A stretch of DNA of 64,000 nt, taken from positions 1 to 64,000 of the forward strand of contig JAJZUV010000014.1 of assembly GCA_021848345.1 (NCBI GenBank), in the 5' to 3' direction. The translations under genes and the position numbers were made by a program. The notes beneath the pieces were generated by a model. It was not told the origin of the DNA and ran no database searches. It worked only from the letters and a program-made list of their open reading frames with translations. The stretch comes from Pseudomonadota bacterium. GTDB taxonomy: Bacteria; Pseudomonadota; Gammaproteobacteria; Burkholderiales; Burkholderiaceae_C. Below, piece after piece: positions 1-64,000 of this stretch; position 1 is the stretch's first letter; every line of letters starts with the position of its first letter.

Positions 1-898
1 TCTTGGGCTGCTTCCAGTACCACTCCATGGTCCACCAGCCGTAGCGGGCGGCTTCCGGCAGCGCCTGCGCCTGCTCGAGCTCGAACAGGGCGCCGCCGAC
101 GGCGATGTCCTTGTTGATCCCGAACTGGGCGATCTGCTTCATCGCGTTGACCTGGTCGTTGCCGGCCAGCAGCAGGCACAGCACGTTCGGTGCCTTGGCC
201 TTCACGTCGATCAGGTAGGACGAGAAGTCGGTGGTGCCCACCGGGGCCAGCGCGCCGCCGACCACCGTGCCGCCCGCCTTCTTGATCTGCGCCTCGTAGT
301 CGGTCTGCTCGGACTTGCCGAAGGCGTAGTCGGTGGTCAGGAAGTACCACTTCTTGCCGAACTTCTTGAACAGGGTCTCGAAGTCCCCGGAGGTCAGCAT
401 CCAGGTGGTCGAGCAGGTGCGGAAGGTGAAGGGATTGCAGGAGGTGCCGGTCAGGGAGTCGACGTGGCCCCCTGTCGCGATGAACACCTTCTTGTGGCGC
501 GCGGCGAACTGCGAAACGGCCAGCGAGGCGGCCGAGTTCACGGTGCCCATGAGGAAGTCGACGTTGCTCTGGCTCAGCAGGCGCGCGCATTTGTCGACCG
601 CGGTGCCGGGATTGCCGGCGCTGTCCTCGACCAGCACCTGCAGCGGACGCCCCATGACGCCGCCGGCCTTGTTGATCTCGGCCTCCGCGAACTTGGCCCC
701 CTTGATCTCGCTCTGGCCCAGCGCCGCGAAGGTGCTGGTGATGGGGTCCACCATGCCGATCTTGATCGGCTTCTCGCTGGCGGCCCAGGTGGGCGCCTGG
801 GTCAGGAGGGCGGCCAGGCCGGTGGCGCCGGCGGTCTTGATGAAATCGCGACGATCGAAATCGCCGCTGACAAGCCCTTGCTTGCGCGGTTGCTGCAT
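1..898 (-). CDS. Branched-chain amino-acid-type ABC transporter substrate-binding protein (partial)
   Basis: The N-terminal 299 residues are present; the C-terminus lies beyond the left edge. The ATG is at 896-898. The start carries a twin-arginine export signal (DRRDFIKTAG, about residues 15-24) followed by an Ala/Leu hydrophobic stretch ending near PTWA, so the protein should be folded before export to the periplasm. The mature part reads as a type I periplasmic-binding (LivJ-like) fold: KIGMVDPITSTFAALG, then INKAGGVMGRPLQVLVEDSAG, typical of the leucine/amide/urea-binding group. It probably delivers an amino acid, amide or small organic acid to a Liv-type ABC transporter whose other genes would lie further left. 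The ligand cannot be read from the sequence. Confidence 0.9.
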   Translation of the reverse strand, partial: MQQPRKQGLVSGDFDRRDFIKTAGATGLAALLTQAPTWAASEKPIKIGMVDPITSTFAALGQSEIKGAKFAEAEINKAGGVMGRPLQVLVEDSAGNPGTAVDKCARLLSQSNVDFLMGTVNSAASLAVSQFAARHKKVFIATGGHVDSLTGTSCNPFTFRTCSTTWMLTSGDFETLFKKFGKKWYFLTTDYAFGKSEQTDYEAQIKKAGGTVVGGALAPVGTTDFSSYLIDVKAKAPNVLCLLLAGNDQVNAMKQIAQFGINKDIAVGGALFELEQAQALPEAARYGWWTMEWYWKQPK

Positions 899-1369
899 TG
901 CGGTCTCCAGTGGTTGGCGTGGGCCTTGGGGAGCCTCTTCTAGGGATGTGTGCAACATGCAACGCGGATGCTAGAACCCGAAATCCCATTGCGGCATGCG
1001 GGTTTGCCGGGGTTGCGCGACCCGAGAAAGTAACAAGGATTTACAGCGTCGCAATAGCCATCGGAATCCGACAGAGTAGCGTCGCCGCATGCGTCGGAAT
1101 GTCACGATGTATGCAAGAGTCGGCCGCAGCATGCACCAAGGGCGCCGACAGGTATACGCAAGGGCCGCGATCTTGCCGGCGCCGCGCCTGCCGGGGCGGC
1201 GCCGCAGGCGCGGCCGAAGGGGTGGGACGCAGCCCGCGGAGCGTTGCGGCGCGGCGCATTCGTGTGGCGCATGCGCCACGGATGCGAGAGCCTCGAGGCG
1301 ACGGGCGTCCGTGCCCGTGCCTGCCAGCCTCCGCGACCGCCGGGCGCGGTGGCCCGGGGTCCCGCAGTC
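899..1369. other. Gene-free stretch upstream of the binding-protein gene
   Basis: I see no credible gene in these 471 bases. The short open frames on both strands are Arg/Ala/Pro-rich, start without a ribosome site and match nothing. The part next to 898 must hold the leader and promoter of the leftward binding-protein gene. A small inverted repeat, TCGGA-A-TCCGA, lies at 1061-1071. No terminator with a T-run is visible after the DsrE-like gene that ends at 1370. Confidence 0.5.
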
Positions 1370-1873
1370 TCAGGGGCGCAGATAGGCGAAGCCGGCGTGT
1401 TCGAGCTGCATGATGCGCGCCACGCCGGCGGGCACCACGGTGGCCTCGGGTACCACCACCGGCATGTGCCCGATCTTGCGTGCCATGGCCTTCATGGTGT
1501 TGTGGCAGGCGTCGAATTCCACGCCCTCGCTGTTCTCCGATTCGATGCGCGCGGCCACCGGGCTGTTCTTCAGCAGCATGGGCAGGCCCGGCCCGAACGC
1601 GACCACCACCACGCGGACGTTCTCCTGGCCGAAGAAGTCGAGCAGGTTCTGCGCGTTGTTGAGCACCAGGTTCCAGTAGGTGGGGTCGTTCTCGCTGACC
1701 TGGATCACCACCTGGCGGGTGGCGAAGGGCAGCTGGTGCGCGAAGGTCGGGTGGTCGAAGTCGAACTTGGCCACGGGCTGGGCCGGAGCGTCGGCGGCAC
1801 TCGCCGGCCCGGCCACGGCCAGGCCGAGACCGAATGCGAGCAGCGCGGCCCGGAAGGCGCGAAGTACGTTCAT
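1370..1873 (-). CDS. Secreted DsrE/DsrF-like sulfur-relay family protein
   Basis: A 167-residue protein starting at the ATG at 1871-1873, which has a good ribosome site (GAGGAG about 9 bases upstream); a longer frame to 2011 lacks one. Residues 1-27 form a Sec signal peptide (MNVLRAFRAALLAFGLGLAVAG, cleavage after ASA). The rest matches the DsrE/DsrF-like fold: an alternating alpha/beta pattern with NVRVVVVAFGPGLPMLLK and a conserved-looking cysteine in EFDACHNTM. Cytoplasmic DsrE proteins carry sulfur on a cysteine persulfide. Periplasmic relatives like this one are common in proteobacteria and have no assigned reaction. It appears to be a single gene with its own upstream palindrome at 1920-1934. 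Confidence 0.8.
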   Translation of the reverse strand: MNVLRAFRAALLAFGLGLAVAGPASAADAPAQPVAKFDFDHPTFAHQLPFATRQVVIQVSENDPTYWNLVLNNAQNLLDFFGQENVRVVVVAFGPGLPMLLKNSPVAARIESENSEGVEFDACHNTMKAMARKIGHMPVVVPEATVVPAGVARIMQLEHAGFAYLRP

Positions 1874-1919
1874 GGCGGAAATCTCCTCGAGAGTGATGCA
1901 GCCCAGGCCGGCCGCGGGT

Positions 1920-1934
1920 GGACCGAATCGGTCC
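1920..1934. promoter_or_regulatory. Perfect 15-bp inverted repeat upstream of the DsrE-like gene
   Basis: GGACCGA-A-TCGGTCC is a perfect inverted repeat 47-61 bases upstream of the DsrE-like start. An AT-rich stretch (CCTATATAGAAAA, 1946-1958) lies on its far side and could include a promoter. It may be an operator or a leader hairpin; the sequence does not say which protein would bind it. Confidence 0.35.
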
Positions 1935-2072
1935 ATAAACACATGCCTATATAGAAAACGGAAGAGGCATTCTGCGCAACACTCCGGAAAAGTCCAATGG
2001 ATTCTTCGCATGGGTGTTAGCGCCTTTATTGCTGCAAATACCCACGCCAGTATGGCGGGGCTGCAGCGGCGC

Positions 2073-3188
2073 TCAGCTCTGCACCAGCCGCCGCGAGCGC
2101 GCGATGGACAGCAGGATGCCCGTGCCCAGCATCAGCGTGGCCAGCGCGGTGCCCCCGTAGCTGACGAAGGGCAGGGGCACGCCGACCACCGGAAGGATGC
2201 CCGACACCATGCCCATGTTCACGAAGGCATAGGTGAAGAAGATCATGGTGATGGACGCGGCCAGCAGGCGGGAAAACATCGTGGGGGCCTGGGACGCAAT
2301 GTACATTCCGCGGCCGATGAAGAACAAATAGCTGAGCACGAGGGTGACGTTGCCCACCAGGCCCCATTCCTCGGCCAGCACCGCGAACACGAAATCGGTG
2401 TGGGATTCGGGCACGAAATTCAGGTGCGCCTGGGTGCCGTGCAGATAACCCTGGCCCCAGACTCCCCCCGAGCCGATGGCGATCATCGACTGGATGATGT
2501 TGAAGCCGGTGCCCAGCGGGTCCGACTGCGGGTCCAGCAGCATGAGGATGCGCTGACGCTGGTAGTCGTGCATGAAATGCCACAGCACGGGCGCCGCCGC
2601 CGCGGCCGCCACGGCGCCCGCCAGCAGCACGCGCCAGGACAGGCCGGCGAAGAAGATCACGAAAAACCCGGTGGAAAGCACCAGCATCGCGGTGCCGAGG
2701 TCGGGCTGCTTCATGATCAGCCCCACGGGGACGGCCAGCAGCACGCCGGCGATGGCGTAGTCGCGCAGCCGGATCAGGCCTTCGCGTCTCTGGAAGTACC
2801 ACGCCAGCATCAACGGCATGGCGATTTTCATGATTTCCGAGGGCTGGATCACCACGCCGACATCCAGCCAGCGGCGCGCGCCCTTGCGGACCAGGCCGAA
2901 GGCGGCGGTGGCGACCAGCAGCGCCACCCCGAAGGTGTACAGAGGCACCGCGATCTGCATCAGGCGCTGCGGCGGCACCTGCGCCACCGCGAACAGCACG
3001 ATCAATCCGAACAGCAGGTTGCGCAGCTGGTCGCCGAAATGAATGGCCTGGCCCTGCAGCGCGGAAAACAGCACGACGCAGCCGATGGCCACCAGCATCA
3101 GCAGCGCGCAAAGCAGCGGCAGATCGAAGCCGGTGACGTAGGGGCGCAGGCGCTGGCGCAACGAGGGGCGGTTGATCACCGTGTTCAC
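2073..3188 (-). CDS. rodA: Peptidoglycan glycosyltransferase RodA
   Basis: A SEDS-family integral membrane protein of 371 residues, the usual RodA length, with about ten membrane segments. It polymerises lipid II into glycan strands during side-wall growth, working with PBP2 inside the Rod complex. Recognisable blocks are the GVWGQGYLHGTQ loop with the adjacent HTDFVFAVLAEEWG segment that holds the catalytic Asp region, and the C-terminal PVVGVPLPFVSYGGTAL signature. The start is GTG at 3186-3188, inside GTGA with the PBP2 stop, so the two genes overlap by 4 bases and are translationally coupled. It is the last gene of the mreBCD-mrdA-rodA operon. Confidence 0.96.
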   Translation of the reverse strand: MNTVINRPSLRQRLRPYVTGFDLPLLCALLMLVAIGCVVLFSALQGQAIHFGDQLRNLLFGLIVLFAVAQVPPQRLMQIAVPLYTFGVALLVATAAFGLVRKGARRWLDVGVVIQPSEIMKIAMPLMLAWYFQRREGLIRLRDYAIAGVLLAVPVGLIMKQPDLGTAMLVLSTGFFVIFFAGLSWRVLLAGAVAAAAAAPVLWHFMHDYQRQRILMLLDPQSDPLGTGFNIIQSMIAIGSGGVWGQGYLHGTQAHLNFVPESHTDFVFAVLAEEWGLVGNVTLVLSYLFFIGRGMYIASQAPTMFSRLLAASITMIFFTYAFVNMGMVSGILPVVGVPLPFVSYGGTALATLMLGTGILLSIARSRRLVQS

Positions 3189-5410
3189 AGGCGCACTCCT
3201 TCATCCGGGGACGGGCAGTCGTGCGCGGAGCCGAAGCGACTGAACAGCGGCCCCCCGCCGCAGTCGCCGCGCGCGTAGCGCCCTTCGCGTGCCAGCGCGT
3301 GCTGCGCATCGGCGCGCGCCTCGGCGCTGCCGGCGCGTGGCGCCGACGGCGCGGATGCCGGCGCCGGCGCGGGCCAGGGCTGCACCGGAGGGAGCGCGGC
3401 GCTCGAGGCCTCGGCGGCCGAGGACGCTCCGCTGCGGGGCGGCGGGACATGCGCGCCGGGCACCGGCGGCAGGCCGTCGCGCGCGCCGGCATAGCGAAAA
3501 GGCAGCGGGGTGGGCTTGCGCCCGGAGATCTTCTGGATCTCGGCGTCGCTGGGCAGCTGCCCCAGCAGGTGGTAGTCGAGCAGCTTGCGCGCGATCGGCG
3601 CGGCGGCGCTGGCGCCCCAGCCCGCGTGCTCGACGATCAGCGCCACGCAGATGGTGGGGTTGTCGGCGGGCGCCCACACGGTGAACAGCGCGTGATCGAG
3701 CAGGTGGCGCGCGAGGTCGGCGGCGTCGTAGCGCTGGTGCTGCCCGACCGTGAACACCTGCGCCGTGCCGGTCTTGCCCGCGCTGGTATAGGGCGCGTCC
3801 TGGAACACCGCCCGCGCGGTGCCCTGTTTGCTGGAGGTCACCGCCACCATGCCGTCGTGCACCACCTGCCAGTCGGCCGCGTCCAGATGCAGGCGTTCGG
3901 CGATCTCCGCCGGGGTCGGCACGAAGCGATGGGTGGTCATGTCCTCCACCATGCGCACCACGCGGGGCTTGTAGCGCGTGCCGCCGTTGGCCATCGTGGC
4001 CAGCGCGTTGGCCATCTGCATGGGGGTGAAACTGTTGTAGCCCTGGCCGATGCCCAGGCTGACGGTTTCCCCGGCGTACCAGCGCTGCTGCGCGGGGGAC
4101 TTGTAGGCGTGTCGCTTCCAGGCCTTGGAGGGCAGGATGCCGCGCGCCTCGCCGGGCAGGTCCACCCCGGTCAGCTGGCCGAAGCCGAAGCGGCGCGTCC
4201 AGTCGTGCATGCCGTCGACCCCCCAGTCGTTGGCCAGCATGTAGAAATAGGTGTCGCAGGAGACCTCGATGGCCTTGTGCATGTCCACCTTGCCGTGGCC
4301 GCCGGGCACGTCGTCGCGGAATTTGTGGCGTCCGAGCATGAAAAAGCCCGGATCGTTCAGCGTGTAGCTGGCGGTGCGCAGGCCGAGGGTGAGCGCGCCG
4401 ACCGCCAGGTAGGGCTTGTAGGTGGAGCCGGGCGGGAAGGTGCCGCGCAACACGCGATCGAGCAGCGGGCGCCGCGGGTCGGTGTTGAGCTGGTTCCAGT
4501 TCTGCGGATCGATGCCCTCGACGAACAGGTTGGGGTCGAAGGTGGGCATCGAGGCCATGACCAGCACCTCGCCGGTGCGCGGATCCATGGCCACGCAGGC
4601 GCCGCTGCGGTCGCCGTACAGGTCCTCGGCCAGTTTCTGCATGCGCGCGTCCAGCGACAGCACCAGGGTGCTGCCGGGCACCGGCGGCTTGCTGCGCAGC
4701 TTGCGCACGGGCTTGCCGGCGACGTTGACCTCCACCTCGTCGAAGCCGATGGTTCCGTGCAACTGGCTCTCCCAGCCCAGTTCCACGCCCGTCTTGCCGA
4801 TGTGGTCGGCTCCCTGGTAGTTCGCGGCCTGGCCCGAGTCCTGCAATCGCTGCAACTCGCTCGGGCTGATGCGTCCGACCATGCCGATCGCGTGGCAGGC
4901 CAGCGAACCCAGGGGGTAGGAGCGGAACAGCCTGGCGTGCACTTCCACGCCGGGAAAGCGAAAGCGCTGGGCGACGAAGCGCGCCACCTCGGCGTCGCTC
5001 AGCCGGCTGCGGATGGGGATGGATTCGAAGCTGCGGCTTTGCCCCAGCAACGCGTGGAAGCGGCGCTCGTCGTGCGCGGAAATCGGCACCACCGCGCGCA
5101 GCGCGGCGATGGTGGCGGCCAGGCCCGCCGTCTTGCTGGGCGTGATCTCCAGCGTATAGGCGGCGAAGTTGTCGGCCAGCACGATGCCGTTGCGATCGAC
5201 GATCAGTCCCCGCGACGGCTGTACCGGCACGATGGCCACGCGGTTGTCGCGCGCCTGCAGCGAATATTGCCGGTGGCGCAGCACCTGCAGCCACAGCCAG
5301 CGCCCGACGAGCAGTCCGAAGGCCAGCACGACGCCGGCCACGGCAAGCAGCAGCCGGCGCCGGAAGCGCAGCAGCTCGCGCCCGACGTTCTTCAATTCCG
5401 GGCTGTTCAC
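3185..5410 (-). CDS. mrdA: Penicillin-binding protein 2 (PBP2), elongation-specific transpeptidase
   Basis: A class B penicillin-binding protein of 741 residues that cross-links peptidoglycan of the lateral wall with RodA. One N-terminal membrane anchor (about 20-42), a PBP dimerisation/pedestal domain (about 60-240), then the transpeptidase domain. The catalytic motifs are intact: STYK at 329-332 (nucleophile S329), SCD at 384-386 and KTG at 546-548. The SxD form of the second motif is normal for PBP2. The GTG start at 5408-5410 overlaps the mreD stop by 4 bases; the longer open frame upstream has no ribosome site. Residues from about 640 form a Pro/Ala/Ser-rich tail of about 100 residues beyond the usual end, probably periplasmic and disordered. 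Confidence 0.96.
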   Translation of the reverse strand: MNSPELKNVGRELLRFRRRLLLAVAGVVLAFGLLVGRWLWLQVLRHRQYSLQARDNRVAIVPVQPSRGLIVDRNGIVLADNFAAYTLEITPSKTAGLAATIAALRAVVPISAHDERRFHALLGQSRSFESIPIRSRLSDAEVARFVAQRFRFPGVEVHARLFRSYPLGSLACHAIGMVGRISPSELQRLQDSGQAANYQGADHIGKTGVELGWESQLHGTIGFDEVEVNVAGKPVRKLRSKPPVPGSTLVLSLDARMQKLAEDLYGDRSGACVAMDPRTGEVLVMASMPTFDPNLFVEGIDPQNWNQLNTDPRRPLLDRVLRGTFPPGSTYKPYLAVGALTLGLRTASYTLNDPGFFMLGRHKFRDDVPGGHGKVDMHKAIEVSCDTYFYMLANDWGVDGMHDWTRRFGFGQLTGVDLPGEARGILPSKAWKRHAYKSPAQQRWYAGETVSLGIGQGYNSFTPMQMANALATMANGGTRYKPRVVRMVEDMTTHRFVPTPAEIAERLHLDAADWQVVHDGMVAVTSSKQGTARAVFQDAPYTSAGKTGTAQVFTVGQHQRYDAADLARHLLDHALFTVWAPADNPTICVALIVEHAGWGASAAAPIARKLLDYHLLGQLPSDAEIQKISGRKPTPLPFRYAGARDGLPPVPGAHVPPPRSGASSAAEASSAALPPVQPWPAPAPASAPSAPRAGSAEARADAQHALAREGRYARGDCGGGPLFSRFGSAHDCPSPDEGVRL

Positions 5411-5961
5411 AGGGGTCGATTCTCGTCGTGCAACGGCGCGCGCCGCTGCGGCGCCAGCAGCAGCCAGCTCAGCAGCGGCCACAGCGCCGCCTGCAGCAGC
5501 GGTGCCAGCACGTAGCTCAGGCCCGGCGGCGAGCCGCCGGCCATCATCGCCACGAGGAACTCCAGCAGGCGCGCGGCCGCGAACAGGGGCAGGATCTGCA
5601 GGGCCTGCTGGGGCAGCGAGAACCACAGCAGGCGCCGGTGCAGCATGACGGCGAAGAAGGCCAGCAGGCTGTAGGCCAGCGCGTGCTCGCCCAGCAGCGC
5701 CGCATGCTGGGCGTCGACCAGCAGGCCGAACACGAAGGCGGCGCCGATCCCCACGCGCCTGGGCTGGTGCACGACCCAGAACACCAGGGTCATGGCCAGC
5801 AGGTCGGGCAGCCAGGGGCGGCGACCCAGCGGCATGAACTCGAACACCAGCGCGGCGACCAGCGTGGCCCAGATGAACCAGGGGCGCGCCGCCAGCAGCA
5901 GCACCTCGCCGCGCGAGGGGCCGTCGGCCGACGAGGGCCGGGATCCGCGCAGGGAATTCAC
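5407..5961 (-). CDS. mreD: Rod shape-determining protein MreD
   Basis: A membrane protein of 184 residues with about five or six hydrophobic helices (WFIWATLVAALVFEF, LLAMTLVFWVV, IGAAFVFGLLVDA, and so on), typical MreD size and profile. It is the inner-membrane partner linking MreC to the MreB cytoskeleton. I chose the GTG at 5959-5961 because it lies just after the mreC stop (22 bases); the frame upstream of it is out-of-frame mreC sequence. The stop overlaps the PBP2 start in GTGA. Sequence conservation in this family is low, so the call leans on size, topology and operon position. Confidence 0.93.
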   Translation of the reverse strand: MNSLRGSRPSSADGPSRGEVLLLAARPWFIWATLVAALVFEFMPLGRRPWLPDLLAMTLVFWVVHQPRRVGIGAAFVFGLLVDAQHAALLGEHALAYSLLAFFAVMLHRRLLWFSLPQQALQILPLFAAARLLEFLVAMMAGGSPPGLSYVLAPLLQAALWPLLSWLLLAPQRRAPLHDENRPL

Positions 5962-5983
5962 GCCTCGGCCCCTGCGATGACGC

Positions 5984-6883
5984 TCATCGCCGGTGCGCCG
6001 CCACCGGCGCCTTCGGCGCCGGCGCCAGCGGGCGCTGCGGGGCGAGCACGAGCACGTAGCGCCCGGCGTCGACCCGCGCCAGCGGCGTGCACAGCACGCG
6101 CGCGAAGGCGGAATCCGGCTCGCGCGTGACCTTGGTGATGCGCGCCACCGCCAGCCCGGCGGGGTACACCCCATCGAGCCCGCTGGTGACCAGCACGTCG
6201 CCCGGGCGCAGGTCGCCATCGTTGGCCTGCCACAGCAACTGCAGCCCGCCGACGGTGGAGCCGGCATCGCCGACCAGCACGCCGCGAGCCTGGTTGCGCG
6301 CGACTTCCACCGGCACCGCCGAGTCGCGGTCGGTGATCAGCGTGACCTGCGCGCCCAGCGGCGAAAGCATGGTCACCTGGCCGAGCAGGCCATGGGCGTC
6401 GATGACCGGCGAGCCCGGCTCGACGCCCGAGGCGCCGCCGCGATCCAGCAGCAGCTTGCGCGAGAAGGGGTCGCGCGCCTGCGCGACGATCTGCGCGGCC
6501 GTGGCGCGCACGGGCACGGCCGCGCGCAGATCCAGCAATTGGCGCAGCTGCGCGTTCTGGCGCCGCAGGTCGGCGTCGCGTTGCGCCGCCAGCGCCAGTT
6601 CCAGGTTGCGCTGGCGCGCCAGCGCCAGTTCGCTGCGTGCGCGTTCGAGGGACTCGGTGTGGTCGGCCAGCGCGGTCCAGGCCAGCATGGGGCTGCGCGC
6701 CAGTTGCACCGCCGGCGCCACGGCCACGTCGATGCCCAGGCGCAGCGGCTGCAACAGGTGCCAGCGCGCGTCCAGCGCCATGGCCAGCAACGACAGCGCG
6801 GCGTAGAACACCAGTCGCGCGGCCGCCGATGGCCCCTGGCGGAAAAACGGCGGCGGGGAGCGCTCCAGGGTTGCGAAGGCCAT
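5984..6883 (-). CDS. mreC: Rod shape-determining protein MreC
   Basis: A 299-residue bitopic membrane protein. A short cytoplasmic start with the PPPFFRQGPS box is followed by one membrane segment (about 22-40), a coiled coil (about 72-118, heptads of Leu/Ala/Arg) and the two periplasmic beta domains. Typical MreC blocks are DRGGASGVEPGSPVI, GLLGQVTMLSPLGAQVTLITD and GDVLVTSGLDGVYPAGL. It organises the elongation machinery in the periplasm by binding PBP2. It lies 39 bases after mreB in the same operon. The start ATG is at 6881-6883. Confidence 0.96.
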   Translation of the reverse strand: MAFATLERSPPPFFRQGPSAAARLVFYAALSLLAMALDARWHLLQPLRLGIDVAVAPAVQLARSPMLAWTALADHTESLERARSELALARQRNLELALAAQRDADLRRQNAQLRQLLDLRAAVPVRATAAQIVAQARDPFSRKLLLDRGGASGVEPGSPVIDAHGLLGQVTMLSPLGAQVTLITDRDSAVPVEVARNQARGVLVGDAGSTVGGLQLLWQANDGDLRPGDVLVTSGLDGVYPAGLAVARITKVTREPDSAFARVLCTPLARVDAGRYVLVLAPQRPLAPAPKAPVAAHRR

Positions 6884-6922
6884 CGCTTGGTGCGCGCGCG
6901 CGGGGCAGGCCCCGCTCGCGCC

Positions 6923-8436
<1,514 letters not shown>

Positions 8437-8509
8437 GCGCCGCGCACGGCCGCTCCGAAGCGGGGCTCCACTCCCTCGGGGAGTCGAGCGTAGCGAGGAG
8501 GGTGGTTTC
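8437..8509 (+). other. gatC-gatA spacer with a small hairpin
   Basis: A 73-base spacer, unusually long for an operon in which the other gaps are short. It holds a perfect stem-loop CTCCC-TCG-GGGAG (8471-8483) followed by GAGCGTAGCGAGGAGGG, which also supplies the gatA ribosome site. The GAGCG/GCGAG motif is related to the CGCTCGC units in the spacer at 33700-33907, so it may be a copy of a short dispersed intergenic repeat. Confidence 0.4.
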
Positions 8510-9997
8510 ATGAGCCTCGCGGACGAGGACCTGCGGGTCCAGGCCCAGGCGCTGCGCGACGGAACCGCGTCCAGCGAGGAACTGGTGCGCGAGCACCTGG
8601 CGCGCATCGAGCGCCACGCCGGGTTGGGCAGTTTCGTGCACGTCGACGCCGACGGCGCCCTGGCGGCCGCGCGCGCGGCCGACGCGGCGCGCGCCGCGGG
8701 CTCGCGGGCGCCGCTGCTGGGCCTGCCGCTGGCGCACAAGGACGTGTTCGTGACCCGCGACATGCCCACCACCGCCGGCTCGCGCATGCTGGCCGGCTAC
8801 CGCAGCCCCTTCGACGCCACCGTGGTGGCGCGCCTGCGCGAGGCCGGCGCGGTGTGCCTGGGCAAGACCAACATGGACGAGTTCGCGATGGGCTCGGCCA
8901 ACGAGAATTCGGCCCACGGCGCGGTGCGCAACCCCTGGGATCCCCGCGCGGTGCCCGGCGGTTCCTCGGGCGGCTCGGCCGCCGCGGTGGCGGCGCGCCT
9001 GGTGCCTGCGGCAACCGGCACCGACACCGGCGGCTCCATCCGTCAGCCGGCCGCCATGTGCGGCATCACCGGCATCAAGCCGACCTACGGCGTGTGCTCG
9101 CGTTACGGCATGATCGCCTATGCCTCCAGCCTCGACCAGGCGGGAGCGATGGCGCGCAGCGCCTGGGACTGCGCGATGCTGCTGGGCGCGATGGCCGGTT
9201 TCGACGAACGCGATTCCACCAGCGTGCGCCACGCGGTGCCCGACTACACGGCCGCGCTGGACGCGCCGCGCGAGGGCGCCGACGCCGCGCGGCCGCTGGC
9301 CGGGCTGCGCATCGGGCTGCCGCGCGAGTGGTTCGCGCAGGGCCTGGCCGACGAGGTCGAGCAGGCGGTGCGCGAGGCGCTGGCGCAGCTGCGCGGTCTG
9401 GGTGCGCAACTGGTGGACATCGGGCTGCCGCGCAGCGAGCTGTCCGTCGCGGCCTACTACATCCTGGCGCCGGCCGAAGCCTCGAGCAATCTGTCCCGTT
9501 TCGACGGCGTGCGCTACGGCCACCGCGCCGAGCACTACGCGGACCTGGCGGAGATGTACGCCAACAGCCGCGCCGAGGGCTTCGGGGCGGAGGTCAAGCG
9601 GCGCATCCTGATCGGCACCTACGTGCTGTCGCACGGGTACTACGACGCTTATTACCTGCAGGCGCAGAAGATCCGGCGCCTGATCGCGCAGGACTTCCTG
9701 CGCGCCTTCGAGTCCTGCGACCTGATCGCCGGCCCGGTGGCTCCCACGGTGGCCTGGGACCTGGGCGAGAAGGCCGATCCGCTGGCCAATTACCTGGCCG
9801 ACGTGCACACCCTGCCGGCCAGCCTGGCCGGACTTCCGGCGATGAGCGTGCCGGCGGGCTTCGGCCGGGGCGAGCACGCGCGGCGCCCCGTGGGCCTGCA
9901 ACTGGTGGCGCCGCATTTCGGCGAGGCGCGCCTGTTGCACGCCGCCTACCAGCTGCAGCGCGCAACCGACTGGCACCGGCGCGCGCCGGCCCTCTGA
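8510..9997 (+). CDS. gatA: Aspartyl/glutamyl-tRNA amidotransferase subunit A
   Basis: The glutaminase subunit of GatCAB, 495 residues. It is an amidase-signature enzyme that releases ammonia from glutamine and channels it to GatB. The Ser-cisSer-Lys triad is complete: K77 (LPLAHKDVF), S152 (PGGSSGGS) and nucleophile S176 ([11 protein letters not shown]), with the same spacing as in characterised GatA. The ATG at 8510 follows GAGGAGGGTGG. A shorter-than-usual gap of 22 bases leads to gatB. Confidence 0.97.
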
Positions 9998-10019
9998 ACA
10001 AGGTGTGAGCGAACCCGTC

Positions 10020-11474
10020 ATGGCCTCATTCCATCTTCCCGGCTGGGAAGTCGTCATCGGGCTGGAGACCCACGTCCAGCTGTCCACCGCCTCCAAGATG
10101 TTCTCGGACGCGCCGAACCTGTTCGGGCGCGAGCCCAACAGGTTGGCCAGCGCGGTCGACCTGGCGCTGCCGGGCACGCTGCCGGTGGCCAATCGCGGCG
10201 CGGTGGAGCGCGCGATCCGCTTCGGGCTGGCGGTGGGCGCGGTGGTGGCGCCCATGTCGGTGTTCGCGCGCAAGAACTACTTCTACCCGGACCTGCCGAA
10301 GGGCTACCAGATCAGCCAGTTCGAGATTCCCGTGGTGCAGGGCGGCAAGGTGCCCTACGTGGTCGACGGCGAGTCCCGCGAGGCACAACTCACGCGCGCC
10401 CACCTGGAGGAAGATGCCGGCAAATCGGTGCATGGCCTGGACTGGGGCGGCCAGGATGCCACCGGGATCGACCTGAACCGCGCCGGCACGCCGCTGCTGG
10501 AGATCGTCAGCGAGCCGGTGCTGCGCAGCCCCTCGGAGGCCGCCGCCTACGCCCGCGCGCTGCACGCGCTGGTGGTGTGGCTGGACATCTGCGACGGCAA
10601 CCTGCAGGAAGGGTCGTTCCGCTGCGATGCCAACGTGTCGGTGCGCCGGCCCGGCGCGGCGCTGGGAACGCGCTGCGAGATCAAGAACCTCAACAGCTTC
10701 CGCTTTCTCGAGCGCGCCATCGAGTTCGAGGCGCGGCGCCAGGCCGAGCTGATCGAGGATGGGGGCACGGTGCGCCAGGAAACCCGCCTGTTCGACCCCG
10801 ATCGCGGCGAGACGCGCACGATGCGCACCAAGGAAGACTCGCACGACTATCGCTACTTTCCCGATCCGGACCTGCCCCCGCTGCTGATCGAGCCGGCCTG
10901 GGTCGAGCGGGTGCGCGCCGAGCTGCCCGAGCTGCCCGCGCAGATGGCCGGGCGTTTCGAGCGCGAGCACGGGCTGAGCGCAGCCGATGCCGCCTACCTG
11001 ACCCAAAGCCGCGCCCACGCGGGCTACTTCGAGGCCTGCCTGGCCGCGGGCGCGCCGGCCAAGCCGGCCGCCAACTGGATCATGGGCGAGCTGGCCGCGG
11101 CGCTCAATCGCGAGGAACTCGATCTGGCACGCTGTCCCGTGCCGGCCGCCGATCTGGCGGCGCTGATCGCCCGCCAGGCCGACGGAACGCTGTCGGGCAA
11201 GACCGCGCGCGAGGTGTTCGCCGCGCTGTGGCAGGGCGAGCGCGGCGTGGATGCCATCATCGACGCCCGCGGGCTGCGCCAGATCCACGACGCCTCGGCC
11301 ATCGGCGACGCGGTGGCGGCGGTGCTGGCCGCCAACCCGAAGAACGTCGAGGAGTTCCGCGCCGGCAAGGCCAAGGCGCTGAACGCCCTGGTCGGCCAGG
11401 TGATGAAGGCCACCGGCGGACGCGCCAACCCGCAGCAGGTCGGCGAGGCGCTGCGCGCCGCCATCGAGGGCTAG
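10020..11474 (+). CDS. gatB: Aspartyl/glutamyl-tRNA amidotransferase subunit B
   Basis: The kinase/amidotransferase subunit of GatCAB, 484 residues. It phosphorylates the misacylated Glu or Asp side chain and amidates it. Family blocks are [48 protein letters not shown] and [12 protein letters not shown]; the C-terminal YqeY-like helical tail that grips the tRNA elbow ends in [15 protein letters not shown]. The start is ambiguous: ATG 10020 (chosen, with AAGGTG 14 bases upstream) or GTG 10005, which would add five residues and sits too close to that ribosome site. Confidence 0.96.
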
Positions 11475-11501
11475 GAGTCTGGGCGGCGCTTCAGCGCGGG
11501 T

Positions 11502-12143
11502 TCATCGCGCCGGGGCGCTGGCCGCTGCCTGGCGCGCCCACAGGGGCTGCAGGCGCGCACGCAGTTCGTCGTAGCGCTGGTTCACACGCTGCAGCTCGCG
11601 TTGCTGGGCATGGATCATCCGCTGTTCCTGCTCGCGCTGGACCTGGTTGATCTGCATGCGCGCGCGCAGGTCGCTGGGGTAGTTCCCGTCGGGGTAGAAC
11701 TGCGCGTCCAGCGCGTTCTGGTGACGCTCGCGATCGAGCACCTGGATGCGCTGGCGCGCGGTGTCGATCAGCGCCTGCACGCTGTGCAGGTCCGCGGCGC
11801 GGGCGCCTTGCAGCGTGGCCGCGTCCGGGTAGCGCGCGAGCAACGCGCGCTGTTCGCGCTGCTCGCGCAGCTGCGAGTCGCGCCGTTCCTGTTCGCGCTG
11901 CCGCGCCTGTTCCTGCTGCTCCTGCTGCTGCTGGGTGAGGATCAGCCGACGCACGCTGCCGTCGGGGTTGAGCTCCTTGCCGCCGTAGCGCAGGCAGTCC
12001 GCGCTCGGGTGGTCGGTGGTGACGGTGCCGCCGTGGCCGTCGTGGCACAGGAACACCGCCGCGCGCGCCGTGGCGGGCAGGCAGGCGCACAGCGCCGCGC
12101 ACACGGCCCAGAAGGCGCGACTGCGGACTGCTCGGCTTGGCAT
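11502..12143 (-). CDS. Secreted DUF4124-like coiled-coil protein
   Basis: A 213-residue protein. The ATG at 12141-12143 has a strong ribosome site (GGGGGAG) and is followed by a clear signal peptide (RSRAFWAVCAALCACLPATARA). The first mature segment, VFLCHDGHGGTVTTDHPSADC, resembles the DUF4124 type, a short beta-rich module with two cysteines found in many proteobacterial envelope proteins. After it comes a Gln/Arg/Glu-rich helix (about 90-210) with heptad character, probably a coiled coil. No enzymatic motif is seen. It is divergent from exonuclease III (169 bases apart) and convergent with gatB. Confidence 0.7.
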   Translation of the reverse strand: MPSRAVRSRAFWAVCAALCACLPATARAAVFLCHDGHGGTVTTDHPSADCLRYGGKELNPDGSVRRLILTQQQQEQQEQARQREQERRDSQLREQREQRALLARYPDAATLQGARAADLHSVQALIDTARQRIQVLDRERHQNALDAQFYPDGNYPSDLRARMQINQVQREQEQRMIHAQQRELQRVNQRYDELRARLQPLWARQAAASAPAR

Positions 12144-12312
12144 CGATGACTCCCCCGTGACTCGATCCGCCGGCGAACCCGATCGCGCCGGCGATTCCCG
12201 ACACAATTGCGCGGCAGGGCGCACAATCGCAAAGCTGCATATATCGCAAGCAGCCATGGCGACCACTTCGGCGCCACGCTGCAAGTCTATCCAACCGTTC
12301 CGTGTTCTCGCC

Positions 12313-13134
12313 ATGTCTCGAGCCCATCCATCGCGCCCGCTGCGCGTCACCACGCTGAACGCCAATGGCCTGCGCAGCGCGCTCACCAAGGGACTCGACC
12401 CCTGGCTGCTCGAACAGTCGCGCCCCGACTGGCTGTGCCTGCAGGAGATCCGGGTCGCGCCGACCGACCTGAACGATGCGATGCGCGGCCTGGGCGGGCT
12501 GCGCGGAGCCTTCCATCACGCCGAGCGCCCGGGCTACAGCGGCGTGGCGCTGTACTACCGCACCGAGCCGGAGGACCTGCGCGTGGGTTTCGGCAACCCG
12601 GAGTTCGACGCCGAGGGGCGCTACCTGGAGGCGCGCTACCGGCTGGCCGACGGCCGGCGCCTGGCGCTGGTGTCGGTGTATTTCCCGTCGGGTTCCAGCA
12701 GCGAGCTGCGCCAGCAGGCCAAGTTCCGCTTCCTGGAGGACTTCGAGCAGCACATGCGCGAGCTGCAATCCCAGGGCGAGGTGATCCTGTGCGGCGACGT
12801 GAACATCGCGCACAAGGAGATCGATCTCAAGAACTGGAAGGGCAACCTGAAGAACAGCGGCTTCCTGCCCGAGGAGCGCGCCTGGATGACCCACGTGCTC
12901 GACGACCTGGGCTGGGTGGACGTGTTCCGCGCGCTCGACCCGAGCCCCGAGCGCTACACCTGGTGGAGCAATCGCGGCCAGGCGCGCGCGCGCAACGTCG
13001 GCTGGCGCATCGACTACCACCTGGCCACGCCGGGGGTCGCGGCACTGGCGCGACCGGGCAGCGAGAGCATCTACGTGGAGCAGCGCTTTTCCGACCACGC
13101 GCCGCTGTCCATCGACTACGAACTGCCTCTGTGA
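12313..13134 (+). CDS. xth: Exodeoxyribonuclease III (AP endonuclease)
   Basis: A 273-residue enzyme of the EEP nuclease superfamily that cleaves DNA 5' to abasic sites and degrades 3' ends during base-excision repair. The catalytic set is complete: N16 (LNANGLRSA), E45 (CLQEIRV), D162 and N164 (GDVNIAHKEIDLKNWK), D234 (WRIDYHL), D261 and H262 (SDHAPLS). The NWKGNLKNSGFLPEER block is diagnostic for the ExoIII branch. I start at ATG 12313 after a GTTCTCGCC leader; the frame is open further upstream, but that would add unrelated residues. An EamA exporter follows after 9 bases. Confidence 0.96.
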   Translation: MSRAHPSRPLRVTTLNANGLRSALTKGLDPWLLEQSRPDWLCLQEIRVAPTDLNDAMRGLGGLRGAFHHAERPGYSGVALYYRTEPEDLRVGFGNPEFDAEGRYLEARYRLADGRRLALVSVYFPSGSSSELRQQAKFRFLEDFEQHMRELQSQGEVILCGDVNIAHKEIDLKNWKGNLKNSGFLPEERAWMTHVLDDLGWVDVFRALDPSPERYTWWSNRGQARARNVGWRIDYHLATPGVAALARPGSESIYVEQRFSDHAPLSIDYELPL

Positions 13135-13143
13135 AGGCAACGC

Positions 13144-14025
13144 ATGCGCATTCGTGATCTGTTGCTGGCGCTGTTGACGGTCGCCATCTGGGGCAGCAAT
13201 TTCGTGGTCATGAAGCTGGGGCTGCGCGGCCTGCCCCCGCTGCTGTTCTGTGCCATGCGCTTCGGCTTCGCGGCCTTTCCGGTGGTGCTGCTGGTGCGCC
13301 ATCCCAAGCTGCCGTGGCAGCGCGTGGCCGCCTGGGGCCTGGCCCAGTTCGCGGTGCAGTTCGGCTTCCTGCTGACCGGGCTGAAACTGGGCATGGCCGC
13401 CGGCCTGTCGTCCATCGTCATGCAATTGCAGGCCTTTTTCACCATCGGCCTGGCCTGGGCCGTGCTGCGCGAGAAGGCGCGCCCGGTGCAGCTGCTGGGC
13501 GCGGCCGTCGCCCTCGCCGGCATGGGGGTGGTGGCCTTGAACCTGCAGCAGCGCACCACGCTGATCGGCCTGCTGCTGCTGATCGCGGGCGCCGTGTCGT
13601 GGGCCGTGGCCAACGTGCTGGCGCGGCGCATCGGGCCGGTGAACGCGGTCGCGCTGGCCTCCTGGGCCAGCCTGTACGCCTGCGTGCCGCTGCTGCTGCT
13701 GTCGCTGGTGTTCGAGGGCGCGGGGACCGACCTGCAGGCGCTGCGCGCCATGGACGCGGACTCCTGGCTGGTGGTGGCGTTCCAGGCCTATCCGGCGACC
13801 CTGTTCGGCTTCGGCGTGTGGTCGGTGCTGATGCGCCGCTACCCGGCGGCGCAGATCGCCCCGTTCACGCTGCTGGTGCCGATCAGCGGCATGATCTGCG
13901 CCACGCTGGTGCTGCACGAGCCGCTGCAGGACTGGAAGCTGCTGGCCGGTGCCATGGTGGTGAGCGGGCTGGCGCTGAACCAGATTCCCGCGCTGCATCA
14001 TCGGCTGCTGGCGCGGCGCGCGTGA
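13144..14025 (+). CDS. EamA-family (DMT superfamily) membrane exporter
   Basis: A protein of 293 residues with ten hydrophobic helices in two five-helix halves, each an EamA domain. IWGSNFVVMKLGLRGLPPLL near the start and LGAAVALAGMGVVAL at the end of the first half are typical. It is closest in layout to the YdeD/EamA metabolite exporters (O-acetylserine/cysteine type). The substrate cannot be read. It begins 9 bases after xth and is followed 64 bases later by the SDR that leads into the 14.9-21.7 kb biosynthetic operon, so it might export that pathway's product (inference). Confidence 0.88.
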   Translation: MRIRDLLLALLTVAIWGSNFVVMKLGLRGLPPLLFCAMRFGFAAFPVVLLVRHPKLPWQRVAAWGLAQFAVQFGFLLTGLKLGMAAGLSSIVMQLQAFFTIGLAWAVLREKARPVQLLGAAVALAGMGVVALNLQQRTTLIGLLLLIAGAVSWAVANVLARRIGPVNAVALASWASLYACVPLLLLSLVFEGAGTDLQALRAMDADSWLVVAFQAYPATLFGFGVWSVLMRRYPAAQIAPFTLLVPISGMICATLVLHEPLQDWKLLAGAMVVSGLALNQIPALHHRLLARRA

Positions 14026-14089
14026 CCAGGACCGGGGCGCTCGGCCGGTTTGGCGGCAAAATCGCGGCAACGACACCGGAGCAAGGCAC

Positions 14090-14893
14090 ATGGATCTGCA
14101 ACTTTCGGGCAAGCGCGCGCTGGTGACCGGCGGCAGCCGGGGCATCGGCAAGGCCGTGGCGCGGGCGCTGGCGCAGGAAGGCGCGCTGGTGGCGCTGCTG
14201 GCGCGCGGCGAGGCGGCGCTGCGCGAGGCGGCGGACGAGCTGGCCGCGCAATGCGCCGCCACGGTGGTCGCGGTGCGCGCCGACACGACCGACGACGCGC
14301 AGGTGCTCGCGGCGGTGCGCGAGGCCGAACGCCTGCTGGGCGGCGGCATCGACATCCTGGTCAACGCCGCCGCCGAGCCCTCGGGGTACGCGGCGCCTCC
14401 CGGCATCGAGCGCATCCGTGCCGACTACCTGCTCGGCGAGATCGACACCAAGGTCATGGGCTATCTGCGCTGCGCCCAGGCGGTGGTGTCGGGCATGCGC
14501 GAGCGCGGCTGGGGGCGCATCGTCAACGTCAGCGGCCTGGGGGCGCGCCAGACCGGGCACGCGGTGGGCAGCGTGCGCAACATCGCGGTGGCCGCGCTGA
14601 CCAAGAACATGGCCGACGAGCTCGGCCGTTTCGGCATCCAGGCCACGGTGGTGCACCCGGGCACCACGCGCACCGAGCGCACGCCGGAACTGGTGGCCGC
14701 CACGGCGGCGGCGCGCGGCGTGGAGCCCGCGGTGATCGAGCAGGAGATGGCCGCGCGCAATTCCATCCACCACCTGGTGGACGCCTCCGAGGTGGCCGAC
14801 GTGGTGGCCTTCCTGTGCTCGCCGCGATCGCGCGCCATCAACGGCGACGCGATCGCCGTGGGCGGCGGCGCGCCGCGCGCCATCCACTACTGA
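14090..14893 (+). CDS. SDR-fold protein lacking the catalytic YxxxK motif
   Basis: A 267-residue short-chain dehydrogenase/reductase fold. The nucleotide-binding start is good (VTGGSRGIGKAVA, 12-24) and NVSGL keeps a Ser at 148. Aligning the next block with the SDR consensus puts Gly at 160 where the catalytic Tyr should be and Asn at 164 where the Lys should be (GSVRNIAVAALTKN). It can therefore still bind NAD(P), but canonical hydride chemistry is doubtful. SDRs with a SVRN-type block occur as a small subgroup, so this is not a sequencing slip. It ends 15 bases before the AsnB-like gene and is probably co-transcribed with it. Confidence 0.88.
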   Translation: MDLQLSGKRALVTGGSRGIGKAVARALAQEGALVALLARGEAALREAADELAAQCAATVVAVRADTTDDAQVLAAVREAERLLGGGIDILVNAAAEPSGYAAPPGIERIRADYLLGEIDTKVMGYLRCAQAVVSGMRERGWGRIVNVSGLGARQTGHAVGSVRNIAVAALTKNMADELGRFGIQATVVHPGTTRTERTPELVAATAAARGVEPAVIEQEMAARNSIHHLVDASEVADVVAFLCSPRSRAINGDAIAVGGGAPRAIHY

Positions 14894-14908
14894 CTCCCGT
14901 CGCGCTTC

Positions 14909-16861
14909 ATGTGCGGCGTCGCCGGGCTGCTCGACTTTGGTCGCTCCCCCTCGGTCGAGGTGGTCCGGGCCATGGTGCGGGCCCTGCACCACCGGGGGCC
15001 GGACGGCCACGGCGTGCAGGCCTGCGGGGCGGCCGTGCTCGGCCACGCCCGCCTGGCGGTGATCGACCCGAACGCCGGCGCCCAGCCGATGGCCAACGAG
15101 GACGCCAGCGTCTGGGTGAGCTTCAACGGCGAGATCTACAACCACGCGCAGCTGAGGCGCCAGCTGCTCGCCCTCGGCCATGGGTTTCGCAGCCATTGCG
15201 ACACCGAGGTGCTGGTGCACGGCTACGAGACCTGGGGCGACGCGCTGGTCGAGCGCCTGGACGGACAGTTCGCCTTCGCGCTGTGGGACGCGCGGCGCCG
15301 ACGCCTGCTGCTGGCCCGGGATCGGACCGGAATCCGGCCGCTGTTCCTGCGCCGCGACGGCTCGCGCCTGGGGTTCGCCTCCGAGGTCAAGGCGCTGCTG
15401 GCCATGCCGGGATGGAGCCCGCGCCTGGACCCGCAGGTGCTCGCCGAGGTGTTCACCACCTGGGGCCCGCTGACCGGGCACAGCCCCTTCGAGGGGGTGC
15501 GCAGCCTGGAGCCGGGCAGCTGCCTGGCGATCAACGAAGACGGCGAGCGCGCGTGGCGCTACTGGGACTGGAGCTTCCCGCGGCGCGAGGACTTCGCGCG
15601 GGACGCCGACGCCGACACGCTGGCGGATGAACTCCGGCAGCGCCTGCAGGCCAGCGTGGAGCAGCGCATGCGCGCCGACGTGCCGGTGGGCGCCTACCTC
15701 AGCGGCGGGCTCGATTCGGCGGCGGTGGCGGCGCTGGCCAGGCAGGCCGGCGCGCGGCGCCTGCGCACCTTCTCGATCCGCTTCGACGATCCGGAATTCG
15801 ACGAGGGCGAGCAGCAGCTGGCCCTGGTGCGCGAGCTCGGCTGCGAGCACACGCAATGGCGCTGCCGCGACGAGGACATCGCGCAAGGCTTCGCGCAGGC
15901 GGTCTGGCACGCCGAGGCGCCGATGCTGCGTACCGCCCCGGTGCCGCTGATGCTGCTGGCGCGACAGGTGCATGCCGCCGGCTACAAGGTCGTGCTCACC
16001 GGGGAAGGGGCCGACGAGGTGTTCGGCGGCTACGACCTGTTCAAGGAGGCCAGGGTGCGCCGCTTCATGGCGCGCGCGCCGCACTCGGCGTGGCGCGCCG
16101 GCCTGCTCAGCCGCCTGTACCCGTACCTGGCGCGCTCGCCCACCGCCAGCGCGGCGCTGGCGCGGGGATTTTTCCGCGCCGATCCGGACAAGCTGGCCTT
16201 GCCCGGCTACGGACACATGACCCGCTGGAGTACCACCCAGCGTTGCTGGCAGATGTTTTCCGCCGATCTGCGCGAGACCCTGCGCGAGCGCGACGTCGTC
16301 GGCGACCTGGTGCGCGGCCTGCCCGCGGAGTTCGCCGGGTGGGGTCCGCTGCAGCAGGACCAGTACATCGAGGCGACCACGCTGCTGTCGCAATACCTGT
16401 TGTGCACGCAGGGCGACCGCATGGCCATGGCGCACGCGGTGGAGGGGCGCTTTCCCTTCCTGGATCACCACCTGATCGAGTTCGCGTCGCGCCTGCCGGC
16501 ACGCTACAAGCTGATGGGGCTGAACGAGAAGTGGCTGCTCAAGCGGGCGATGCGCGGACTGCTGCCGCAGGACGTGCTGGAGCGCTCCAAGCAGCCGTAC
16601 CGCGCGCCCGACAGCCGCTGCTTTTTCCAGGACGGCGTGGAGCGGGACTGGGTGGCCGAACTGCTGGCGCCGCAATCGCTGGGCGAGGCGGGTTACTTCG
16701 ACCCGTCCGCGGTCGCGCGCCTGCTCGCCAAGTGCCGGGCCGGACGGGCCATCGGCTTCGCCGACAACATGGCCTTCGTCGGCGTGTTGTCCACCATGCT
16801 GCTGCATCGGCAGTTCGTGCGCGGCGAACCCCCGCGAAGCCGGGAGCCTGGGGTATCCTGA
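14909..16861 (+). CDS. AsnB-type glutamine-hydrolysing amidotransferase
   Basis: A 650-residue protein in the asparagine synthase B family. The N-terminal Ntn glutaminase domain starts directly at MCGVAG with nucleophile C2 and keeps RLAVIDPNAGAQPM and SFNGEIYNH. The C-terminal ATP-pyrophosphatase domain has the PP-loop SGGLDS at 265-270 and GEGADEVFGGYDLFKE. AsnB relatives either make asparagine or amidate carboxylates in secondary metabolism and polysaccharide modification. Heading an operon with an AMP ligase and a carrier protein points to a specialised substrate rather than free aspartate (inference). The family includes members linked to exosortase/PEP-CTERM loci; no exosortase is seen here. 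Confidence 0.9.
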   Translation: MCGVAGLLDFGRSPSVEVVRAMVRALHHRGPDGHGVQACGAAVLGHARLAVIDPNAGAQPMANEDASVWVSFNGEIYNHAQLRRQLLALGHGFRSHCDTEVLVHGYETWGDALVERLDGQFAFALWDARRRRLLLARDRTGIRPLFLRRDGSRLGFASEVKALLAMPGWSPRLDPQVLAEVFTTWGPLTGHSPFEGVRSLEPGSCLAINEDGERAWRYWDWSFPRREDFARDADADTLADELRQRLQASVEQRMRADVPVGAYLSGGLDSAAVAALARQAGARRLRTFSIRFDDPEFDEGEQQLALVRELGCEHTQWRCRDEDIAQGFAQAVWHAEAPMLRTAPVPLMLLARQVHAAGYKVVLTGEGADEVFGGYDLFKEARVRRFMARAPHSAWRAGLLSRLYPYLARSPTASAALARGFFRADPDKLALPGYGHMTRWSTTQRCWQMFSADLRETLRERDVVGDLVRGLPAEFAGWGPLQQDQYIEATTLLSQYLLCTQGDRMAMAHAVEGRFPFLDHHLIEFASRLPARYKLMGLNEKWLLKRAMRGLLPQDVLERSKQPYRAPDSRCFFQDGVERDWVAELLAPQSLGEAGYFDPSAVARLLAKCRAGRAIGFADNMAFVGVLSTMLLHRQFVRGEPPRSREPGVS

Positions 16862-16904
16862 ATTTCCGTAAACTCGCCGGTCGCACTCCCGAGCACGCCA
16901 CCCC

Positions 16905-18446
16905 ATGACCCATCTGCTGCACCAGACCTTCGAGACGCAGGTGCGGCGCGTTCCGGGAAAGACCGCGCTGGTGCGCGAGGGCCGCCGCAGCAGCTACGCC
17001 GACATCGACGCGCTGAGCGCGGCGCTGGCTTCCAGCCTGCGCGCGCACGGCGTCGGGCGCGGCGACCGGGTGGCGCTGTTCCTGGACAACTCGGAGCACA
17101 TGGTCGCGGCCATCTACGCCGTGCTGCGCATCGGCGCCGTGTTCATGCCGGTGAATACCCTGACCAAGGCCGACAAGCTGGCCTACGTGCTGGCGGACTC
17201 CGAGGCCGTCGCGCTGGTCACCCAGCATGCGCTGGCCGAGGTGGCGCGCCAGGCGCTGGGCCTGGCGCCCGGCGTGCGCCACTGCTGGCTGGCCGACGAC
17301 GGCTACCCGGCGCCCAGCCCCGAGCTCGCCGGGCAGGTGGCCTACCCGCCGGCCCCGGAGCCGGGCGCGGCAGCGCCGGAGCCCGCGCCGGTGATCGATC
17401 TGGACCTCGCGGCCATCATCTACACCTCAGGCTCCACCGGTCGGCCCAAGGGGGTGATGCTGAGCCACCGCAACATGCTCAGCGCGCTCGATTCGGTCAG
17501 CACCTACCTGGGCCTGCACGAACACGACGTCGTCACCTGCGCGCTTCCGCTGGCCTTCGACTACGGCCTGTACCAGGTGCTGATGGCCTTCGCGCTGGGC
17601 GCCACGGTGCTGCTGGAACGCTCCTTCACCTATCCGGCGCGGGTGCTGCAGGACATGGCCCGCGAGGGCGCGACCGTGTTCGCCGGCGTTCCCACCATGT
17701 TCGCGTTGCTGCTGGGCATGGATCTGTCGGGTTTCGACCTGCGCAGCCTGCGCATGGTCACCAACACCGCGGCGGCACTGCCGGTGGCCCACATCCAGCG
17801 CATCCGGGCCGCCTTTCCCCAGGCCCGGCTGTACTCCATGTACGGGCTCACCGAATGCAAGCGCGTGAGCTACCTGCCGCCCGAGCAGCTGGACATCCGC
17901 CCGGGCAGCGTGGGGCGGGGCATGCCCAACGAGGAACTCTGGCTGGTCGACGAGCAGGGCCGGCGCCTGCCGGACGGCAGTACCGGCGAGCTGGTGGTGC
18001 GCGGAAGCCACGTCATGCGCGGGTACTGGAGGCAGCCCCAGGCCACCGCCGAGCGCCTGCGTCCCGGGCCGCTGCCCGGCGAGATGGTGCTGTACACCGG
18101 CGACCTGTTCCGCAGCGACGAGCAGGGCTGGCTGTACTTCGTCGCGCGCAAGGACGACATCATCAAGAGCCGCGGCGAGAAGGTCAGCCCGCGCGAGGTC
18201 GAGAATGTGCTGCACGAGATCTCCGGCGTGCGGCAGGCGGTGGTGGTCGGGGTGCCCGACGAGCTGCTGGGCGAGGCGATCAAGGCCTTCGTGGTGCCGG
18301 AGCCGGGGCGCACGCTGGACCAGCGCGCGGTGCTGCGGCACTGCCAGGCCCGCCTGGAGAGCTTCATGGTGCCGCGGCAGGTGGAATTCGTTTCCGAGCT
18401 GCCGCAGACGGACAATGGCAAGGTGCGTCGCGCTTCGCTGCTCTGA
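16905..18446 (+). CDS. AMP-forming acyl/aminoacyl ligase (ANL superfamily), carrier-protein partner
   Basis: A 513-residue adenylating enzyme. The ATP-binding motif YTSGSTGRPKG starts at Y173, followed by YGLTE, YTGDLF, the hinge region KDDIIKSRGEKVSP and the C-terminal catalytic lysine in NGKVRR (about K506). It would activate a carboxylic acid as acyl-AMP and transfer it to CoA or, more likely here, to the carrier protein encoded 37 bases downstream. In size it resembles the stand-alone ligases of carrier-protein systems (DltA-like, or the ligase found at exosortase loci). The acid it activates is unknown. ATG 16905 follows the AsnB-like gene by 43 bases. Confidence 0.9.
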   Translation: MTHLLHQTFETQVRRVPGKTALVREGRRSSYADIDALSAALASSLRAHGVGRGDRVALFLDNSEHMVAAIYAVLRIGAVFMPVNTLTKADKLAYVLADSEAVALVTQHALAEVARQALGLAPGVRHCWLADDGYPAPSPELAGQVAYPPAPEPGAAAPEPAPVIDLDLAAIIYTSGSTGRPKGVMLSHRNMLSALDSVSTYLGLHEHDVVTCALPLAFDYGLYQVLMAFALGATVLLERSFTYPARVLQDMAREGATVFAGVPTMFALLLGMDLSGFDLRSLRMVTNTAAALPVAHIQRIRAAFPQARLYSMYGLTECKRVSYLPPEQLDIRPGSVGRGMPNEELWLVDEQGRRLPDGSTGELVVRGSHVMRGYWRQPQATAERLRPGPLPGEMVLYTGDLFRSDEQGWLYFVARKDDIIKSRGEKVSPREVENVLHEISGVRQAVVVGVPDELLGEAIKAFVVPEPGRTLDQRAVLRHCQARLESFMVPRQVEFVSELPQTDNGKVRRASLL

Positions 18447-18483
18447 GCGCCGCGACGAGGCACGCAATCACGGGAGCATGTCG

Positions 18484-18750
18484 ATGGCCACGACCATCCA
18501 GCAGCAGGTGCGCGGTTACATCCGCGAGAACTTCCTCATGGGCGCGCAGGATCTGGAATTCGGCGACGCCGACTCGCTGCTCGACCGGCACATCGTGGAT
18601 TCCACCGGCATCCTGGAGCTGATCCTGTACCTTGAGGAGTCCTTCGACGTGCGCGTGCTCGACGCCGAGATGGTGCCGGAGAACCTGGACTCGCTGGACG
18701 CGATCGCCGCCTTCGTGCAGCGCAAGCGCGAGTCCGCGACGCAGGCCTGA
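18484..18750 (+). CDS. Stand-alone acyl/peptidyl carrier protein
   Basis: A small acidic helical protein of 88 residues with the 4'-phosphopantetheine attachment site in IVDSTGILEL (Ser40). The downstream helix LEESFDVRVLDAEMVPEN is typical of acyl carrier proteins, and the end has the LDSLDAIAAFVQ helix. I chose ATG 18484, which has GGGAG at the right spacing (7 bases), over ATG 18478, which sits directly on that site. Lying between an AMP ligase and a NadE-like ligase, it most likely holds the pathway intermediate as a thioester. It differs from the housekeeping AcpP, which has a DSLD-type site. Confidence 0.9.
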   Translation: MATTIQQQVRGYIRENFLMGAQDLEFGDADSLLDRHIVDSTGILELILYLEESFDVRVLDAEMVPENLDSLDAIAAFVQRKRESATQA

Positions 18751-18756
18751 CGCGCC

Positions 18757-19740
18757 ATGCAGGAGCTGTCCCCGCGGGTGCTGGACATCGATTGCGAGGC
18801 GCAGGCGCTGCGCATCGAGGATTTCCTGCGCTCCGCGCTGGCGCGCATGCACCGCCGCGGCGTGGTGCTGGGCCTGTCCGGCGGGGTCGACAGCTCGGTG
18901 TGCGCGGCGCTGGCCGCGCGCGCGCTGGGCCCGCAGCGCGTGGTCGCGCTGCTCATGCCCGAGCGCGAATCGGGCGAGGCGTCGACGCGCCTGGGCGAGC
19001 AGGTCGCGCGCGAACTCGGGCTGCGCTGCCTGCACGAGGACATCACGCCGGCGCTCGACGGCCTGCAGTGCTACGCGCGGCGCGACCAGGCCATCCGCGA
19101 GTTGTTCCCCGACTACGGCCCGGGCTGGAAGAGCAAGCTGGCGATCGCCGAGGGTGCCGCCGGGCGGGTGCATTTCTTCGACCTGGTGGTGCAGGATCCG
19201 CGTGGCGAGCTGCGGCGCCGGCGCCTGCCGCTGCAGGCCTACCTGCGCATCGTGGCGGCCACCAATTTCAAGCAGCGGGTGCGCAAGAACCTCGAGTACC
19301 ACCATGCCGACGCGCTGAACTACGCGGTGCTGGGCACGCCCAACCGGCTGGAGTTCGACCAGGGTTTTTTTGTCAAGAACGGCGATGGCGCCGCCGACCT
19401 CAAGCCCATCGCGCATCTGTACAAGACCCAGGTCTACGCGCTGGCACGGCATCTGGGCCTGCCGCGCGAGGTCTGCGAGGCCCAGCCCACCACCGACACC
19501 TACAGCCTGGCGCAGGGGCAGGACGAGTTCTACTTCGCGCTGGAATGGCCCCGGATGGACCTGGCGCTGTGGGCGCGCGACCACGGGGTCGCGGCGGAGC
19601 GGCTGGCCGAGGCGCTGGACATCGAGCCGGCGCAGGCGCACCACGTGTACGCCGACATCGACGCCAAGCGTCGCGGCACGGCCTACCTGCACTGGCCGGC
19701 GCTGCGCATCGAAGCCGACGAGCACGGGCCGACCCCATGA
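18757..19740 (+). CDS. NadE-like ATP-pyrophosphatase / amide ligase
   Basis: A 327-residue protein related to ammonia-dependent NAD synthetase. The PP-loop SGGVDSS is followed by GTPNRLEFDQGFFVKNGDGAADLKPI split over the central region (compare the GTxNxxE and KxGDGxxD motifs of NadE) and KTQVYALARHLGLP. After that the classic PTAxL motif becomes QPTTDTYSLAQGQDEFYF, and residues 120-165 contain an Arg-rich insertion, so it is a divergent paralogue longer than the usual roughly 270-residue NadE. It may adenylate a carboxylate and accept ammonia or an amine. It could still be the cell's NAD synthetase, but its setting between a carrier protein and a methyltransferase argues for a dedicated role. 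Confidence 0.8.
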   Translation: MQELSPRVLDIDCEAQALRIEDFLRSALARMHRRGVVLGLSGGVDSSVCAALAARALGPQRVVALLMPERESGEASTRLGEQVARELGLRCLHEDITPALDGLQCYARRDQAIRELFPDYGPGWKSKLAIAEGAAGRVHFFDLVVQDPRGELRRRRLPLQAYLRIVAATNFKQRVRKNLEYHHADALNYAVLGTPNRLEFDQGFFVKNGDGAADLKPIAHLYKTQVYALARHLGLPREVCEAQPTTDTYSLAQGQDEFYFALEWPRMDLALWARDHGVAAERLAEALDIEPAQAHHVYADIDAKRRGTAYLHWPALRIEADEHGPTP

Positions 19741-20663
19741 CCACCGACTTCGGCGGCCCCCGTTGTCTCGACGGACTCGAGCGCCTGCGCGCGTCGCTGC
19801 GGATCCTGCCCGACAAGCCGGAGGAAACGCCGGAGACCGCGCTGCGCGCGCTGTGGTGCCGTGCCGCGGGGCTGTACCTGTCGGTGCAGGCGGCGCAACT
19901 GCGGGAGCCCCCGCCGCTGGACGCCGCCGGGCTGGAGCGCCTGGACGCGCTGATCGCGCGCCGGCTCGCCGGCGAACCCCTGGCCTACCTGCTGGAGCGC
20001 CAGCGCTTCATGGATCTGGAACTGCTGGCGCGCCCCAGCGCGCTGATTCCCCGGCGCGAGACCGAGATGCTCGGCGAGGCGGCGTTGGATCTGCTGCGCC
20101 AGGCGGCCGCCGCGGGCGCTTCGCCCTGCTGCATCGACGTGTGCTGCGGCAGCGGCAACCTGGCGCTGGCGATGGCCCGCGCGGTGCCCGCGGCGCGGGT
20201 GCACGGCGCGGACCTTTCGGCGCAGGCGCTGGAACTGGCGCGCGAGAACGCCGCGCAACTCGGCCTGGAGCAGCGCGTGCACTGGCACGAGGGCGACCTG
20301 CTGGCCCCTTTCGACGGGGCAACCTGGGCGGGCACGGTGGACGTGCTGATTTCGGCGCCTCCCTACATCTCGAGCGCGCGGCTGGACACCATGCCGCGCG
20401 AGATCATCGGATTCGAGCCGGCGATGGCCTTCGACGGCGGAGCCTTCGGCGTGGGCATCCTGATGCGCCTGCTGCGCCAGGCTCCCGAGCTGTTGCGCGC
20501 GGGCGGCTGGCTGTGCGTGGAAGTGGGCCTGGGCCAGGGCGGCGCGATGGCGCAGCTGGCGCGCCGCGATGCGCGCTACGACGAGGTGCGCGCGGTACTC
20601 GACGAGCAGGGCCACGAGCGGGTGCTGCTGGCGCGCCGCGCCGCGGGGCGGCAGGGTGGCTGA
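19737..20663 (+). CDS. PrmC/HemK-like SAM methyltransferase with altered NPPY motif
   Basis: A class I SAM methyltransferase of 308 residues that overlaps the NadE-like gene by 4 bases (ATGA). It has the N-terminal helical domain of PrmC and the block PLAYLLERQRFMDLELL, then IPRRETEML, the SAM motif DVCCGSGNLALAMA (134-147) and GADLSAQALELAREN. The active-site tetrapeptide is APPY (207-210) instead of NPPY. In PrmC that Asn holds the glutamine amide being methylated, so a change to Ala suggests a different acceptor or a non-amide substrate. It is therefore probably not the release-factor methyltransferase itself. It is translationally coupled within the pathway operon. Confidence 0.85.
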   Translation: MTTDFGGPRCLDGLERLRASLRILPDKPEETPETALRALWCRAAGLYLSVQAAQLREPPPLDAAGLERLDALIARRLAGEPLAYLLERQRFMDLELLARPSALIPRRETEMLGEAALDLLRQAAAAGASPCCIDVCCGSGNLALAMARAVPAARVHGADLSAQALELARENAAQLGLEQRVHWHEGDLLAPFDGATWAGTVDVLISAPPYISSARLDTMPREIIGFEPAMAFDGGAFGVGILMRLLRQAPELLRAGGWLCVEVGLGQGGAMAQLARRDARYDEVRAVLDEQGHERVLLARRAAGRQGG

Positions 20664-21720
20664 GGCAGGGGTCCCGGACTACCGCGTGGAGCCGGCGCGC
20701 CTGCCCGAGCAGGCGGCGAGCATCGTCGCCTTGTGGAGCGAGGCGCTGGGATTCGCCGAGCGCAGGCCCCTGAAGCTGGACTGGTTCTACCTGCGCAACC
20801 CGGCCGGCGAGCCGCGCCTGCTGCTGCTGATGCACGAGGCCCGCGTGGTCGGCGTCACGGGACTGGGCGGGCGCCGGCTGTGCTGGCGGGGCCGGGAACT
20901 GGACGGCGCCTTGATGGGCGACTTCGCCGTCGACAGCCATCACCGCACCCTGTACCCCGCGATGGTGCTGCAGCGCGCCGCGCTGGAGCAGGGCTTGGCG
21001 CGCCACGAATTGCTGTACGGTTTCCCGAACGCCAAGTCGCTGCCCGTGGTGCGCCGTGCCGGCTACCAGGTGCTGCCGGGCATGGGCCGGTACGCGCGGG
21101 CGCTGCGCAGCGAGGCGTACCTTCCCGGCGCATGGCCCGGGCCGCTGCGCCGTGGCGCGGGTGCCGCGCTGGACGCGGCCTTGTCGCTGCGCCACGCGGC
21201 CAGGCTGTGGCATCAGGGGCGGCTGCTGCGCGAACAGTGGCTGGACAGCCCGGACGAGCGATTCGACGATCTCTGGGCGCGTGCCAGCCGGGCGCTGCCA
21301 GACTGCGTGCTCGGGCGCCGCGACGGGGCCTTCCTGCGATGGCGTTTCGAGGCGCGCGCCTGGCATCGCACGCGGTTCCTCGTGCTGGCCGATCCGGCCA
21401 CGCGGCGCCTGGCCGGCTACGCCGCCTGCGAGACCGAAGGCGGCGCGATGCACGTGCGCGACCTGCTCGTGCAGCAAGCCTCGGCGCCCCTGGTCGCGCA
21501 TGTGCTGCGCCTGGCGGCGCGCCAGGCGCGGGCGCAGGGCCTGCGCAGCCTTTCGATGCAGTGCGGGGGGCCGCCGTGGCTGCTCGCCGGCCTGCGCGCG
21601 GCGGGACTCCGCCTGCGCGAGGCCGGTGCGCAGCCGATGATCCTGGCCCAGGCGCCCGACACGCAGGCCGCGCTGGCGCAGGCCTGCTGGTACCTGACCG
21701 GGGCCGACTCCGACGAGTAA
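20656..21720 (+). CDS. GNAT-fold acyltransferase, last gene of the pathway operon
   Basis: A protein of 354 residues. The GTG at 20656-20658, preceded by GGGGCGGCAGG, overlaps the methyltransferase end by 8 bases. The N-terminal half reads as a GNAT domain: LWSEALGFAERRP, LMGDFAVDSHHRTLYPAMVLQRAALEQG, then GFPNAKSLPVVRRAGYQVL, where the NAKS segment and the Gly-Tyr end are typical. The C-terminal half (about 200-354) looks like a second, weaker domain of the same kind (RFLVLADPATRRLAGYAACETEGGAMHVRDLL), as in two-domain GNAT proteins. It probably transfers an acyl or aminoacyl group to the product; substrates are unknown. It ends 24 bases before the convergent oxidoreductase gene. Confidence 0.75.
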   Translation: MAEAGVPDYRVEPARLPEQAASIVALWSEALGFAERRPLKLDWFYLRNPAGEPRLLLLMHEARVVGVTGLGGRRLCWRGRELDGALMGDFAVDSHHRTLYPAMVLQRAALEQGLARHELLYGFPNAKSLPVVRRAGYQVLPGMGRYARALRSEAYLPGAWPGPLRRGAGAALDAALSLRHAARLWHQGRLLREQWLDSPDERFDDLWARASRALPDCVLGRRDGAFLRWRFEARAWHRTRFLVLADPATRRLAGYAACETEGGAMHVRDLLVQQASAPLVAHVLRLAARQARAQGLRSLSMQCGGPPWLLAGLRAAGLRLREAGAQPMILAQAPDTQAALAQACWYLTGADSDE

Positions 21721-21744
21721 CAGCCTGGCAAGCGCCGGCGCCGC

Positions 21745-24700
21745 TCAGCGTTGCACGCTGATCGCGATGCCTCGCAGTTGTCCCGCCTGCGGCGTGCGCG
21801 CGGGCGCCGCGTAGCGCCGCGGGTCCAGGCGGTGCAGCAGCTCGTCGCGGCGCAGGCGCGCGGCCTCGACGGCGGCGAGCTTGACGTGGCCGAAACCGCG
21901 GATCTGTTGCGGCAGCGAGGCCAGCGCGACGCCCAGTTCGAGCTTCGAGGCGTCGAGCTGGGGCAGCAGCTCGTCGAGCAGGGTCTCGAACTCCTGGATC
22001 AGCGCGCGCTCCATGCGCCGCTCGGCGCCGTGGCCGAACGGGTCCAGCCAGGTGCCGCGCAGGCGCCGCGCGCGCGCCAGCAGCTTGAGCGGGCCCAGCA
22101 CCCAGGCGCCGACGCGCAGCTTGCGCGGGGCCGCGCCGGCGCGGGGCCGCGCCAGCCAGGGTGGCGCCAGATGCAGGTGCAGGCGCGCGGGGCCCTCGAA
22201 CTGCTCGGCCAGGCTGCGCGCGAAGCGGCCGTCGGTGTACAGGCGCGCCACCTCGTATTCGTCCTTGTAGCTCATCAGGCGCAGCAGGCTGCGCGCGGCG
22301 GCGTCGGCCAGGCGGCCGTCGCCGCCGAGTTCGGTCTCACGGCGGCGCACCGCCTCCACGCGGCGCGCGAAGCGCTGCGCCCAGGCGTCGTCCTGCCAGG
22401 CCCGCAGGTGGTCCATGGCCGTGCGCAGGAAATCCGGGGCCTCGGCGGGCGCGGGTGCCTCGCCTTGCAGCAGCTCGCGGCAGGCCTGCGGGTCGGCCGC
22501 CGACAGGCGGCCCAGCGCGAAGGCGATGCGGTTGGCCTGCACCGCCACGCCGTTGAGCTCGATGGCGCGCTCCAGCGCCTGCGCGCTCACCGGCACCAGG
22601 CCCAGCTGCCAGGCATGGCCCAGCGCCAGCACGTTGGCCGCGGTGGTGTCGCCGAGGAATTCCTCGGCCCACGCCTGGGCGTCCAGGGTGCGCACCTGCT
22701 CGGCCCCGGCGGCGCCGCGCAGCTTGGCCAGCAGTTGCTCGGCCGGCCACGGCGCGTCGCGGTCCAGCACCGCGTGGGCGGTGGGCGCCGCGTGTTCGTT
22801 GACCAGCATGCGCGTGCGCCCGTGGCGCACCGTCTGCAGCGCCTCGGCGCTGGCCGCGGTGACCATGTCGCAGGCCAGCACGGCGTCGGCCTGCTGGGCG
22901 TCGATGCGCACCTGGTGCAGCCGGTCGGCGCGGTCGGCCAGGCGCACGAAGGACAGCACCGCGCCGCCCTTTTGGGCGAAGCCCATGAAATCCAGCACGC
23001 TGGCGTGGTAGTCCTGCAGATGCGCGGCCATCGCCACCAGCGCGCCCACGGTGACCACGCCGGTGCCGCCCACCCCGGTGACCAGCAGGTCGTAGGGAGC
23101 GTCCCACAGATGCGGGGCCGGCTGGGGCAGGGCCGCGGCGCGCGCCAGCAGTTGCTCGGCGGCATGCGCCTGCAGTCCCAGGCGGCGCTTGAGCACCGCG
23201 CCCTCGATACTGACGAAACTCGGGCAGAAGCCCTTGGCGCAGGAATAGTCCTTGTTGCAGGCCGTCTGGTCGATGCGCCGCTTGCGTCCCAGCGCGGTCT
23301 CCAGGGGTTGCACGGCCACGCAATTGCTCTGCACCGAGCAGTCGCCGCAGCCTTCGCACACCAGGTCGTTGATGAACAGGCGACGCGTGCGCTCGGGCGC
23401 CAGCCCCTTCTTGCGCCGGCGCCGCAGCTCGGCCGCGCAGGTCTGCTCGAAGATCAGCACGGTGACGCCGTCCATCTCGCGCAGTTCGCGCTGCACGGCG
23501 TCGAGCTCGTCGCGGTGGTGAAAGCGCGTGCCCGGCGGGAAGCGGTCCTGCATGGCGCGGAACGCGGCCACGTTCTCCGACACCACCGCCACGCAGCGCA
23601 CGCCCTCGCTTTCCACCTGGCGCGCGATGGCGTCGACGCTGATCTTGCCGTCCACCGGCTGGCCGCCGGTCATCGCCACCGCGTCGTTGAACAGGATCTT
23701 GTAGGTCATGCGGGCGCCGGCCGCCACCGCCTGGCGGATCGCCAGGTAGCCCGAGTGGTAGTAGGTGCCGTCGCCGAGGTTCTGGAACACGTGGGGCGCG
23801 CGGGTGAACATGGAGTGCGACACCCAGTCCACGCCCTCGCCGCCCATCTGGATCAGGCCCTCGGTGTCGCGGTTCATCCAGCTGGCCATGAAGTGGCAGC
23901 CGATGCCGGCGCGCGCGCTCGAACCCTCGGGCACGTGCGTGGAGGTGTTGTGCGGGCAGCCGGCGCAGAAATAGGGAATGCGCCGCAGCGCGTCCACCGG
24001 GCTGGTCGGAAGCTGCGGTGGAAGGAAGTCGCGCACGTGGCGCCGGTGGTCGTTGAAGGTGGCCTGGTCGGGGAAGTGGCGCACCAGCCAGTCGGCCAGC
24101 AGCTCGATCAGGCGCGAGGGGCGCAGCTCGCCGGTGCCAGCCACCAGCGGGCGACCGTCGCGGTCGTGCTTGCCGACGATCGCCGGGCGCAGCTCGGGCG
24201 GCTGGTTGTACAGCAGCTCGCGCAACTGGTTCTCCACCACCGGTGCCTTCTCCTCGACCACCAGCAGTTCGTCCAGGCCGCGCGCGAATTCCAGCGCGCG
24301 CGTCGACTCCAGCGGGAAGGACAGCCCGACCTTGTACAGGCGCACCCCGGCCGCGGCCAGCATGTCCGGCGTGATCTCCAGGCGCCGCAGCGCCTCCATC
24401 AGGTCCAGGTGGGCCTTGCCGCAGGTGACGATGCCCACGCGCGCGTGCTCGCTGCGGATGAGCTCGCGGTCGATGCTGTTGACCCGCGCGAAGGCGCGCG
24501 CCGCCTCCAGCTTGTCGGCCAGGCGGGTCTCGATGCGCAGCGAGGGCAGGTCGGGCCAGCGGTAATGCAGCCCGTCGGCCGGCGCCTGGTGCCCGGTGGC
24601 GGCGGCCACGCCGGCCGCGTCCAGCCAGGCCACGCGGCGGGCCCGCAGCAGGTCCAGGTCGACGCTGGCGCGGCTTTCCACCACCTCGGACAGCGCGGTC

Positions 24701-25374
24701 ATGCCCACCCAGGCGCCGCAGTAGCGCGACAGCGCCCATCCGTACAGGCCGAATTCCAGGTATTCCGCCACGCTGGCGGGGGACACCACCGGCATGCCCA
24801 TGCCCTGCAGCACCAGGTCGCTCTGGTGGGGGAAGGAGGAGGACACGCATCCATGGTCGTCGCCGGCCACCACCAGCACCCCGCCGTGCGGCGAGGAGCC
24901 GTAGGCGTTGCCGTGGCGCAGCGCATCGCCGGCGCGGTCCACGCCCGGGCCCTTGCCGTACCACATGGAGAACACCCCGGCGGCGGTGCGCTCGGGGTCG
25001 GTCTCCACGCGCTGGGTGCCCAGCACCTGGGTGGCCGCGAGTTCCTCGTTGACCCCGGGCACGAAGCGCACCCCGGCGGCGTCCAGTTCGGCCTTGGCGC
25101 GCCACAGTTCCTGGTCCACCATGCCCAGCGGGGAGCCGCGGTAGCCGCTGACGAAGCCGCGCGTGTCCAGGCCCTGCTCGGCATCGCTGGCGCGCTGCAT
25201 CAGCAGCAGGCGCACCAGCGCCTGGGTGCCGGTGAGCAGCACGCGCCCGCGCGGGGCCAGCAGCGCGTCGCGCAACTGGTAGTCGCGGCGCAGCGGCGTG
25301 GCGTCGGACGGGACGGGGCCGGACTCGGCGGTGGCGGAATCGGCGGTGGGGGAAGCGGGGAGGACGTTGGACAT
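21745..25374 (-). CDS. Indolepyruvate ferredoxin oxidoreductase, fused alpha-beta form
   Basis: A 1209-residue protein with the full IorA-IorB fusion layout. It oxidatively decarboxylates aromatic or branched 2-oxo acids to acyl-CoA, passing electrons to a low-potential acceptor. It opens with the pyruvate-oxidoreductase pyrimidine domain (FVSGYRGSPLGMVD), then the TPP domain (NLGDGTYYHSGYLAIRQA and MTGGQPVDGK, about 530-570). Two iron-sulfur cysteine sets, CEGCGDCSVQSNC (about 672) and CNKDYSCAKGFC (about 704), follow, then a gamma-type domain (VTGVGGTGVV, about 763) and a long C-terminal domain. I start at ATG 25372-25374, the first Met before the conserved region. An Lrp-type regulator is divergent, 108 bases away. 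Confidence 0.94.
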   Translation of the reverse strand: MSNVLPASPTADSATAESGPVPSDATPLRRDYQLRDALLAPRGRVLLTGTQALVRLLLMQRASDAEQGLDTRGFVSGYRGSPLGMVDQELWRAKAELDAAGVRFVPGVNEELAATQVLGTQRVETDPERTAAGVFSMWYGKGPGVDRAGDALRHGNAYGSSPHGGVLVVAGDDHGCVSSSFPHQSDLVLQGMGMPVVSPASVAEYLEFGLYGWALSRYCGAWVGMTALSEVVESRASVDLDLLRARRVAWLDAAGVAAATGHQAPADGLHYRWPDLPSLRIETRLADKLEAARAFARVNSIDRELIRSEHARVGIVTCGKAHLDLMEALRRLEITPDMLAAAGVRLYKVGLSFPLESTRALEFARGLDELLVVEEKAPVVENQLRELLYNQPPELRPAIVGKHDRDGRPLVAGTGELRPSRLIELLADWLVRHFPDQATFNDHRRHVRDFLPPQLPTSPVDALRRIPYFCAGCPHNTSTHVPEGSSARAGIGCHFMASWMNRDTEGLIQMGGEGVDWVSHSMFTRAPHVFQNLGDGTYYHSGYLAIRQAVAAGARMTYKILFNDAVAMTGGQPVDGKISVDAIARQVESEGVRCVAVVSENVAAFRAMQDRFPPGTRFHHRDELDAVQRELREMDGVTVLIFEQTCAAELRRRRKKGLAPERTRRLFINDLVCEGCGDCSVQSNCVAVQPLETALGRKRRIDQTACNKDYSCAKGFCPSFVSIEGAVLKRRLGLQAHAAEQLLARAAALPQPAPHLWDAPYDLLVTGVGGTGVVTVGALVAMAAHLQDYHASVLDFMGFAQKGGAVLSFVRLADRADRLHQVRIDAQQADAVLACDMVTAASAEALQTVRHGRTRMLVNEHAAPTAHAVLDRDAPWPAEQLLAKLRGAAGAEQVRTLDAQAWAEEFLGDTTAANVLALGHAWQLGLVPVSAQALERAIELNGVAVQANRIAFALGRLSAADPQACRELLQGEAPAPAEAPDFLRTAMDHLRAWQDDAWAQRFARRVEAVRRRETELGGDGRLADAAARSLLRLMSYKDEYEVARLYTDGRFARSLAEQFEGPARLHLHLAPPWLARPRAGAAPRKLRVGAWVLGPLKLLARARRLRGTWLDPFGHGAERRMERALIQEFETLLDELLPQLDASKLELGVALASLPQQIRGFGHVKLAAVEAARLRRDELLHRLDPRRYAAPARTPQAGQLRGIAISVQR

Positions 25375-25482
25375 GGCGGTCTCGACGATGGCACAGGAAC
25401 CATAGTCCCCCGTCTGAGAAAAAACCTTTCCGAATTCCACGGATCCGGCGCAAAATCGGGATGAAATTTCTGAAGGATGGGT
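25375..25482. promoter_or_regulatory. Divergent promoter region between the oxidoreductase and Lrp-type regulator
   Basis: A 108-base gap with a local AT-rich core (GAGAAAAAACCTTTCCGAA, 25417-25435, and GGATGAAATTTCTGAAGGA, 25459-25477) in otherwise GC-rich DNA. It must hold both promoters. Lrp/AsnC proteins usually bind AT-rich DNA next to their own gene, so this is the expected operator, but no clean 15-bp Lrp palindrome is visible. Confidence 0.5.
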
Positions 25483-25959
25483 ATGGGCGAGCAAATGATT
25501 CTCGACGCCTACAGTCTGCGCATTCTCGAGGAGCTGCAACGGGATTCGCGCCAGACCGTGCAGCAGCTGGCGGACAAGGTCGGCCTGTCGAGCACGCCGT
25601 GCTGGCGCCGCGTGAAGGAGCTGGAGGCCAGCGGCGTGGTGCGCGGCTACACGGCGCTGGTCGACCGCGCCAAGGTCGGCCTGCACCTGCTGGTGGTGGC
25701 CGAGATCAACCTCAGCCGGCACAGCGAGAGCATCGTGGAGGACTTCGAGCGCGAGGTGCTGGCGCAGCCGCAGATCGTGCGCTGTCTGTCGACCACGGGC
25801 CAGGCCGACTACCTGCTGACCATCGCGCTGCCCGACATCGAGAGCTACGAGCGCTTCCAGCACCAGGTGCTGTTCCGGTTGCCCGGAGTCACGCACGTGC
25901 GCTCGAGCATCGTGCTCAAGGAGGTCAAGGCCGAGGTGCGCCTGCCGCTGACGCGCTGA
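25483..25959 (+). CDS. Lrp/AsnC-family transcriptional regulator
   Basis: A 158-residue regulator. The N-terminal winged helix-turn-helix (LDAYSLRILEELQRDSRQTVQQ, split by LADKVGLSSTPCWRRVKELE) is followed by the RAM ligand-binding domain (GLHLLVVAEINLSRH and LSTTGQADYLLTIALPDI). I chose ATG 25483 because AAGGA sits 5 bases before it; ATG 25477 would add two residues. Lrp-type proteins sense amino acids. Its position divergent from the indolepyruvate oxidoreductase fits local control of aromatic or branched amino-acid breakdown (inference). Confidence 0.93.
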   Translation: MGEQMILDAYSLRILEELQRDSRQTVQQLADKVGLSSTPCWRRVKELEASGVVRGYTALVDRAKVGLHLLVVAEINLSRHSESIVEDFEREVLAQPQIVRCLSTTGQADYLLTIALPDIESYERFQHQVLFRLPGVTHVRSSIVLKEVKAEVRLPLTR

Positions 25960-25974
25960 GCCGGAACCGGCCCG

Positions 25975-28900
25975 TCAGTCGGCCTGCAGCGTCGACGAGC
26001 GCATGAACTCCTCGATCGGCACCGGGCGCCCGAGCAGGTACCCCTGGTACAGGTCGCAGCCGTGGCCGCGCAGGAATCCCAGCTGCGCGGCGTTCTCGAC
26101 GCCCTCGGCCACGACCTCCAGGCCCAGGCCCTTGGCCATCGCGATGATGGTCTGCGCCACCAGCGCGTCGCTGCGACTGTCGGGAAGGTTCTGCACGAAG
26201 GCCTTGTCGATCTTCAGCTGGTCCAGCGGCAGCCGGGTGAGGTAGGACAGCGAGGAACTGCCGGTGCCGAAGTCGTCCAGCGCGATGCGCAGCCCGTGGC
26301 TTCTGAGCAGGCCGAGCTTGTGCACGGCGTCGTCCAGGTCGTCCATCAGGGTGCTTTCGGTCAGTTCCAGCTTGAGGCGCCGGGCATCGATGCCGGCCGC
26401 GGCCACCGCGTCGAGCACCTCGGCGACGAAGTCCTCGCGCCGGAACTGCAGCGGACTGACGTTCACCGACAGCGAGATCTCGCGGGTGGCGGCTTCGCGC
26501 GACCATGCCGAGATCTGCGCGCAGGCCATGCGCAGCACCTCGCGGCCCAGCGCGTCGATCAGGCCCGTCTGCTCCGCCACGCCGATGAAGCTGCCGGGCT
26601 GCAGCAGGCCGCGCGTGGGGTGCTGCCAGCGCACCAGGGCCTCCGCCGCGCGCACGTCGCCGTCGCCGTCGAGCTGGGGTTGCAGGTGCAGCAGCAGCTG
26701 CCCCTGGGGGATGGCCGTGCGCAGGTCCTCCACCAGCCGGCTGCGCGCGTCGAGTTCGGCCTGCATCGAGGGCTCGAACACGCGGGTGATGTTGCGGCCG
26801 GCCTCCTGCGCCCGGTACATCGCCGCCTCGGCCTGGGCGAGCAGGGCGTCGCTGTCGAGCCGGGCGCCGGTCTCGGGGCCGAACAGGGTCAGTCCGATGC
26901 TCAGGCCCACCCCCGGGATGCGCTTGTCGGGCCACTCGAAGGGGGCCGCGGCGGATTCGCGCAATTGCGCCGCGGCGGCGCCGGCGCGGTGGGTGGCATG
27001 CATCCACTCGCCGCCGACCCCCTCCATGAGCACGACGAACTTGTCTCCGGTGAAGCGGCCCAGCGCATCGCCGGGACGCAGGGCCAGGCGCAGGCGCCGG
27101 GCCAGTTCCACCAGCACCAGATCGCCGTGGTGATGTCCGTGGGCCGCGTTGAGCAGGCCGAAATGGTCCACGTCGAGCATCAACAGCGCGCCAAGCTCGC
27201 CGCTCTTGCGCGCCTGGGCCAGCGCGGCCTGCACCAGCTCGCGCAGGTACTGGCGGTTGGGCAGGTCGGTCAGCGCGTCGTGGCGCGCCAGGCGTTCGGC
27301 CCTGCGCTTGGCCTCGCGCTCCTCGGTGATGTCGGTCAGCGTGCCCACGTAGTGCAGCACGGTGCCGGCGTCGTCGCGCACGGCGGAAATCGCCACCCGC
27401 GCCAGGAAAGCCTCGCCGTCCTTGCGCCGGCTCCACATCTCGCCGCTCCAGTAGCCGTTGCGCACCAGGCCGCGCAGGGGCCCGGGGCCCGCGCCGGCGC
27501 GCCGATGTTCCGAACGCAGCATTGCCGGGTGGCGGCCGATGGCTTCGGAGGCGCTCCAGCCGGTGATGCGCGAGAAGGCCGAGTTGACGCGCTGGATGCT
27601 GCCCTGCGCGTCGGTGACCACGATGCCTTCCTGGGACTCGAAGGCGGCCGCGGCGATGCGCAGTTCGCGCTCGGCCTGGCGACGGCTGCTGATGTCCTGC
27701 GAGTACACGACCCGGTAGCGCACGCGCCCTTCGTCGTCATGCACCAGGGTCATGTCCAGGCTCACCGGGAAGCGCTGGCCGGCGCGCGTGAGGTGCTCGG
27801 ACTCGAACACGCAATGGCCCTGCCGGGCCGCCAGCTCCAGCATCTCGTGCGCCTGCGCGAGGCGATCGGCCGGGTACAGCTGCTCCAGCTGCATGCCCAG
27901 GAGCTCGTTCACCGCGTAGCCGCGCTGCCGGGCGTAGGCGCGGTTGGCCGCCACGATCAGGTTGGTGTGCACGTCCGACACCGCCACGCCGAAGCCGGCG
28001 TGCTCGAAGGTGTGCGCCCACAGGCGGCGCTCGTTCTCGGTGCGCTGGCGCTCGCTGATGTCCAGCGAGTACACGATGCGTCGCTCCGCGCGGCCGTCGT
28101 CGTCGAACACCACGGTGACGTCGAGCAGCACCGGCAGGCGCGAGCCGTCCTTGCGCAGCGCCACCGATTCGTAGACCATGTGCGGCTGCGTGTCGCCGCG
28201 CGCGCGGTTGGCCAGGTAGCGCGGCAGAATGTCCGCCGGGATGACACTGGTGACCGGCTGGCCGATGAGTTCCTCGCGGGCGTAGCCGCGCTGCTGCGCG
28301 AAGGTGGGGTTGACGTCCAGGTAGCGGTTGCTGCGGGCGTCCGAGATGGACAGCCCGAAACCGGCGTTGCGGAAGGCCTCGGCCCACAGCCGGATGGTGC
28401 TCTCCATGCGCCTGCGCTCGGAGATCTCGCGGGCCACGCCGAGCACCCCCAGGTAGCCGCCGCCGGGCGCCGGCACGGGAAGCTTGATCACCTCCAGCGC
28501 GAAGTCCCCTCCGTCCGGGTTGGGAAGCTGGGCCTCGCTGCGGACTTCGCGCCCCGAGCGCAGCGCCTCGCGGTCGCCGGCCACGCTGCGGGCGGCGATC
28601 TCGGCGGGACGGAAGTCGGCGTCGCGCCGACCCAGCACCTCCTCCCGGGTCTTGCCGATGTAGCGCAGCGCCTGATCGTTGCAGTGCAGGTACACCCCGT
28701 CCAGGTCCTTCAGCCACATGCCGTCGGGAGTGGCTTCGAGCAGGTTGTGCAGACGCGCGCGCTCCAGGTCCAGCAGCTGCAACTGACGGCTGATCTCGGC
28801 GGTCTTCGCGCGCACCGCCGCGCGCAGCCCGCGCACCCACAGCGCGACCAGCGCGCCCAGCGCCAGCAGCGCCGCGACTCCGGCGTAGGCCCAGGGCGCG

Positions 28901-29664
28901 TAGCTGGTGAAATCCAGCGGCTTGCGCAGCCATCGATCGGAAAGCGCCGCGCGTTCCTGCGGAGTGATCCTTGCCATGCCGTCGGCGACGGTGCGCAGCA
29001 TGGCGGCATTGCCCTTGCGCACGGCCCAGCGGAACTGGTCGGTGTAGAGGGTGAAGGCCCGGGTGAAGCGCAGCTGGTTGCGGTAGAGATACAGGTAGTA
29101 GTCCGCCGGATCGTCGTCCATGCAGAACATCTTCACTTCCCCGGCGCGGGCCGCGCTCAGCAGCGACGCATAGTTCGGGAACAGACGCAGCGAGGCCACG
29201 CCGAGGTCGCGCAGATGCGACACGCAGGCGTCGCCCCGCTCGACGCCGACCTCGAAGCCGCGCAGCGTCCGCGACGAATCGATGCCGTGGATGCCACGTT
29301 CCACGTAGATGCTCACCGGCAGCGTCGCGTAGGGAGCCGAGAAGTCGTAATACGGCTCGCGCTGCGGCGTGCGGAAGATCATGTCGATCACGTCGGCGCG
29401 CCCGGCGAGCAGGTCGCGCTGCGCGTCGTCCCAATGCTCGGCGGTGAAACGCACGGGAATGCCCGTCTTGCGCTGCCAGAGCTTCCACACGTCGACTTCG
29501 TAGCCGCGCAGCCGGCCGTCGGTGCCGCGGAACACGAAGGGCGGGTAGTTGTCGTCGGTGACCACACGGATGAGCCGCGGCGCCGGCGCAGCGCGCGCCA
29601 GCGCGCCCGCGGCAAGCGCCGGGACGAGGGCGAACTGCAGCAAGAACCTGGGGATTCGGCGCAT
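25975..29664 (-). CDS. Multi-domain sensor: SBP domain, four PAS, degenerate GGDEF, EAL phosphodiesterase
   Basis: A 1229-residue inner-membrane receptor. The start is ATG 29662-29664 (signal-like MRRIPRFLLQFALVPALAAG); the frame before it begins with a TTG. Order: periplasmic bacterial SBP type-3 domain (IRVVTDDNYPPFVFRGTDG, about 33-245), membrane helix (about 260-280), four PAS domains (about 305-760), GGDEF domain, EAL domain. The GGDEF motif reads TGDKF at 872-876, so cyclase activity is unlikely. The EAL part looks active: EAL at 1008-1010, then ELTESTL, DDFGTGSSSL and KIDKAFV. It should degrade c-di-GMP in response to a small periplasmic ligand and to PAS signals. It stands alone, with no obvious partner. 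Confidence 0.93.
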   Translation of the reverse strand: MRRIPRFLLQFALVPALAAGALARAAPAPRLIRVVTDDNYPPFVFRGTDGRLRGYEVDVWKLWQRKTGIPVRFTAEHWDDAQRDLLAGRADVIDMIFRTPQREPYYDFSAPYATLPVSIYVERGIHGIDSSRTLRGFEVGVERGDACVSHLRDLGVASLRLFPNYASLLSAARAGEVKMFCMDDDPADYYLYLYRNQLRFTRAFTLYTDQFRWAVRKGNAAMLRTVADGMARITPQERAALSDRWLRKPLDFTSYAPWAYAGVAALLALGALVALWVRGLRAAVRAKTAEISRQLQLLDLERARLHNLLEATPDGMWLKDLDGVYLHCNDQALRYIGKTREEVLGRRDADFRPAEIAARSVAGDREALRSGREVRSEAQLPNPDGGDFALEVIKLPVPAPGGGYLGVLGVAREISERRRMESTIRLWAEAFRNAGFGLSISDARSNRYLDVNPTFAQQRGYAREELIGQPVTSVIPADILPRYLANRARGDTQPHMVYESVALRKDGSRLPVLLDVTVVFDDDGRAERRIVYSLDISERQRTENERRLWAHTFEHAGFGVAVSDVHTNLIVAANRAYARQRGYAVNELLGMQLEQLYPADRLAQAHEMLELAARQGHCVFESEHLTRAGQRFPVSLDMTLVHDDEGRVRYRVVYSQDISSRRQAERELRIAAAAFESQEGIVVTDAQGSIQRVNSAFSRITGWSASEAIGRHPAMLRSEHRRAGAGPGPLRGLVRNGYWSGEMWSRRKDGEAFLARVAISAVRDDAGTVLHYVGTLTDITEEREAKRRAERLARHDALTDLPNRQYLRELVQAALAQARKSGELGALLMLDVDHFGLLNAAHGHHHGDLVLVELARRLRLALRPGDALGRFTGDKFVVLMEGVGGEWMHATHRAGAAAAQLRESAAAPFEWPDKRIPGVGLSIGLTLFGPETGARLDSDALLAQAEAAMYRAQEAGRNITRVFEPSMQAELDARSRLVEDLRTAIPQGQLLLHLQPQLDGDGDVRAAEALVRWQHPTRGLLQPGSFIGVAEQTGLIDALGREVLRMACAQISAWSREAATREISLSVNVSPLQFRREDFVAEVLDAVAAAGIDARRLKLELTESTLMDDLDDAVHKLGLLRSHGLRIALDDFGTGSSSLSYLTRLPLDQLKIDKAFVQNLPDSRSDALVAQTIIAMAKGLGLEVVAEGVENAAQLGFLRGHGCDLYQGYLLGRPVPIEEFMRSSTLQAD

Positions 29665-30023
29665 GGGCGTACTCGGCGAAGCTCGCGCTGCAGGCTGCAA
29701 TGGGACCGCCCCGTGCCGACGCCGGGCCCGGGTGCCCCGCGGGAGCTCCCATGGCGGGTTGCCTTCCGGCGTCGACCGGATGCTCCCAGCCTACCCGCAG
29801 GAGCGATTTCACGCAAAAATTCGGACCAGAGCGGGGCTCGAACCCGTCATCTCCGCCACGCCGGAGCACCCGTGCGACACGCATCGGCGCCGCCCTTCGC
29901 CCTGCCTGCGTGCGTATTCCATGGTGCGGGACAAGGCGCGCCAAGATCGCCGCAGGGATTTGCGCGCCGTCACCGCGCGCGCGCGTCCACTCGCTTAAGC
30001 TTGCGCAGGCCCTGTCGCAGACA
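29665..30023. other. Intergenic region upstream of cydD and the EAL sensor
   Basis: This 359-base gap between divergent genes holds the promoters for cydDC and the sensor. Its one notable element is at 29821-29850: on the minus strand it reads ACGGG-TTCGAGC-CCCGC followed by TCTGGTCCGAATTTTT, which looks like the T-arm and 3' end of a tRNA. No matching acceptor 5' strand, D-arm or anticodon arm is found beside it, so it is at most a tRNA remnant. I see no open reading frame worth calling. Confidence 0.5.
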
Positions 30024-31823
30024 ATGTCGTCACCCGCCAGTCCCCCTTCCCAGTCGTCCGAGCCGCCCCACGCGGCGGGCATGCCGTCGCCGTCGCGCGA
30101 CCCGCGCGCGCTCGCCTGGCTGAACGGTTTCGTGCCGCGCATTCGCGGCGCCCTGCGTCAGGCGGTTGCGCTGGGCACGGCCTCGGGCGTGCTGGTGGTG
30201 GCGCAGGCCTGGATGCTCGCGCAACTCGTCGCCCCGGCGGTGCTGCACCATGCCGGGCTGCGCCAGGCCTGGCCGTGGCTGCCGGCGCTGGTCGCGGTGT
30301 ACCTGTTGCGTTTCGCGCTGGTGCGCGGCTCCGAGCGGGTGGCCTTCCGCGCGGGCGCGGCGTTGCGCCAGCAATTGCGCGGCGAGCTGCTCGCGCACGT
30401 GCAGCGCCTGGGCCCGCTGTGGCTGCGGGGCCGGCAGCGCGGCGACCTGGTCAACAGCCTGGTCAACGGCATCGAGGCGCTGGAAGCCTATTTCGCGCGC
30501 TACCTGCCCACCGCGCGGGTGACGGCGCTGGTGCCGGCGGCGATCCTGCTGGCGGTGTTCCCGGTGGACTGGATCAGCGGGCTGATCCTGCTGTTCACCG
30601 CGCCGCTGATTCCCCTGTTCATGTGGCTGATCGGGCGCGGCGCGGAGGACATGAACCAGCAGCAATGGCTGCGCCTGGCGCGGCTTTCGGCGCGTTTCCT
30701 CGACACCCTGCAGGGCCTGACCACGCTGCGCCTGCTCGGCGCCAGCCGGCGCGAGGCGGCGGTGGTGGAGCAGGTGTCCGAGGAGTACCGCGCGGCCACC
30801 ATGCGGGTGCTGCGCGTGGCCTTCCTGTCCTCGGTGGTGCTGGAATTCCTGTCCACCGTGAGCATCGCCATGGTGGCGGTGCTGATCGGCTTTCGCCTGA
30901 TGTGGGGCCAGATGCATTTCCTGCAGGGCTTTTTCGTCTTGTTGCTGGCCCCCGAGTACTACGCGCCCTTGCGTGGGCTGGGCGGCGTGTATCACCTGCG
31001 CATGGACGCCATCGGCGCCGCGCAGCGCATGCAGCCGGTGTTCGAACTGCAGCCGCAGGCCGCGGTCGACGGCGCGTCACAGCCCCCTGCCGTCGCACCC
31101 GCGCTGCGATTCGACGACCTGCACTTCGCCTACGAGCCCGGGCGCGAGGCGCTGCGTGGCTGCAGTTTCGAGGCGCCCGCCGGACGCGTGACCGCGGTGG
31201 TGGGCGAGAGCGGCGCCGGCAAGTCCACGCTGCTGGCGCTGCTGCTCGGCCTGGCGCAGGCGCAGCGCGGGTGCATCGAGGTCGACGGCGTGGCGCTGGA
31301 ATCCCTCGAGCGGCAGGCCTGGCTGCGCACGCTCGCGCTGGTGCCGCAGCGCGCCCACGTGTTCGCCGCCAGCATCGCCGACAACCTGCGTCTGGCGCGA
31401 CCGGACGCCGACACGCAGATGCTGCGCGCGGCGGCGCGCGCGGCCGGTGCCGAGGATTTCATCGACGCCTTGCCGCAGGGCTTCGAGACCTTGCTGGGCG
31501 AGCGTGGCGCGGGACTGTCCGGCGGCCAGGTGCAACGCCTGGCGCTGGCCCGCGCCTTGCTCCGCGACGCGCCGCTGCTGTTGCTGGACGAGCCCACCGC
31601 CAGCCTGGACGCCGATTCCCAGCAGCAGGTGCTCGACGCGCTGCGCGGCGCGGTGCGCGGACGCACGGTGCTGATGGTGACCCACCGGCTGCGCACGCTG
31701 GAACTGGCCGACCGCGTGGTGGTGCTGGAGTCCGGCCGCGTGGTCGAACAAGGTACGCCGCAGCAACTCGCGGCGGCCGGCGGGGCCTTCGCGCGTCTGC
31801 TGCGCGCCCAGGAAGGAGGGTAG
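30024..31823 (+). CDS. cydD: Heterodimeric ABC transporter subunit CydD
   Basis: A 599-residue ABC half-transporter. CydDC is a membrane pump required for cytochrome bd assembly; it exports cysteine/glutathione-type thiols and binds haem. Six membrane helices (about 35-330) with ARYLPTARVTALVPAAILLAVFPVDWIS split over the second pair are typical of CydD. The nucleotide domain has Walker A GESGAGKST (394-402), LSGGQ signature (498-502) and LLLLDEPTASLD. I chose ATG 30024, giving a short Ser/Pro-rich leader; the open frame continues to 29700 without support. cydC follows 4 bases later. Confidence 0.95.
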   Translation: MSSPASPPSQSSEPPHAAGMPSPSRDPRALAWLNGFVPRIRGALRQAVALGTASGVLVVAQAWMLAQLVAPAVLHHAGLRQAWPWLPALVAVYLLRFALVRGSERVAFRAGAALRQQLRGELLAHVQRLGPLWLRGRQRGDLVNSLVNGIEALEAYFARYLPTARVTALVPAAILLAVFPVDWISGLILLFTAPLIPLFMWLIGRGAEDMNQQQWLRLARLSARFLDTLQGLTTLRLLGASRREAAVVEQVSEEYRAATMRVLRVAFLSSVVLEFLSTVSIAMVAVLIGFRLMWGQMHFLQGFFVLLLAPEYYAPLRGLGGVYHLRMDAIGAAQRMQPVFELQPQAAVDGASQPPAVAPALRFDDLHFAYEPGREALRGCSFEAPAGRVTAVVGESGAGKSTLLALLLGLAQAQRGCIEVDGVALESLERQAWLRTLALVPQRAHVFAASIADNLRLARPDADTQMLRAAARAAGAEDFIDALPQGFETLLGERGAGLSGGQVQRLALARALLRDAPLLLLDEPTASLDADSQQQVLDALRGAVRGRTVLMVTHRLRTLELADRVVVLESGRVVEQGTPQQLAAAGGAFARLLRAQEGG

Positions 31824-31827
31824 GCGC

Positions 31828-33699
31828 ATGCACCGGACCGACACCACGCCGCGAGGCGCCGAGCCCACGCCGGGCAGCGCGCGCCGGGATCTCGCGCGCC
31901 TGCTGCGCCTGATGGCGCCGCAGCGCGCCTGGATGCTGGCCGGCGCGGCGGTGGCCCTGCTGGCGCTGTTGGCCAACGTGGGCCTGCTGACGGTGTCCGG
32001 CTGGTTCATCGCGGCCATGGCGCTGGCGGGCGCCTCCGGCGCGGTGTTCGACTATTTCACGCCGGCGGCGCTGATCCGCGGCCTGGCCATCGCCCGCACC
32101 GGCGGGCGCTATGTCGAGCGCCTGCTCACGCACGAAGCCACCTTCCGCATCCTGGCGCGACTGCGGGTGTGGCTGTACCTGGCCATCGAGCCGCTGGCGC
32201 CGGCGCGCCTGGACCTGATGCGCAGCGCCGACCTGCTGTCGCGCATGCAGGCCGACATCGACACCCTGAACCAGGTCTACCTGCGCCTGCTGCTGCCCGC
32301 CGGCGTGGCCGCGGTGTCGACGCTGGGCATGCTGGCCGCGGTGGCGCTGTTCAGTCCCGCGCTGGCGCTGCTGGTCGGCGCCTGGCTGGCGCTGGCCGGG
32401 GTGGCCGTGCCCTGGTGGGCCTGGCATCGCGGGCGCGACGCGGCGGCGGGTGCGCTGCTGCAGCGCAACCTGCTGCGCATCGAGGTGGCCGACGCGCTGG
32501 CCGGTGCGCTGGATCTGCGGGTCTACGGTGCCGAGGACCAAGCGCTGCGGCGCGTGGACCGCGCCAGCGCCGAACTGCTGCAGCAGCAGCGCCGGCTCAG
32601 CGATCTGGCGGGCCTGTCCGGAGCCGCCGTGGGTCTGTGCGCCAACCTGGCCGTGTGGTCGGCGCTGGTCCTGCTGCTGCCGGCCGTCGCATCCGGGCAA
32701 CTGCCGCCGGCGCGGCTTCCGATGCTGGCGCTGTTCGCGCTGGGCGCCTTCGAGGCGGTGGCGCCGCTTCCGCTGGCCTTCCAGATGCTGGGGGAGATGC
32801 TGGCCGCGGCGCGCCGCGTGTTCGAACTGGCCGACACGCCGCCGGGCGTGGCCGAGCCGCCCTGCGCATCCGCGGCGGCTACCGCAGCCGGTCACGGAGC
32901 CGATGTGGGCGCGGGTGGGCGCGCGGGTGCGGGCGCGGGGTCGGCCGCGAGCCTCGGCGCGGGCGGCGATGCGCGCGGTGGCGACGGTCGCGGTGCGGCG
33001 CTGGAGCTGCGTGGCCTGCGCATGCGCTACGCGCCGCACACGCCCTGGGTGCTCGACGGGCTCGACCTCGACCTGGCCGCCGGCGCGCGCCTGGCGCTGG
33101 TCGGGGCCAGCGGCGCCGGCAAGAGCAGCCTGCTGCAGGTGCTGACCCGGCTGCGCGAGTACCAGCAGGGCAGCGTGCGCATCGGCGGGCGCGACCTGCG
33201 TGAACTGCGCGGCGACGACGCGCGGGCACGCTTCGCTGTGGTCGGGCAGGACGACTACCTGTTCCACGGCAGCGTGCTGGACAACCTGTTGCTGGCGAAT
33301 CCGCTGGCCACGCCCGAACAGGTGCACGGCGCGTGCCGCGCGGCGCGCCTGCACGGGTTCATCGAATCCCTGCCCGAGGGCTACCTGAGCCCGCTCGGCG
33401 AGGGCGGCACGCGCCTGTCCGGCGGGCAGGCCCGGCGCCTGGGCATCGCGCGCGCCCTGCTCAAGGACGCTCCGGTGCTGCTGCTGGACGAACCCGCCGA
33501 CGCGCTGGACGCGCACACGGAGCGGGAGTTGTACGAAGCCTTGTCGGAAGCCATGCGCGGCCGTTCGGTGCTGCTGATCTCGCACCGCCTGGGCGCGCTG
33601 TCCGCGCTGGTCGACGAGGTGGCCGTGCTGGAGCGCGGGCGCATCGCGTGGCGGGGCCCGGTCGCGCGCTGGCGGGAGGCCGCGCGCGACGCGGGGTGA
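31828..33699 (+). CDS. cydC: Heterodimeric ABC transporter subunit CydC
   Basis: The partner half-transporter, 623 residues. The start LLRLMAPQRAWMLAGAAVALLA and LLTVSGWFIAAMALAG are typical CydC, as is the HEATFRILARLRVWLY block. Walker A is GASGAGKSS (about 426-434), the signature is LSGGQARRLG and Walker B is VLLLDEPADALD. Between the membrane and nucleotide domains (about 346-391) lies an insertion made almost only of Ala, Gly and a few Asp/Arg (GAGGRAGAGAGSAASLGAGG), absent from typical members and probably a flexible linker. The gene ends in the hairpin-rich spacer facing cydX. Confidence 0.94.
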   Translation: MHRTDTTPRGAEPTPGSARRDLARLLRLMAPQRAWMLAGAAVALLALLANVGLLTVSGWFIAAMALAGASGAVFDYFTPAALIRGLAIARTGGRYVERLLTHEATFRILARLRVWLYLAIEPLAPARLDLMRSADLLSRMQADIDTLNQVYLRLLLPAGVAAVSTLGMLAAVALFSPALALLVGAWLALAGVAVPWWAWHRGRDAAAGALLQRNLLRIEVADALAGALDLRVYGAEDQALRRVDRASAELLQQQRRLSDLAGLSGAAVGLCANLAVWSALVLLLPAVASGQLPPARLPMLALFALGAFEAVAPLPLAFQMLGEMLAAARRVFELADTPPGVAEPPCASAAATAAGHGADVGAGGRAGAGAGSAASLGAGGDARGGDGRGAALELRGLRMRYAPHTPWVLDGLDLDLAAGARLALVGASGAGKSSLLQVLTRLREYQQGSVRIGGRDLRELRGDDARARFAVVGQDDYLFHGSVLDNLLLANPLATPEQVHGACRAARLHGFIESLPEGYLSPLGEGGTRLSGGQARRLGIARALLKDAPVLLLDEPADALDAHTERELYEALSEAMRGRSVLLISHRLGALSALVDEVAVLERGRIAWRGPVARWREAARDAG

Positions 33700-33907
33700 G
33701 TGACGGCCCCCACGCTCGCTGACGCTCGCTGTTCCACGTCGTCGCCTGCAGGCGACTCCGATTCGCCTCCGTCCAGGCTGCCGCAGGGCAGCCTGGAGCC
33801 GCGGGGCTCATCCCCGGAGGGGGTCGCAGCCGCCTTGGGGCGGCCCGGCGCCGGCTGCGGGCGCAGTTCCGACGCTCGCGTTGCTCGCTGCGTCCTGGAG
33901 TGCCGGC
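33700..33907. repeat. Hairpin-rich spacer between convergent cydC and cydX
   Basis: A 208-base non-coding region packed with perfect short inverted repeats: the 16-bp palindrome GTCGCCTGCAGGCGAC (33741-33756), CCAGGCTGCC-GCAG-GGCAGCCTGG (33773-33796), GGGG-CTCAT-CCCC (33803-33815) and GCCGCC-TTGG-GGCGGC (33829-33844). CGCTCGCTGACGCTCGCTG near the left end and GACGCTCGCGTTGCTCGCTG near the right end are related units in the same orientation. The layout suits a bidirectional terminator and also resembles REP-type mosaic elements of high-GC proteobacteria. Confidence 0.6.
33773..33796. terminator. Strong stem-loop, probable bidirectional transcription end
   Basis: Ten perfect base pairs (CCAGGCTGCC / GGCAGCCTGG) close a GCAG tetraloop, 74 bases after the cydC stop and 112 bases after the cydX stop on the other strand. 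No T-run follows on either side, so it is not a textbook intrinsic terminator. In very GC-rich genomes such stems often mark transcript ends. Confidence 0.45.
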
Positions 33908-34099
33908 TCAGCGCGGCAGGGCTTCGTCCTCGTCCTGCGTATCGAGCCAGGCGCCGCCGGCGGCAGAGACCAGTACGATCATCACGGTGCCGACGATCCA
34001 CGCGAAATACCACGACGCGTAGTCGCCGAGGATCACGCCCAGCACGATCGTGGCCAGCGCGATGAGCAGGTACAGCACGAACAGGAAAAAGGTCTTCAT
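33908..34099 (-). CDS. cydX: CydX-like small subunit of cytochrome bd with extra N-terminal helix
   Basis: A 63-residue membrane protein starting at ATG 34097-34099, 20 bases after cydB. Residues 30-55 (WYFAWIVGTVMIVLVSAAGG) match the hallmark WYFAW-(I/V)-(L/V)-GT start of CydX, the small subunit that stabilises the haems of cytochrome bd. Here that motif is preceded by a full extra hydrophobic helix, MKTFFLFVLYLLIALATIVL, whereas classical CydX of about 37 residues begins at the motif. No start codon exists at the motif itself (GCGTCGTGGTAT in the gene). The tail WLDTQDEDEALPR is acidic like other CydX tails. Confidence 0.8.
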   Translation of the reverse strand: MKTFFLFVLYLLIALATIVLGVILGDYASWYFAWIVGTVMIVLVSAAGGAWLDTQDEDEALPR

Positions 34100-34119
34100 G
34101 GCGGTCTCCGTCGGGCGGT

Positions 34120-35253
34120 TCAGTAGGCGTGCTCGTCGGATTCGAGCGCGCGCGCGTCCACTTCGCCGCGCATGACCCAGAAGGCCCAGCTGGTGTACCA
34201 GATGATCAGGGGCACGAACACCAGCGCGAAGCCGGTCATCCACAGCAGCGTGGTCAGGCTGGACACCGAGTTCCACACCGTCAGGCTCTGCGAGGGATCG
34301 AGGCTGGAGGGCATCATGAACGGGAACAGCGCCACCCCGGCGGTGCCGATGACGCCGATCCAGGCCAGCGCGCCGCTCCACCAGGCCAGCGTGGGCCTGC
34401 GCGCGCGCACCGAGACCAGCGCCAGCAGCATGCCCGCGTAGCCCAGCAGGGGCACGATCCACAGCAGCGGCTGGGCGCGGAAATTGCCCAGCCAGGCGCC
34501 GGCGTGCAGGCTCACCGTCTGCTGCAGCGGGTTCTGCGCGGCGGCCGGCGCGGGGCCGGCGTCCAGCACGTAGCCGTGCATCATCGAGACCCACACGCCG
34601 CCGGCCGTGAACAGCAGTAGCGCCAGCGCCAGCGCGCCCGAGGAGGCGGCGCGCGCGCGCTGCGCCACGGCGCCGCCGGCGCGGCCCATCAGCATCGCCG
34701 CGCCCATGTGCACCGACAGCATCAGCGACAGCAGGCCGCACAGCACGGCGAAGGGGTTCAGCAGCGCGAGGAAGCTGCCCGTGTAGTACGAGCGCATGTC
34801 CCAGCTGAAGTGAAAGGGCACGCCCAGCAGCATGTTGCCCATGCCGGCGCCGTAGACGATCATCGGCACCGCGCCGCTGACCAGCAGCGCCCAATCCCAG
34901 GCGTTGCGCCATGTCGGCGAGGCGATCTTGCTGCGGTACTCGAACCCGAGCGGACGCACGATCATGGTCCACAGTAGCAGCAACATCACGATGTACAGCC
35001 CGGAGAAGGCCGTGGCGTAGATCAGGGGGAACGCGGCGAAGATGGCGCCGCCCCCCAGGATGAACCACACCTGGTTGCCGTCCCAGTGCGGTCCGATGGC
35101 GTTGAGGCAGACGCGGCGTTCGGTGTCGCTGCGCCCGACGAAGCGCAGCAGGGTGCCGACGCCCATGTCCATGCCCACCATGATGGCCAGGCCCATGAGC
35201 AGCACGCCCAGCAGCAGCCACCACAACACCTTGAGTGCGAGATACAGGTCCAT
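34120..35253 (-). CDS. cydB: Cytochrome bd ubiquinol oxidase subunit II
   Basis: A 377-residue membrane subunit, the normal CydB length, with eight to nine helices. Family blocks: GMDMGVGTLLRFVGRSDTER, IGPHWDGNQVWFILGGGAIF, FAAFPLIYATAFSG and the C-terminal TLLWMTGFALVFVPLIIWYT. CydB has no haem in the E. coli-type enzyme but completes the quinol:oxygen oxidoreductase that keeps respiration running at low oxygen without pumping protons. ATG 35251-35253 lies 3 bases after the cydA stop, so translation is coupled. Confidence 0.97.
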   Translation of the reverse strand: MDLYLALKVLWWLLLGVLLMGLAIMVGMDMGVGTLLRFVGRSDTERRVCLNAIGPHWDGNQVWFILGGGAIFAAFPLIYATAFSGLYIVMLLLLWTMIVRPLGFEYRSKIASPTWRNAWDWALLVSGAVPMIVYGAGMGNMLLGVPFHFSWDMRSYYTGSFLALLNPFAVLCGLLSLMLSVHMGAAMLMGRAGGAVAQRARAASSGALALALLLFTAGGVWVSMMHGYVLDAGPAPAAAQNPLQQTVSLHAGAWLGNFRAQPLLWIVPLLGYAGMLLALVSVRARRPTLAWWSGALAWIGVIGTAGVALFPFMMPSSLDPSQSLTVWNSVSSLTTLLWMTGFALVFVPLIIWYTSWAFWVMRGEVDARALESDEHAY

Positions 35254-35256
35254 GGC

Positions 35257-36864
35257 TCAATCTCCCTTGCGCATCATGGCGCCGGCGGTGGCGTAACCGC
35301 CGCCCCAGGCGGGTCGTTGCGAGCTCGCCGGGCCGCCGTCATGCTCGTGCGGGCCCTGGCGGATGAATCGCACCATCAGGTACATCTCGATGGCGATGAA
35401 CACCGAATACAGCGTGACGAAGCCGATCAGCGAGAAGGCCATGTAGCCCACGCTGTGGGTGGAGGCGCTCATCCAGGTGGGCAGCAGCCCGTACACCGTC
35501 CATGGCTGGCGTCCGAGCTCGGCGGTGAGCCAGCCGAACTCGCAGGCCAGGAAGGGCACCGGGATCATCCACGGCGCCAGGCGCAGGAACCAGCGGTGGC
35601 GCTGCAGGTCGCGGCGCAGCGTGAACAGCGTGGACAGCACGAAGAAGCCCAGCATCAGCAGGCCCATGCCCACCATCAGGCGGAAGCTCCAGAACTCGGC
35701 GAACACGTTGGGAATGCTGTCCCACGCAGCCTTGTCCAGGTCGGACGGGCTCAGCCGCGCCAGGTCGTCGTCCGGCGCGTAGCGCTCGGCGAGGAATCCG
35801 TAGCCCATGTCGGCTTCGTGGGCCTTGAACTGCGCCATCGCGGCCGCGTCTCCGGGCTTCGCACTGAGCTGCTTGAGCGCCTGCACCGCCTGCACGCCGC
35901 TGACGATGCGCTCGCGGTTGTGTTGAACGATGTCGTCGATGCCCGGCACCGTCTGGTCCATCGTGTGGGTCAGCAGCGGCGTGAGCACGTAGGGGACCTG
36001 CAGCGCGAAATCGTTGTCGCGGCGCTTCTGGTCGGGCCAGGCCACCACGTTGAACGGGGCGGGCGCCGGCTCGGTCTTCCACATGGCTTCCATGGCCGCC
36101 AGCTTGGAGGGCTGCGCGTGCGCTCCCACGAAGCCCAGCGCGTCGCCGAGGGTGATCACGCCGGCGGTGGCCAGCACCCCGAACAGCGCGGCCATGCGGA
36201 AGGAGCGGCGCGCCAGCTCGACGTGGCGACCGCGGTACAGGTACCAGGCGCTGATGCCGCAGACGAAGATCGACGCGGTGACGTAGCCGGCGATGCTGGT
36301 GTGCACGAACTTGGCCTGCGCGTCGGGGCTGAAGATCAGCGCCGGCAGGCTGGTGAGCTCCATGCGCATGGTCACCGGGTTGAAATGCGCGCCCTGCGGG
36401 TCCTGCATGAAGCCGTTGGCCACCAGGATCCACAGCGCCGACAGGTTCGAGCCCAGCGCCACCAGGTAGGTGACCAGCAGATGCTGCATCTTGCTCAGGC
36501 GTTTCCAGCCGAACACCATGAGTCCGATGAACGTGGACTCCATGAAAAAGGCCATCAGTCCCTCGATGGCCAGGGGCGCGCCGAAGATGTCGCCGACGAA
36601 GCCCGAGTAGAAGGACCAGTTGGTGCCGAACTCGAACTCCATGGTCAGCCCGGTGGCCACGCCCAGCGCGAAGTTGATCAGGAACAACTTGCCCCAGAAC
36701 TCCACCATGCGCCGGTAGATCTCGCGCCCGGTGGTCACGTAGACGGTTTCCATCGCCGCCAGCATGAAGGTCATGCCCAGCGTGAGGGGGACGAACAGGA
36801 AGTGGTACAGCGCGGTGGCGGCGAACTGCCAGCGCGAGAGTTCCACGACGGTGGGGTTGATCAT
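35257..36864 (-). CDS. cydA: Cytochrome bd ubiquinol oxidase subunit I
   Basis: The 535-residue catalytic subunit, carrying haems b558, b595 and d. I start at ATG 36862-36864 (MINPTVVELSRWQF), which has GGGAG 8 bases upstream. The axial His is H21 in LYHFLFVPLTLG; KFVHTSIAGY holds the second His, and RLMVGMG the Met ligand region. The GRQPW signature is present. The Q-loop is the long form (PSKLAAMEAMWKTEP through DMGYGFLAERY), placing it in the L-type (E. coli bd-I-like) branch. It reduces oxygen with ubiquinol in the inner membrane. Order cydA-cydB-cydX, all leftward. Confidence 0.97.
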   Translation of the reverse strand: MINPTVVELSRWQFAATALYHFLFVPLTLGMTFMLAAMETVYVTTGREIYRRMVEFWGKLFLINFALGVATGLTMEFEFGTNWSFYSGFVGDIFGAPLAIEGLMAFFMESTFIGLMVFGWKRLSKMQHLLVTYLVALGSNLSALWILVANGFMQDPQGAHFNPVTMRMELTSLPALIFSPDAQAKFVHTSIAGYVTASIFVCGISAWYLYRGRHVELARRSFRMAALFGVLATAGVITLGDALGFVGAHAQPSKLAAMEAMWKTEPAPAPFNVVAWPDQKRRDNDFALQVPYVLTPLLTHTMDQTVPGIDDIVQHNRERIVSGVQAVQALKQLSAKPGDAAAMAQFKAHEADMGYGFLAERYAPDDDLARLSPSDLDKAAWDSIPNVFAEFWSFRLMVGMGLLMLGFFVLSTLFTLRRDLQRHRWFLRLAPWMIPVPFLACEFGWLTAELGRQPWTVYGLLPTWMSASTHSVGYMAFSLIGFVTLYSVFIAIEMYLMVRFIRQGPHEHDGGPASSQRPAWGGGYATAGAMMRKGD

Positions 36865-37189
36865 TGCATGCTCCCTGAGGCGCACCGAGGAAAGAAGCGA
36901 TCCGCGCGGGCGTCGGCCAGGGCCGCTGCGACCCGCGCCTGAAGCTCAACCATAGGCCCGGGCGGGCTGTGTTGTCTTGACGGCCAGCAAAGTTTGCAAA
37001 TACCCCTAGGGGTTGTCGCGAATTGTGTCAAAACAACAGGCGGCGGTTTTTCTCACGGGGAAGCTAGTCGAATCGCGCGGAATTCCCCGTAATAATGACG
37101 TTAATTCCGGGACGCAGCCGACCGTCGGTCGTGGGCGTTACCGCCGTGGGCGGCCAGGCCGGCCCGGCTGCACAAGAACGCGGACAGAC
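36865..37189. promoter_or_regulatory. Divergent control region between cydA and the pilin operon
   Basis: A 325-base gap. It holds an imperfect FNR-type site, TTGAC-GGCC-AGCAA (36977-36990; consensus TTGAT-N4-ATCAA), 113-126 bases upstream of cydA, fitting oxygen control of cytochrome bd. Next come TTTGCAAA (36993-37000) and the palindrome ACCCCTAGGGGT (37002-37013). Closer to the pilin gene are TAATAATG (37090-37097), a possible -10, and the inverted repeat CGACCG-T-CGGTCG (37119-37131). No sigma-54 -24/-12 box, often seen before pilA, is visible. Confidence 0.5.
37002..37013. promoter_or_regulatory. ACCCCTAGGGGT palindrome, CsoR/CstR-like operator candidate
   Basis: A perfect 12-bp palindrome with C4/G4 tracts around CTAG, next to TTTGCAAA. 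Operators of the CsoR/CstR/FrmR family (copper, persulfide and formaldehyde sensors) have the same build, an AT-flanked ACCCC...GGGGT inverted repeat. No csoR-like gene is in the window, so the link is by pattern only. It could act on cydA, on the pilin genes, or on both. Confidence 0.35.
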
Positions 37190-37615
37190 ATGGCGAAACC
37201 AGTCGCTTCGGGGGGATTCACGCTGATCGAGTTGATGATCGTGGTGGCGATCGTCGCCGTGCTCGCGGCCGTCGGAATCCCGGCCTACAACGCCTACGTC
37301 ATGCGCGGTTACATGCACGGCGCGCAGGACGCGCTGGTCGAACAGGCCAACGAAGTGCAGAAATACGCGCAGGACAACGAGAAATACCCGACGAGCTGCC
37401 CCGACCCGGTGACCGCGATCAATTTCACCATCACCTGCTCGTCGTCGACGTCCACCACCTACCTGCTGACGGCCACCGGCACCGGGCCCGCTGCCGGTTT
37501 CACCTTCACGCTGGACGAGTCGGGCAATCGTGCGACGACGGCGGCCCCGAGCGGCTGGGCCACCAGCTCGACCTGCTGGACGCGGGATCAGGAGGGCGAC
37601 TGTGCGGTGCAATGA
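37190..37615 (+). CDS. Type IV pilin, PilE-like
   Basis: A 141-residue prepilin. A short leader MAKPVASGG is cut by prepilin peptidase after Gly9, giving mature FTLIELMIVVAIVAVLAAVG with the Glu5 needed for assembly. The globular part has a cysteine pair bracketing its end (SSTCWTRDQEGDC), the D-loop typical of PilE/PilA-type pilins. It may be a minor pilin of the PilE class common in Burkholderiales operons of this order. ATG 37190 was chosen because the leader length is right; the upstream frame is basic and unsupported. It is the first gene of the operon. Confidence 0.88.
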   Translation: MAKPVASGGFTLIELMIVVAIVAVLAAVGIPAYNAYVMRGYMHGAQDALVEQANEVQKYAQDNEKYPTSCPDPVTAINFTITCSSSTSTTYLLTATGTGPAAGFTFTLDESGNRATTAAPSGWATSSTCWTRDQEGDCAVQ

Positions 37616-38135
37616 CCTTCGTACGGCCCGCGCGCAGTCGGGCTTCACGCTGCTCGAACTGCTGCTCACGGTGGTGGTGATGGGTGTGCTGCTGGCGGTC
37701 GCCATACCCTCGTTCCAGTCCATCGTGCAGGGGCAGCACAACACCGACATCACCACCCAGTTCGCGCAGGATCTGGCCTGGGCGCAGGGCACGGCGCTGT
37801 CCGGTCAGACGGTGGTGATGACCATCAACGCCGACGGTTCGTGGGGCATGACCGAGCGCACCTACGACAAGACGACCGGCACGTTCGGAACTATGGCCTT
37901 CCCCGGGCACTCGATGACCTCGGCGCAGCTGCAGGCGGACGACCCCGGCGTGAGCTGCGCGTTGGTCACCGGCAGCGCATCCCAGAGCTGCCAGCAGACC
38001 CTGAGCTTCACCTCCATCGGCACCGTCACCGGGCTCACCCCCGGCGTGTTCCAGTACACCAGCGGCACCAGCAAGTCGTCCTTCCAGGTCTTCGCCTCCG
38101 GCACCCTCGTGCCCAATCCCAGCTATGCCTCCTGA
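37602..38135 (+). CDS. fimT: Minor pseudopilin, FimT/GspH family
   Basis: A 177-residue prepilin-like protein. The GTG start at 37602-37604 is supported by a near-perfect ribosome site (AGGAGGG, spacing 5) and overlaps the PilE-like gene by 14 bases. Leader up to ARAQSG, then FTLLELLLTVVVMGVLLAVA with Glu5. The body fits the GspH/FimT fold (QFAQDLAWAQGTALSGQ followed by INADGSWGMTERTYD). It contributes to the minor-pilin complex that primes pilus assembly. Confidence 0.88.
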   Translation: MRCNDLRTARAQSGFTLLELLLTVVVMGVLLAVAIPSFQSIVQGQHNTDITTQFAQDLAWAQGTALSGQTVVMTINADGSWGMTERTYDKTTGTFGTMAFPGHSMTSAQLQADDPGVSCALVTGSASQSCQQTLSFTSIGTVTGLTPGVFQYTSGTSKSSFQVFASGTLVPNPSYAS

Positions 38136-38577
38136 TCGCCGCCAAGCGCATCGTCAGCTCGGGGCCAGCCTGATCGAGGTGCTGGTGGCCCTGCTGATCT
38201 TCTCCTTCGGCCTGTTGGGCCTGGCCGGGCTGTACGCGCGCGGCGCGCCCACGCCCTTCGCCAATCAGACCGTGATCAACGTGCAAGCCGCGGCCGACAG
38301 CCTGATGGCCGCGCTGGCCAACGACACCGCGGGACTTCCGTCCTGCGGGGTCACCAAGGTGAGCGCGCCCGCGAGCATGCCCAGCTGGCTGAAGGACTGG
38401 CTGACCCAGGCCCAGCAGCAAATTCCCAGCCTGGTCGTGACCATCGTGCCCGGCAAGGATGCATCCGGCAACGCCTGCTCGTCGACCAGCTGCGGCATCA
38501 CCGCCACCTTGTACTGGACCGAAGGCTCCACCCAACGTTCGCAGGTATTCCATGCGCAGATCGGCATCCACAGCTGA
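38125..38577 (+). CDS. pilV: Minor pilin PilV-like
   Basis: A 150-residue prepilin that overlaps fimT by 11 bases. Leader MPPDRRQAHRQLG, cleavage after Gly13, mature ASLIEVLVALLIFSFGLLGL: Ala at +1 and Glu at +5, the usual PilV pattern (SLIEVL). The C-terminal part has a Cys pair (NACSSTSCG). PilV belongs to the priming minor-pilin set and, with FimT, PilW, PilX and PilY1, forms the pilus tip complex. Confidence 0.88.
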   Translation: MPPDRRQAHRQLGASLIEVLVALLIFSFGLLGLAGLYARGAPTPFANQTVINVQAAADSLMAALANDTAGLPSCGVTKVSAPASMPSWLKDWLTQAQQQIPSLVVTIVPGKDASGNACSSTSCGITATLYWTEGSTQRSQVFHAQIGIHS

Positions 38578-39808
38578 GGTGCTTCCGCGGGGCCGAGCCG
38601 GACGCCAGGCCGGCGTGACCCTGGTCGAGTTGATGGTGGCCATCGCGGTGGCGCTGATCCTGTCGCTGTCGATCCTGGGCGTGCTGGTGTTCTCGGCCAG
38701 CAGCAACAAGAACGCCACCACGCTGGGCACGCTGAACAACAATATCCGCGGAGTGTTCACGCTGTTGACCATGGATGCGAACAGCGCGGGCTTCATGCTG
38801 GGCGCCGCGCAGTCGCAGTGCGCGCTCACCTTGCTGCACGATTCCAATCTGACCACGCAGCCGCCCAATGCCTACCCGGCATGGGCGCAGGACCAGACCA
38901 ACAAGGGCAACCTGCCCTTCACCAACAACACCACCAGCTATCCGCCGGCGAGCTGGGGCAACGATACCCAGATCCTGCTGTTCACGGCCTCGCCCTCGGT
39001 GCCGCAGTACACCACGACCGGCGCATCGCCCAATGCCCTGCTGCCGTCTCCGGTCTCTACGGCCGCCTATGGAGCCACCTGGACGGCCACGCCCAGTGCC
39101 TTGGTCTCGGGGACCCTGCAACTGACCTCCACCTCGGGACTGACCCAGGGCGACGTCGCGATGCTTCAGGTGCCAATGTCGAACGCGCTGGTGTGCATGC
39201 GTGTCCCGGTGTCCGCCATCTCGGGCAGCACCATCACCAGCACGCCGGGCGCGCAACTGATGCCGGCCAATGCCTATAGCGACTTCGCCCAGCAGATCCC
39301 CAGCGGCTATGGCGTTCTTGGCATCGGACAGTTGCAGCACGCGCGCCTGCTCGACCTCGGACAGTCCAACAGTTCGATGCAGATCGTCGAGTACTGGATC
39401 GACGACAGCAACGGCTACCCGGTGCTGATGCGCAGCGTCTACAGCGCCCTGACCGACAGCCTGATCGGCACCGACGCCCTGGCGCCGGGGGTGGTGAGCC
39501 TGCAGGCCCTGTTCGGCACGATTCCGCAAGGCGCCAAGCCCGGTACCGTCATTCCGACCTTCAAGGCCTGGAGCGACGTCGACTCGGCGACGGACCAGGT
39601 GGTCTCGGTGGCGCTGGCGGTGGTCACCCGCACCCTGTACGACGACAGCAGCTACACGGCTCCGGCGACCATCACGGTGCCGCAGCCGGCCAGCGGCCTG
39701 ACGGCCCCCGACGCGTTCACCGACTACAAGGTGTCCACCGCCGAGCAGCACCGGCATTTCCAGGTCAACACCATCGTCATCGCGCTGAGGGACGCAACAT
39801 GGGACTGA
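38552..39808 (+). CDS. pilW: Minor pilin PilW-like
   Basis: A 418-residue protein, a usual PilW size. The ATG at 38552 overlaps the end of pilV by 26 bases. Leader to RAGRQAG, then VTLVELMVAIAVALILSLSI with Glu at +5 and a long N-terminal helix. The globular domain has the MDANSAGFMLGAA and GYGVLGIGQLQHARL segments. Ser/Thr/Asn-rich stretches and more AT-ending codons than in the flanking housekeeping genes are apparent from here through the PilY1-like gene. Confidence 0.88.
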   Translation: MRRSASTAEVLPRGRAGRQAGVTLVELMVAIAVALILSLSILGVLVFSASSNKNATTLGTLNNNIRGVFTLLTMDANSAGFMLGAAQSQCALTLLHDSNLTTQPPNAYPAWAQDQTNKGNLPFTNNTTSYPPASWGNDTQILLFTASPSVPQYTTTGASPNALLPSPVSTAAYGATWTATPSALVSGTLQLTSTSGLTQGDVAMLQVPMSNALVCMRVPVSAISGSTITSTPGAQLMPANAYSDFAQQIPSGYGVLGIGQLQHARLLDLGQSNSSMQIVEYWIDDSNGYPVLMRSVYSALTDSLIGTDALAPGVVSLQALFGTIPQGAKPGTVIPTFKAWSDVDSATDQVVSVALAVVTRTLYDDSSYTAPATITVPQPASGLTAPDAFTDYKVSTAEQHRHFQVNTIVIALRDATWD

Positions 39809-40359
39809 GCCCGGCACGCGGCCGCCGGATCTCCGGCGGCGGGCGCCAGCGCGGCGCGATCCTGGTGTACGCGCTGATCGCGCTGCTGCTGATCTTCCTG
39901 GGCGCGCTGTTCGCCTTGCGCGGCGGGCTGACCGACACGGGCCTGACCGACCGCTTCAGCGAACGACAGAAGAACACCCAGGCCAGTGACCTCGCGCTGC
40001 AGTGGATTTCCACCCAGATCGGAACCACCGGCGCATCGTCCCCGCTGGAGATCTCGGCGACCTCGCAGGCCTGGTTCCTCAACGTCCCGGCGGCGCAAGC
40101 CGTCGTGCCGACGCCCGACTACTGGCTGACCTGCATGGCCAAGTCCACGTCCACGGACACTTGCGCGCAGGTCACGATGCCAAGCGGTACCACGCAGACG
40201 GCCTGGGTGTTCGTGCAGCCCACCGGGCGCACCGACACCTCGGCCTGCAACACCCAGGGCCTGACGGCGGTGTACTACGACGTGTGGGTCCACACCGTGG
40301 ATGCGCGCGGCCAGGTCAATACAGATACCGAGGCCGTCTACAAGCTGTGCATACGCTGA
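39799..40359 (+). CDS. pilX: Minor pilin PilX-like
   Basis: A 186-residue protein that overlaps pilW by 10 bases. The leader is cut after the Gly of RQRG and the helix AILVYALIALLLIFLGALFA follows. It lacks Glu at +5 (Tyr instead), as is normal for PilX and the analogous GspK, which sit at the very tip. Two cysteines (TCMAKSTSTDTC) may form a disulfide. PilX precedes pilY1 in most operons of this type, as here (40 bases to the next start). Confidence 0.85.
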   Translation: MGLSPARGRRISGGGRQRGAILVYALIALLLIFLGALFALRGGLTDTGLTDRFSERQKNTQASDLALQWISTQIGTTGASSPLEISATSQAWFLNVPAAQAVVPTPDYWLTCMAKSTSTDTCAQVTMPSGTTQTAWVFVQPTGRTDTSACNTQGLTAVYYDVWVHTVDARGQVNTDTEAVYKLCIR

Positions 40360-40399
40360 GGCGCCAACCCGCGACGGGCGCGCACGAGAGAGGATGAAC

Positions 40400-43300
40400 A
40401 TGGGCAAGCCAACGCAGTGGTTGCGCGCGGGACTGGGGCTTTCGGCGCTGCTGGCCGGCATGGCGATGGCGCAGGCGCAGACAGCGAACGTCGTGCAGGA
40501 GAATTTCACCGGCGACAAGCCCAACAACAACTGGATCGCGCTGGGCGGAGCCTGCCTGACGGCGGGCGACGACAAGACCGTCGTGTCCGGCGGCATCGGC
40601 ATTCCGGCATGTATCGGCGATTCCTACTACCAGGCCTGGCCGGCGGGCGTCACCACCGCGCCAGCCGGATACAACCCGACCAATTCCAACGACCAGACGC
40701 CGTTGGTCGGCTTGCCCTACAACACCGCCGGAACGGCTCAGGTGCCCGACCCACTGGGCTCGGGTGCCTTGCGTCTGACCAATGGCGGGTACCAGGGCGT
40801 CAACGAAGCGGGTGCGATCATTTCCACGACCCCGTTCTCCGCCAGCCAGGGCATCCAGATCACGTTCACCACCTATACCTATGGTGGCAATGCCTATCAG
40901 GCGAGCAACAAGACCAAGCCGGGCGCCGATGGCATCGGCTTCTACCTGATCGATGCAAGCCTGTATGCCTCGGGTAGCGCGTATTTGTCCAACGGCTACT
41001 TTGGATCGGGCGATCTGGGGGCTTTCGGCGGCAGCCTCGGCTACAGCTGTTCCAACGGGAACTATCCCTACAACGGGATGATCGGCGGCTACATCGGCCT
41101 GGGCATCGACGAGTATGGAAATTTCTTCAACTACAACGACAACACCCATACCGGGCAGACAGCGGTCAGCACCAATGCAGGGAAACAGAACCCAGGTGAA
41201 ATTGGTCTGCGTGGCGCGGGCAACGTCAACTGGGCCTGGTTGAACGCCAACTATCCGAAGTATTACCCGAGTTCGCTGAACACCCCCTACGACTCCCAGG
41301 GCCACACCTACGCGGCCTTGGCGGTGCAGGCGACCTGCAAGAGCGGAACGCTCTGGAATTATTCGAGTCCCACGCAGACTTGCGACTGGAACGACAACGG
41401 AAACTGGACCTGCACCGGCGGTCCGGTGAATACCGGCACCGCGATCTCCGACTACCACGTGATCCAGCCGAAGTCGGTGGTCACGCTACCGTCGACCCAG
41501 CCGATCTCCAGCCAGGAAAGCAATTCGCAAAACGCCTCGGCCAACCGCGGCGCCGCGAAGCCGATCACCTACAAGGTGATCGTGACCTCCACCGGTCTTC
41601 TGTCCTTCTACTACGATTACGGCAATGCGACGCTTCCGGATGGAAGCCTGAATTTCAAGCAGGTTCTGAATCAGGTCGACATCTCGACGTCGAACGGAAC
41701 ACCGCCCAGCAGCTACCTGTTCGGCTTCGGCGGGTCCACCGGCGGCGGCACGAACGTGCATGAAATCACCTGTTTCGAGGCGACCCCCGCCGCGCGCACC
41801 ATCGGTTCTCCGGTGGCGCCCCTGACGGTTTCCTCCGGCAGCCTGCTGTACACACTGACCAGCAACCCCAGTCCGGTGCAGGGCTACGTCAACGCCTACA
41901 GCCTCGATGCATCCGGCAACCCGAGTACCACGACCAGTTGGGAGGCCGGCGCCGAGATGAGCGATTCGCTGCGCAGCGGTGGCCTGTATTCGACCAGTTC
42001 GGACGGGAAGGCCGTGGCCAAGCTGTCGGCGCTGGACAGCGCGGCCTTCAACCTGACCGCCAGTACCTGTGTCCCCAACACGTCGACCATCGTGAACTAC
42101 ACGGTCGACGCGAACACAAGCTATTCCTCGACTCCCAGCGGCTGTACCGCGGCCTACCTGGGCGCGCGCGCGGTGGGCAGCCTGCTGGACGAGTTCTCCC
42201 CCGGCGATGACGCCGTGCTGCTGAATCCGCCGAACGACGCCACGCTGCTCACCCAGCCGGGCTATGCGACCTTCGCGCAGACCGAGTCCAAGCGCAAGCC
42301 GGCGCTGCTGTTCACCAACGACGATGGTTTTCTGTATTCGGTGGACGCCAGCACGGGCGCGATGAACTGGGGCTGGATGCCGCGCGCCTTCGTCGGCAGC
42401 CTGCAGAACTACACCACCTTCCCCTATCAGGATAACTTCGCCGGCAAATTCGTCGTCACCGACGCCTACGACAGTTCGGTCACGCCCGCCGCCTGGGGCA
42501 CCTATGTGCTGGGCAGCGCCAACGGCGGCTCGCTCTGGTACGACCTGAAGCTGCTCGATTCCGCGTCAAGTTCCAGTTCCGACGTGCCGGTCCCCTCCCA
42601 GGTCATCGCCACCTTCGGCCCCTATCAGTCGAGCATGCCGGCGAACACCACGGCCTTGCCGAACGCGACCACCGTGTCGTACCCGCAGCGTCAGGCGCCG
42701 GTGGTGGCCAACGTTAACGGAACCCAGTACGCCGCCTTCGTGGTCAACGCCGCCACCACCACGGGCAGCGGCAGCTCGACCACGACCACGACGGTGAGCT
42801 ACCTGTACGAGTTCAACATCGCCACGGGCGCCTCGACCAGCCAGGCCATTCCGGCCTCGGCAATCGGCTCCAGCGGACAATACGCGACCAGCAACCTGTT
42901 CTACGACGCGGGTTCCAACGTCCTGTATTTCGGCACCTCGGATGGCAAGGTGTATTCGATGTCCTTTTCCGGCAGCGCATCGACCGACGTCGGGAACATC
43001 GGCAAGCTGGGCGACACGGAAGACGGCCAGCCCGTGCAGTACGTCGGCTACCAGCAGCTCAAGAACCAGCCCTATCTATGGGCTGCCAGCAGCAGCGTGA
43101 TCACCGTGTTCGGCATCAACAACCTGGGCTGGAGCCCGCTGTGGGCCACTGGCCCGAAGGTGGCCTACAGCTACACCAGTTCGGGGGGAACCGCGGGCTG
43201 GAACACGCTGACGAGCAGCACCACCCCGTCCCCGTTGCAGGCCAACGCGACCATCTCCGACCTGCCTCTGGTGGTCAATGGCGTGCTCGTGGTGCCGGTG

Positions 43301-43591
43301 TACGTGCCGCCTTCGGCGACCGCGCAGGCCTGCAACATCGCGGGCGAGGGCTACTACGATTTTTTCTCTCTGGCCTCGGGAGCCTTTCCGCTGAACGCGA
43401 TCACGCAAAACGGCAAGACCCTGACCGCCGACATCGATCTGGGCCAGGGCAAGGCGTATTCGCCCAGCGTGTCCATCTCCGGGACCGCGCTGCCCCTGTA
43501 CGGCAGCACGCAGCAGACCCAGACGCCACAGAGCCCGTTGCTGTTCGGACGCTCCGGCCTGAACACCATTGTGCAGTGGCGAATCCACTGA
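40400..43591 (+). CDS. pilY1: PilY1-like pilus tip protein with N-terminal L-type lectin domain
   Basis: A 1063-residue secreted protein. Start ATG 40400 has AGAGG at 7 bases; ATG 40394 sits on it. Signal peptide 1-27. Residues about 30-460 are an L-type (legume/bacterial) lectin fold: GADGIGFYLIDAS and YIGLGIDEYGNFFN correspond to the conserved ADGxAF and VEFDTxxN segments, the second carrying metal-binding Asp/Asn. About 630-1050 is the beta-propeller of PilY1 (LLFTNDDGFLYSVDASTG, APVVANVNGTQYAAFVV, VLYFGTSDGKVYSMSF), ending in NTIVQWRIH, like the C-terminal WRE end of PilY1/PilC. No von Willebrand A domain with MIDAS motif is seen, the usual N-terminal half of PilY1. A sugar-binding adhesin at the pilus tip is the likely role. 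Confidence 0.82.
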   Translation: MGKPTQWLRAGLGLSALLAGMAMAQAQTANVVQENFTGDKPNNNWIALGGACLTAGDDKTVVSGGIGIPACIGDSYYQAWPAGVTTAPAGYNPTNSNDQTPLVGLPYNTAGTAQVPDPLGSGALRLTNGGYQGVNEAGAIISTTPFSASQGIQITFTTYTYGGNAYQASNKTKPGADGIGFYLIDASLYASGSAYLSNGYFGSGDLGAFGGSLGYSCSNGNYPYNGMIGGYIGLGIDEYGNFFNYNDNTHTGQTAVSTNAGKQNPGEIGLRGAGNVNWAWLNANYPKYYPSSLNTPYDSQGHTYAALAVQATCKSGTLWNYSSPTQTCDWNDNGNWTCTGGPVNTGTAISDYHVIQPKSVVTLPSTQPISSQESNSQNASANRGAAKPITYKVIVTSTGLLSFYYDYGNATLPDGSLNFKQVLNQVDISTSNGTPPSSYLFGFGGSTGGGTNVHEITCFEATPAARTIGSPVAPLTVSSGSLLYTLTSNPSPVQGYVNAYSLDASGNPSTTTSWEAGAEMSDSLRSGGLYSTSSDGKAVAKLSALDSAAFNLTASTCVPNTSTIVNYTVDANTSYSSTPSGCTAAYLGARAVGSLLDEFSPGDDAVLLNPPNDATLLTQPGYATFAQTESKRKPALLFTNDDGFLYSVDASTGAMNWGWMPRAFVGSLQNYTTFPYQDNFAGKFVVTDAYDSSVTPAAWGTYVLGSANGGSLWYDLKLLDSASSSSSDVPVPSQVIATFGPYQSSMPANTTALPNATTVSYPQRQAPVVANVNGTQYAAFVVNAATTTGSGSSTTTTTVSYLYEFNIATGASTSQAIPASAIGSSGQYATSNLFYDAGSNVLYFGTSDGKVYSMSFSGSASTDVGNIGKLGDTEDGQPVQYVGYQQLKNQPYLWAASSSVITVFGINNLGWSPLWATGPKVAYSYTSSGGTAGWNTLTSSTTPSPLQANATISDLPLVVNGVLVVPVYVPPSATAQACNIAGEGYYDFFSLASGAFPLNAITQNGKTLTADIDLGQGKAYSPSVSISGTALPLYGSTQQTQTPQSPLLFGRSGLNTIVQWRIH

Positions 43592-43592
43592 G

Positions 43593-44555
43593 TCACGCCG
43601 CGGCATGCGCGCCGGCGTCGCCCGTCCACAGATGCAGCGCCGCGTAGGCGCGCCAGGGGCGCCACGCGGCGGCGCGCTCCAGCAGCGCGCGAGCGGCGGG
43701 GCGCGGGCCGCCCCGGGCGACGGCTCGCGCCAGGCCGACGTCCCCGGCCGGAAAGGCATCGGGCTGGCGCAGCGCGCGCATCGCGATGTATTGGGCCGTC
43801 CAGTCGCCGACCCCAGGCAGCGCGCGCAGCCCGGCCAGTGCGCCATCCAGCCCGTCCGGGGCTGAGTCGAGACTCCCAGCGGCGTCGTCGCCGAGCAGCC
43901 CGGGCTCGGTCGCCGCCGCGCGCGCGATGCCGCACAGCGTGGCGGCGCGCGCCCTGGGCATGCGCAGCGCCAGGCCCAGGTCCCGCGCCTCGGCCACCGG
44001 CGCGGCGCGCGGGAACAGGCGATCGATGCCCGCGAACGCCGGCTCGGCGGGGGCGGGCAGGGCCTCGCCGTGCAGCGCCACCAGGCGCGCGGCCAGGGTG
44101 CGCGCCGCGCCCAGCGTGACCTGCTGGCCCAGCACGGCCCGCACGCCGAGCTCGAATCCCTCCCAGGCGCCGGGAACCCGCAGCCCGGGGCGCGCCGCCA
44201 GCAGCGGCGCCAGCAGCGCATCGCGCTCCAGGTGGGCGCGAATGGGCAGCGGATCGGCGTCGAGGTCGAACAGGTGGCGCAGGCGGGCGAGCAGCCGCTG
44301 CGTCGGCGCGCCTTCGATCAGATGCAGCTCGGCGCGCAGCGCCTGTTGCCGCGGTGCGGGGTGGACCAGCATCCAGCCGCGGCAGTCGTCCAGCCGGATG
44401 CTGCGCGCGTAGGCATCGCCGTGCACGGCCTCGACGCCCGGAATCGCCCGCAGCGCCAGGAAGCCGAGCATGCCCGGCCAGTCGTAGGGCGGCCGCCAGG
44501 GCAGATCCAGCTGGAAGTGGCGCGGGCCGGGCTCGCCGGTCGGGTGGCTGCGCAT
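43593..44555 (-). CDS. alkA: DNA-3-methyladenine glycosylase II (AlkA)
   Basis: A 320-residue base-excision repair enzyme that removes alkylated purines. The N-terminal AlkA domain (FQLDLPWRPPYDWPGMLGFL) precedes the helix-hairpin-helix glycosylase fold. The HhH motif LPGVGDWTAQYIAMRALRQ lies at 246-264 and catalytic Asp is D272 (FPAGDVGL). ATG 44553-44555 fits the usual N-terminus. It stands alone without an Ada domain, and its stop lies 1 base from the convergent pilY1 stop, so the two transcripts run into each other. Confidence 0.92.
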   Translation of the reverse strand: MRSHPTGEPGPRHFQLDLPWRPPYDWPGMLGFLALRAIPGVEAVHGDAYARSIRLDDCRGWMLVHPAPRQQALRAELHLIEGAPTQRLLARLRHLFDLDADPLPIRAHLERDALLAPLLAARPGLRVPGAWEGFELGVRAVLGQQVTLGAARTLAARLVALHGEALPAPAEPAFAGIDRLFPRAAPVAEARDLGLALRMPRARAATLCGIARAAATEPGLLGDDAAGSLDSAPDGLDGALAGLRALPGVGDWTAQYIAMRALRQPDAFPAGDVGLARAVARGGPRPAARALLERAAAWRPWRAYAALHLWTGDAGAHAAA

Positions 44556-44593
44556 GGCTTGGGGGACGTGGGCGCCCGTGGCGGACGGCGCCC

Positions 44594-45124
44594 TCAGCCG
44601 TCCACCGGACTCGCCGGCGTGTCCAGCAGCAACTGGTAGAAGGCCAGGTCCAGCCAGCGGCCGAACTTGAAGCCCACCTGGGGCAGGGTGCCCACATGGC
44701 GGAATCCCAGGCCGGCGTGCAGGGCGATGCTGCCGGCGTTGGCGGCGTCGATGCCGCCGATCATCGCGTGCAGGCCCTGTTCGCGCGCGGCCTCGATCAG
44801 GCGCTGCATCACCAGGCGGCCGAGCCCGCGGCCGCGGTGGTCCTTGTGCACGTACACCGAGTGCTCCACGGTGTACTTGTAGGCCGGCCAGGCGCGGAAG
44901 CTTCCGTAGCTGCCGAAGGCCAACAGGGTGCCGGCCGCGTCCTCCACGCCGATCACCGGGAAGCCGCCTCGCTGCTTGGCCTCGAACCAGCCGACCATGC
45001 TCTGGGGCTCGCGCGGCTTGTAGTCGTACAGCGCGGTCGAATGCGCGATCGCCTCGTTGAAGATGTCCAGGATCGCTCCCGCGTGCCGCTCGTGGCTGCA
45101 CCGCACGATCTCGAAAGGGTCCAT
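44594..45124 (-). CDS. GNAT acetyltransferase, phosphinothricin acetyltransferase type
   Basis: A 176-residue single-domain GNAT. Key blocks: ILDIFNEAIAHSTALYDYKPR near the start, VEHSVYVHKDHRGRGLGRLVMQ with the acetyl-CoA P-loop RGRGLG, and MIGGIDAANAGSIALHAGLGF with GTLPQVGFKFGRWLDLAFYQ shortly after. That layout is the PAT/bar-like group that acetylates methionine sulfoximine or related amino acids. ATG 45122-45124 has AGGAG at 8 bases. It ends 38 bases upstream of alkA on the same strand. Confidence 0.88.
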   Translation of the reverse strand: MDPFEIVRCSHERHAGAILDIFNEAIAHSTALYDYKPREPQSMVGWFEAKQRGGFPVIGVEDAAGTLLAFGSYGSFRAWPAYKYTVEHSVYVHKDHRGRGLGRLVMQRLIEAAREQGLHAMIGGIDAANAGSIALHAGLGFRHVGTLPQVGFKFGRWLDLAFYQLLLDTPASPVDG

Positions 45125-45183
45125 CGCCTGTTTCTCCTGCATCGAAGGCCTCGATCGTAGTGTCCCGGCGCGGCGCGGCGCCT

Positions 45184-46593
45184 TCAGGCGCCCCGCGCCA
45201 CCTGGTGCCCGGCCTGGGGGTGCAGTGCGAAGCTGTCGCGCACGCCCAGCAGCGACACCGCCGCCACCAGCAGGAAGGCCACCCGGAATGCGAGCACCGG
45301 CGACGCCTGGGGAGCCAGCAGCGTGCCCGCGTGCCAGGCCATCGCGCCCAGCGCCACGCCCAGGCCCATGGCCAGCTGGAATACGGTGGAGAACAGGGTG
45401 TTCGCCGCGGCCATTGCCCGCTGCTCGATGTCGGCGAAGGCCAGGGTGTTGAAGGCGGTGAACTGCATCGAGCGGGTCATGCCGCCGACGAACAGCACCA
45501 TGGCGATCAGCGCCGGGGGCATGGCCGGCGTGAGCAGCGCGCAGGCGGCGATGGCGCAGGCGTTGAACAGGCCGTTGACCACGAGCACGCGGCGGAACCC
45601 GAAGCGCCGCAGCACCTGGGTGGTACCCACCTTCATCAGCAGGTTGCCGGCGAACACGGCCATCAGCATGGAGCCTGCGCGCAGCGGGCCCCAGCCGAAG
45701 CCCAGCTCGAACATCAACGGCAGCAGGAAGGGCACCGCGCTGACCCCCATGCGGAACAGCGAACCGCCCCACACGGTCACCGCGAAACTCGGAACTCTCA
45801 GGGCCGCCAGCGACAGCACCGGATGCGGGCTGCGCCCGAGGTGGCGCACGGCCAGGGCCAGCAGCACCACCCCGCAGGCGGCGGCGCCGGCCACGCCGGC
45901 CCAGGGTGCGCGCGGGCCGGACAGCATGTCGGCCACGCTCAGAAGCGCGAGCAGCGCGCCCGCGCACAGCCCGAAACCGGGCCAGTCGAAGGGATCGCGC
46001 CGGCCTTCGCGCGCATCGGGCACCAGCCGCAGTGCCAGCGCAATCGCGAGCAGGCCCAGCGGGAGGTTGAGGTAGAAGATCCAGCGCCAGTCCGCGTGCT
46101 GCGCGAGCAGGCCGCCGAGCGGCGGCCCCAGCACCGGCGCCACCAGTGCCGGCCAGGTGAGGGTGGCGATGGCCTGCACCAGGCGCTCCTTGGGCGTCAC
46201 GCGCAGCACCACCAGCCGACCCACCGGCACCATCAGGGCTCCGCCGATGCCCTGCAGCACGCGCATGGCGACGAATTCCGCCAGCCCGCCGGCATGGCCG
46301 CACAGCCACGAGGCGATGGTGAACAGCGCGATGGCCGAGGCGAACACCCTGCGCGCGCCGAAGCGATCGGCGATCCAGCCACTGGCCGGAATGAACACCC
46401 CCAGGGTCAGCATGTACGCGCTCACCCCGGTGTTGAGTGCCACCGGCGGCACCGCGAAACTGGCCGCCATCTGCGGAATCGCCGGCGTGATGACCGTGGC
46501 GTCCAGGTTCTCCATGAAAAAGGTGCCGGCCACCAGCAGCGCCACCGCGCCGAGGCCGCGCTCGCGCGCGCGGGCGTCGTCCGCGGATGTCAT
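45184..46593 (-). CDS. MFS drug exporter, DHA2 (EmrB/QacA-like) family
   Basis: A 469-residue protein with 14 predicted helices. ENLDATVITPAIPQMAASF is the DHA2 helix-1 motif (D, T, P); WIADRFGARRVFASAIALF is the conserved loop between helices 2 and 3, and GPPLGGLLAQHADWRWIFYL is motif C, the antiporter signature. It should expel cationic or hydrophobic compounds by proton antiport. ATG 46591-46593 is followed by a short Ala/Asp/Arg leader. No adjacent membrane-fusion (EmrA) gene is seen. Confidence 0.92.
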   Translation of the reverse strand: MTSADDARARERGLGAVALLVAGTFFMENLDATVITPAIPQMAASFAVPPVALNTGVSAYMLTLGVFIPASGWIADRFGARRVFASAIALFTIASWLCGHAGGLAEFVAMRVLQGIGGALMVPVGRLVVLRVTPKERLVQAIATLTWPALVAPVLGPPLGGLLAQHADWRWIFYLNLPLGLLAIALALRLVPDAREGRRDPFDWPGFGLCAGALLALLSVADMLSGPRAPWAGVAGAAACGVVLLALAVRHLGRSPHPVLSLAALRVPSFAVTVWGGSLFRMGVSAVPFLLPLMFELGFGWGPLRAGSMLMAVFAGNLLMKVGTTQVLRRFGFRRVLVVNGLFNACAIAACALLTPAMPPALIAMVLFVGGMTRSMQFTAFNTLAFADIEQRAMAAANTLFSTVFQLAMGLGVALGAMAWHAGTLLAPQASPVLAFRVAFLLVAAVSLLGVRDSFALHPQAGHQVARGA

Positions 46594-46661
46594 GCGAGCG
46601 CCGCTTGCGGATGGTCCATGGACAAATCCTAGCCCGGGCGTGTCCGGGTTGCAGGGCCGGC

Positions 46662-47519
46662 TCAAAGCAGCGGCAGCGTGGCGCGGATGTGCGCCGAGAA
46701 GGCCTCGGCCAGCGCTCCGGCGCGCGTGTCGTCGGCCTCGATGGCCAGGCACACCTCGGGCAGCGCGGGCAGTGCGGAATCCTGGCGCAGCACCTGCAGG
46801 TCGTCCGGCACCGCGCTGCGCGTGAGCACGGCGAAGGCCTGGCCCGAGCGCACCAGCGCGGTCAATCCGGACAGAGAGCTGCTGGCGCAGGCGATGCGCC
46901 AGGCGCGCCCGGCGCGCCGCAGCGCATCGAGGGCCGCGACGTGATCCAGCGTGTCCGGGTCGGACAGCGCCAGCGGCAGCGGGTCATGCGCGCGGGCGTC
47001 CATGCCGGGGCCGCCGACCCACACCAGGGGCTCGCGCCGGATCACCGCACGCGGCGCAGCCGTGTCCGGCAGCGAGGTCAGGGCCAGGTCCAGCGCATGG
47101 CGCCGCAACTGCTCGCGCAGGCGTGGCGTGGGCGCGCAGTGCAGTTGCACCCGCACCTGCGGATGCCGCGCCGCGAAGCCGCGCAGCAGCGCGGGCAGGA
47201 AGGCCTGGGCGTAGTCGTCGGGGCAACCGAAGCGGATGCTGCCCGACAGCCCCCTGCCGGAGACCTCGGCCAGCGCCTCGTCGTGCAGGCGCAGCATGCG
47301 GTGGGCGTGGTGCAGCAGGCGCTCGCCCGCCTCGGTGAGCACCACGCCGCGGCCCGTGCGCTGGAACAGCGCCTGGCCCGCGGTCTGCTCCAGGCGCTTG
47401 ACCTGCTGGCTCAGCGCCGACTGGGTACGCCCGACGCGCTCGGCCGCGTGGCTGAGGGCGCGGGTCTCGGCGATGACCACGAAGGAGCGCAGCAGGTCGA
47501 TGTCCAGGGTGCGCGCCAC
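46662..47519 (-). CDS. dgdR: LysR-type regulator of the dialkylglycine decarboxylase gene
   Basis: A 285-residue LysR-type regulator. N-terminal HTH: LLRSFVVIAETRALSHAAER and RTQSALSQQVKRLEQ. C-terminal effector domain: GSIRFGCPDDYAQAFLPALL. The start is GTG 47517-47519, with AAGGA 10 bases upstream. It is divergent from the gene I identify as dgdA, the same arrangement as dgdR-dgdA in Burkholderia cepacia, where DgdR controls dgdA in response to 2-methylalanine. The name rests on that context plus family match. Confidence 0.85.
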   Translation of the reverse strand: MARTLDIDLLRSFVVIAETRALSHAAERVGRTQSALSQQVKRLEQTAGQALFQRTGRGVVLTEAGERLLHHAHRMLRLHDEALAEVSGRGLSGSIRFGCPDDYAQAFLPALLRGFAARHPQVRVQLHCAPTPRLREQLRRHALDLALTSLPDTAAPRAVIRREPLVWVGGPGMDARAHDPLPLALSDPDTLDHVAALDALRRAGRAWRIACASSSLSGLTALVRSGQAFAVLTRSAVPDDLQVLRQDSALPALPEVCLAIEADDTRAGALAEAFSAHIRATLPLL

Positions 47520-50217
<2,698 letters not shown>

Positions 50218-50288
50218 GAGCGGGGCTTCCTGGCGAGGGGCGGCAGTGCGGCCTTGCGGCGCAACCGGCGATGGGGGAAGCCGGAATG

Positions 50289-51521
50289 CTAGTCGGCCCG
50301 CGCCGAAGCCGCTGGAGCCGCTTCGCCCTGCGCGACGTGCCCGCCCAGGCGCAGGGTGCAGGCCAGCAGCGCGGTGATCACCGCGCACAGCGCCAGCGGC
50401 GCGATGCCGCTGAGCGAGGAGCGGGTCCAGTCCCACAACTGGCCGCTGAAAATCGACACCGCCATGGCCCAGCCGTAGCTGATGGTGAACATGCCGGCCG
50501 AGGTGCGCGGCACGTCCGCCGGCGCGCACAGCAGCGAGGGCAGCGCGAAGGCCAGGATCAGGGTGATGGAGTTGGAAAAGCCCAGCACCGCGCACCACAC
50601 CACCATGCCCTCGCCGCGCGAGACGATGATGCCCAGCACGCTGAGCAGAGACACCGAGGCCGTGGCCACGTAGGCCCAGCGGCTGGTGGCCAGGCGCCCG
50701 GCCAGCGCCAGCATCAGGAACGACGCCGGCAACTGCGCCAGGTTCAGGGCCGTCAGCGCGCTCTCGATGAGTTCCGGGTGACCGGCGGCGGTGGCGAAGT
50801 CGGGCAGGAAGGCGTTGGCGACGAAGTACATCGCATTGACCCCGCCGAGCAGGAAGCCCAGGCGCCAGATCAGCGGGTGCTTCCAGTCGGGGATCCACTG
50901 GCGCGCGTTGGCGGCCGGGCGCCCTCCGGGCACCAGGTGGCGCCCGAACACCAGCACCAGCGCGGCGGTGAGCAGCACCGGCAGCGCCCATACCGCGACC
51001 GCGCCGCGCCAATGCCCGCCCACCATCGGCAGCACCAGCGGCTGGGTCAGCGAGGCGGCGAGGATCTCGCCCACCAGCAGGCCGTTGGTGTACACCGCGG
51101 TGGCGAAGCCGATGCGCCGGGGAAAGCGGTTGCGCACCAGCGGCGGCAGGGCCGGCTGGGTGACGGCCACGCCGGCCGCCATCAACGCCGTGGTGGCGTA
51201 GAGGAAGTCGACCTGGGGCACCATGCCGCGCGCCGCCGAGGCCGCGGCGTTGAGCGCCAGCCCGATGAGCAGCGTGGCGCCGATGCCCCAGCGCGCCACC
51301 AGGAAGGCGCCGGGAATCGCCGCCAGCGCGAACATCAGCGAAGGCAGCGAGGACAGCAGCCCCACCTGGCCCTCGTTCAGCCCCAGCGTGGCGTGCAGCA
51401 GGGGCATCAGCGGCGGCACCGCGAGGATGGTCAGGCGCAGGCAGGCGCCCACCAGCCACAGCACGGCCAGGGCCGCGACGTCGTTGTGCTGCTCGGCACG
51501 GCCAGGGAGGGACTTGCTCAA
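50289..51521 (-). CDS. MFS transporter, CynX/NimT-like family
   Basis: A 410-residue, 12-helix carrier. LVGACLRLTILAVPPLMPLL at the start, NEGQVGLLSSLPSLMFALAA and GAFLVARWGIGATLLIGL match the cyanate/nitroimidazole-transporter (CynX/NimT) type. The only suitable start is TTG at 51519-51521, supported by GGAG 7 bases upstream; the next Met is at residue 39 inside the first helix. It lies 71 bases upstream of the other MFS gene on the same strand, so the two may be co-transcribed. Confidence 0.85.
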   Translation of the reverse strand: MSKSLPGRAEQHNDVAALAVLWLVGACLRLTILAVPPLMPLLHATLGLNEGQVGLLSSLPSLMFALAAIPGAFLVARWGIGATLLIGLALNAAASAARGMVPQVDFLYATTALMAAGVAVTQPALPPLVRNRFPRRIGFATAVYTNGLLVGEILAASLTQPLVLPMVGGHWRGAVAVWALPVLLTAALVLVFGRHLVPGGRPAANARQWIPDWKHPLIWRLGFLLGGVNAMYFVANAFLPDFATAAGHPELIESALTALNLAQLPASFLMLALAGRLATSRWAYVATASVSLLSVLGIIVSRGEGMVVWCAVLGFSNSITLILAFALPSLLCAPADVPRTSAGMFTISYGWAMAVSIFSGQLWDWTRSSLSGIAPLALCAVITALLACTLRLGGHVAQGEAAPAASARAD

Positions 51522-51648
51522 GGCGGTCTCCGCGTAAGGCGCGAAATGTCCGCGATCTTAGATGCGTTGGCCCGCGCATGTCGGGCCGCGTCAGGCGGCC
51601 TGTGCGCGTCATAGACTGGCAGTCCGATCCCTGAAGGAGTGCCTGGTC

Positions 51649-52386
51649 ATGTTTCCGAGATCCGCGATCGCGGCCCTTGCCCCCTCCGGCCGCCTGCGCG
51701 CGGCGATCAACCTGGGCAACCCGATCCTCGCCGGGCGCGATGCGGCCGGCGGCGAGGCCCGCGGCGTGTCGGTGGACCTGGCTCGACGCCTGGCCGGGCA
51801 GCTCGGGCTGGAACTGGACCTGGTGGTCGTCGAGACCGCGGGCCGGTCGGTCGAGGTGGTCGCGGGTGGCGAAGCCGACCTGGGCTTTTTCGCCATCGAC
51901 CCGGTGCGCGGGCGGGACATCGCCTTTACCGCGCCGTACGTGCTGATCGAGGGCTGCTATCTGGTGCGCGAGGATTCGCCGATCCGCGCCAACGAGCAGG
52001 TAGATCGCGAAGGTCTGCGCGTGGTGGTGGGCAAGGGCAGCGCCTACGACCTGTTCCTCACGCGCGAGCTGCGCCACGCCGACATCGTGCGCGCGCCGAC
52101 TTCGCCGGCCGTGGTGGACGCCTTCGCGGCCGGCGCGGGCGACGTGGCCGCCGGGGTGAAGCAGCAACTCGAGGCCGACGCCCGGCGCGTCGGCGGAATG
52201 CGCCTGCTCGATGGGCGCTTCATGGTCATCCAGCAGGCGATGGGCCTGCCCAGGAGCGCCGGCGCCGAGGCGGCAGCGCTGCTGGCGGATTTCGTGGAAC
52301 AGGCGAAGTCGGCTGGTTTCGTCGCCGAGGCGCTGGCGCGCCACCGCATCCAGGGCGCCTCGGTGGCGCCCCCGGCGACCGCTTGA
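51649..52386 (+). CDS. SBP type-3 fold protein without signal peptide
   Basis: A 245-residue protein with the bacterial solute-binding type-3 fold ([54 protein letters not shown], then PYVLIEGCYLV). The ATG at 51649 has GAAGGAG 10 bases upstream, and the protein begins FPRSAIAALAPSGRLR with no hydrophobic export signal or lipobox. It therefore appears cytoplasmic, unlike normal ABC receptors. It is divergent from the CynX-type carrier (127 bases). It may act as an enzyme-like or ligand-sensing member of the fold; the ligand is unknown. Confidence 0.8.
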   Translation: MFPRSAIAALAPSGRLRAAINLGNPILAGRDAAGGEARGVSVDLARRLAGQLGLELDLVVVETAGRSVEVVAGGEADLGFFAIDPVRGRDIAFTAPYVLIEGCYLVREDSPIRANEQVDREGLRVVVGKGSAYDLFLTRELRHADIVRAPTSPAVVDAFAAGAGDVAAGVKQQLEADARRVGGMRLLDGRFMVIQQAMGLPRSAGAEAAALLADFVEQAKSAGFVAEALARHRIQGASVAPPATA

Positions 52387-52588
52387 CGCCGCGCTGCTTG
52401 CGCCACATCAGCATCCGGGTGACAGCAACTGCCCCGGGCCTCGGCAAGGGGTCTACATTCGTTCTCGTGCGGCGGGCCGGCGCATAGGCATCGCGGCTCC
52501 GGTAGCGCGGGAGCCGGGCTGCAGCAAGGCGCAGACGGGATTTCCCCGTGCGTGTCGTCGGTCCCGCCGCACCCCGGATCCCGAAGCC

Positions 52589-53278
52589 ATGGAGCCTGCA
52601 CCGGAGCGCCACAACCCAGCGGCGTCGCGCGAGCTGCGCATTCCCGCGGGCGATGTCGTGCTGCACGGTGCGCTGGACCTGCCGGTCGCTGCCGTGGGGC
52701 TGGTGGTGTTCGCCCATGGCAGCGGCAGCAGCCGCAGCAGTCCGCGCAATCTCTACGTGGCGCGGCGCCTGTGGCAGGCGGGCCTGGGAACCCTGCTGTT
52801 CGATCTGCTGACTCCGGACGAGCAGGCGCTCGATCGCCGCGGCGCGGTCCTGCGCTTCGACATCGGGCGGCTTGCGCGCAGATTGGTGGACGTGGTGGAC
52901 TGGCTGCGTCGGGAAGAGTGCGTGCCGGGGTCGCGCCTGGGCTTGTTCGGAGCGTCCACCGGCGCGGCGGCGGCGCTGCTTGCCGCGGCACGCAGACCAC
53001 GACTGGTCATGGCCGTGGTCTCGCGCGGCGGCCGGCCCGACCTGGCCGGCGCGGAGCTCGCCCAGGTGCTCGCGCCGACCCTGCTGATCGTCGGCGGGTT
53101 CGACACCGAGGTGATCGAGCTCAACCGCCTGGCGGCCGGGCAACTGCGCTGCGAGCACGAGTTGCGCATCGTGCCGGGGGCGACCCACCTGTTCGAGGAA
53201 CCGGGCACGCTGGGCGAGGTCGCCGAGCTGGCCGCCGCGTGGTTCCTGGCGCACGCCGAGGCCCCTTCCGGTCGCTGA
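52589..53278 (+). CDS. Alpha/beta hydrolase (dienelactone hydrolase-like)
   Basis: A 229-residue alpha/beta hydrolase. VVFAHGSGSSRSSPRNLYVA contains the oxyanion-hole HGSG; the nucleophile elbow is GASTG (LGLFGASTG), the acid is in GGFDTEV, and the His in GATHLFEEPG, so the triad is complete. This pattern is the small DLH-like group often annotated as hydrolases of unknown substrate. ATG 52589 is the first Met before the conserved domain; the frame upstream is open but carries basic, unsupported sequence. It is preceded by a 202-base gap with one stem-loop (CGGCTCC 52494-52500 / GGAGCCG 52510-52516). Confidence 0.82.
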   Translation: MEPAPERHNPAASRELRIPAGDVVLHGALDLPVAAVGLVVFAHGSGSSRSSPRNLYVARRLWQAGLGTLLFDLLTPDEQALDRRGAVLRFDIGRLARRLVDVVDWLRREECVPGSRLGLFGASTGAAAALLAAARRPRLVMAVVSRGGRPDLAGAELAQVLAPTLLIVGGFDTEVIELNRLAAGQLRCEHELRIVPGATHLFEEPGTLGEVAELAAAWFLAHAEAPSGR

Positions 53279-53532
53279 CCTGAAGACCGATCGAGCGAGC
53301 CGATCGCCGCGTCCCCCGGGCTTGGTCCCGAGGCAGGGCGCTGCACCGGCCGCCCGGCAGGCATCGCGCCGGGGCGCGATCTCCGGCGGATCCACCGACT
53401 ATCAGGGTAATTCCCGGGCGATGAATCCATGATTCTGCATAAGATCATCTCTAAATTATTCGGGAGTTCACCTTCTGGGGCGCGTCCCTGCGCGCCGGGG
53501 TGGACGCTTCGGGTCGCTGCGCGAGGGATGAG
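53279..53532. promoter_or_regulatory. Control region upstream of the catabolic cluster
   Basis: 254 bases ending in a patch that is AT-rich for this genome (53421-53460). It contains GAATC-CAT-GATTC (53423-53435), a perfect inverted repeat, overlapping the wider ATGAT-N10-ATCAT (53429-53448), then CTAAATTATT (53451-53460), a plausible -10 region. The size suits a MarR-type operator, and a marR gene lies 2 kb downstream. Confidence 0.45.
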
Positions 53533-54606
53533 ATGGACATCTGCATTCTGGGCGGAGGACACGGCAGCCACGCGGCGGCCGCGGACCTCTCCGCCGCCGG
53601 GCATACGGTGCGCCTGTGGCGACGCGACGCCGGGGCGCTGGCCGCCCTGGGCACGCCGCCGTCCATCGATCTGGAGGACGCCGGCGGCACGTGCCGGGTG
53701 GACATCGCGCTGGCCACCGACGACATCGCCGAGGCCCTGCGCGGCGCGCACCTGGTCCTGATCCCGCTGCCGGCCACCGCGCAGGACGACCTCGCGCGGC
53801 GCATGGCCCCGCACCTGACGGACGGCCAGGTGGTGTTCCTCGCGCCCGGCAGCTTCGGCAGCTACGCGATGGCGCGCCGCGTGCGCGAACTCGGCAACCC
53901 GGCGGCGGTGCTGTGGGCCGAGACGGGCACGCTGCCCTACCTGGCGCGCAAGCAGGGGCCGCGCCACGTGCGCGTGTCGGCGCGCGCGGTGCGCCTGCCG
54001 GTGGGCGTGTATCCGGCGCATGCGGCCGACGCGGCGCTGGCCGTGATCTCCCAGGCCTACCCCTGCGTGCACGCCTGCGGCAACGCGCTTTCGGGGGCCC
54101 TGATGAACGCCGGCCCGGTGATCCACCCGCCGCTGATGGTCATGAACGCCGCGCCGCTGCAGCATTTCCCAGCCTGGGACATCCACGCCGAAGGCACGCA
54201 GCCGGCGGTGCGCGCGGTCACCGACGTGCTGGACCGCGAGCGCATCGCGGTGCGCGAGGCGCTGGGCTACCGTGCGCCGCATTACCCGCTGGCCGACCAC
54301 TACACCAGCGACCGCTGGATGTACGGCGACGCCCACCGCGCGCTGGTGCGCTCCGGCGACTGGCGCGAGCACATCGACCTGCACGGGCATCGCTACATCG
54401 CCGAGGACACCGAGATCGGGCTGGCCTTCCTGGCCTCGGTGGCGCGCGAGGCCGGCGTGGACGCACCGACCGCCGACGGGCTGCTGGCCATCGTCGGCGC
54501 CTTTCTCGGACGCGACCTGCGGCGCGGTCCGCGCACCCTGGCCGCCCTCGGCCTGCAAGGCCTGGACCCGCGCGAGTTGAGCCGCAGGCTGCACGACGGG
54601 GATTGA
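53533..54606 (+). CDS. NAD(P)-dependent octopine/nopaline-type (opine) dehydrogenase family protein
   Basis: A 357-residue protein. An N-terminal Rossmann domain (DICILGGGHGSHAAAADLSAAGH) is followed by the octopine-dehydrogenase C-terminal domain, recognisable from NALSGALMNAGPVIHPPLMV with the catalytic His, and HYTSDRWMYGDAHRALV. Family members reduce or oxidise the bond between an amino acid and a 2-oxo acid, and others act on related hydroxy/oxo substrates. ATG 53533 follows GAGGGATGAG. It ends 7 bases before the hydroxyacyl-CoA dehydrogenase, forming a two-gene unit. Confidence 0.85.
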   Translation: MDICILGGGHGSHAAAADLSAAGHTVRLWRRDAGALAALGTPPSIDLEDAGGTCRVDIALATDDIAEALRGAHLVLIPLPATAQDDLARRMAPHLTDGQVVFLAPGSFGSYAMARRVRELGNPAAVLWAETGTLPYLARKQGPRHVRVSARAVRLPVGVYPAHAADAALAVISQAYPCVHACGNALSGALMNAGPVIHPPLMVMNAAPLQHFPAWDIHAEGTQPAVRAVTDVLDRERIAVREALGYRAPHYPLADHYTSDRWMYGDAHRALVRSGDWREHIDLHGHRYIAEDTEIGLAFLASVAREAGVDAPTADGLLAIVGAFLGRDLRRGPRTLAALGLQGLDPRELSRRLHDGD

Positions 54607-54613
54607 GCCCGCG

Positions 54614-55627
54614 ATGACCACACCGGATCTCGACACGCGGCCGCCACGCTACGCGGCCGTCGGCGCCGGCCGCATGGGCCGGGGCATCGCGCTGGCCTTC
54701 GCCTGGGCCGGCCACCGCATCGCCCTCATCGACCTGCGGCGGCGCGACGCGCAGGCGCTGCAGGCGCTGCGCGCCGACGTGGATGCCGAGCTGCGCGCCA
54801 GCCTGGCCGCGCTGGTGGAACTCGGCGCCATCGACGCCACGCTCACCGAGGCGGTGCTGGCGCGCATCGTCTGGACTGCCGAGGACCAGGCCGACGCGGC
54901 GCTGGCCGGTGCCGAGCTGATCCTGGAGGGCGTCACCGAGACCCCGCAGGCCAAGCGCGAGGCCTTCGAACGCATCGGGCGCTGCTGCGCGGCCGACGCG
55001 CTCATCGCCTCCACCACCAGCAGCATGGCGGTGGACCAGCTGGCCGCGATGGTGCGCGGGCCCGAGCGCTTCCTGAACATGCACTGGCTCAATCCGGCCT
55101 ACCTGATGCCGGTGGTCGAGCTCAGCGTGCACGCGGGCACCGACGCCGGCGCGCTGGCGCGCACGCGCGAACTGCTGGAGTCCATCGGCAAGCTGCCGGT
55201 GGTGTGCGGCGCCGCCCCGGGCTACATCGTGCCGCGCCTGCAGGCCCTGATCATGAACGAGGCCGCGCGCATGGTCGAGGAGGGCGCCGCCAGCGCCGAG
55301 GACATCGACCGTGCCACGCGCTTCGGCCTGGGTCTGCGCTTCGCCGCGCTGGGGGTGCTGGAGTTCGTCGACTTCGGTGGTGTGGACATCCTCTACCACG
55401 CCAGCCGCGAACTCGGTGCGAGCGTCAGCGCGCAGCGCTACGCCACCCCCGACGTGATCCGCGCCATGATGCAGCGCGGCGAGCTCGGCCTGAAAAGCGG
55501 CCGGGGTTTCTACGACCACGCCTCACGCGACGCCCGCGCCTATCGGCTCGACGTGCTGCGGCGATCCCTGGAGATGTTGCACCATGCCCGACTCTGGCAT
55601 CCGCCCAGCCCCGACACCCTCGGCTGA
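54614..55627 (+). CDS. 3-hydroxyacyl-CoA dehydrogenase family protein
   Basis: A 337-residue single-chain dehydrogenase. The NAD site is VGAGRMGRGIALAFAWAGH, with ILEGVTETPQAKREAFERIG and the catalytic His in MHWLNPAYLMPVVELS (compare HFxNPxxxMxLVE). The C-terminal domain has PGYIVPRLQALIMNEAARM and LKSGRGFYDH. It oxidises 3-hydroxyacyl-CoA (or a 3-hydroxy acid of related shape) to the 3-oxo form. Together with the upstream opine-type dehydrogenase it probably serves the same catabolic route. Confidence 0.9.
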   Translation: MTTPDLDTRPPRYAAVGAGRMGRGIALAFAWAGHRIALIDLRRRDAQALQALRADVDAELRASLAALVELGAIDATLTEAVLARIVWTAEDQADAALAGAELILEGVTETPQAKREAFERIGRCCAADALIASTTSSMAVDQLAAMVRGPERFLNMHWLNPAYLMPVVELSVHAGTDAGALARTRELLESIGKLPVVCGAAPGYIVPRLQALIMNEAARMVEEGAASAEDIDRATRFGLGLRFAALGVLEFVDFGGVDILYHASRELGASVSAQRYATPDVIRAMMQRGELGLKSGRGFYDHASRDARAYRLDVLRRSLEMLHHARLWHPPSPDTLG

Positions 55628-55658
55628 CGCGGGCCCGCGCGGCGGGCACGCGACATTT

Positions 55659-56123
55659 TCAGTCGGCCGCCTCGTTGAGCTCGATGATCCGGCGCAGCAT
55701 GGCTTTGAGCTCGGACGCATGCTCCGTGCCCAGCGGCTCCAGCACGCGCTTTTCGTGCGCCTTGGCCTGCGTGAGCAGTCCGGCCACCACCTGCTGACCC
55801 GCGGATGTGATGCGCACCAGGGTCACGCGGCGGTCGCTGGGGTGGGCGAAGCGCTCGACGTAGCCGCGCGCCTCCATGCGGTCCAGCATGCGCGTGACCG
55901 TGGGCTGCTTGTTCAGCGCCACGCGCGCGATCTCCCCCACGCTGCGTCCGGTGCTGTCGGTGAGCGTGGCGAGGATGCGCCACTCGCCGACGCTGAAGCC
56001 GCCGGCCTGCACGATGCGATGGAACTCGGCCGAGATCAGGTGGCTGGCGCGCGCGAGCAGGGCCGCCAGGTAGTCATCGACGAAGGTGCCTTCCGCTGCA
56101 GTCGTGTCCGCTCGTGCGCCCAT
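55659..56123 (-). CDS. MarR-family transcriptional regulator
   Basis: A 154-residue winged-helix dimer-forming regulator: ISAEFHRIVQAGGFSVGEWR, then LTDSTGRSVGEIARVALNKQ and the recognition-wing segment MEARGYVERFAHPSDRRVTL with the conserved DxR. ATG 56121-56123. It is divergent from the Rieske reductase gene with 65 bases between the two starts, the typical layout for repression of both by one operator. The ligand would be an aromatic acid or its CoA ester (inference). Confidence 0.92.
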   Translation of the reverse strand: MGARADTTAAEGTFVDDYLAALLARASHLISAEFHRIVQAGGFSVGEWRILATLTDSTGRSVGEIARVALNKQPTVTRMLDRMEARGYVERFAHPSDRRVTLVRITSAGQQVVAGLLTQAKAHEKRVLEPLGTEHASELKAMLRRIIELNEAAD

Positions 56124-56188
56124 GCGCGCATGATACGGGCGGGGTTCGCGCGTGCATCCTGGGTTCGACGCAATGGGGGCGCACGGTG
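56124..56188. promoter_or_regulatory. marR-reductase divergent promoter
   Basis: Only 65 bases separate the starts, so the MarR protein and the oxygenase genes must share control sequence. GCGCATGATACGG (56126-56138) and CGCGTGCATCC (56149-56159) are the only near-repeat halves; no perfect palindrome is present. Confidence 0.4.
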
Positions 56189-57160
56189 ATGCAGGTTCGC
56201 GTGGCCGAAGTGCAGGCCTTCAATCCGCTGGTGCGCGGCTTGCTGCTCGAGCCGGTGCCCGGCGTGCTGCTGCCGGGTTACGCGCCGGGCGCGCATGTGC
56301 GCGTGCAGGTGCGCTTGCCCGACGGCGCCGAGGACTGGCGCGCCTATTCGTTGATCGATGCGGAGGCTCCGCGGGACGCCGGAGCGGCGCGTCCGAGCTA
56401 CCGCATCGCCGTGCGTCTGGAACAACCCGGGCGCGGCGGATCGCGGTTCATGCACGGTCTGCGCGCGGGCGACACGCTGCGCATCGAGCAGCCGCGCAAC
56501 GACTTCGAGTTGCAGGCGCGGCCGGGCCAGGCGGTGCTACTGGTGGCCGGCGGCATCGGCGTGACCCCGCTGGTGGGCATGGCCGCGCGCTGCCGCGCCG
56601 CCGGCATCGCGGTGCGCATGGTCTACGCCGGGCGCAGCCTGTCGCTCATGGCCTTCGTGCCTGAGCTGCGCGCGCTGCTCGGCGAGGCGCTGCGACTGCA
56701 CAGCGACGAGCAGCAGGGGCGGGCGCTCGACGTGGCGGGCCTGCTGCGCGATTGCGCACCCGACGAGCAGGTCTACCTGTGCGGCCCGGGCGCGATGCTC
56801 GATGCCGCGCGAGCCGCCGCCGAGCAACTCGGCTGGCCGCGCGAGCGCCTGCGCTTCGAGAGTTTCGCCGCCGCCGCACCTGGCCAGGGCGACCAGGGTT
56901 TCGAGCTGGTGCTGGCGCAGTCCGGGCGCACCCTGCAGGTGCCGCCCGGGCAGACCATCCTGGAATGCCTGGAGGCCCATGGCTGCGATCCCCTGTTCGA
57001 TTGCCGGCGCGGCGACTGCGGAGTCTGCGCGGTGCCGGTGCTGGAGGGTGAGGTGGACCACCGCGACCACGTGCTCAGCGCGGCCGAGCGTGCATCGGGC
57101 AAGGTGATCCAGATCTGCATCTCGCGCGCCCGCGGCGCGCGCCTGGTGCTGGACATGTGA
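56189..57160 (+). CDS. Rieske oxygenase reductase, PDR/VanB type (flavin plus [2Fe-2S])
   Basis: A 323-residue electron-transfer subunit. FAD/FMN domain: WRAYSLIDAEAP and the PGRGGSRFMHGLRAGD loop. NAD domain: LLVAGGIGVTPLVGMAARC, with YLCGPGAMLDAAR. A C-terminal plant-type ferredoxin domain has C272-x4-C277-x2-C280 and a fourth Cys near 309 (IQICISRA). This order, flavin-NAD-ferredoxin, is the phthalate-dioxygenase-reductase/VanB class. It moves electrons from NADH to the oxygenase encoded next. ATG 56189 is preceded by an in-frame GTG at 56186. Confidence 0.92.
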   Translation: MQVRVAEVQAFNPLVRGLLLEPVPGVLLPGYAPGAHVRVQVRLPDGAEDWRAYSLIDAEAPRDAGAARPSYRIAVRLEQPGRGGSRFMHGLRAGDTLRIEQPRNDFELQARPGQAVLLVAGGIGVTPLVGMAARCRAAGIAVRMVYAGRSLSLMAFVPELRALLGEALRLHSDEQQGRALDVAGLLRDCAPDEQVYLCGPGAMLDAARAAAEQLGWPRERLRFESFAAAAPGQGDQGFELVLAQSGRTLQVPPGQTILECLEAHGCDPLFDCRRGDCGVCAVPVLEGEVDHRDHVLSAAERASGKVIQICISRARGARLVLDM

Positions 57161-57184
57161 AGCCGCATGGGCAAGGAGGGCGCG

Positions 57185-58513
57185 ATGGGCAGATATGACA
57201 ACGCGGCGGCGCTGGCCGCGCTGGTGCGCGACACCGAGGTGCATCGGGACTGCTACGCCGATGCCGAGGTGTTCGAGCTGGAGATGAAGCACCTGTTCGC
57301 CAACACCTGGGTCTACGTGGGCCATGCCAGCCAGGTTCCCAAGGTCGGCGACACCTACGCCACCAGCGTCGGCGACCAGCCCGTGTTCATGGTGCGCCAT
57401 GCCGACGGCAGCGTGCGCGTGCTGCACAACCGCTGCCCGCACAAGGGCGTGCGCCTGGTGCAGGAGGGTTGCGCGCATGCCGGCAAGTTCATTCGCTGCC
57501 CGTACCACGCCTGGACCTTCCGCACCGACGGCAGCCTGCTGGCCGTGCCGCTCAAGCAGGGCTACGACCCGCAGTGCTTCGGCGCCACCGAGGCCGCCGC
57601 CGGGCTGGCCCCGGTCGGCGAGGCGCGGGTGTATCGCGACTTCGTGTTCTGCCGGCTCAACCCCGTGGGGATCGGGTTCGAGGAGTTCTTCGGCGATTCG
57701 CTGTCGACCCTGGACAACATGGTGGACCGCTCGCCCGAGGGCCGGCTCGAGGTGGCCGGCGGCGTGCTGCGCTACATGCACCGCTGCAACTGGAAGATGC
57801 TGGTGGACAACCAGACCGACACCTGCCATCCGATGGTCGCGCACGAATCCTCGGCCGGCACCGCGGTGCGGGTGTGGAACGAGGCGCCGGAGGGAACCCC
57901 CAAGCCGATGGCGGTGGAACTGTTCGCCCCCTTCGTCAATCCCTACGCCTTTTTCGAGGGCATGGGCATCCGGGTGTGGGACAACGGCCATGGCCACACG
58001 GGAGTCTCCGACTCCCTGCATGCCGCCTACTCCCCGGTGCCGGGCTACTGGGAGAGCATGGTGGCCGCCTACGGCGAGCAGCGCGCGCACGCCATCCTGG
58101 GTGACGTGCGGCACAACACCGTGTATTTCCCCAACATCATGGTCAAGGGGCCGGTGCAGACCCTGCGCCTGTTCAAGCCCCTGGCGGTGGACCGCACCCT
58201 GGTGGAGAGCTGGACTTTCCGCCTGGTGGGCGCGCCCGACCTGCTGCTGGAGCGCACCCTCATGTACAACCGGCTGATCAACGCGCCGACCTCGGTGGTC
58301 GGGCACGACGACCTGGAGGTCTACGAGCGCGCCCAGCAGGGGCTGGCCTCGCGCGCGCGGGACTGGCTCAACCTGGCTCGGCTGTACGAGCCCGGCGAGC
58401 GCGAGCGCACGGTGGCCGTGACCAACGGCACGAACGAGCTGCAGATGCGCAACCAGATGCGGGCCTGGGTGCGGTTCATGACCGCCGACATGCCCGAGGG
58501 AGTCGCGGCATGA
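57185..58513 (+). CDS. Rieske-type ring-hydroxylating oxygenase, alpha subunit
   Basis: A 442-residue catalytic subunit. The Rieske motif is C84-P-H86 (RCPHKG) and C105-PY-H108 (RCPYHAW). The mononuclear iron site is D212-x2-H215-x4-H220 (TDTCHPMVAH), with the third ligand in HDDLEVYERAQQG. ATG 57185 has AAGGAGG 7 bases upstream; the ATG at 57167 lacks one. Subunits of this size acting with a beta subunit are of the benzoate/biphenyl/3-phenylpropionate class that dihydroxylates aromatic rings. The substrate is unassigned. Confidence 0.93.
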   Translation: MGRYDNAAALAALVRDTEVHRDCYADAEVFELEMKHLFANTWVYVGHASQVPKVGDTYATSVGDQPVFMVRHADGSVRVLHNRCPHKGVRLVQEGCAHAGKFIRCPYHAWTFRTDGSLLAVPLKQGYDPQCFGATEAAAGLAPVGEARVYRDFVFCRLNPVGIGFEEFFGDSLSTLDNMVDRSPEGRLEVAGGVLRYMHRCNWKMLVDNQTDTCHPMVAHESSAGTAVRVWNEAPEGTPKPMAVELFAPFVNPYAFFEGMGIRVWDNGHGHTGVSDSLHAAYSPVPGYWESMVAAYGEQRAHAILGDVRHNTVYFPNIMVKGPVQTLRLFKPLAVDRTLVESWTFRLVGAPDLLLERTLMYNRLINAPTSVVGHDDLEVYERAQQGLASRARDWLNLARLYEPGERERTVAVTNGTNELQMRNQMRAWVRFMTADMPEGVAA

Positions 58514-59004
58514 ACCCGCCCGTGACAGCCCCCACCGACGCGCAGCTGCTCGACTTCGTCCACGACGAGGCCGAGATGCTGGACGAGCAGCGCTATGAAG
58601 CCTGGCTGGAACTGTTCAGCGCGGACGGCAGGTACTGGATGCCCCTGGAGCCCGGGCAGACCGATGCGCGCCTGCACTGCTCGCTGATGTACGAGGACCT
58701 GATGCTGCTGCGCGTGCGCGTGGAGCGCCTGCGCGGCCAGCGCACCTTCTCCCAGCAGCCGCCCAGCCGCTGCCACCACCTGCTGCAGCGCCCGCGCGTG
58801 GTCTCGCGCGACGACGCCGGCGGCGTCTACACCTGCCGCACCGCCTTCCACTACGTGGAGACGCGCGGCGACGAGCAGACCCTGTACGCCGGCTGGTCCA
58901 CCCACACCCTGGTGCTCGAGGGCGCCGCGCTGCGCATGCGTCTCAAGCGCGTGGACCTGGTCAACAGCGACGCGGCCTTCGGCAATATCCAGTTGTTCAT
59001 GTGA
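58510..59004 (+). CDS. Ring-hydroxylating oxygenase, beta subunit
   Basis: A 164-residue structural subunit of the SnoaL/NTF2-like fold: LDFVHDEAEMLDEQRYEAWL, LFSADGRYWMPLEPGQ, and the WSTHTLVLEGAALRMRLKRVD end are typical of aromatic-ring-hydroxylating beta subunits. It overlaps the alpha gene by 4 bases (ATGA), so an alpha3-beta3 assembly is expected. Two-component alpha-beta oxygenases usually pair with other reductase types, so joining this one to a VanB-type reductase is uncommon. Confidence 0.9.
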   Translation: MNPPVTAPTDAQLLDFVHDEAEMLDEQRYEAWLELFSADGRYWMPLEPGQTDARLHCSLMYEDLMLLRVRVERLRGQRTFSQQPPSRCHHLLQRPRVVSRDDAGGVYTCRTAFHYVETRGDEQTLYAGWSTHTLVLEGAALRMRLKRVDLVNSDAAFGNIQLFM

Positions 59005-59010
59005 GGCCCC

Positions 59011-60669
59011 ATGCCCGACGCGCCGACCGTGGTCTCCCCGCTCCAATCCCTGCCGCTGGCCTACGCGCCGGCGCAGCGCAGCCTGCCTGAACTGCTGATG
59101 CGCCAGGCCGAGCGGCATGCCGGGCGCTGCCTGTTCGTCGCCGGGCACACGCGCTGGAGCTACGCCGACGCGCTGGCCGTGGCGCGGCGCTGGGCCGCGC
59201 AACTGCGCGCAGCCGGCGTGGCCCCCGGCGACCGCGTGGCGCTGCAGTGCTCGAACCGGCCGGAATTCCTGCAGATCCTGCTCGGCTGTGCCTGGGCCGG
59301 TGCCGTGTGCGTGCCCATCAACACCGCGTCGCGCGGGGCCCAGTTGCGCCACATGCTGGACAACTCCGGCGCCACGCTGTTCGTCACCGAGCCCGACGGC
59401 CGCGACGCGCTGCGGGTGATCGAAGCCGACGCCGGGCAGGCGCTGCCCGCGCTGCGCGCCCTGTGGCTGATCGACGCCGAGCCCGACGGCGATGCACGCG
59501 CGCGCGCCTTCCCGCGCGCCGAGGCCGAGCCCGTCGAGTTGGTCGAGGCGGCGCCGGTGCGCCCCGGCGACGACCTGGTGATTCTCTACACCTCGGGCAC
59601 CACCGGCCTGTCCAAGGGGGTGCGCTGCCCGCACGCCCAGTTCTTCTGGTGGGGCGTGCACACGGCCGAGTTGCTGGGCCTCGGCGACGCCGAGATCCTG
59701 CTGACCACGCTGCCGCTGTTCCATACGAATGCGATGAACGCCTTCTTCCAGGCCCTGCTGACCGGCTCCACCCTGGTGGTCGAGCCGCGTTTCTCGGCCT
59801 CCGGCTTCTGGCAGGCGCTGGTCGAGCACCGGGCCACCGTGACCTACGTGCTCGGCGCCATGGTGCCCATCCTGCTGTCGCGTCCCCCCGGCGCGCAGGA
59901 CCAGGCGCACCGCGTGCGCATCGCGCTGGCCCCGGGCGTGCCGCGCCAGTTCCACGCCAGGTTCCAGGAACGTTTCGGTTTCACCCTGCTCGACGGCTAC
60001 GGCTCGACGGAGACCAACTTCGTCATCGGCGCCATCGCTGGCGAGCAACGGCCCGGCACCATGGGGCGGGTGCGCCCCGGCTTCGACGCGCGCGTGGTGG
60101 ACGATGCCGACAACCCCCTGCCCGACGGAACGCCCGGCGAGCTGGTGCTGCGCGCGCAGGAGCCCTTCGCCTTCGCCAACGGCTACTTCGCCATGGACGA
60201 CCGCACCGTCGAGTCCTGGCGCAATCTGTGGTTCCACACCGGTGACCGGGTGCTGCGCGATGTCGACGGCTATTTCCATTTCATCGACCGCCTGAAGGAC
60301 GCGATCCGGCGCCGCGGCGAGAACGTGTCGTCCTACGAGGTCGAGCAGGTGCTGCTCAGCCATCCCGCGGTGGCCGTGGCGGCGGTGTTTCCGGTGCGCA
60401 GCGAACTCGCCGAGGACGAGGTCATGGCGGCCCTGGTCGCGCGCGACGGCGAGCGCATCGATCCCGTCGAACTGGTGGGCTTCTGCGCGCAGCGCATGGC
60501 CTATTTCGCGGTGCCCCGCTACATCGACGTGGTGGAGGCGCTGCCGGCCACCGAGAACGGCAAGATCCAGAAATTCAAGCTGCGCGAGCGCGGCGTGGGC
60601 GCGGCCACCTGGGACCGCGAGCGCGCCGGCGTGGTGCTGCGCCGCCCCGGCGCGGGAGCCGCCCGATGA
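59011..60669 (+). CDS. AMP-forming acyl-CoA ligase
   Basis: A 552-residue ANL enzyme. ATP motif YTSGTTGLSKG starts at Y193, then TLPLFHTNAMNAF, YGSTETNFV, FHTGD, DRLKDAIRRRGENVSSYEVE and the C-terminal lysine in ENGKIQKFK. Features such as the His of PLFHTN point to a carboxylic-acid:CoA ligase (like CaiC or cyclic-acid ligases) rather than a peptide-carrier ligase. It probably activates the acid before or after ring hydroxylation. It starts 6 bases after the beta subunit and overlaps the thiolase gene by 4. Confidence 0.9.
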   Translation: MPDAPTVVSPLQSLPLAYAPAQRSLPELLMRQAERHAGRCLFVAGHTRWSYADALAVARRWAAQLRAAGVAPGDRVALQCSNRPEFLQILLGCAWAGAVCVPINTASRGAQLRHMLDNSGATLFVTEPDGRDALRVIEADAGQALPALRALWLIDAEPDGDARARAFPRAEAEPVELVEAAPVRPGDDLVILYTSGTTGLSKGVRCPHAQFFWWGVHTAELLGLGDAEILLTTLPLFHTNAMNAFFQALLTGSTLVVEPRFSASGFWQALVEHRATVTYVLGAMVPILLSRPPGAQDQAHRVRIALAPGVPRQFHARFQERFGFTLLDGYGSTETNFVIGAIAGEQRPGTMGRVRPGFDARVVDDADNPLPDGTPGELVLRAQEPFAFANGYFAMDDRTVESWRNLWFHTGDRVLRDVDGYFHFIDRLKDAIRRRGENVSSYEVEQVLLSHPAVAVAAVFPVRSELAEDEVMAALVARDGERIDPVELVGFCAQRMAYFAVPRYIDVVEALPATENGKIQKFKLRERGVGAATWDRERAGVVLRRPGAGAAR

Positions 60670-61835
60670 AGCGTCGCCTGGGCTACGAGGACGTGGCGCT
60701 GGCGCTGCCGGTGACCGTGCCCTACGTGCGCTACAGCATCCACGGCGCCCACTGGTTCGTCGGCCAGGCGCTGCGCGCGCTGCTGGATGGCTCGGGCCTG
60801 GGCAAGCAGGACCTCGACGGACTGGCGCTGAGCAGCTTCTCGCTCGCGCCCGACACGGCGGTGGGGGTCACCCAGCACCATGGCCTGTCGCCGCGCTGGC
60901 TGGATCACGTTCCCACCGGCGGCGCCAGCGGGGTGATGGCGGTGCGCAGGGCGGCGCGCGCCGTGCAGTGCGGCGACGCCGAGGTGGTCGCCTGCATCGC
61001 CGCCGACACCCACCACGTGGATTCGTTCCGGCGCATGCTGGGCTCCTTCAGCGACTTCGCGCGCGACGCCACCTATCCCTACGGCGCCGGCGGGCCCAAC
61101 GCGATGTTCGCCTTCATCACCGACCACTACATGCGCAGCTTCGGCGCCACGCGCGAGGACTTCGGGCGCATCGCGGTGGCGCAGCGCGCCAACGCGGCGC
61201 GCAACCCCAACGCCTTGCTGCGCAAGCCGCTGAGCCTGGACGACTACCTGGGCGCACGCCCGATCGCCGAGCCGCTGCACCTGTTCGATTGCGTCATGCC
61301 CTGCGCCGGCGCCGAGGCCTTCCTGGTGTTGTCCACGCAGCGCGCGCGCTCCCTCGGTCTGCCCCACGTGCGCCTGCTGGGCAGCATCGAGCGCCACAAC
61401 GCCTATGCCGACGATCCGGTGATGATCCGCGGCGGCTGGGCCATGGACCGCGACGATCTGTATGCGCAGGCCGGGCTCGGACCCGCCGACGTGGACCTGG
61501 TGCAGACCTACGACGACTATCCGGTGATCGCGATGATGCAACTGGAGGACCTGGGCTTTTGCGCCAAGGGCGAGGGGCCGGCCTTCGTGCGCGCGCACGA
61601 CCTGCGCGTCGACGGGGACTTCCCCTGCAACACCGGCGGCGGGCAGTTGTCCTGCGGCCAGGCGGGCGCCGCCGGAGGCTTCCTGGGCATCACCGAGACC
61701 CTGCGGCAGCTCGCCGCGGGGGCCGAGGGGCGCGCGGTGCCGCAGGCCGAGGTCGGGCTGGTGTCGGGCTTCGGCATGGTCACCTACGACCGTTGCCTGT
61801 GCACCGGTGCGCTGCTGCTGGGAGCCGCGCGATGA
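60666..61835 (+). CDS. SCP-x/Ltp2-like thiolase-fold protein without the acylating cysteine
   Basis: A 389-residue thiolase-superfamily protein. The usual nucleophile position reads GGASG with Gly86 in place of Cys, so classical thiolytic acyl transfer is not expected. GGGQLSCGQAGAAGG and the C-terminal GMVTYDRCLCTG are well kept. The same loss of Cys marks SCP2-thiolase-like lyases such as Ltp2 of steroid side-chain degradation, which cleave by retro-aldol chemistry and need a DUF35 partner; tyrosines Y282 (TYDDYP) and Y374 (VTYDRC) sit in comparable segments. The DUF35 partner is encoded immediately downstream. Confidence 0.85.
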   Translation: MKRRLGYEDVALALPVTVPYVRYSIHGAHWFVGQALRALLDGSGLGKQDLDGLALSSFSLAPDTAVGVTQHHGLSPRWLDHVPTGGASGVMAVRRAARAVQCGDAEVVACIAADTHHVDSFRRMLGSFSDFARDATYPYGAGGPNAMFAFITDHYMRSFGATREDFGRIAVAQRANAARNPNALLRKPLSLDDYLGARPIAEPLHLFDCVMPCAGAEAFLVLSTQRARSLGLPHVRLLGSIERHNAYADDPVMIRGGWAMDRDDLYAQAGLGPADVDLVQTYDDYPVIAMMQLEDLGFCAKGEGPAFVRAHDLRVDGDFPCNTGGGQLSCGQAGAAGGFLGITETLRQLAAGAEGRAVPQAEVGLVSGFGMVTYDRCLCTGALLLGAAR

Positions 61836-63100
61836 CACGGCCGCTGCAGCCCCCGGTGCGGCGCGACCCGCTGCGGCGCACGCCGCGCATGACCTTGCCG
61901 CCGGCGCAGCGAGGACGCGTCGCGCTGGGCCTGGGCGCCGCCGCCGCCGAGGGGCGATTCGCGCTGCAGGTGTGCGCCGACTGCGGTCGCGTGCAGTATC
62001 CGCCGCGCGAGGCCTGCGTGGCCTGTTCCTCGCCGCGCCTGCCGTGGCGCAGCCAGGGCGGCGAGGGCGTGCTGCTGGCGCATACCCGCCTGGAGCACAG
62101 CAACGATCCCTATTTCCGCGAGCGCCTGCCCTGGCGCGTGGGCATGGTGCGCCTGGACGCCGGCCCCTGCGTGATGGCGCACCTGCACGGCGACGTCGCC
62201 GACCCCGGCCCGCCGGGTCCGCCGAGTCGCGTGCGGGTGGTGGCGCGCCTGGACCGCGCCGGCGCGCCGGTGCTGCTCGCCCTGCCCCTGGAGGAGACCC
62301 CGTATATGCACGACGATCCCTTGTTGCGCGAGATGGGCGCCGACCCACGGTTTCGCAAGGTACTGGTCACCGACGGCAAGTCGGCCACTGGGCAGGCGCT
62401 GGCGCGCGCCCTGGTCGAGGCCGGCGCCGAGCGCGTGTGGCTGGGCTGCGCCGAGCCCTGGAAGCGCGCCCCCGGCCTGGAGGCGCTGAGCGCGCTGCCC
62501 CAGGTCACGCCGGTGGACCTGGACCTGGGCGACGAGGGTTCGGTGCGCGAGCTCGGCGCGCGCATCGGCGGCAAGGTGGACATCCTGGTCAGCAACGCCG
62601 AGTACCTGCGTGGAGGCGGCATCGAGTCGCCGCGCGGCACCCTCAACGCGCGCTCCGAGATGGACCTGCACTACTTCGGGCTGCTGCGCCTGGCGCAGGC
62701 CTTCGCACCCGCGCTGCGCGCGCGCGCGGCCGACGGTGTGGCCCATGCCTGCGCCTGGGTCAACGTGCTGTCGGTGTACGCGCTGGCCAACTACCCGCCG
62801 CAGGGCACCTATTCGGCCTCGATGGCGGCGGCGCTGTCGCTGGCCCAGGGCCTGCGTGCCCAGCTGCGCGCCGGCGGCATCCGCGTGCTCAACGTGTTCC
62901 CGGGCCCGATCGACCACGAATGGAACCAGGAGCTGCCGCCGCCCAAGCTGGCGCCGCGCGCGCTGGCCGCCGCCGTGGTGGCGGGGCTGCGCGACGGCAT
63001 CGAGGACCTGTACCCGGGCGACGTGGCGCAGGAATGGCGGGAGCGCTGGCGCGCCGACCCGAAGGCGATGGAACACGAACTCGCGATGCAGGGAGCCTGA
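61832..63100 (+). CDS. DUF35 (zinc-ribbon/OB-fold)-SDR fusion protein
   Basis: A 422-residue two-part protein overlapping the thiolase gene by 4 bases. Residues about 40-155 form a DUF35 unit: rubredoxin-like zinc ribbon C48-x2-C51 and C62-x2-C65 (CADCGRVQYPPREACVAC), then an OB-fold. Residues about 175-400 are an SDR domain: VTDGKSATGQALA, ILVSNAEYL, S314 and Y327 (YSASM). The catalytic Lys is Met331, so the SDR part may be impaired. DUF35 proteins usually stand alone and bind SCP-x thiolases as regulators or lid subunits. Fusion to an SDR is unusual. Confidence 0.85.
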   Translation: MTRPLQPPVRRDPLRRTPRMTLPPAQRGRVALGLGAAAAEGRFALQVCADCGRVQYPPREACVACSSPRLPWRSQGGEGVLLAHTRLEHSNDPYFRERLPWRVGMVRLDAGPCVMAHLHGDVADPGPPGPPSRVRVVARLDRAGAPVLLALPLEETPYMHDDPLLREMGADPRFRKVLVTDGKSATGQALARALVEAGAERVWLGCAEPWKRAPGLEALSALPQVTPVDLDLGDEGSVRELGARIGGKVDILVSNAEYLRGGGIESPRGTLNARSEMDLHYFGLLRLAQAFAPALRARAADGVAHACAWVNVLSVYALANYPPQGTYSASMAAALSLAQGLRAQLRAGGIRVLNVFPGPIDHEWNQELPPPKLAPRALAAAVVAGLRDGIEDLYPGDVAQEWRERWRADPKAMEHELAMQGA

Positions 63101-63101
63101 C

Positions 63102-63935
63102 GTGAACCCGGAAAGCCCGACGGCCGGCGACGCCGGCTCCATCCTCGGCGCCCTGGTGGGTGCGCTGGCGCGCGGCAGCATCCGCGTCATCGACCTGACC
63201 CAGACCCTCAGCCCTTCCTTCCCGCAAATCGCGCTGCCGCCCGAGTTCGGGCAGTGCCAGCCCTTCCGCCTCGAGGAGATCTCGCGCTACGACGAGCGCG
63301 GCCCGGCCTGGTACTGGAACAACTTTTCCTGCGGCGAGCACACCGGAACCCATTTCGACGCCCCCATCCACTGGGTCAGCGGCCGCGACCTGCCGAACAA
63401 TTCGGTGGACACCATCGACGTGCGCCACTTCGTCGCGCCGGCCTGTGTCATCGACTGCAGCGCGCAGGCCCGCGACAACCCCGACTACCTGCTGACGGTG
63501 GCCGACATCGAGGCCTTCGAGGCCGCGCACGGGCGCATCCCCGCCGGGGCCTGGGTGCTCATGCGCACCGACTGGTCCAAGCGCAGCGATCCGCGCGAGT
63601 TCCAGAATTTCGACGCCACCGGTCAGCACACGCCCGGGCCCGGGGTGGAGGCGGTGCGCTTCCTGGTCGAGCAGCGCGACGTGCTCGGCTTCGGCTCGGA
63701 GGCCATCGGCACCGACGCCGGGCAGGGCTACCACCTGCTGCCCCCGTATCCCTGCCATTCCATGATGCACGGCAGCGGGCGCTACGGCCTGCAGTGCCTG
63801 ACCCGGCTCGACGAGCTTCCTCCCACCGGCGCGGTCATCGTCGGGGCTCCGCTCAAGATCGAGCGCGGCAGCGGCTCCCCGCTGCGCGTGCTGGCCCTGG
63901 TGGACGACGCGGCGGCGGGAAGGGGGCGGCGATGA
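63102..63935 (+). CDS. Cyclase-family metal-dependent hydrolase
   Basis: A 277-residue protein of the kynurenine-formamidase/cyclase family. The metal site is HTGTHFDAPIHW (HxGTHxDxPxH), preceded by the start IDLTQTLSPSFPQIALPPEF and followed by HLLPPYPCHSMMHGSGRYGL at the end. Members hydrolyse amide, ester or lactone bonds with a metal ion. The GTG start at 63102-63104 has GGAG (63092-63095) upstream and lies 1 base after the DUF35-SDR stop; no Met start is nearer. It probably hydrolyses a pathway intermediate, for example a lactone or enol ester (inference). Confidence 0.88.
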   Translation: MNPESPTAGDAGSILGALVGALARGSIRVIDLTQTLSPSFPQIALPPEFGQCQPFRLEEISRYDERGPAWYWNNFSCGEHTGTHFDAPIHWVSGRDLPNNSVDTIDVRHFVAPACVIDCSAQARDNPDYLLTVADIEAFEAAHGRIPAGAWVLMRTDWSKRSDPREFQNFDATGQHTPGPGVEAVRFLVEQRDVLGFGSEAIGTDAGQGYHLLPPYPCHSMMHGSGRYGLQCLTRLDELPPTGAVIVGAPLKIERGSGSPLRVLALVDDAAAGRGRR

Positions 63936-64000
63936 ACCCGGCGACGGATGCGAACCCGGGAGCAGCCGGCATCGCGGTGGTCACCGGCGGCAGCGTCGGC
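63932..64000 (+). CDS. SDR-family oxidoreductase, cut by the right edge
   Basis: Only 23 residues are in the window. They end in IAVVTGGSVG, the start of the TGxxxGxG cofactor loop of an SDR. The ATG overlaps the cyclase stop (ATGA), so it continues the same operon. It may be the diol or alcohol dehydrogenase following the ring oxygenase; its substrate cannot be read. Confidence 0.75.
   Translation, partial: MNPATDANPGAAGIAVVTGGSVG

Follow-up and report, generated by a model that had tools for sequence, protein, structure and literature searches.

What do six tightly packed genes for an amidotransferase, a ligase, a carrier protein, a NadE-like enzyme, a methyltransferase and an acyltransferase make together? 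The question is raised by a 64,000-nucleotide stretch of DNA (the window) from a genome that its nearest records place as Thiomonas-like, which carries all six on the + strand at positions 14909-21720. The distances between consecutive genes are 43, 31, 6, -4 and -8 bases. Coordinates and family matches were re-checked and agree with the earlier note, which had described six co-directional genes spaced by 43 to -8 bases, with an EamA exporter and an SDR lacking YxxxK directly upstream. The EamA-family exporter (13144..14025, +) matches PF00892 with 115.9 bits; the SDR (14090..14893, +) has NF004779 as its best NCBIfam match, below the cut-off of that family, and shows G...N by eye at the YxxxK position. 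The NadE-like protein has 444 relatives, and the loci of the 80 best were compared: an orthologue of EamA (at least 71% identity) lies near only 8 of them, and an orthologue of the SDR (at least 77%, in one case incomplete) likewise near only 8, so that both are best seen as a local addition outside the conserved core.

The six gene products

The first gene (14909..16861, +) encodes an AsnB-type glutamine amidotransferase/synthetase (TIGR01536, 499 bits for a cut-off of 267.1), in whose alignment Cys2 is invariant (60/60). It is not the only Asn_synthase protein of the genome, in which three other strong matches are found. The second (16905..18446, +) encodes an AMP-forming ligase of the free-standing adenylation-domain type (PF00501, 329.6 bits), which among solved structures is most similar to amino-acid adenylation domains. 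Such domains bind the alpha-amino group at the position held in EntF by the Asp of FDVSVW, and in the alignment Asp219 of the ligase falls on this residue. Of 76 aligned ligases, 49 have Asp and 20 have Ser at position 219. Arg320, in the pocket stretch that follows TEC(K), is invariant (76/76) and would suit a substrate whose side chain is acidic or polar. The free carrier protein (18478..18750, +) scores below every curated cut-off (its best match, NF052616, gives 52.1 where 130 would be needed), its DST motif is invariant (75/75), and the solved chains that match it are mostly free-standing peptidyl and D-alanyl carriers.

The fourth gene (18757..19740, +) encodes a NadE-like ATP-pyrophosphatase (NF002048/PRK00876, 471.5 bits for a cut-off of 313) with a predicted NadE fold, the SGGxDS motif of ATP pyrophosphatases, a family-wide insertion of about 50 residues and a QGQDEFYF motif that is not found in E. 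coli NadE. Since most of the NAD-synthetase motif residues are kept, its substrate may still be a nucleotide. The possibility raised earlier that this is the only NAD synthetase of the genome fell away with the finding of a second full NAD_synthase domain, in a 627-aa open frame elsewhere in the genome (C14, 237 bits), and the enzyme of the window hence need not form NAD in the cell.

The fifth product (19737..20663, +) is a PrmC/HemK-like SAM methyltransferase that lies narrowly above the cut-off of the PrmC family TIGR03534 (201.7 versus 199.1 bits). As the earlier note had seen, it carries APPY in place of the NPPY active-site motif. In the alignment (n=47) the first column of this motif is Asn in 21, Ala in 17 and Leu in 9 sequences, Ala and Leu being those of Thiomonas and the nearest loci and Asn that of the remainder. 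A better PrmC match (C20, 264 bits) lies elsewhere in the genome, which excludes that the methyltransferase is the single housekeeping copy; it is a PrmC paralogue. PrmC methylates an amide nitrogen. If the ancestral form of the methyltransferase does the same, the Thiomonas form may have changed the atom that it methylates, or its activity.

The last gene (20656..21720, +, GTG start) matches no NCBIfam family at E 0.001, and in Pfam a single one, below threshold. Its assignment comes from the predicted structure (pLDDT 92.5), which has the fold of the GNAT superfamily in a tandem arrangement like that of Eis and N-myristoyltransferase, and from an alignment in which the C-terminal WYLTxADxDE is conserved.

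Conservation and polysaccharide neighbourhoods

To describe the spread of the operon we used a set of 98 loci: the best 80 of 444 NadE-like relatives, which are skewed towards near kin, 17 loci found when 369 genomes of the class were sampled evenly, one of them a broken partial match, and the window. Two pairs of loci lie on the same contigs (L106 and L085, L110 and L061) and were counted once each, leaving 96 distinct loci. The complete order AsnB-ligase-carrier-NadE-methyltransferase-GNAT, on one strand, is found in 15 of these 96, window included, all of them from Thiomonas or its neighbours in the tree except for one Rhizobacter record. In the locus L007, the orthologues from EamA to the methyltransferase are 94-97% identical and the GNAT 95%, in the same order. 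Together, this order and identity and the 15 loci that share the arrangement show that it is not due to chance. The earlier note had weighed the chance that the order would recur in no other genome, or that the NadE-like gene would be the only NAD synthetase with the rest unlinked in relatives, and its proposal of a real, conserved operon stands on both counts: within the genus, the NadE-like gene is present in 18 of 28 genomes, AsnB in 17 and the ligase in 17, and at the thresholds used AsnB and ligase accompany the NadE-like gene in 17 of 18 genomes and occur in 0 of the 10 others (Fisher p 8e-7). In the sole exception, the NadE-like gene sits at a contig edge.

Smaller versions reach much further. 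AsnB, ligase and carrier lie beside the NadE-like gene in 62 of the 75 distinct loci with enough flank and in 12 of the 17 class-sample loci, where a methyltransferase was found in 2 and a recognisable GNAT in 1, and the complete six-gene set in none (0/17). In some other proteobacteria a KASIII-like gene, a small protein that by eye looks like a second carrier and another GNAT-like family join the module, the last matching the GNAT of the window by profile (E 4e-25). The system is thus real, conserved, mostly uncharacterised and broader than the six genes; these appear to represent one form of a pathway that is widespread in bacteria and of which little has been characterised. No description of this pathway was found in the portions available of the open PMC literature searched (including PMC7196632, PMC9386255 and PMC10315480).

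This distribution also bears on whether the NadE-like enzyme could be a second NAD or NMN synthetase in a cluster concerned with pyridine nucleotides. Against it speak the other full NAD_synthase domain of the genome, the presence of the gene in only 18 of 369 class genomes (17 besides the own genome), its company of AsnB and ligase in the genus, and the insertion and QGQDEFYF motif described above; we hold this explanation to be very improbable.

The neighbours of the module point to exopolysaccharides. In gammaproteobacteria they include an XrtA tyrosine autokinase, a chain-length determinant, an export protein and a polysaccharide deacetylase, and one scanned representative of each scored above its NCBIfam cut-off. 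Relatives of XrtA exopolysaccharide genes flank the module in 10 of the 17 class-sample loci, and an exosortase is present in 12 of the 18 class genomes with the NadE-like gene versus 112 of the 351 others (Fisher p 0.004). Three genomes (G072, G202 and G275) have no exosortase despite an XrtA-type exopolysaccharide locus beside the module. Two Azospirillum plasmid loci carry glycosyltransferases and a polysaccharide deacetylase followed by carrier-ligase-AsnB-nadE-GNAT; an exopolysaccharide context recurs in gamma-, beta- and alphaproteobacteria. Asparagine synthetase genes in exopolysaccharide clusters are mentioned in the portions seen of PMC9012009 and PMC3684757. The idea that the set is unrelated to anything known is not borne out: its core four genes are widespread, often in XrtA/PEP-CTERM exopolysaccharide loci, and also occur in Sinorhizobium meliloti.

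Full membership of the XrtA system can nevertheless be rejected. The AsnB of the window scores 415.9 and five relatives, XrtA-linked ones among them, 412-466 for a TIGR03108 (XrtA/PEP-CTERM amidotransferase) cut-off of 816.9; the ligase scores 473.2 and five relatives 355-483 for a TIGR03098 (XrtA-associated ligase) cut-off of 592.35. No exosortase was found in the own genome (93.7% complete) or in any of the 28 genus genomes, and the module is hence uncoupled from XrtA here. In the window itself, the neighbours of the operon include no polysaccharide genes, as judged by eye.

The same scores weigh on an explanation borrowed from the Wbp/Vim linking sugar of the type IX secretion system. According to the part of PMC7468200 available, 2-N-seryl glucuronamide is made with WbpS, an AsnB-like protein of the TIGR03108 family, and VimA, a putative N-acetyltransferase. 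By analogy, AsnB would make a uronamide, GNAT would add an amino acid supplied by ligase and carrier, and proteins or glycans would then be joined to this sugar. The authors of PMC7468200 link VimA and TIGR03108 to PEP-CTERM loci in that part of the text, and the module does sit in XrtA/PEP-CTERM loci elsewhere. However, AsnB and its five relatives fall far short of TIGR03108, the genus is without exosortase, and the NadE-like enzyme is left unexplained, which makes a linking sugar distinctly improbable.

Among plasmids, 116 records were found to carry the NadE-like gene, and Sinorhizobium accounts for 76 of these. On pSymB of S. meliloti the products of the run asnB-carrier-ligase-nadE are 47, 44, 56 and 57% identical to those of the window, and strain 1021 has the carrier-ligase stretch with the NadE-like gene adjoining. 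In one pSymB record the ligase is without annotation. As in the window, AsnB, a DST carrier, an Asp-type ligase and the NadE-like enzyme stand together; the differences are that the carrier precedes the ligase and that no methyltransferase or GNAT is directly attached, the methyltransferase gene being set 11.6 kb apart from the core, in the neighbourhood of genes for LPS, GNAT, GumC and glycosyltransferases. From replicon, adjacency and motif (no SMb tag was seen), ligase and carrier are apparently SMb20650 and SMb20651. In the portions seen of PMC7232532, SMb20650 is cotranscribed with the carrier SMb20651, co-expression in E. coli yields acylated SMb20651, and SMb20650 does not replace FadD; this acylation of carrier by ligase is the sole activity reported there for the pair. 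The parts available of PMC12391972 and PMC5686131 give the function of SMb20651 as unknown or needing study, and the former notes its DST motif.

It is here that a product without any glycan has to be considered, namely a small, free molecule such as a short acyl-amino acid or a modified amino acid amide, exported for example by EamA. EamA lies next door and the window shows no exopolysaccharide genes by eye, the S. meliloti core four have no exopolysaccharide genes annotated within 9 kb, and in Shinella the core four are adjoined by one hypothetical gene only. Yet EamA does not travel with the module, being near 8 loci in the set of 80 drawn as the best from 444 relatives, an exopolysaccharide context recurs in three groups of proteobacteria, and in S. 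meliloti itself genes of exopolysaccharide type begin about 12 kb away, beside the methyltransferase. We therefore regard a free small molecule as unlikely, if still the foremost of the rivals to a glycan-bound product.

Ligase residue 219 and the methyltransferase

The methyltransferase goes with one type of ligase. All 49 loci with a methyltransferase have Asp at ligase residue 219 (49/49), and none of the 35 distinct loci with another residue has a methyltransferase (0/35). In full, the 88 distinct readable loci (90 if the two duplicates are kept) comprise 49 with Asp and methyltransferase, 4 with Asp without it, 35 with another residue without it and 0 with another residue and methyltransferase. 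When five plasmid loci are added and loci with short flanks dropped (n=89), the counts become 51, 2, 36 and 0 in that order. Among the plasmid loci, that of Mesorhizobium ciceri has Asp with a methyltransferase, and two from Azospirillum and one from Shinella have Gly without one. A strict rule, that Asp is present if and only if a methyltransferase is nearby, is ruled out by the 4 of 88 distinct loci with Asp and no methyltransferase in range, of which two (L068 and L086) have fair flanks and two have less than 2 kb on one side. The coupling also prompted a check in S. meliloti, which has Asp and no methyltransferase within 9 kb of the core, and the methyltransferase was found, as expected, at 11.6 kb.

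To account for shared ancestry, the coupling was assessed on a tree of the NadE-like enzyme, in which the 89 rows were thinned to 74, loci with short flanks dropped, one locus whose genes look broken (L139) excluded and S. meliloti scored as methyltransferase-present because of the distant gene. Seven supported independent contrasts were obtained, in which the methyltransferase changed the same way as the residue in a mean of 5.6 and the opposite way in 0 (median p 0.031, range 0.031-0.0625). An initial test on a tree that lacked the plasmid loci had given only 3 contrasts, without significance. On the ligase tree there were 4 contrasts only (median p 0.25), so that much of the coupling may reflect exchange of ligase and methyltransferase as a pair rather than change of the residue. 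Ligase type and methyltransferase thus look like a cassette swapped on a constant core. The simplest reason for the coupling would be that the methyltransferase acts on the group loaded by the ligase.

A proposed pathway and its relation to known systems

The reading that we favour, at a probability of about 0.5, is that the enzymes of the operon build, on a carrier of their own, an acyl donor that bears an amide, and that this donor is transferred to an amine. At the same even odds, an amino acid would be loaded, amidated and methylated, after which the GNAT would attach it to a surface glycan through an amine of the latter. This amine would most likely belong to an amino sugar, in an exported polysaccharide or glycolipid. 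In a first step the ligase would adenylate a small acid and load it onto the carrier, the acid of this version being probably an alpha-amino acid whose side chain is acidic or polar. In a second, carboxylates would be amidated by AsnB and the NadE-like enzyme, of which one would act on the carrier-bound group; alternatively, AsnB could amidate the acceptor, as WbpS makes uronamides. The PrmC-like enzyme would then methylate the same carrier-bound group, and the tandem GNAT would finally move it from carrier to amine. The first step is the one reported for the S. meliloti relatives, in the portions seen of PMC7232532; we infer the other three, along with the substrate, the order of steps and the acceptor. 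With a methyltransferase in 2 and a GNAT in 1 of the 17 class-sample loci, the last two steps would belong to part of the family. Further points against this reading are that the operon has, by eye, no polysaccharide genes around it in the window, that the genus lacks an exosortase, that the methyltransferases of Thiomonas and its nearest loci no longer have the Asn of NPPY, and that the NadE-like enzyme keeps most motif residues of NAD synthetases.

The earlier note had proposed a carrier-bound acid that is amidated, methylated and acylated. Amidation and methylation remain the best reading, with which the coupling of ligase and methyltransferase fits. "Acylated" may reverse the direction, as the carrier-bound group is more likely the donor that the GNAT uses. 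A more specific version is possible, though we lean against it: a NadE-family enzyme recruited to amidate a carrier-bound amino acid, which a PrmC-family enzyme then N-methylates, would yield a methylated-amide glycan substituent; two cassettes would be exchangeable on one conserved core, the first combining a methyltransferase with an Asp-type ligase and the second having a non-Asp ligase and no methyltransferase. If true, this would be a previously undescribed class of surface-glycan substituent. More generally, genes that carry separate annotations (asparagine synthase, acyl-CoA ligase, NAD(+) synthase, PrmC) behave like one pathway, which extends from Thiomonas-like bacteria as far as Sinorhizobium and into many exopolysaccharide loci. 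With a name for it, misleading annotations such as nadE and prmC could be put right, the orphan carrier SMb20651 would gain a context, and a glycan substituent could be proposed for testing.

Several known systems resemble parts of the operon. The NadE-like enzyme shares fold and ATP-pyrophosphatase motifs with NAD synthetase, but differs by its insertion, by another signature after PTTD and by being a paralogue of another NAD_synthase protein in the genome. TIGR03108 and TIGR03098 of XrtA/PEP-CTERM exopolysaccharide loci are among the best-scoring families for the proteins of the window, many of whose relatives lie in such loci, whereas neither these proteins nor the five AsnB and five ligase relatives from elsewhere reach the cut-offs and the genus lacks exosortase. 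In the Wbp/Vim pathway, an AsnB-type amidotransferase and an N-acetyltransferase-like protein likewise join an amino acid to a sugar, while the portions seen of PMC7468200 mention no carrier, ligase, NadE-like enzyme or methyltransferase.

In the Dlt and Alm systems, a free-standing amino-acid ligase, a free carrier and a transferase decorate the cell surface; in the operon described here the transferase is instead a tandem GNAT, and amidotransferases and a methyltransferase are added.

Other genes in the window

On the 3' side of the operon, inspection by eye identified a convergent indolepyruvate ferredoxin oxidoreductase gene together with an Lrp/AsnC regulator (window 21745-25959). Type IV minor pilin genes with GFTLIELM-type leaders, recognized in the same way, follow one another at 37013-43591, a stretch in which G+C is lower. 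An operon for an aromatic ring-hydroxylating dioxygenase, also recognized by eye, lies at 55659-61835 and includes a MarR regulator as well as an AMP ligase of its own.

Loci without a detected AsnB gene

Eleven loci, several of them from Thiomonas, carry the ligase-carrier-NadE-methyltransferase arrangement, and AsnB was not detected within 9 kb of it (L016, L018-L020, L025-L027, L036-L038 and L045, some of which have short flanks). Ten of these 11 adjoin what appear by eye to be glnA and ntrBC genes.

Methyltransferase motif and location

Among the PrmC-like methyltransferase of the window (19737-20663, + strand) and its relatives, NPPY is replaced by APPY or LPPY in Thiomonas and the nearest loci. 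On S. meliloti pSymB (L133 and L140), the four-gene core (asnB, carrier, ligase and nadE-like) and the PrmC-like gene lie 11.6 kb apart, and the latter has LPS, GNAT, GumC, deacetylase and glycosyltransferase genes nearby.

Possibly damaged or unusual genes

In one genome of the genus, an in-frame TAG occurs within the AsnB orthologue (G370:C8:90229-92175). Locus L139, on a plasmid of Mesorhizobium sp. NBSH29, holds the module version whose ligase lacks Asp at residue 219 (window numbering); its AsnB and NadE-like genes were each matched in two pieces, and both look broken. Finally, a tandem pair of Asn_synthase genes is found at the start of a contig in locus L126 (G000:C33:91-3645), and these apparently belong to a different system.
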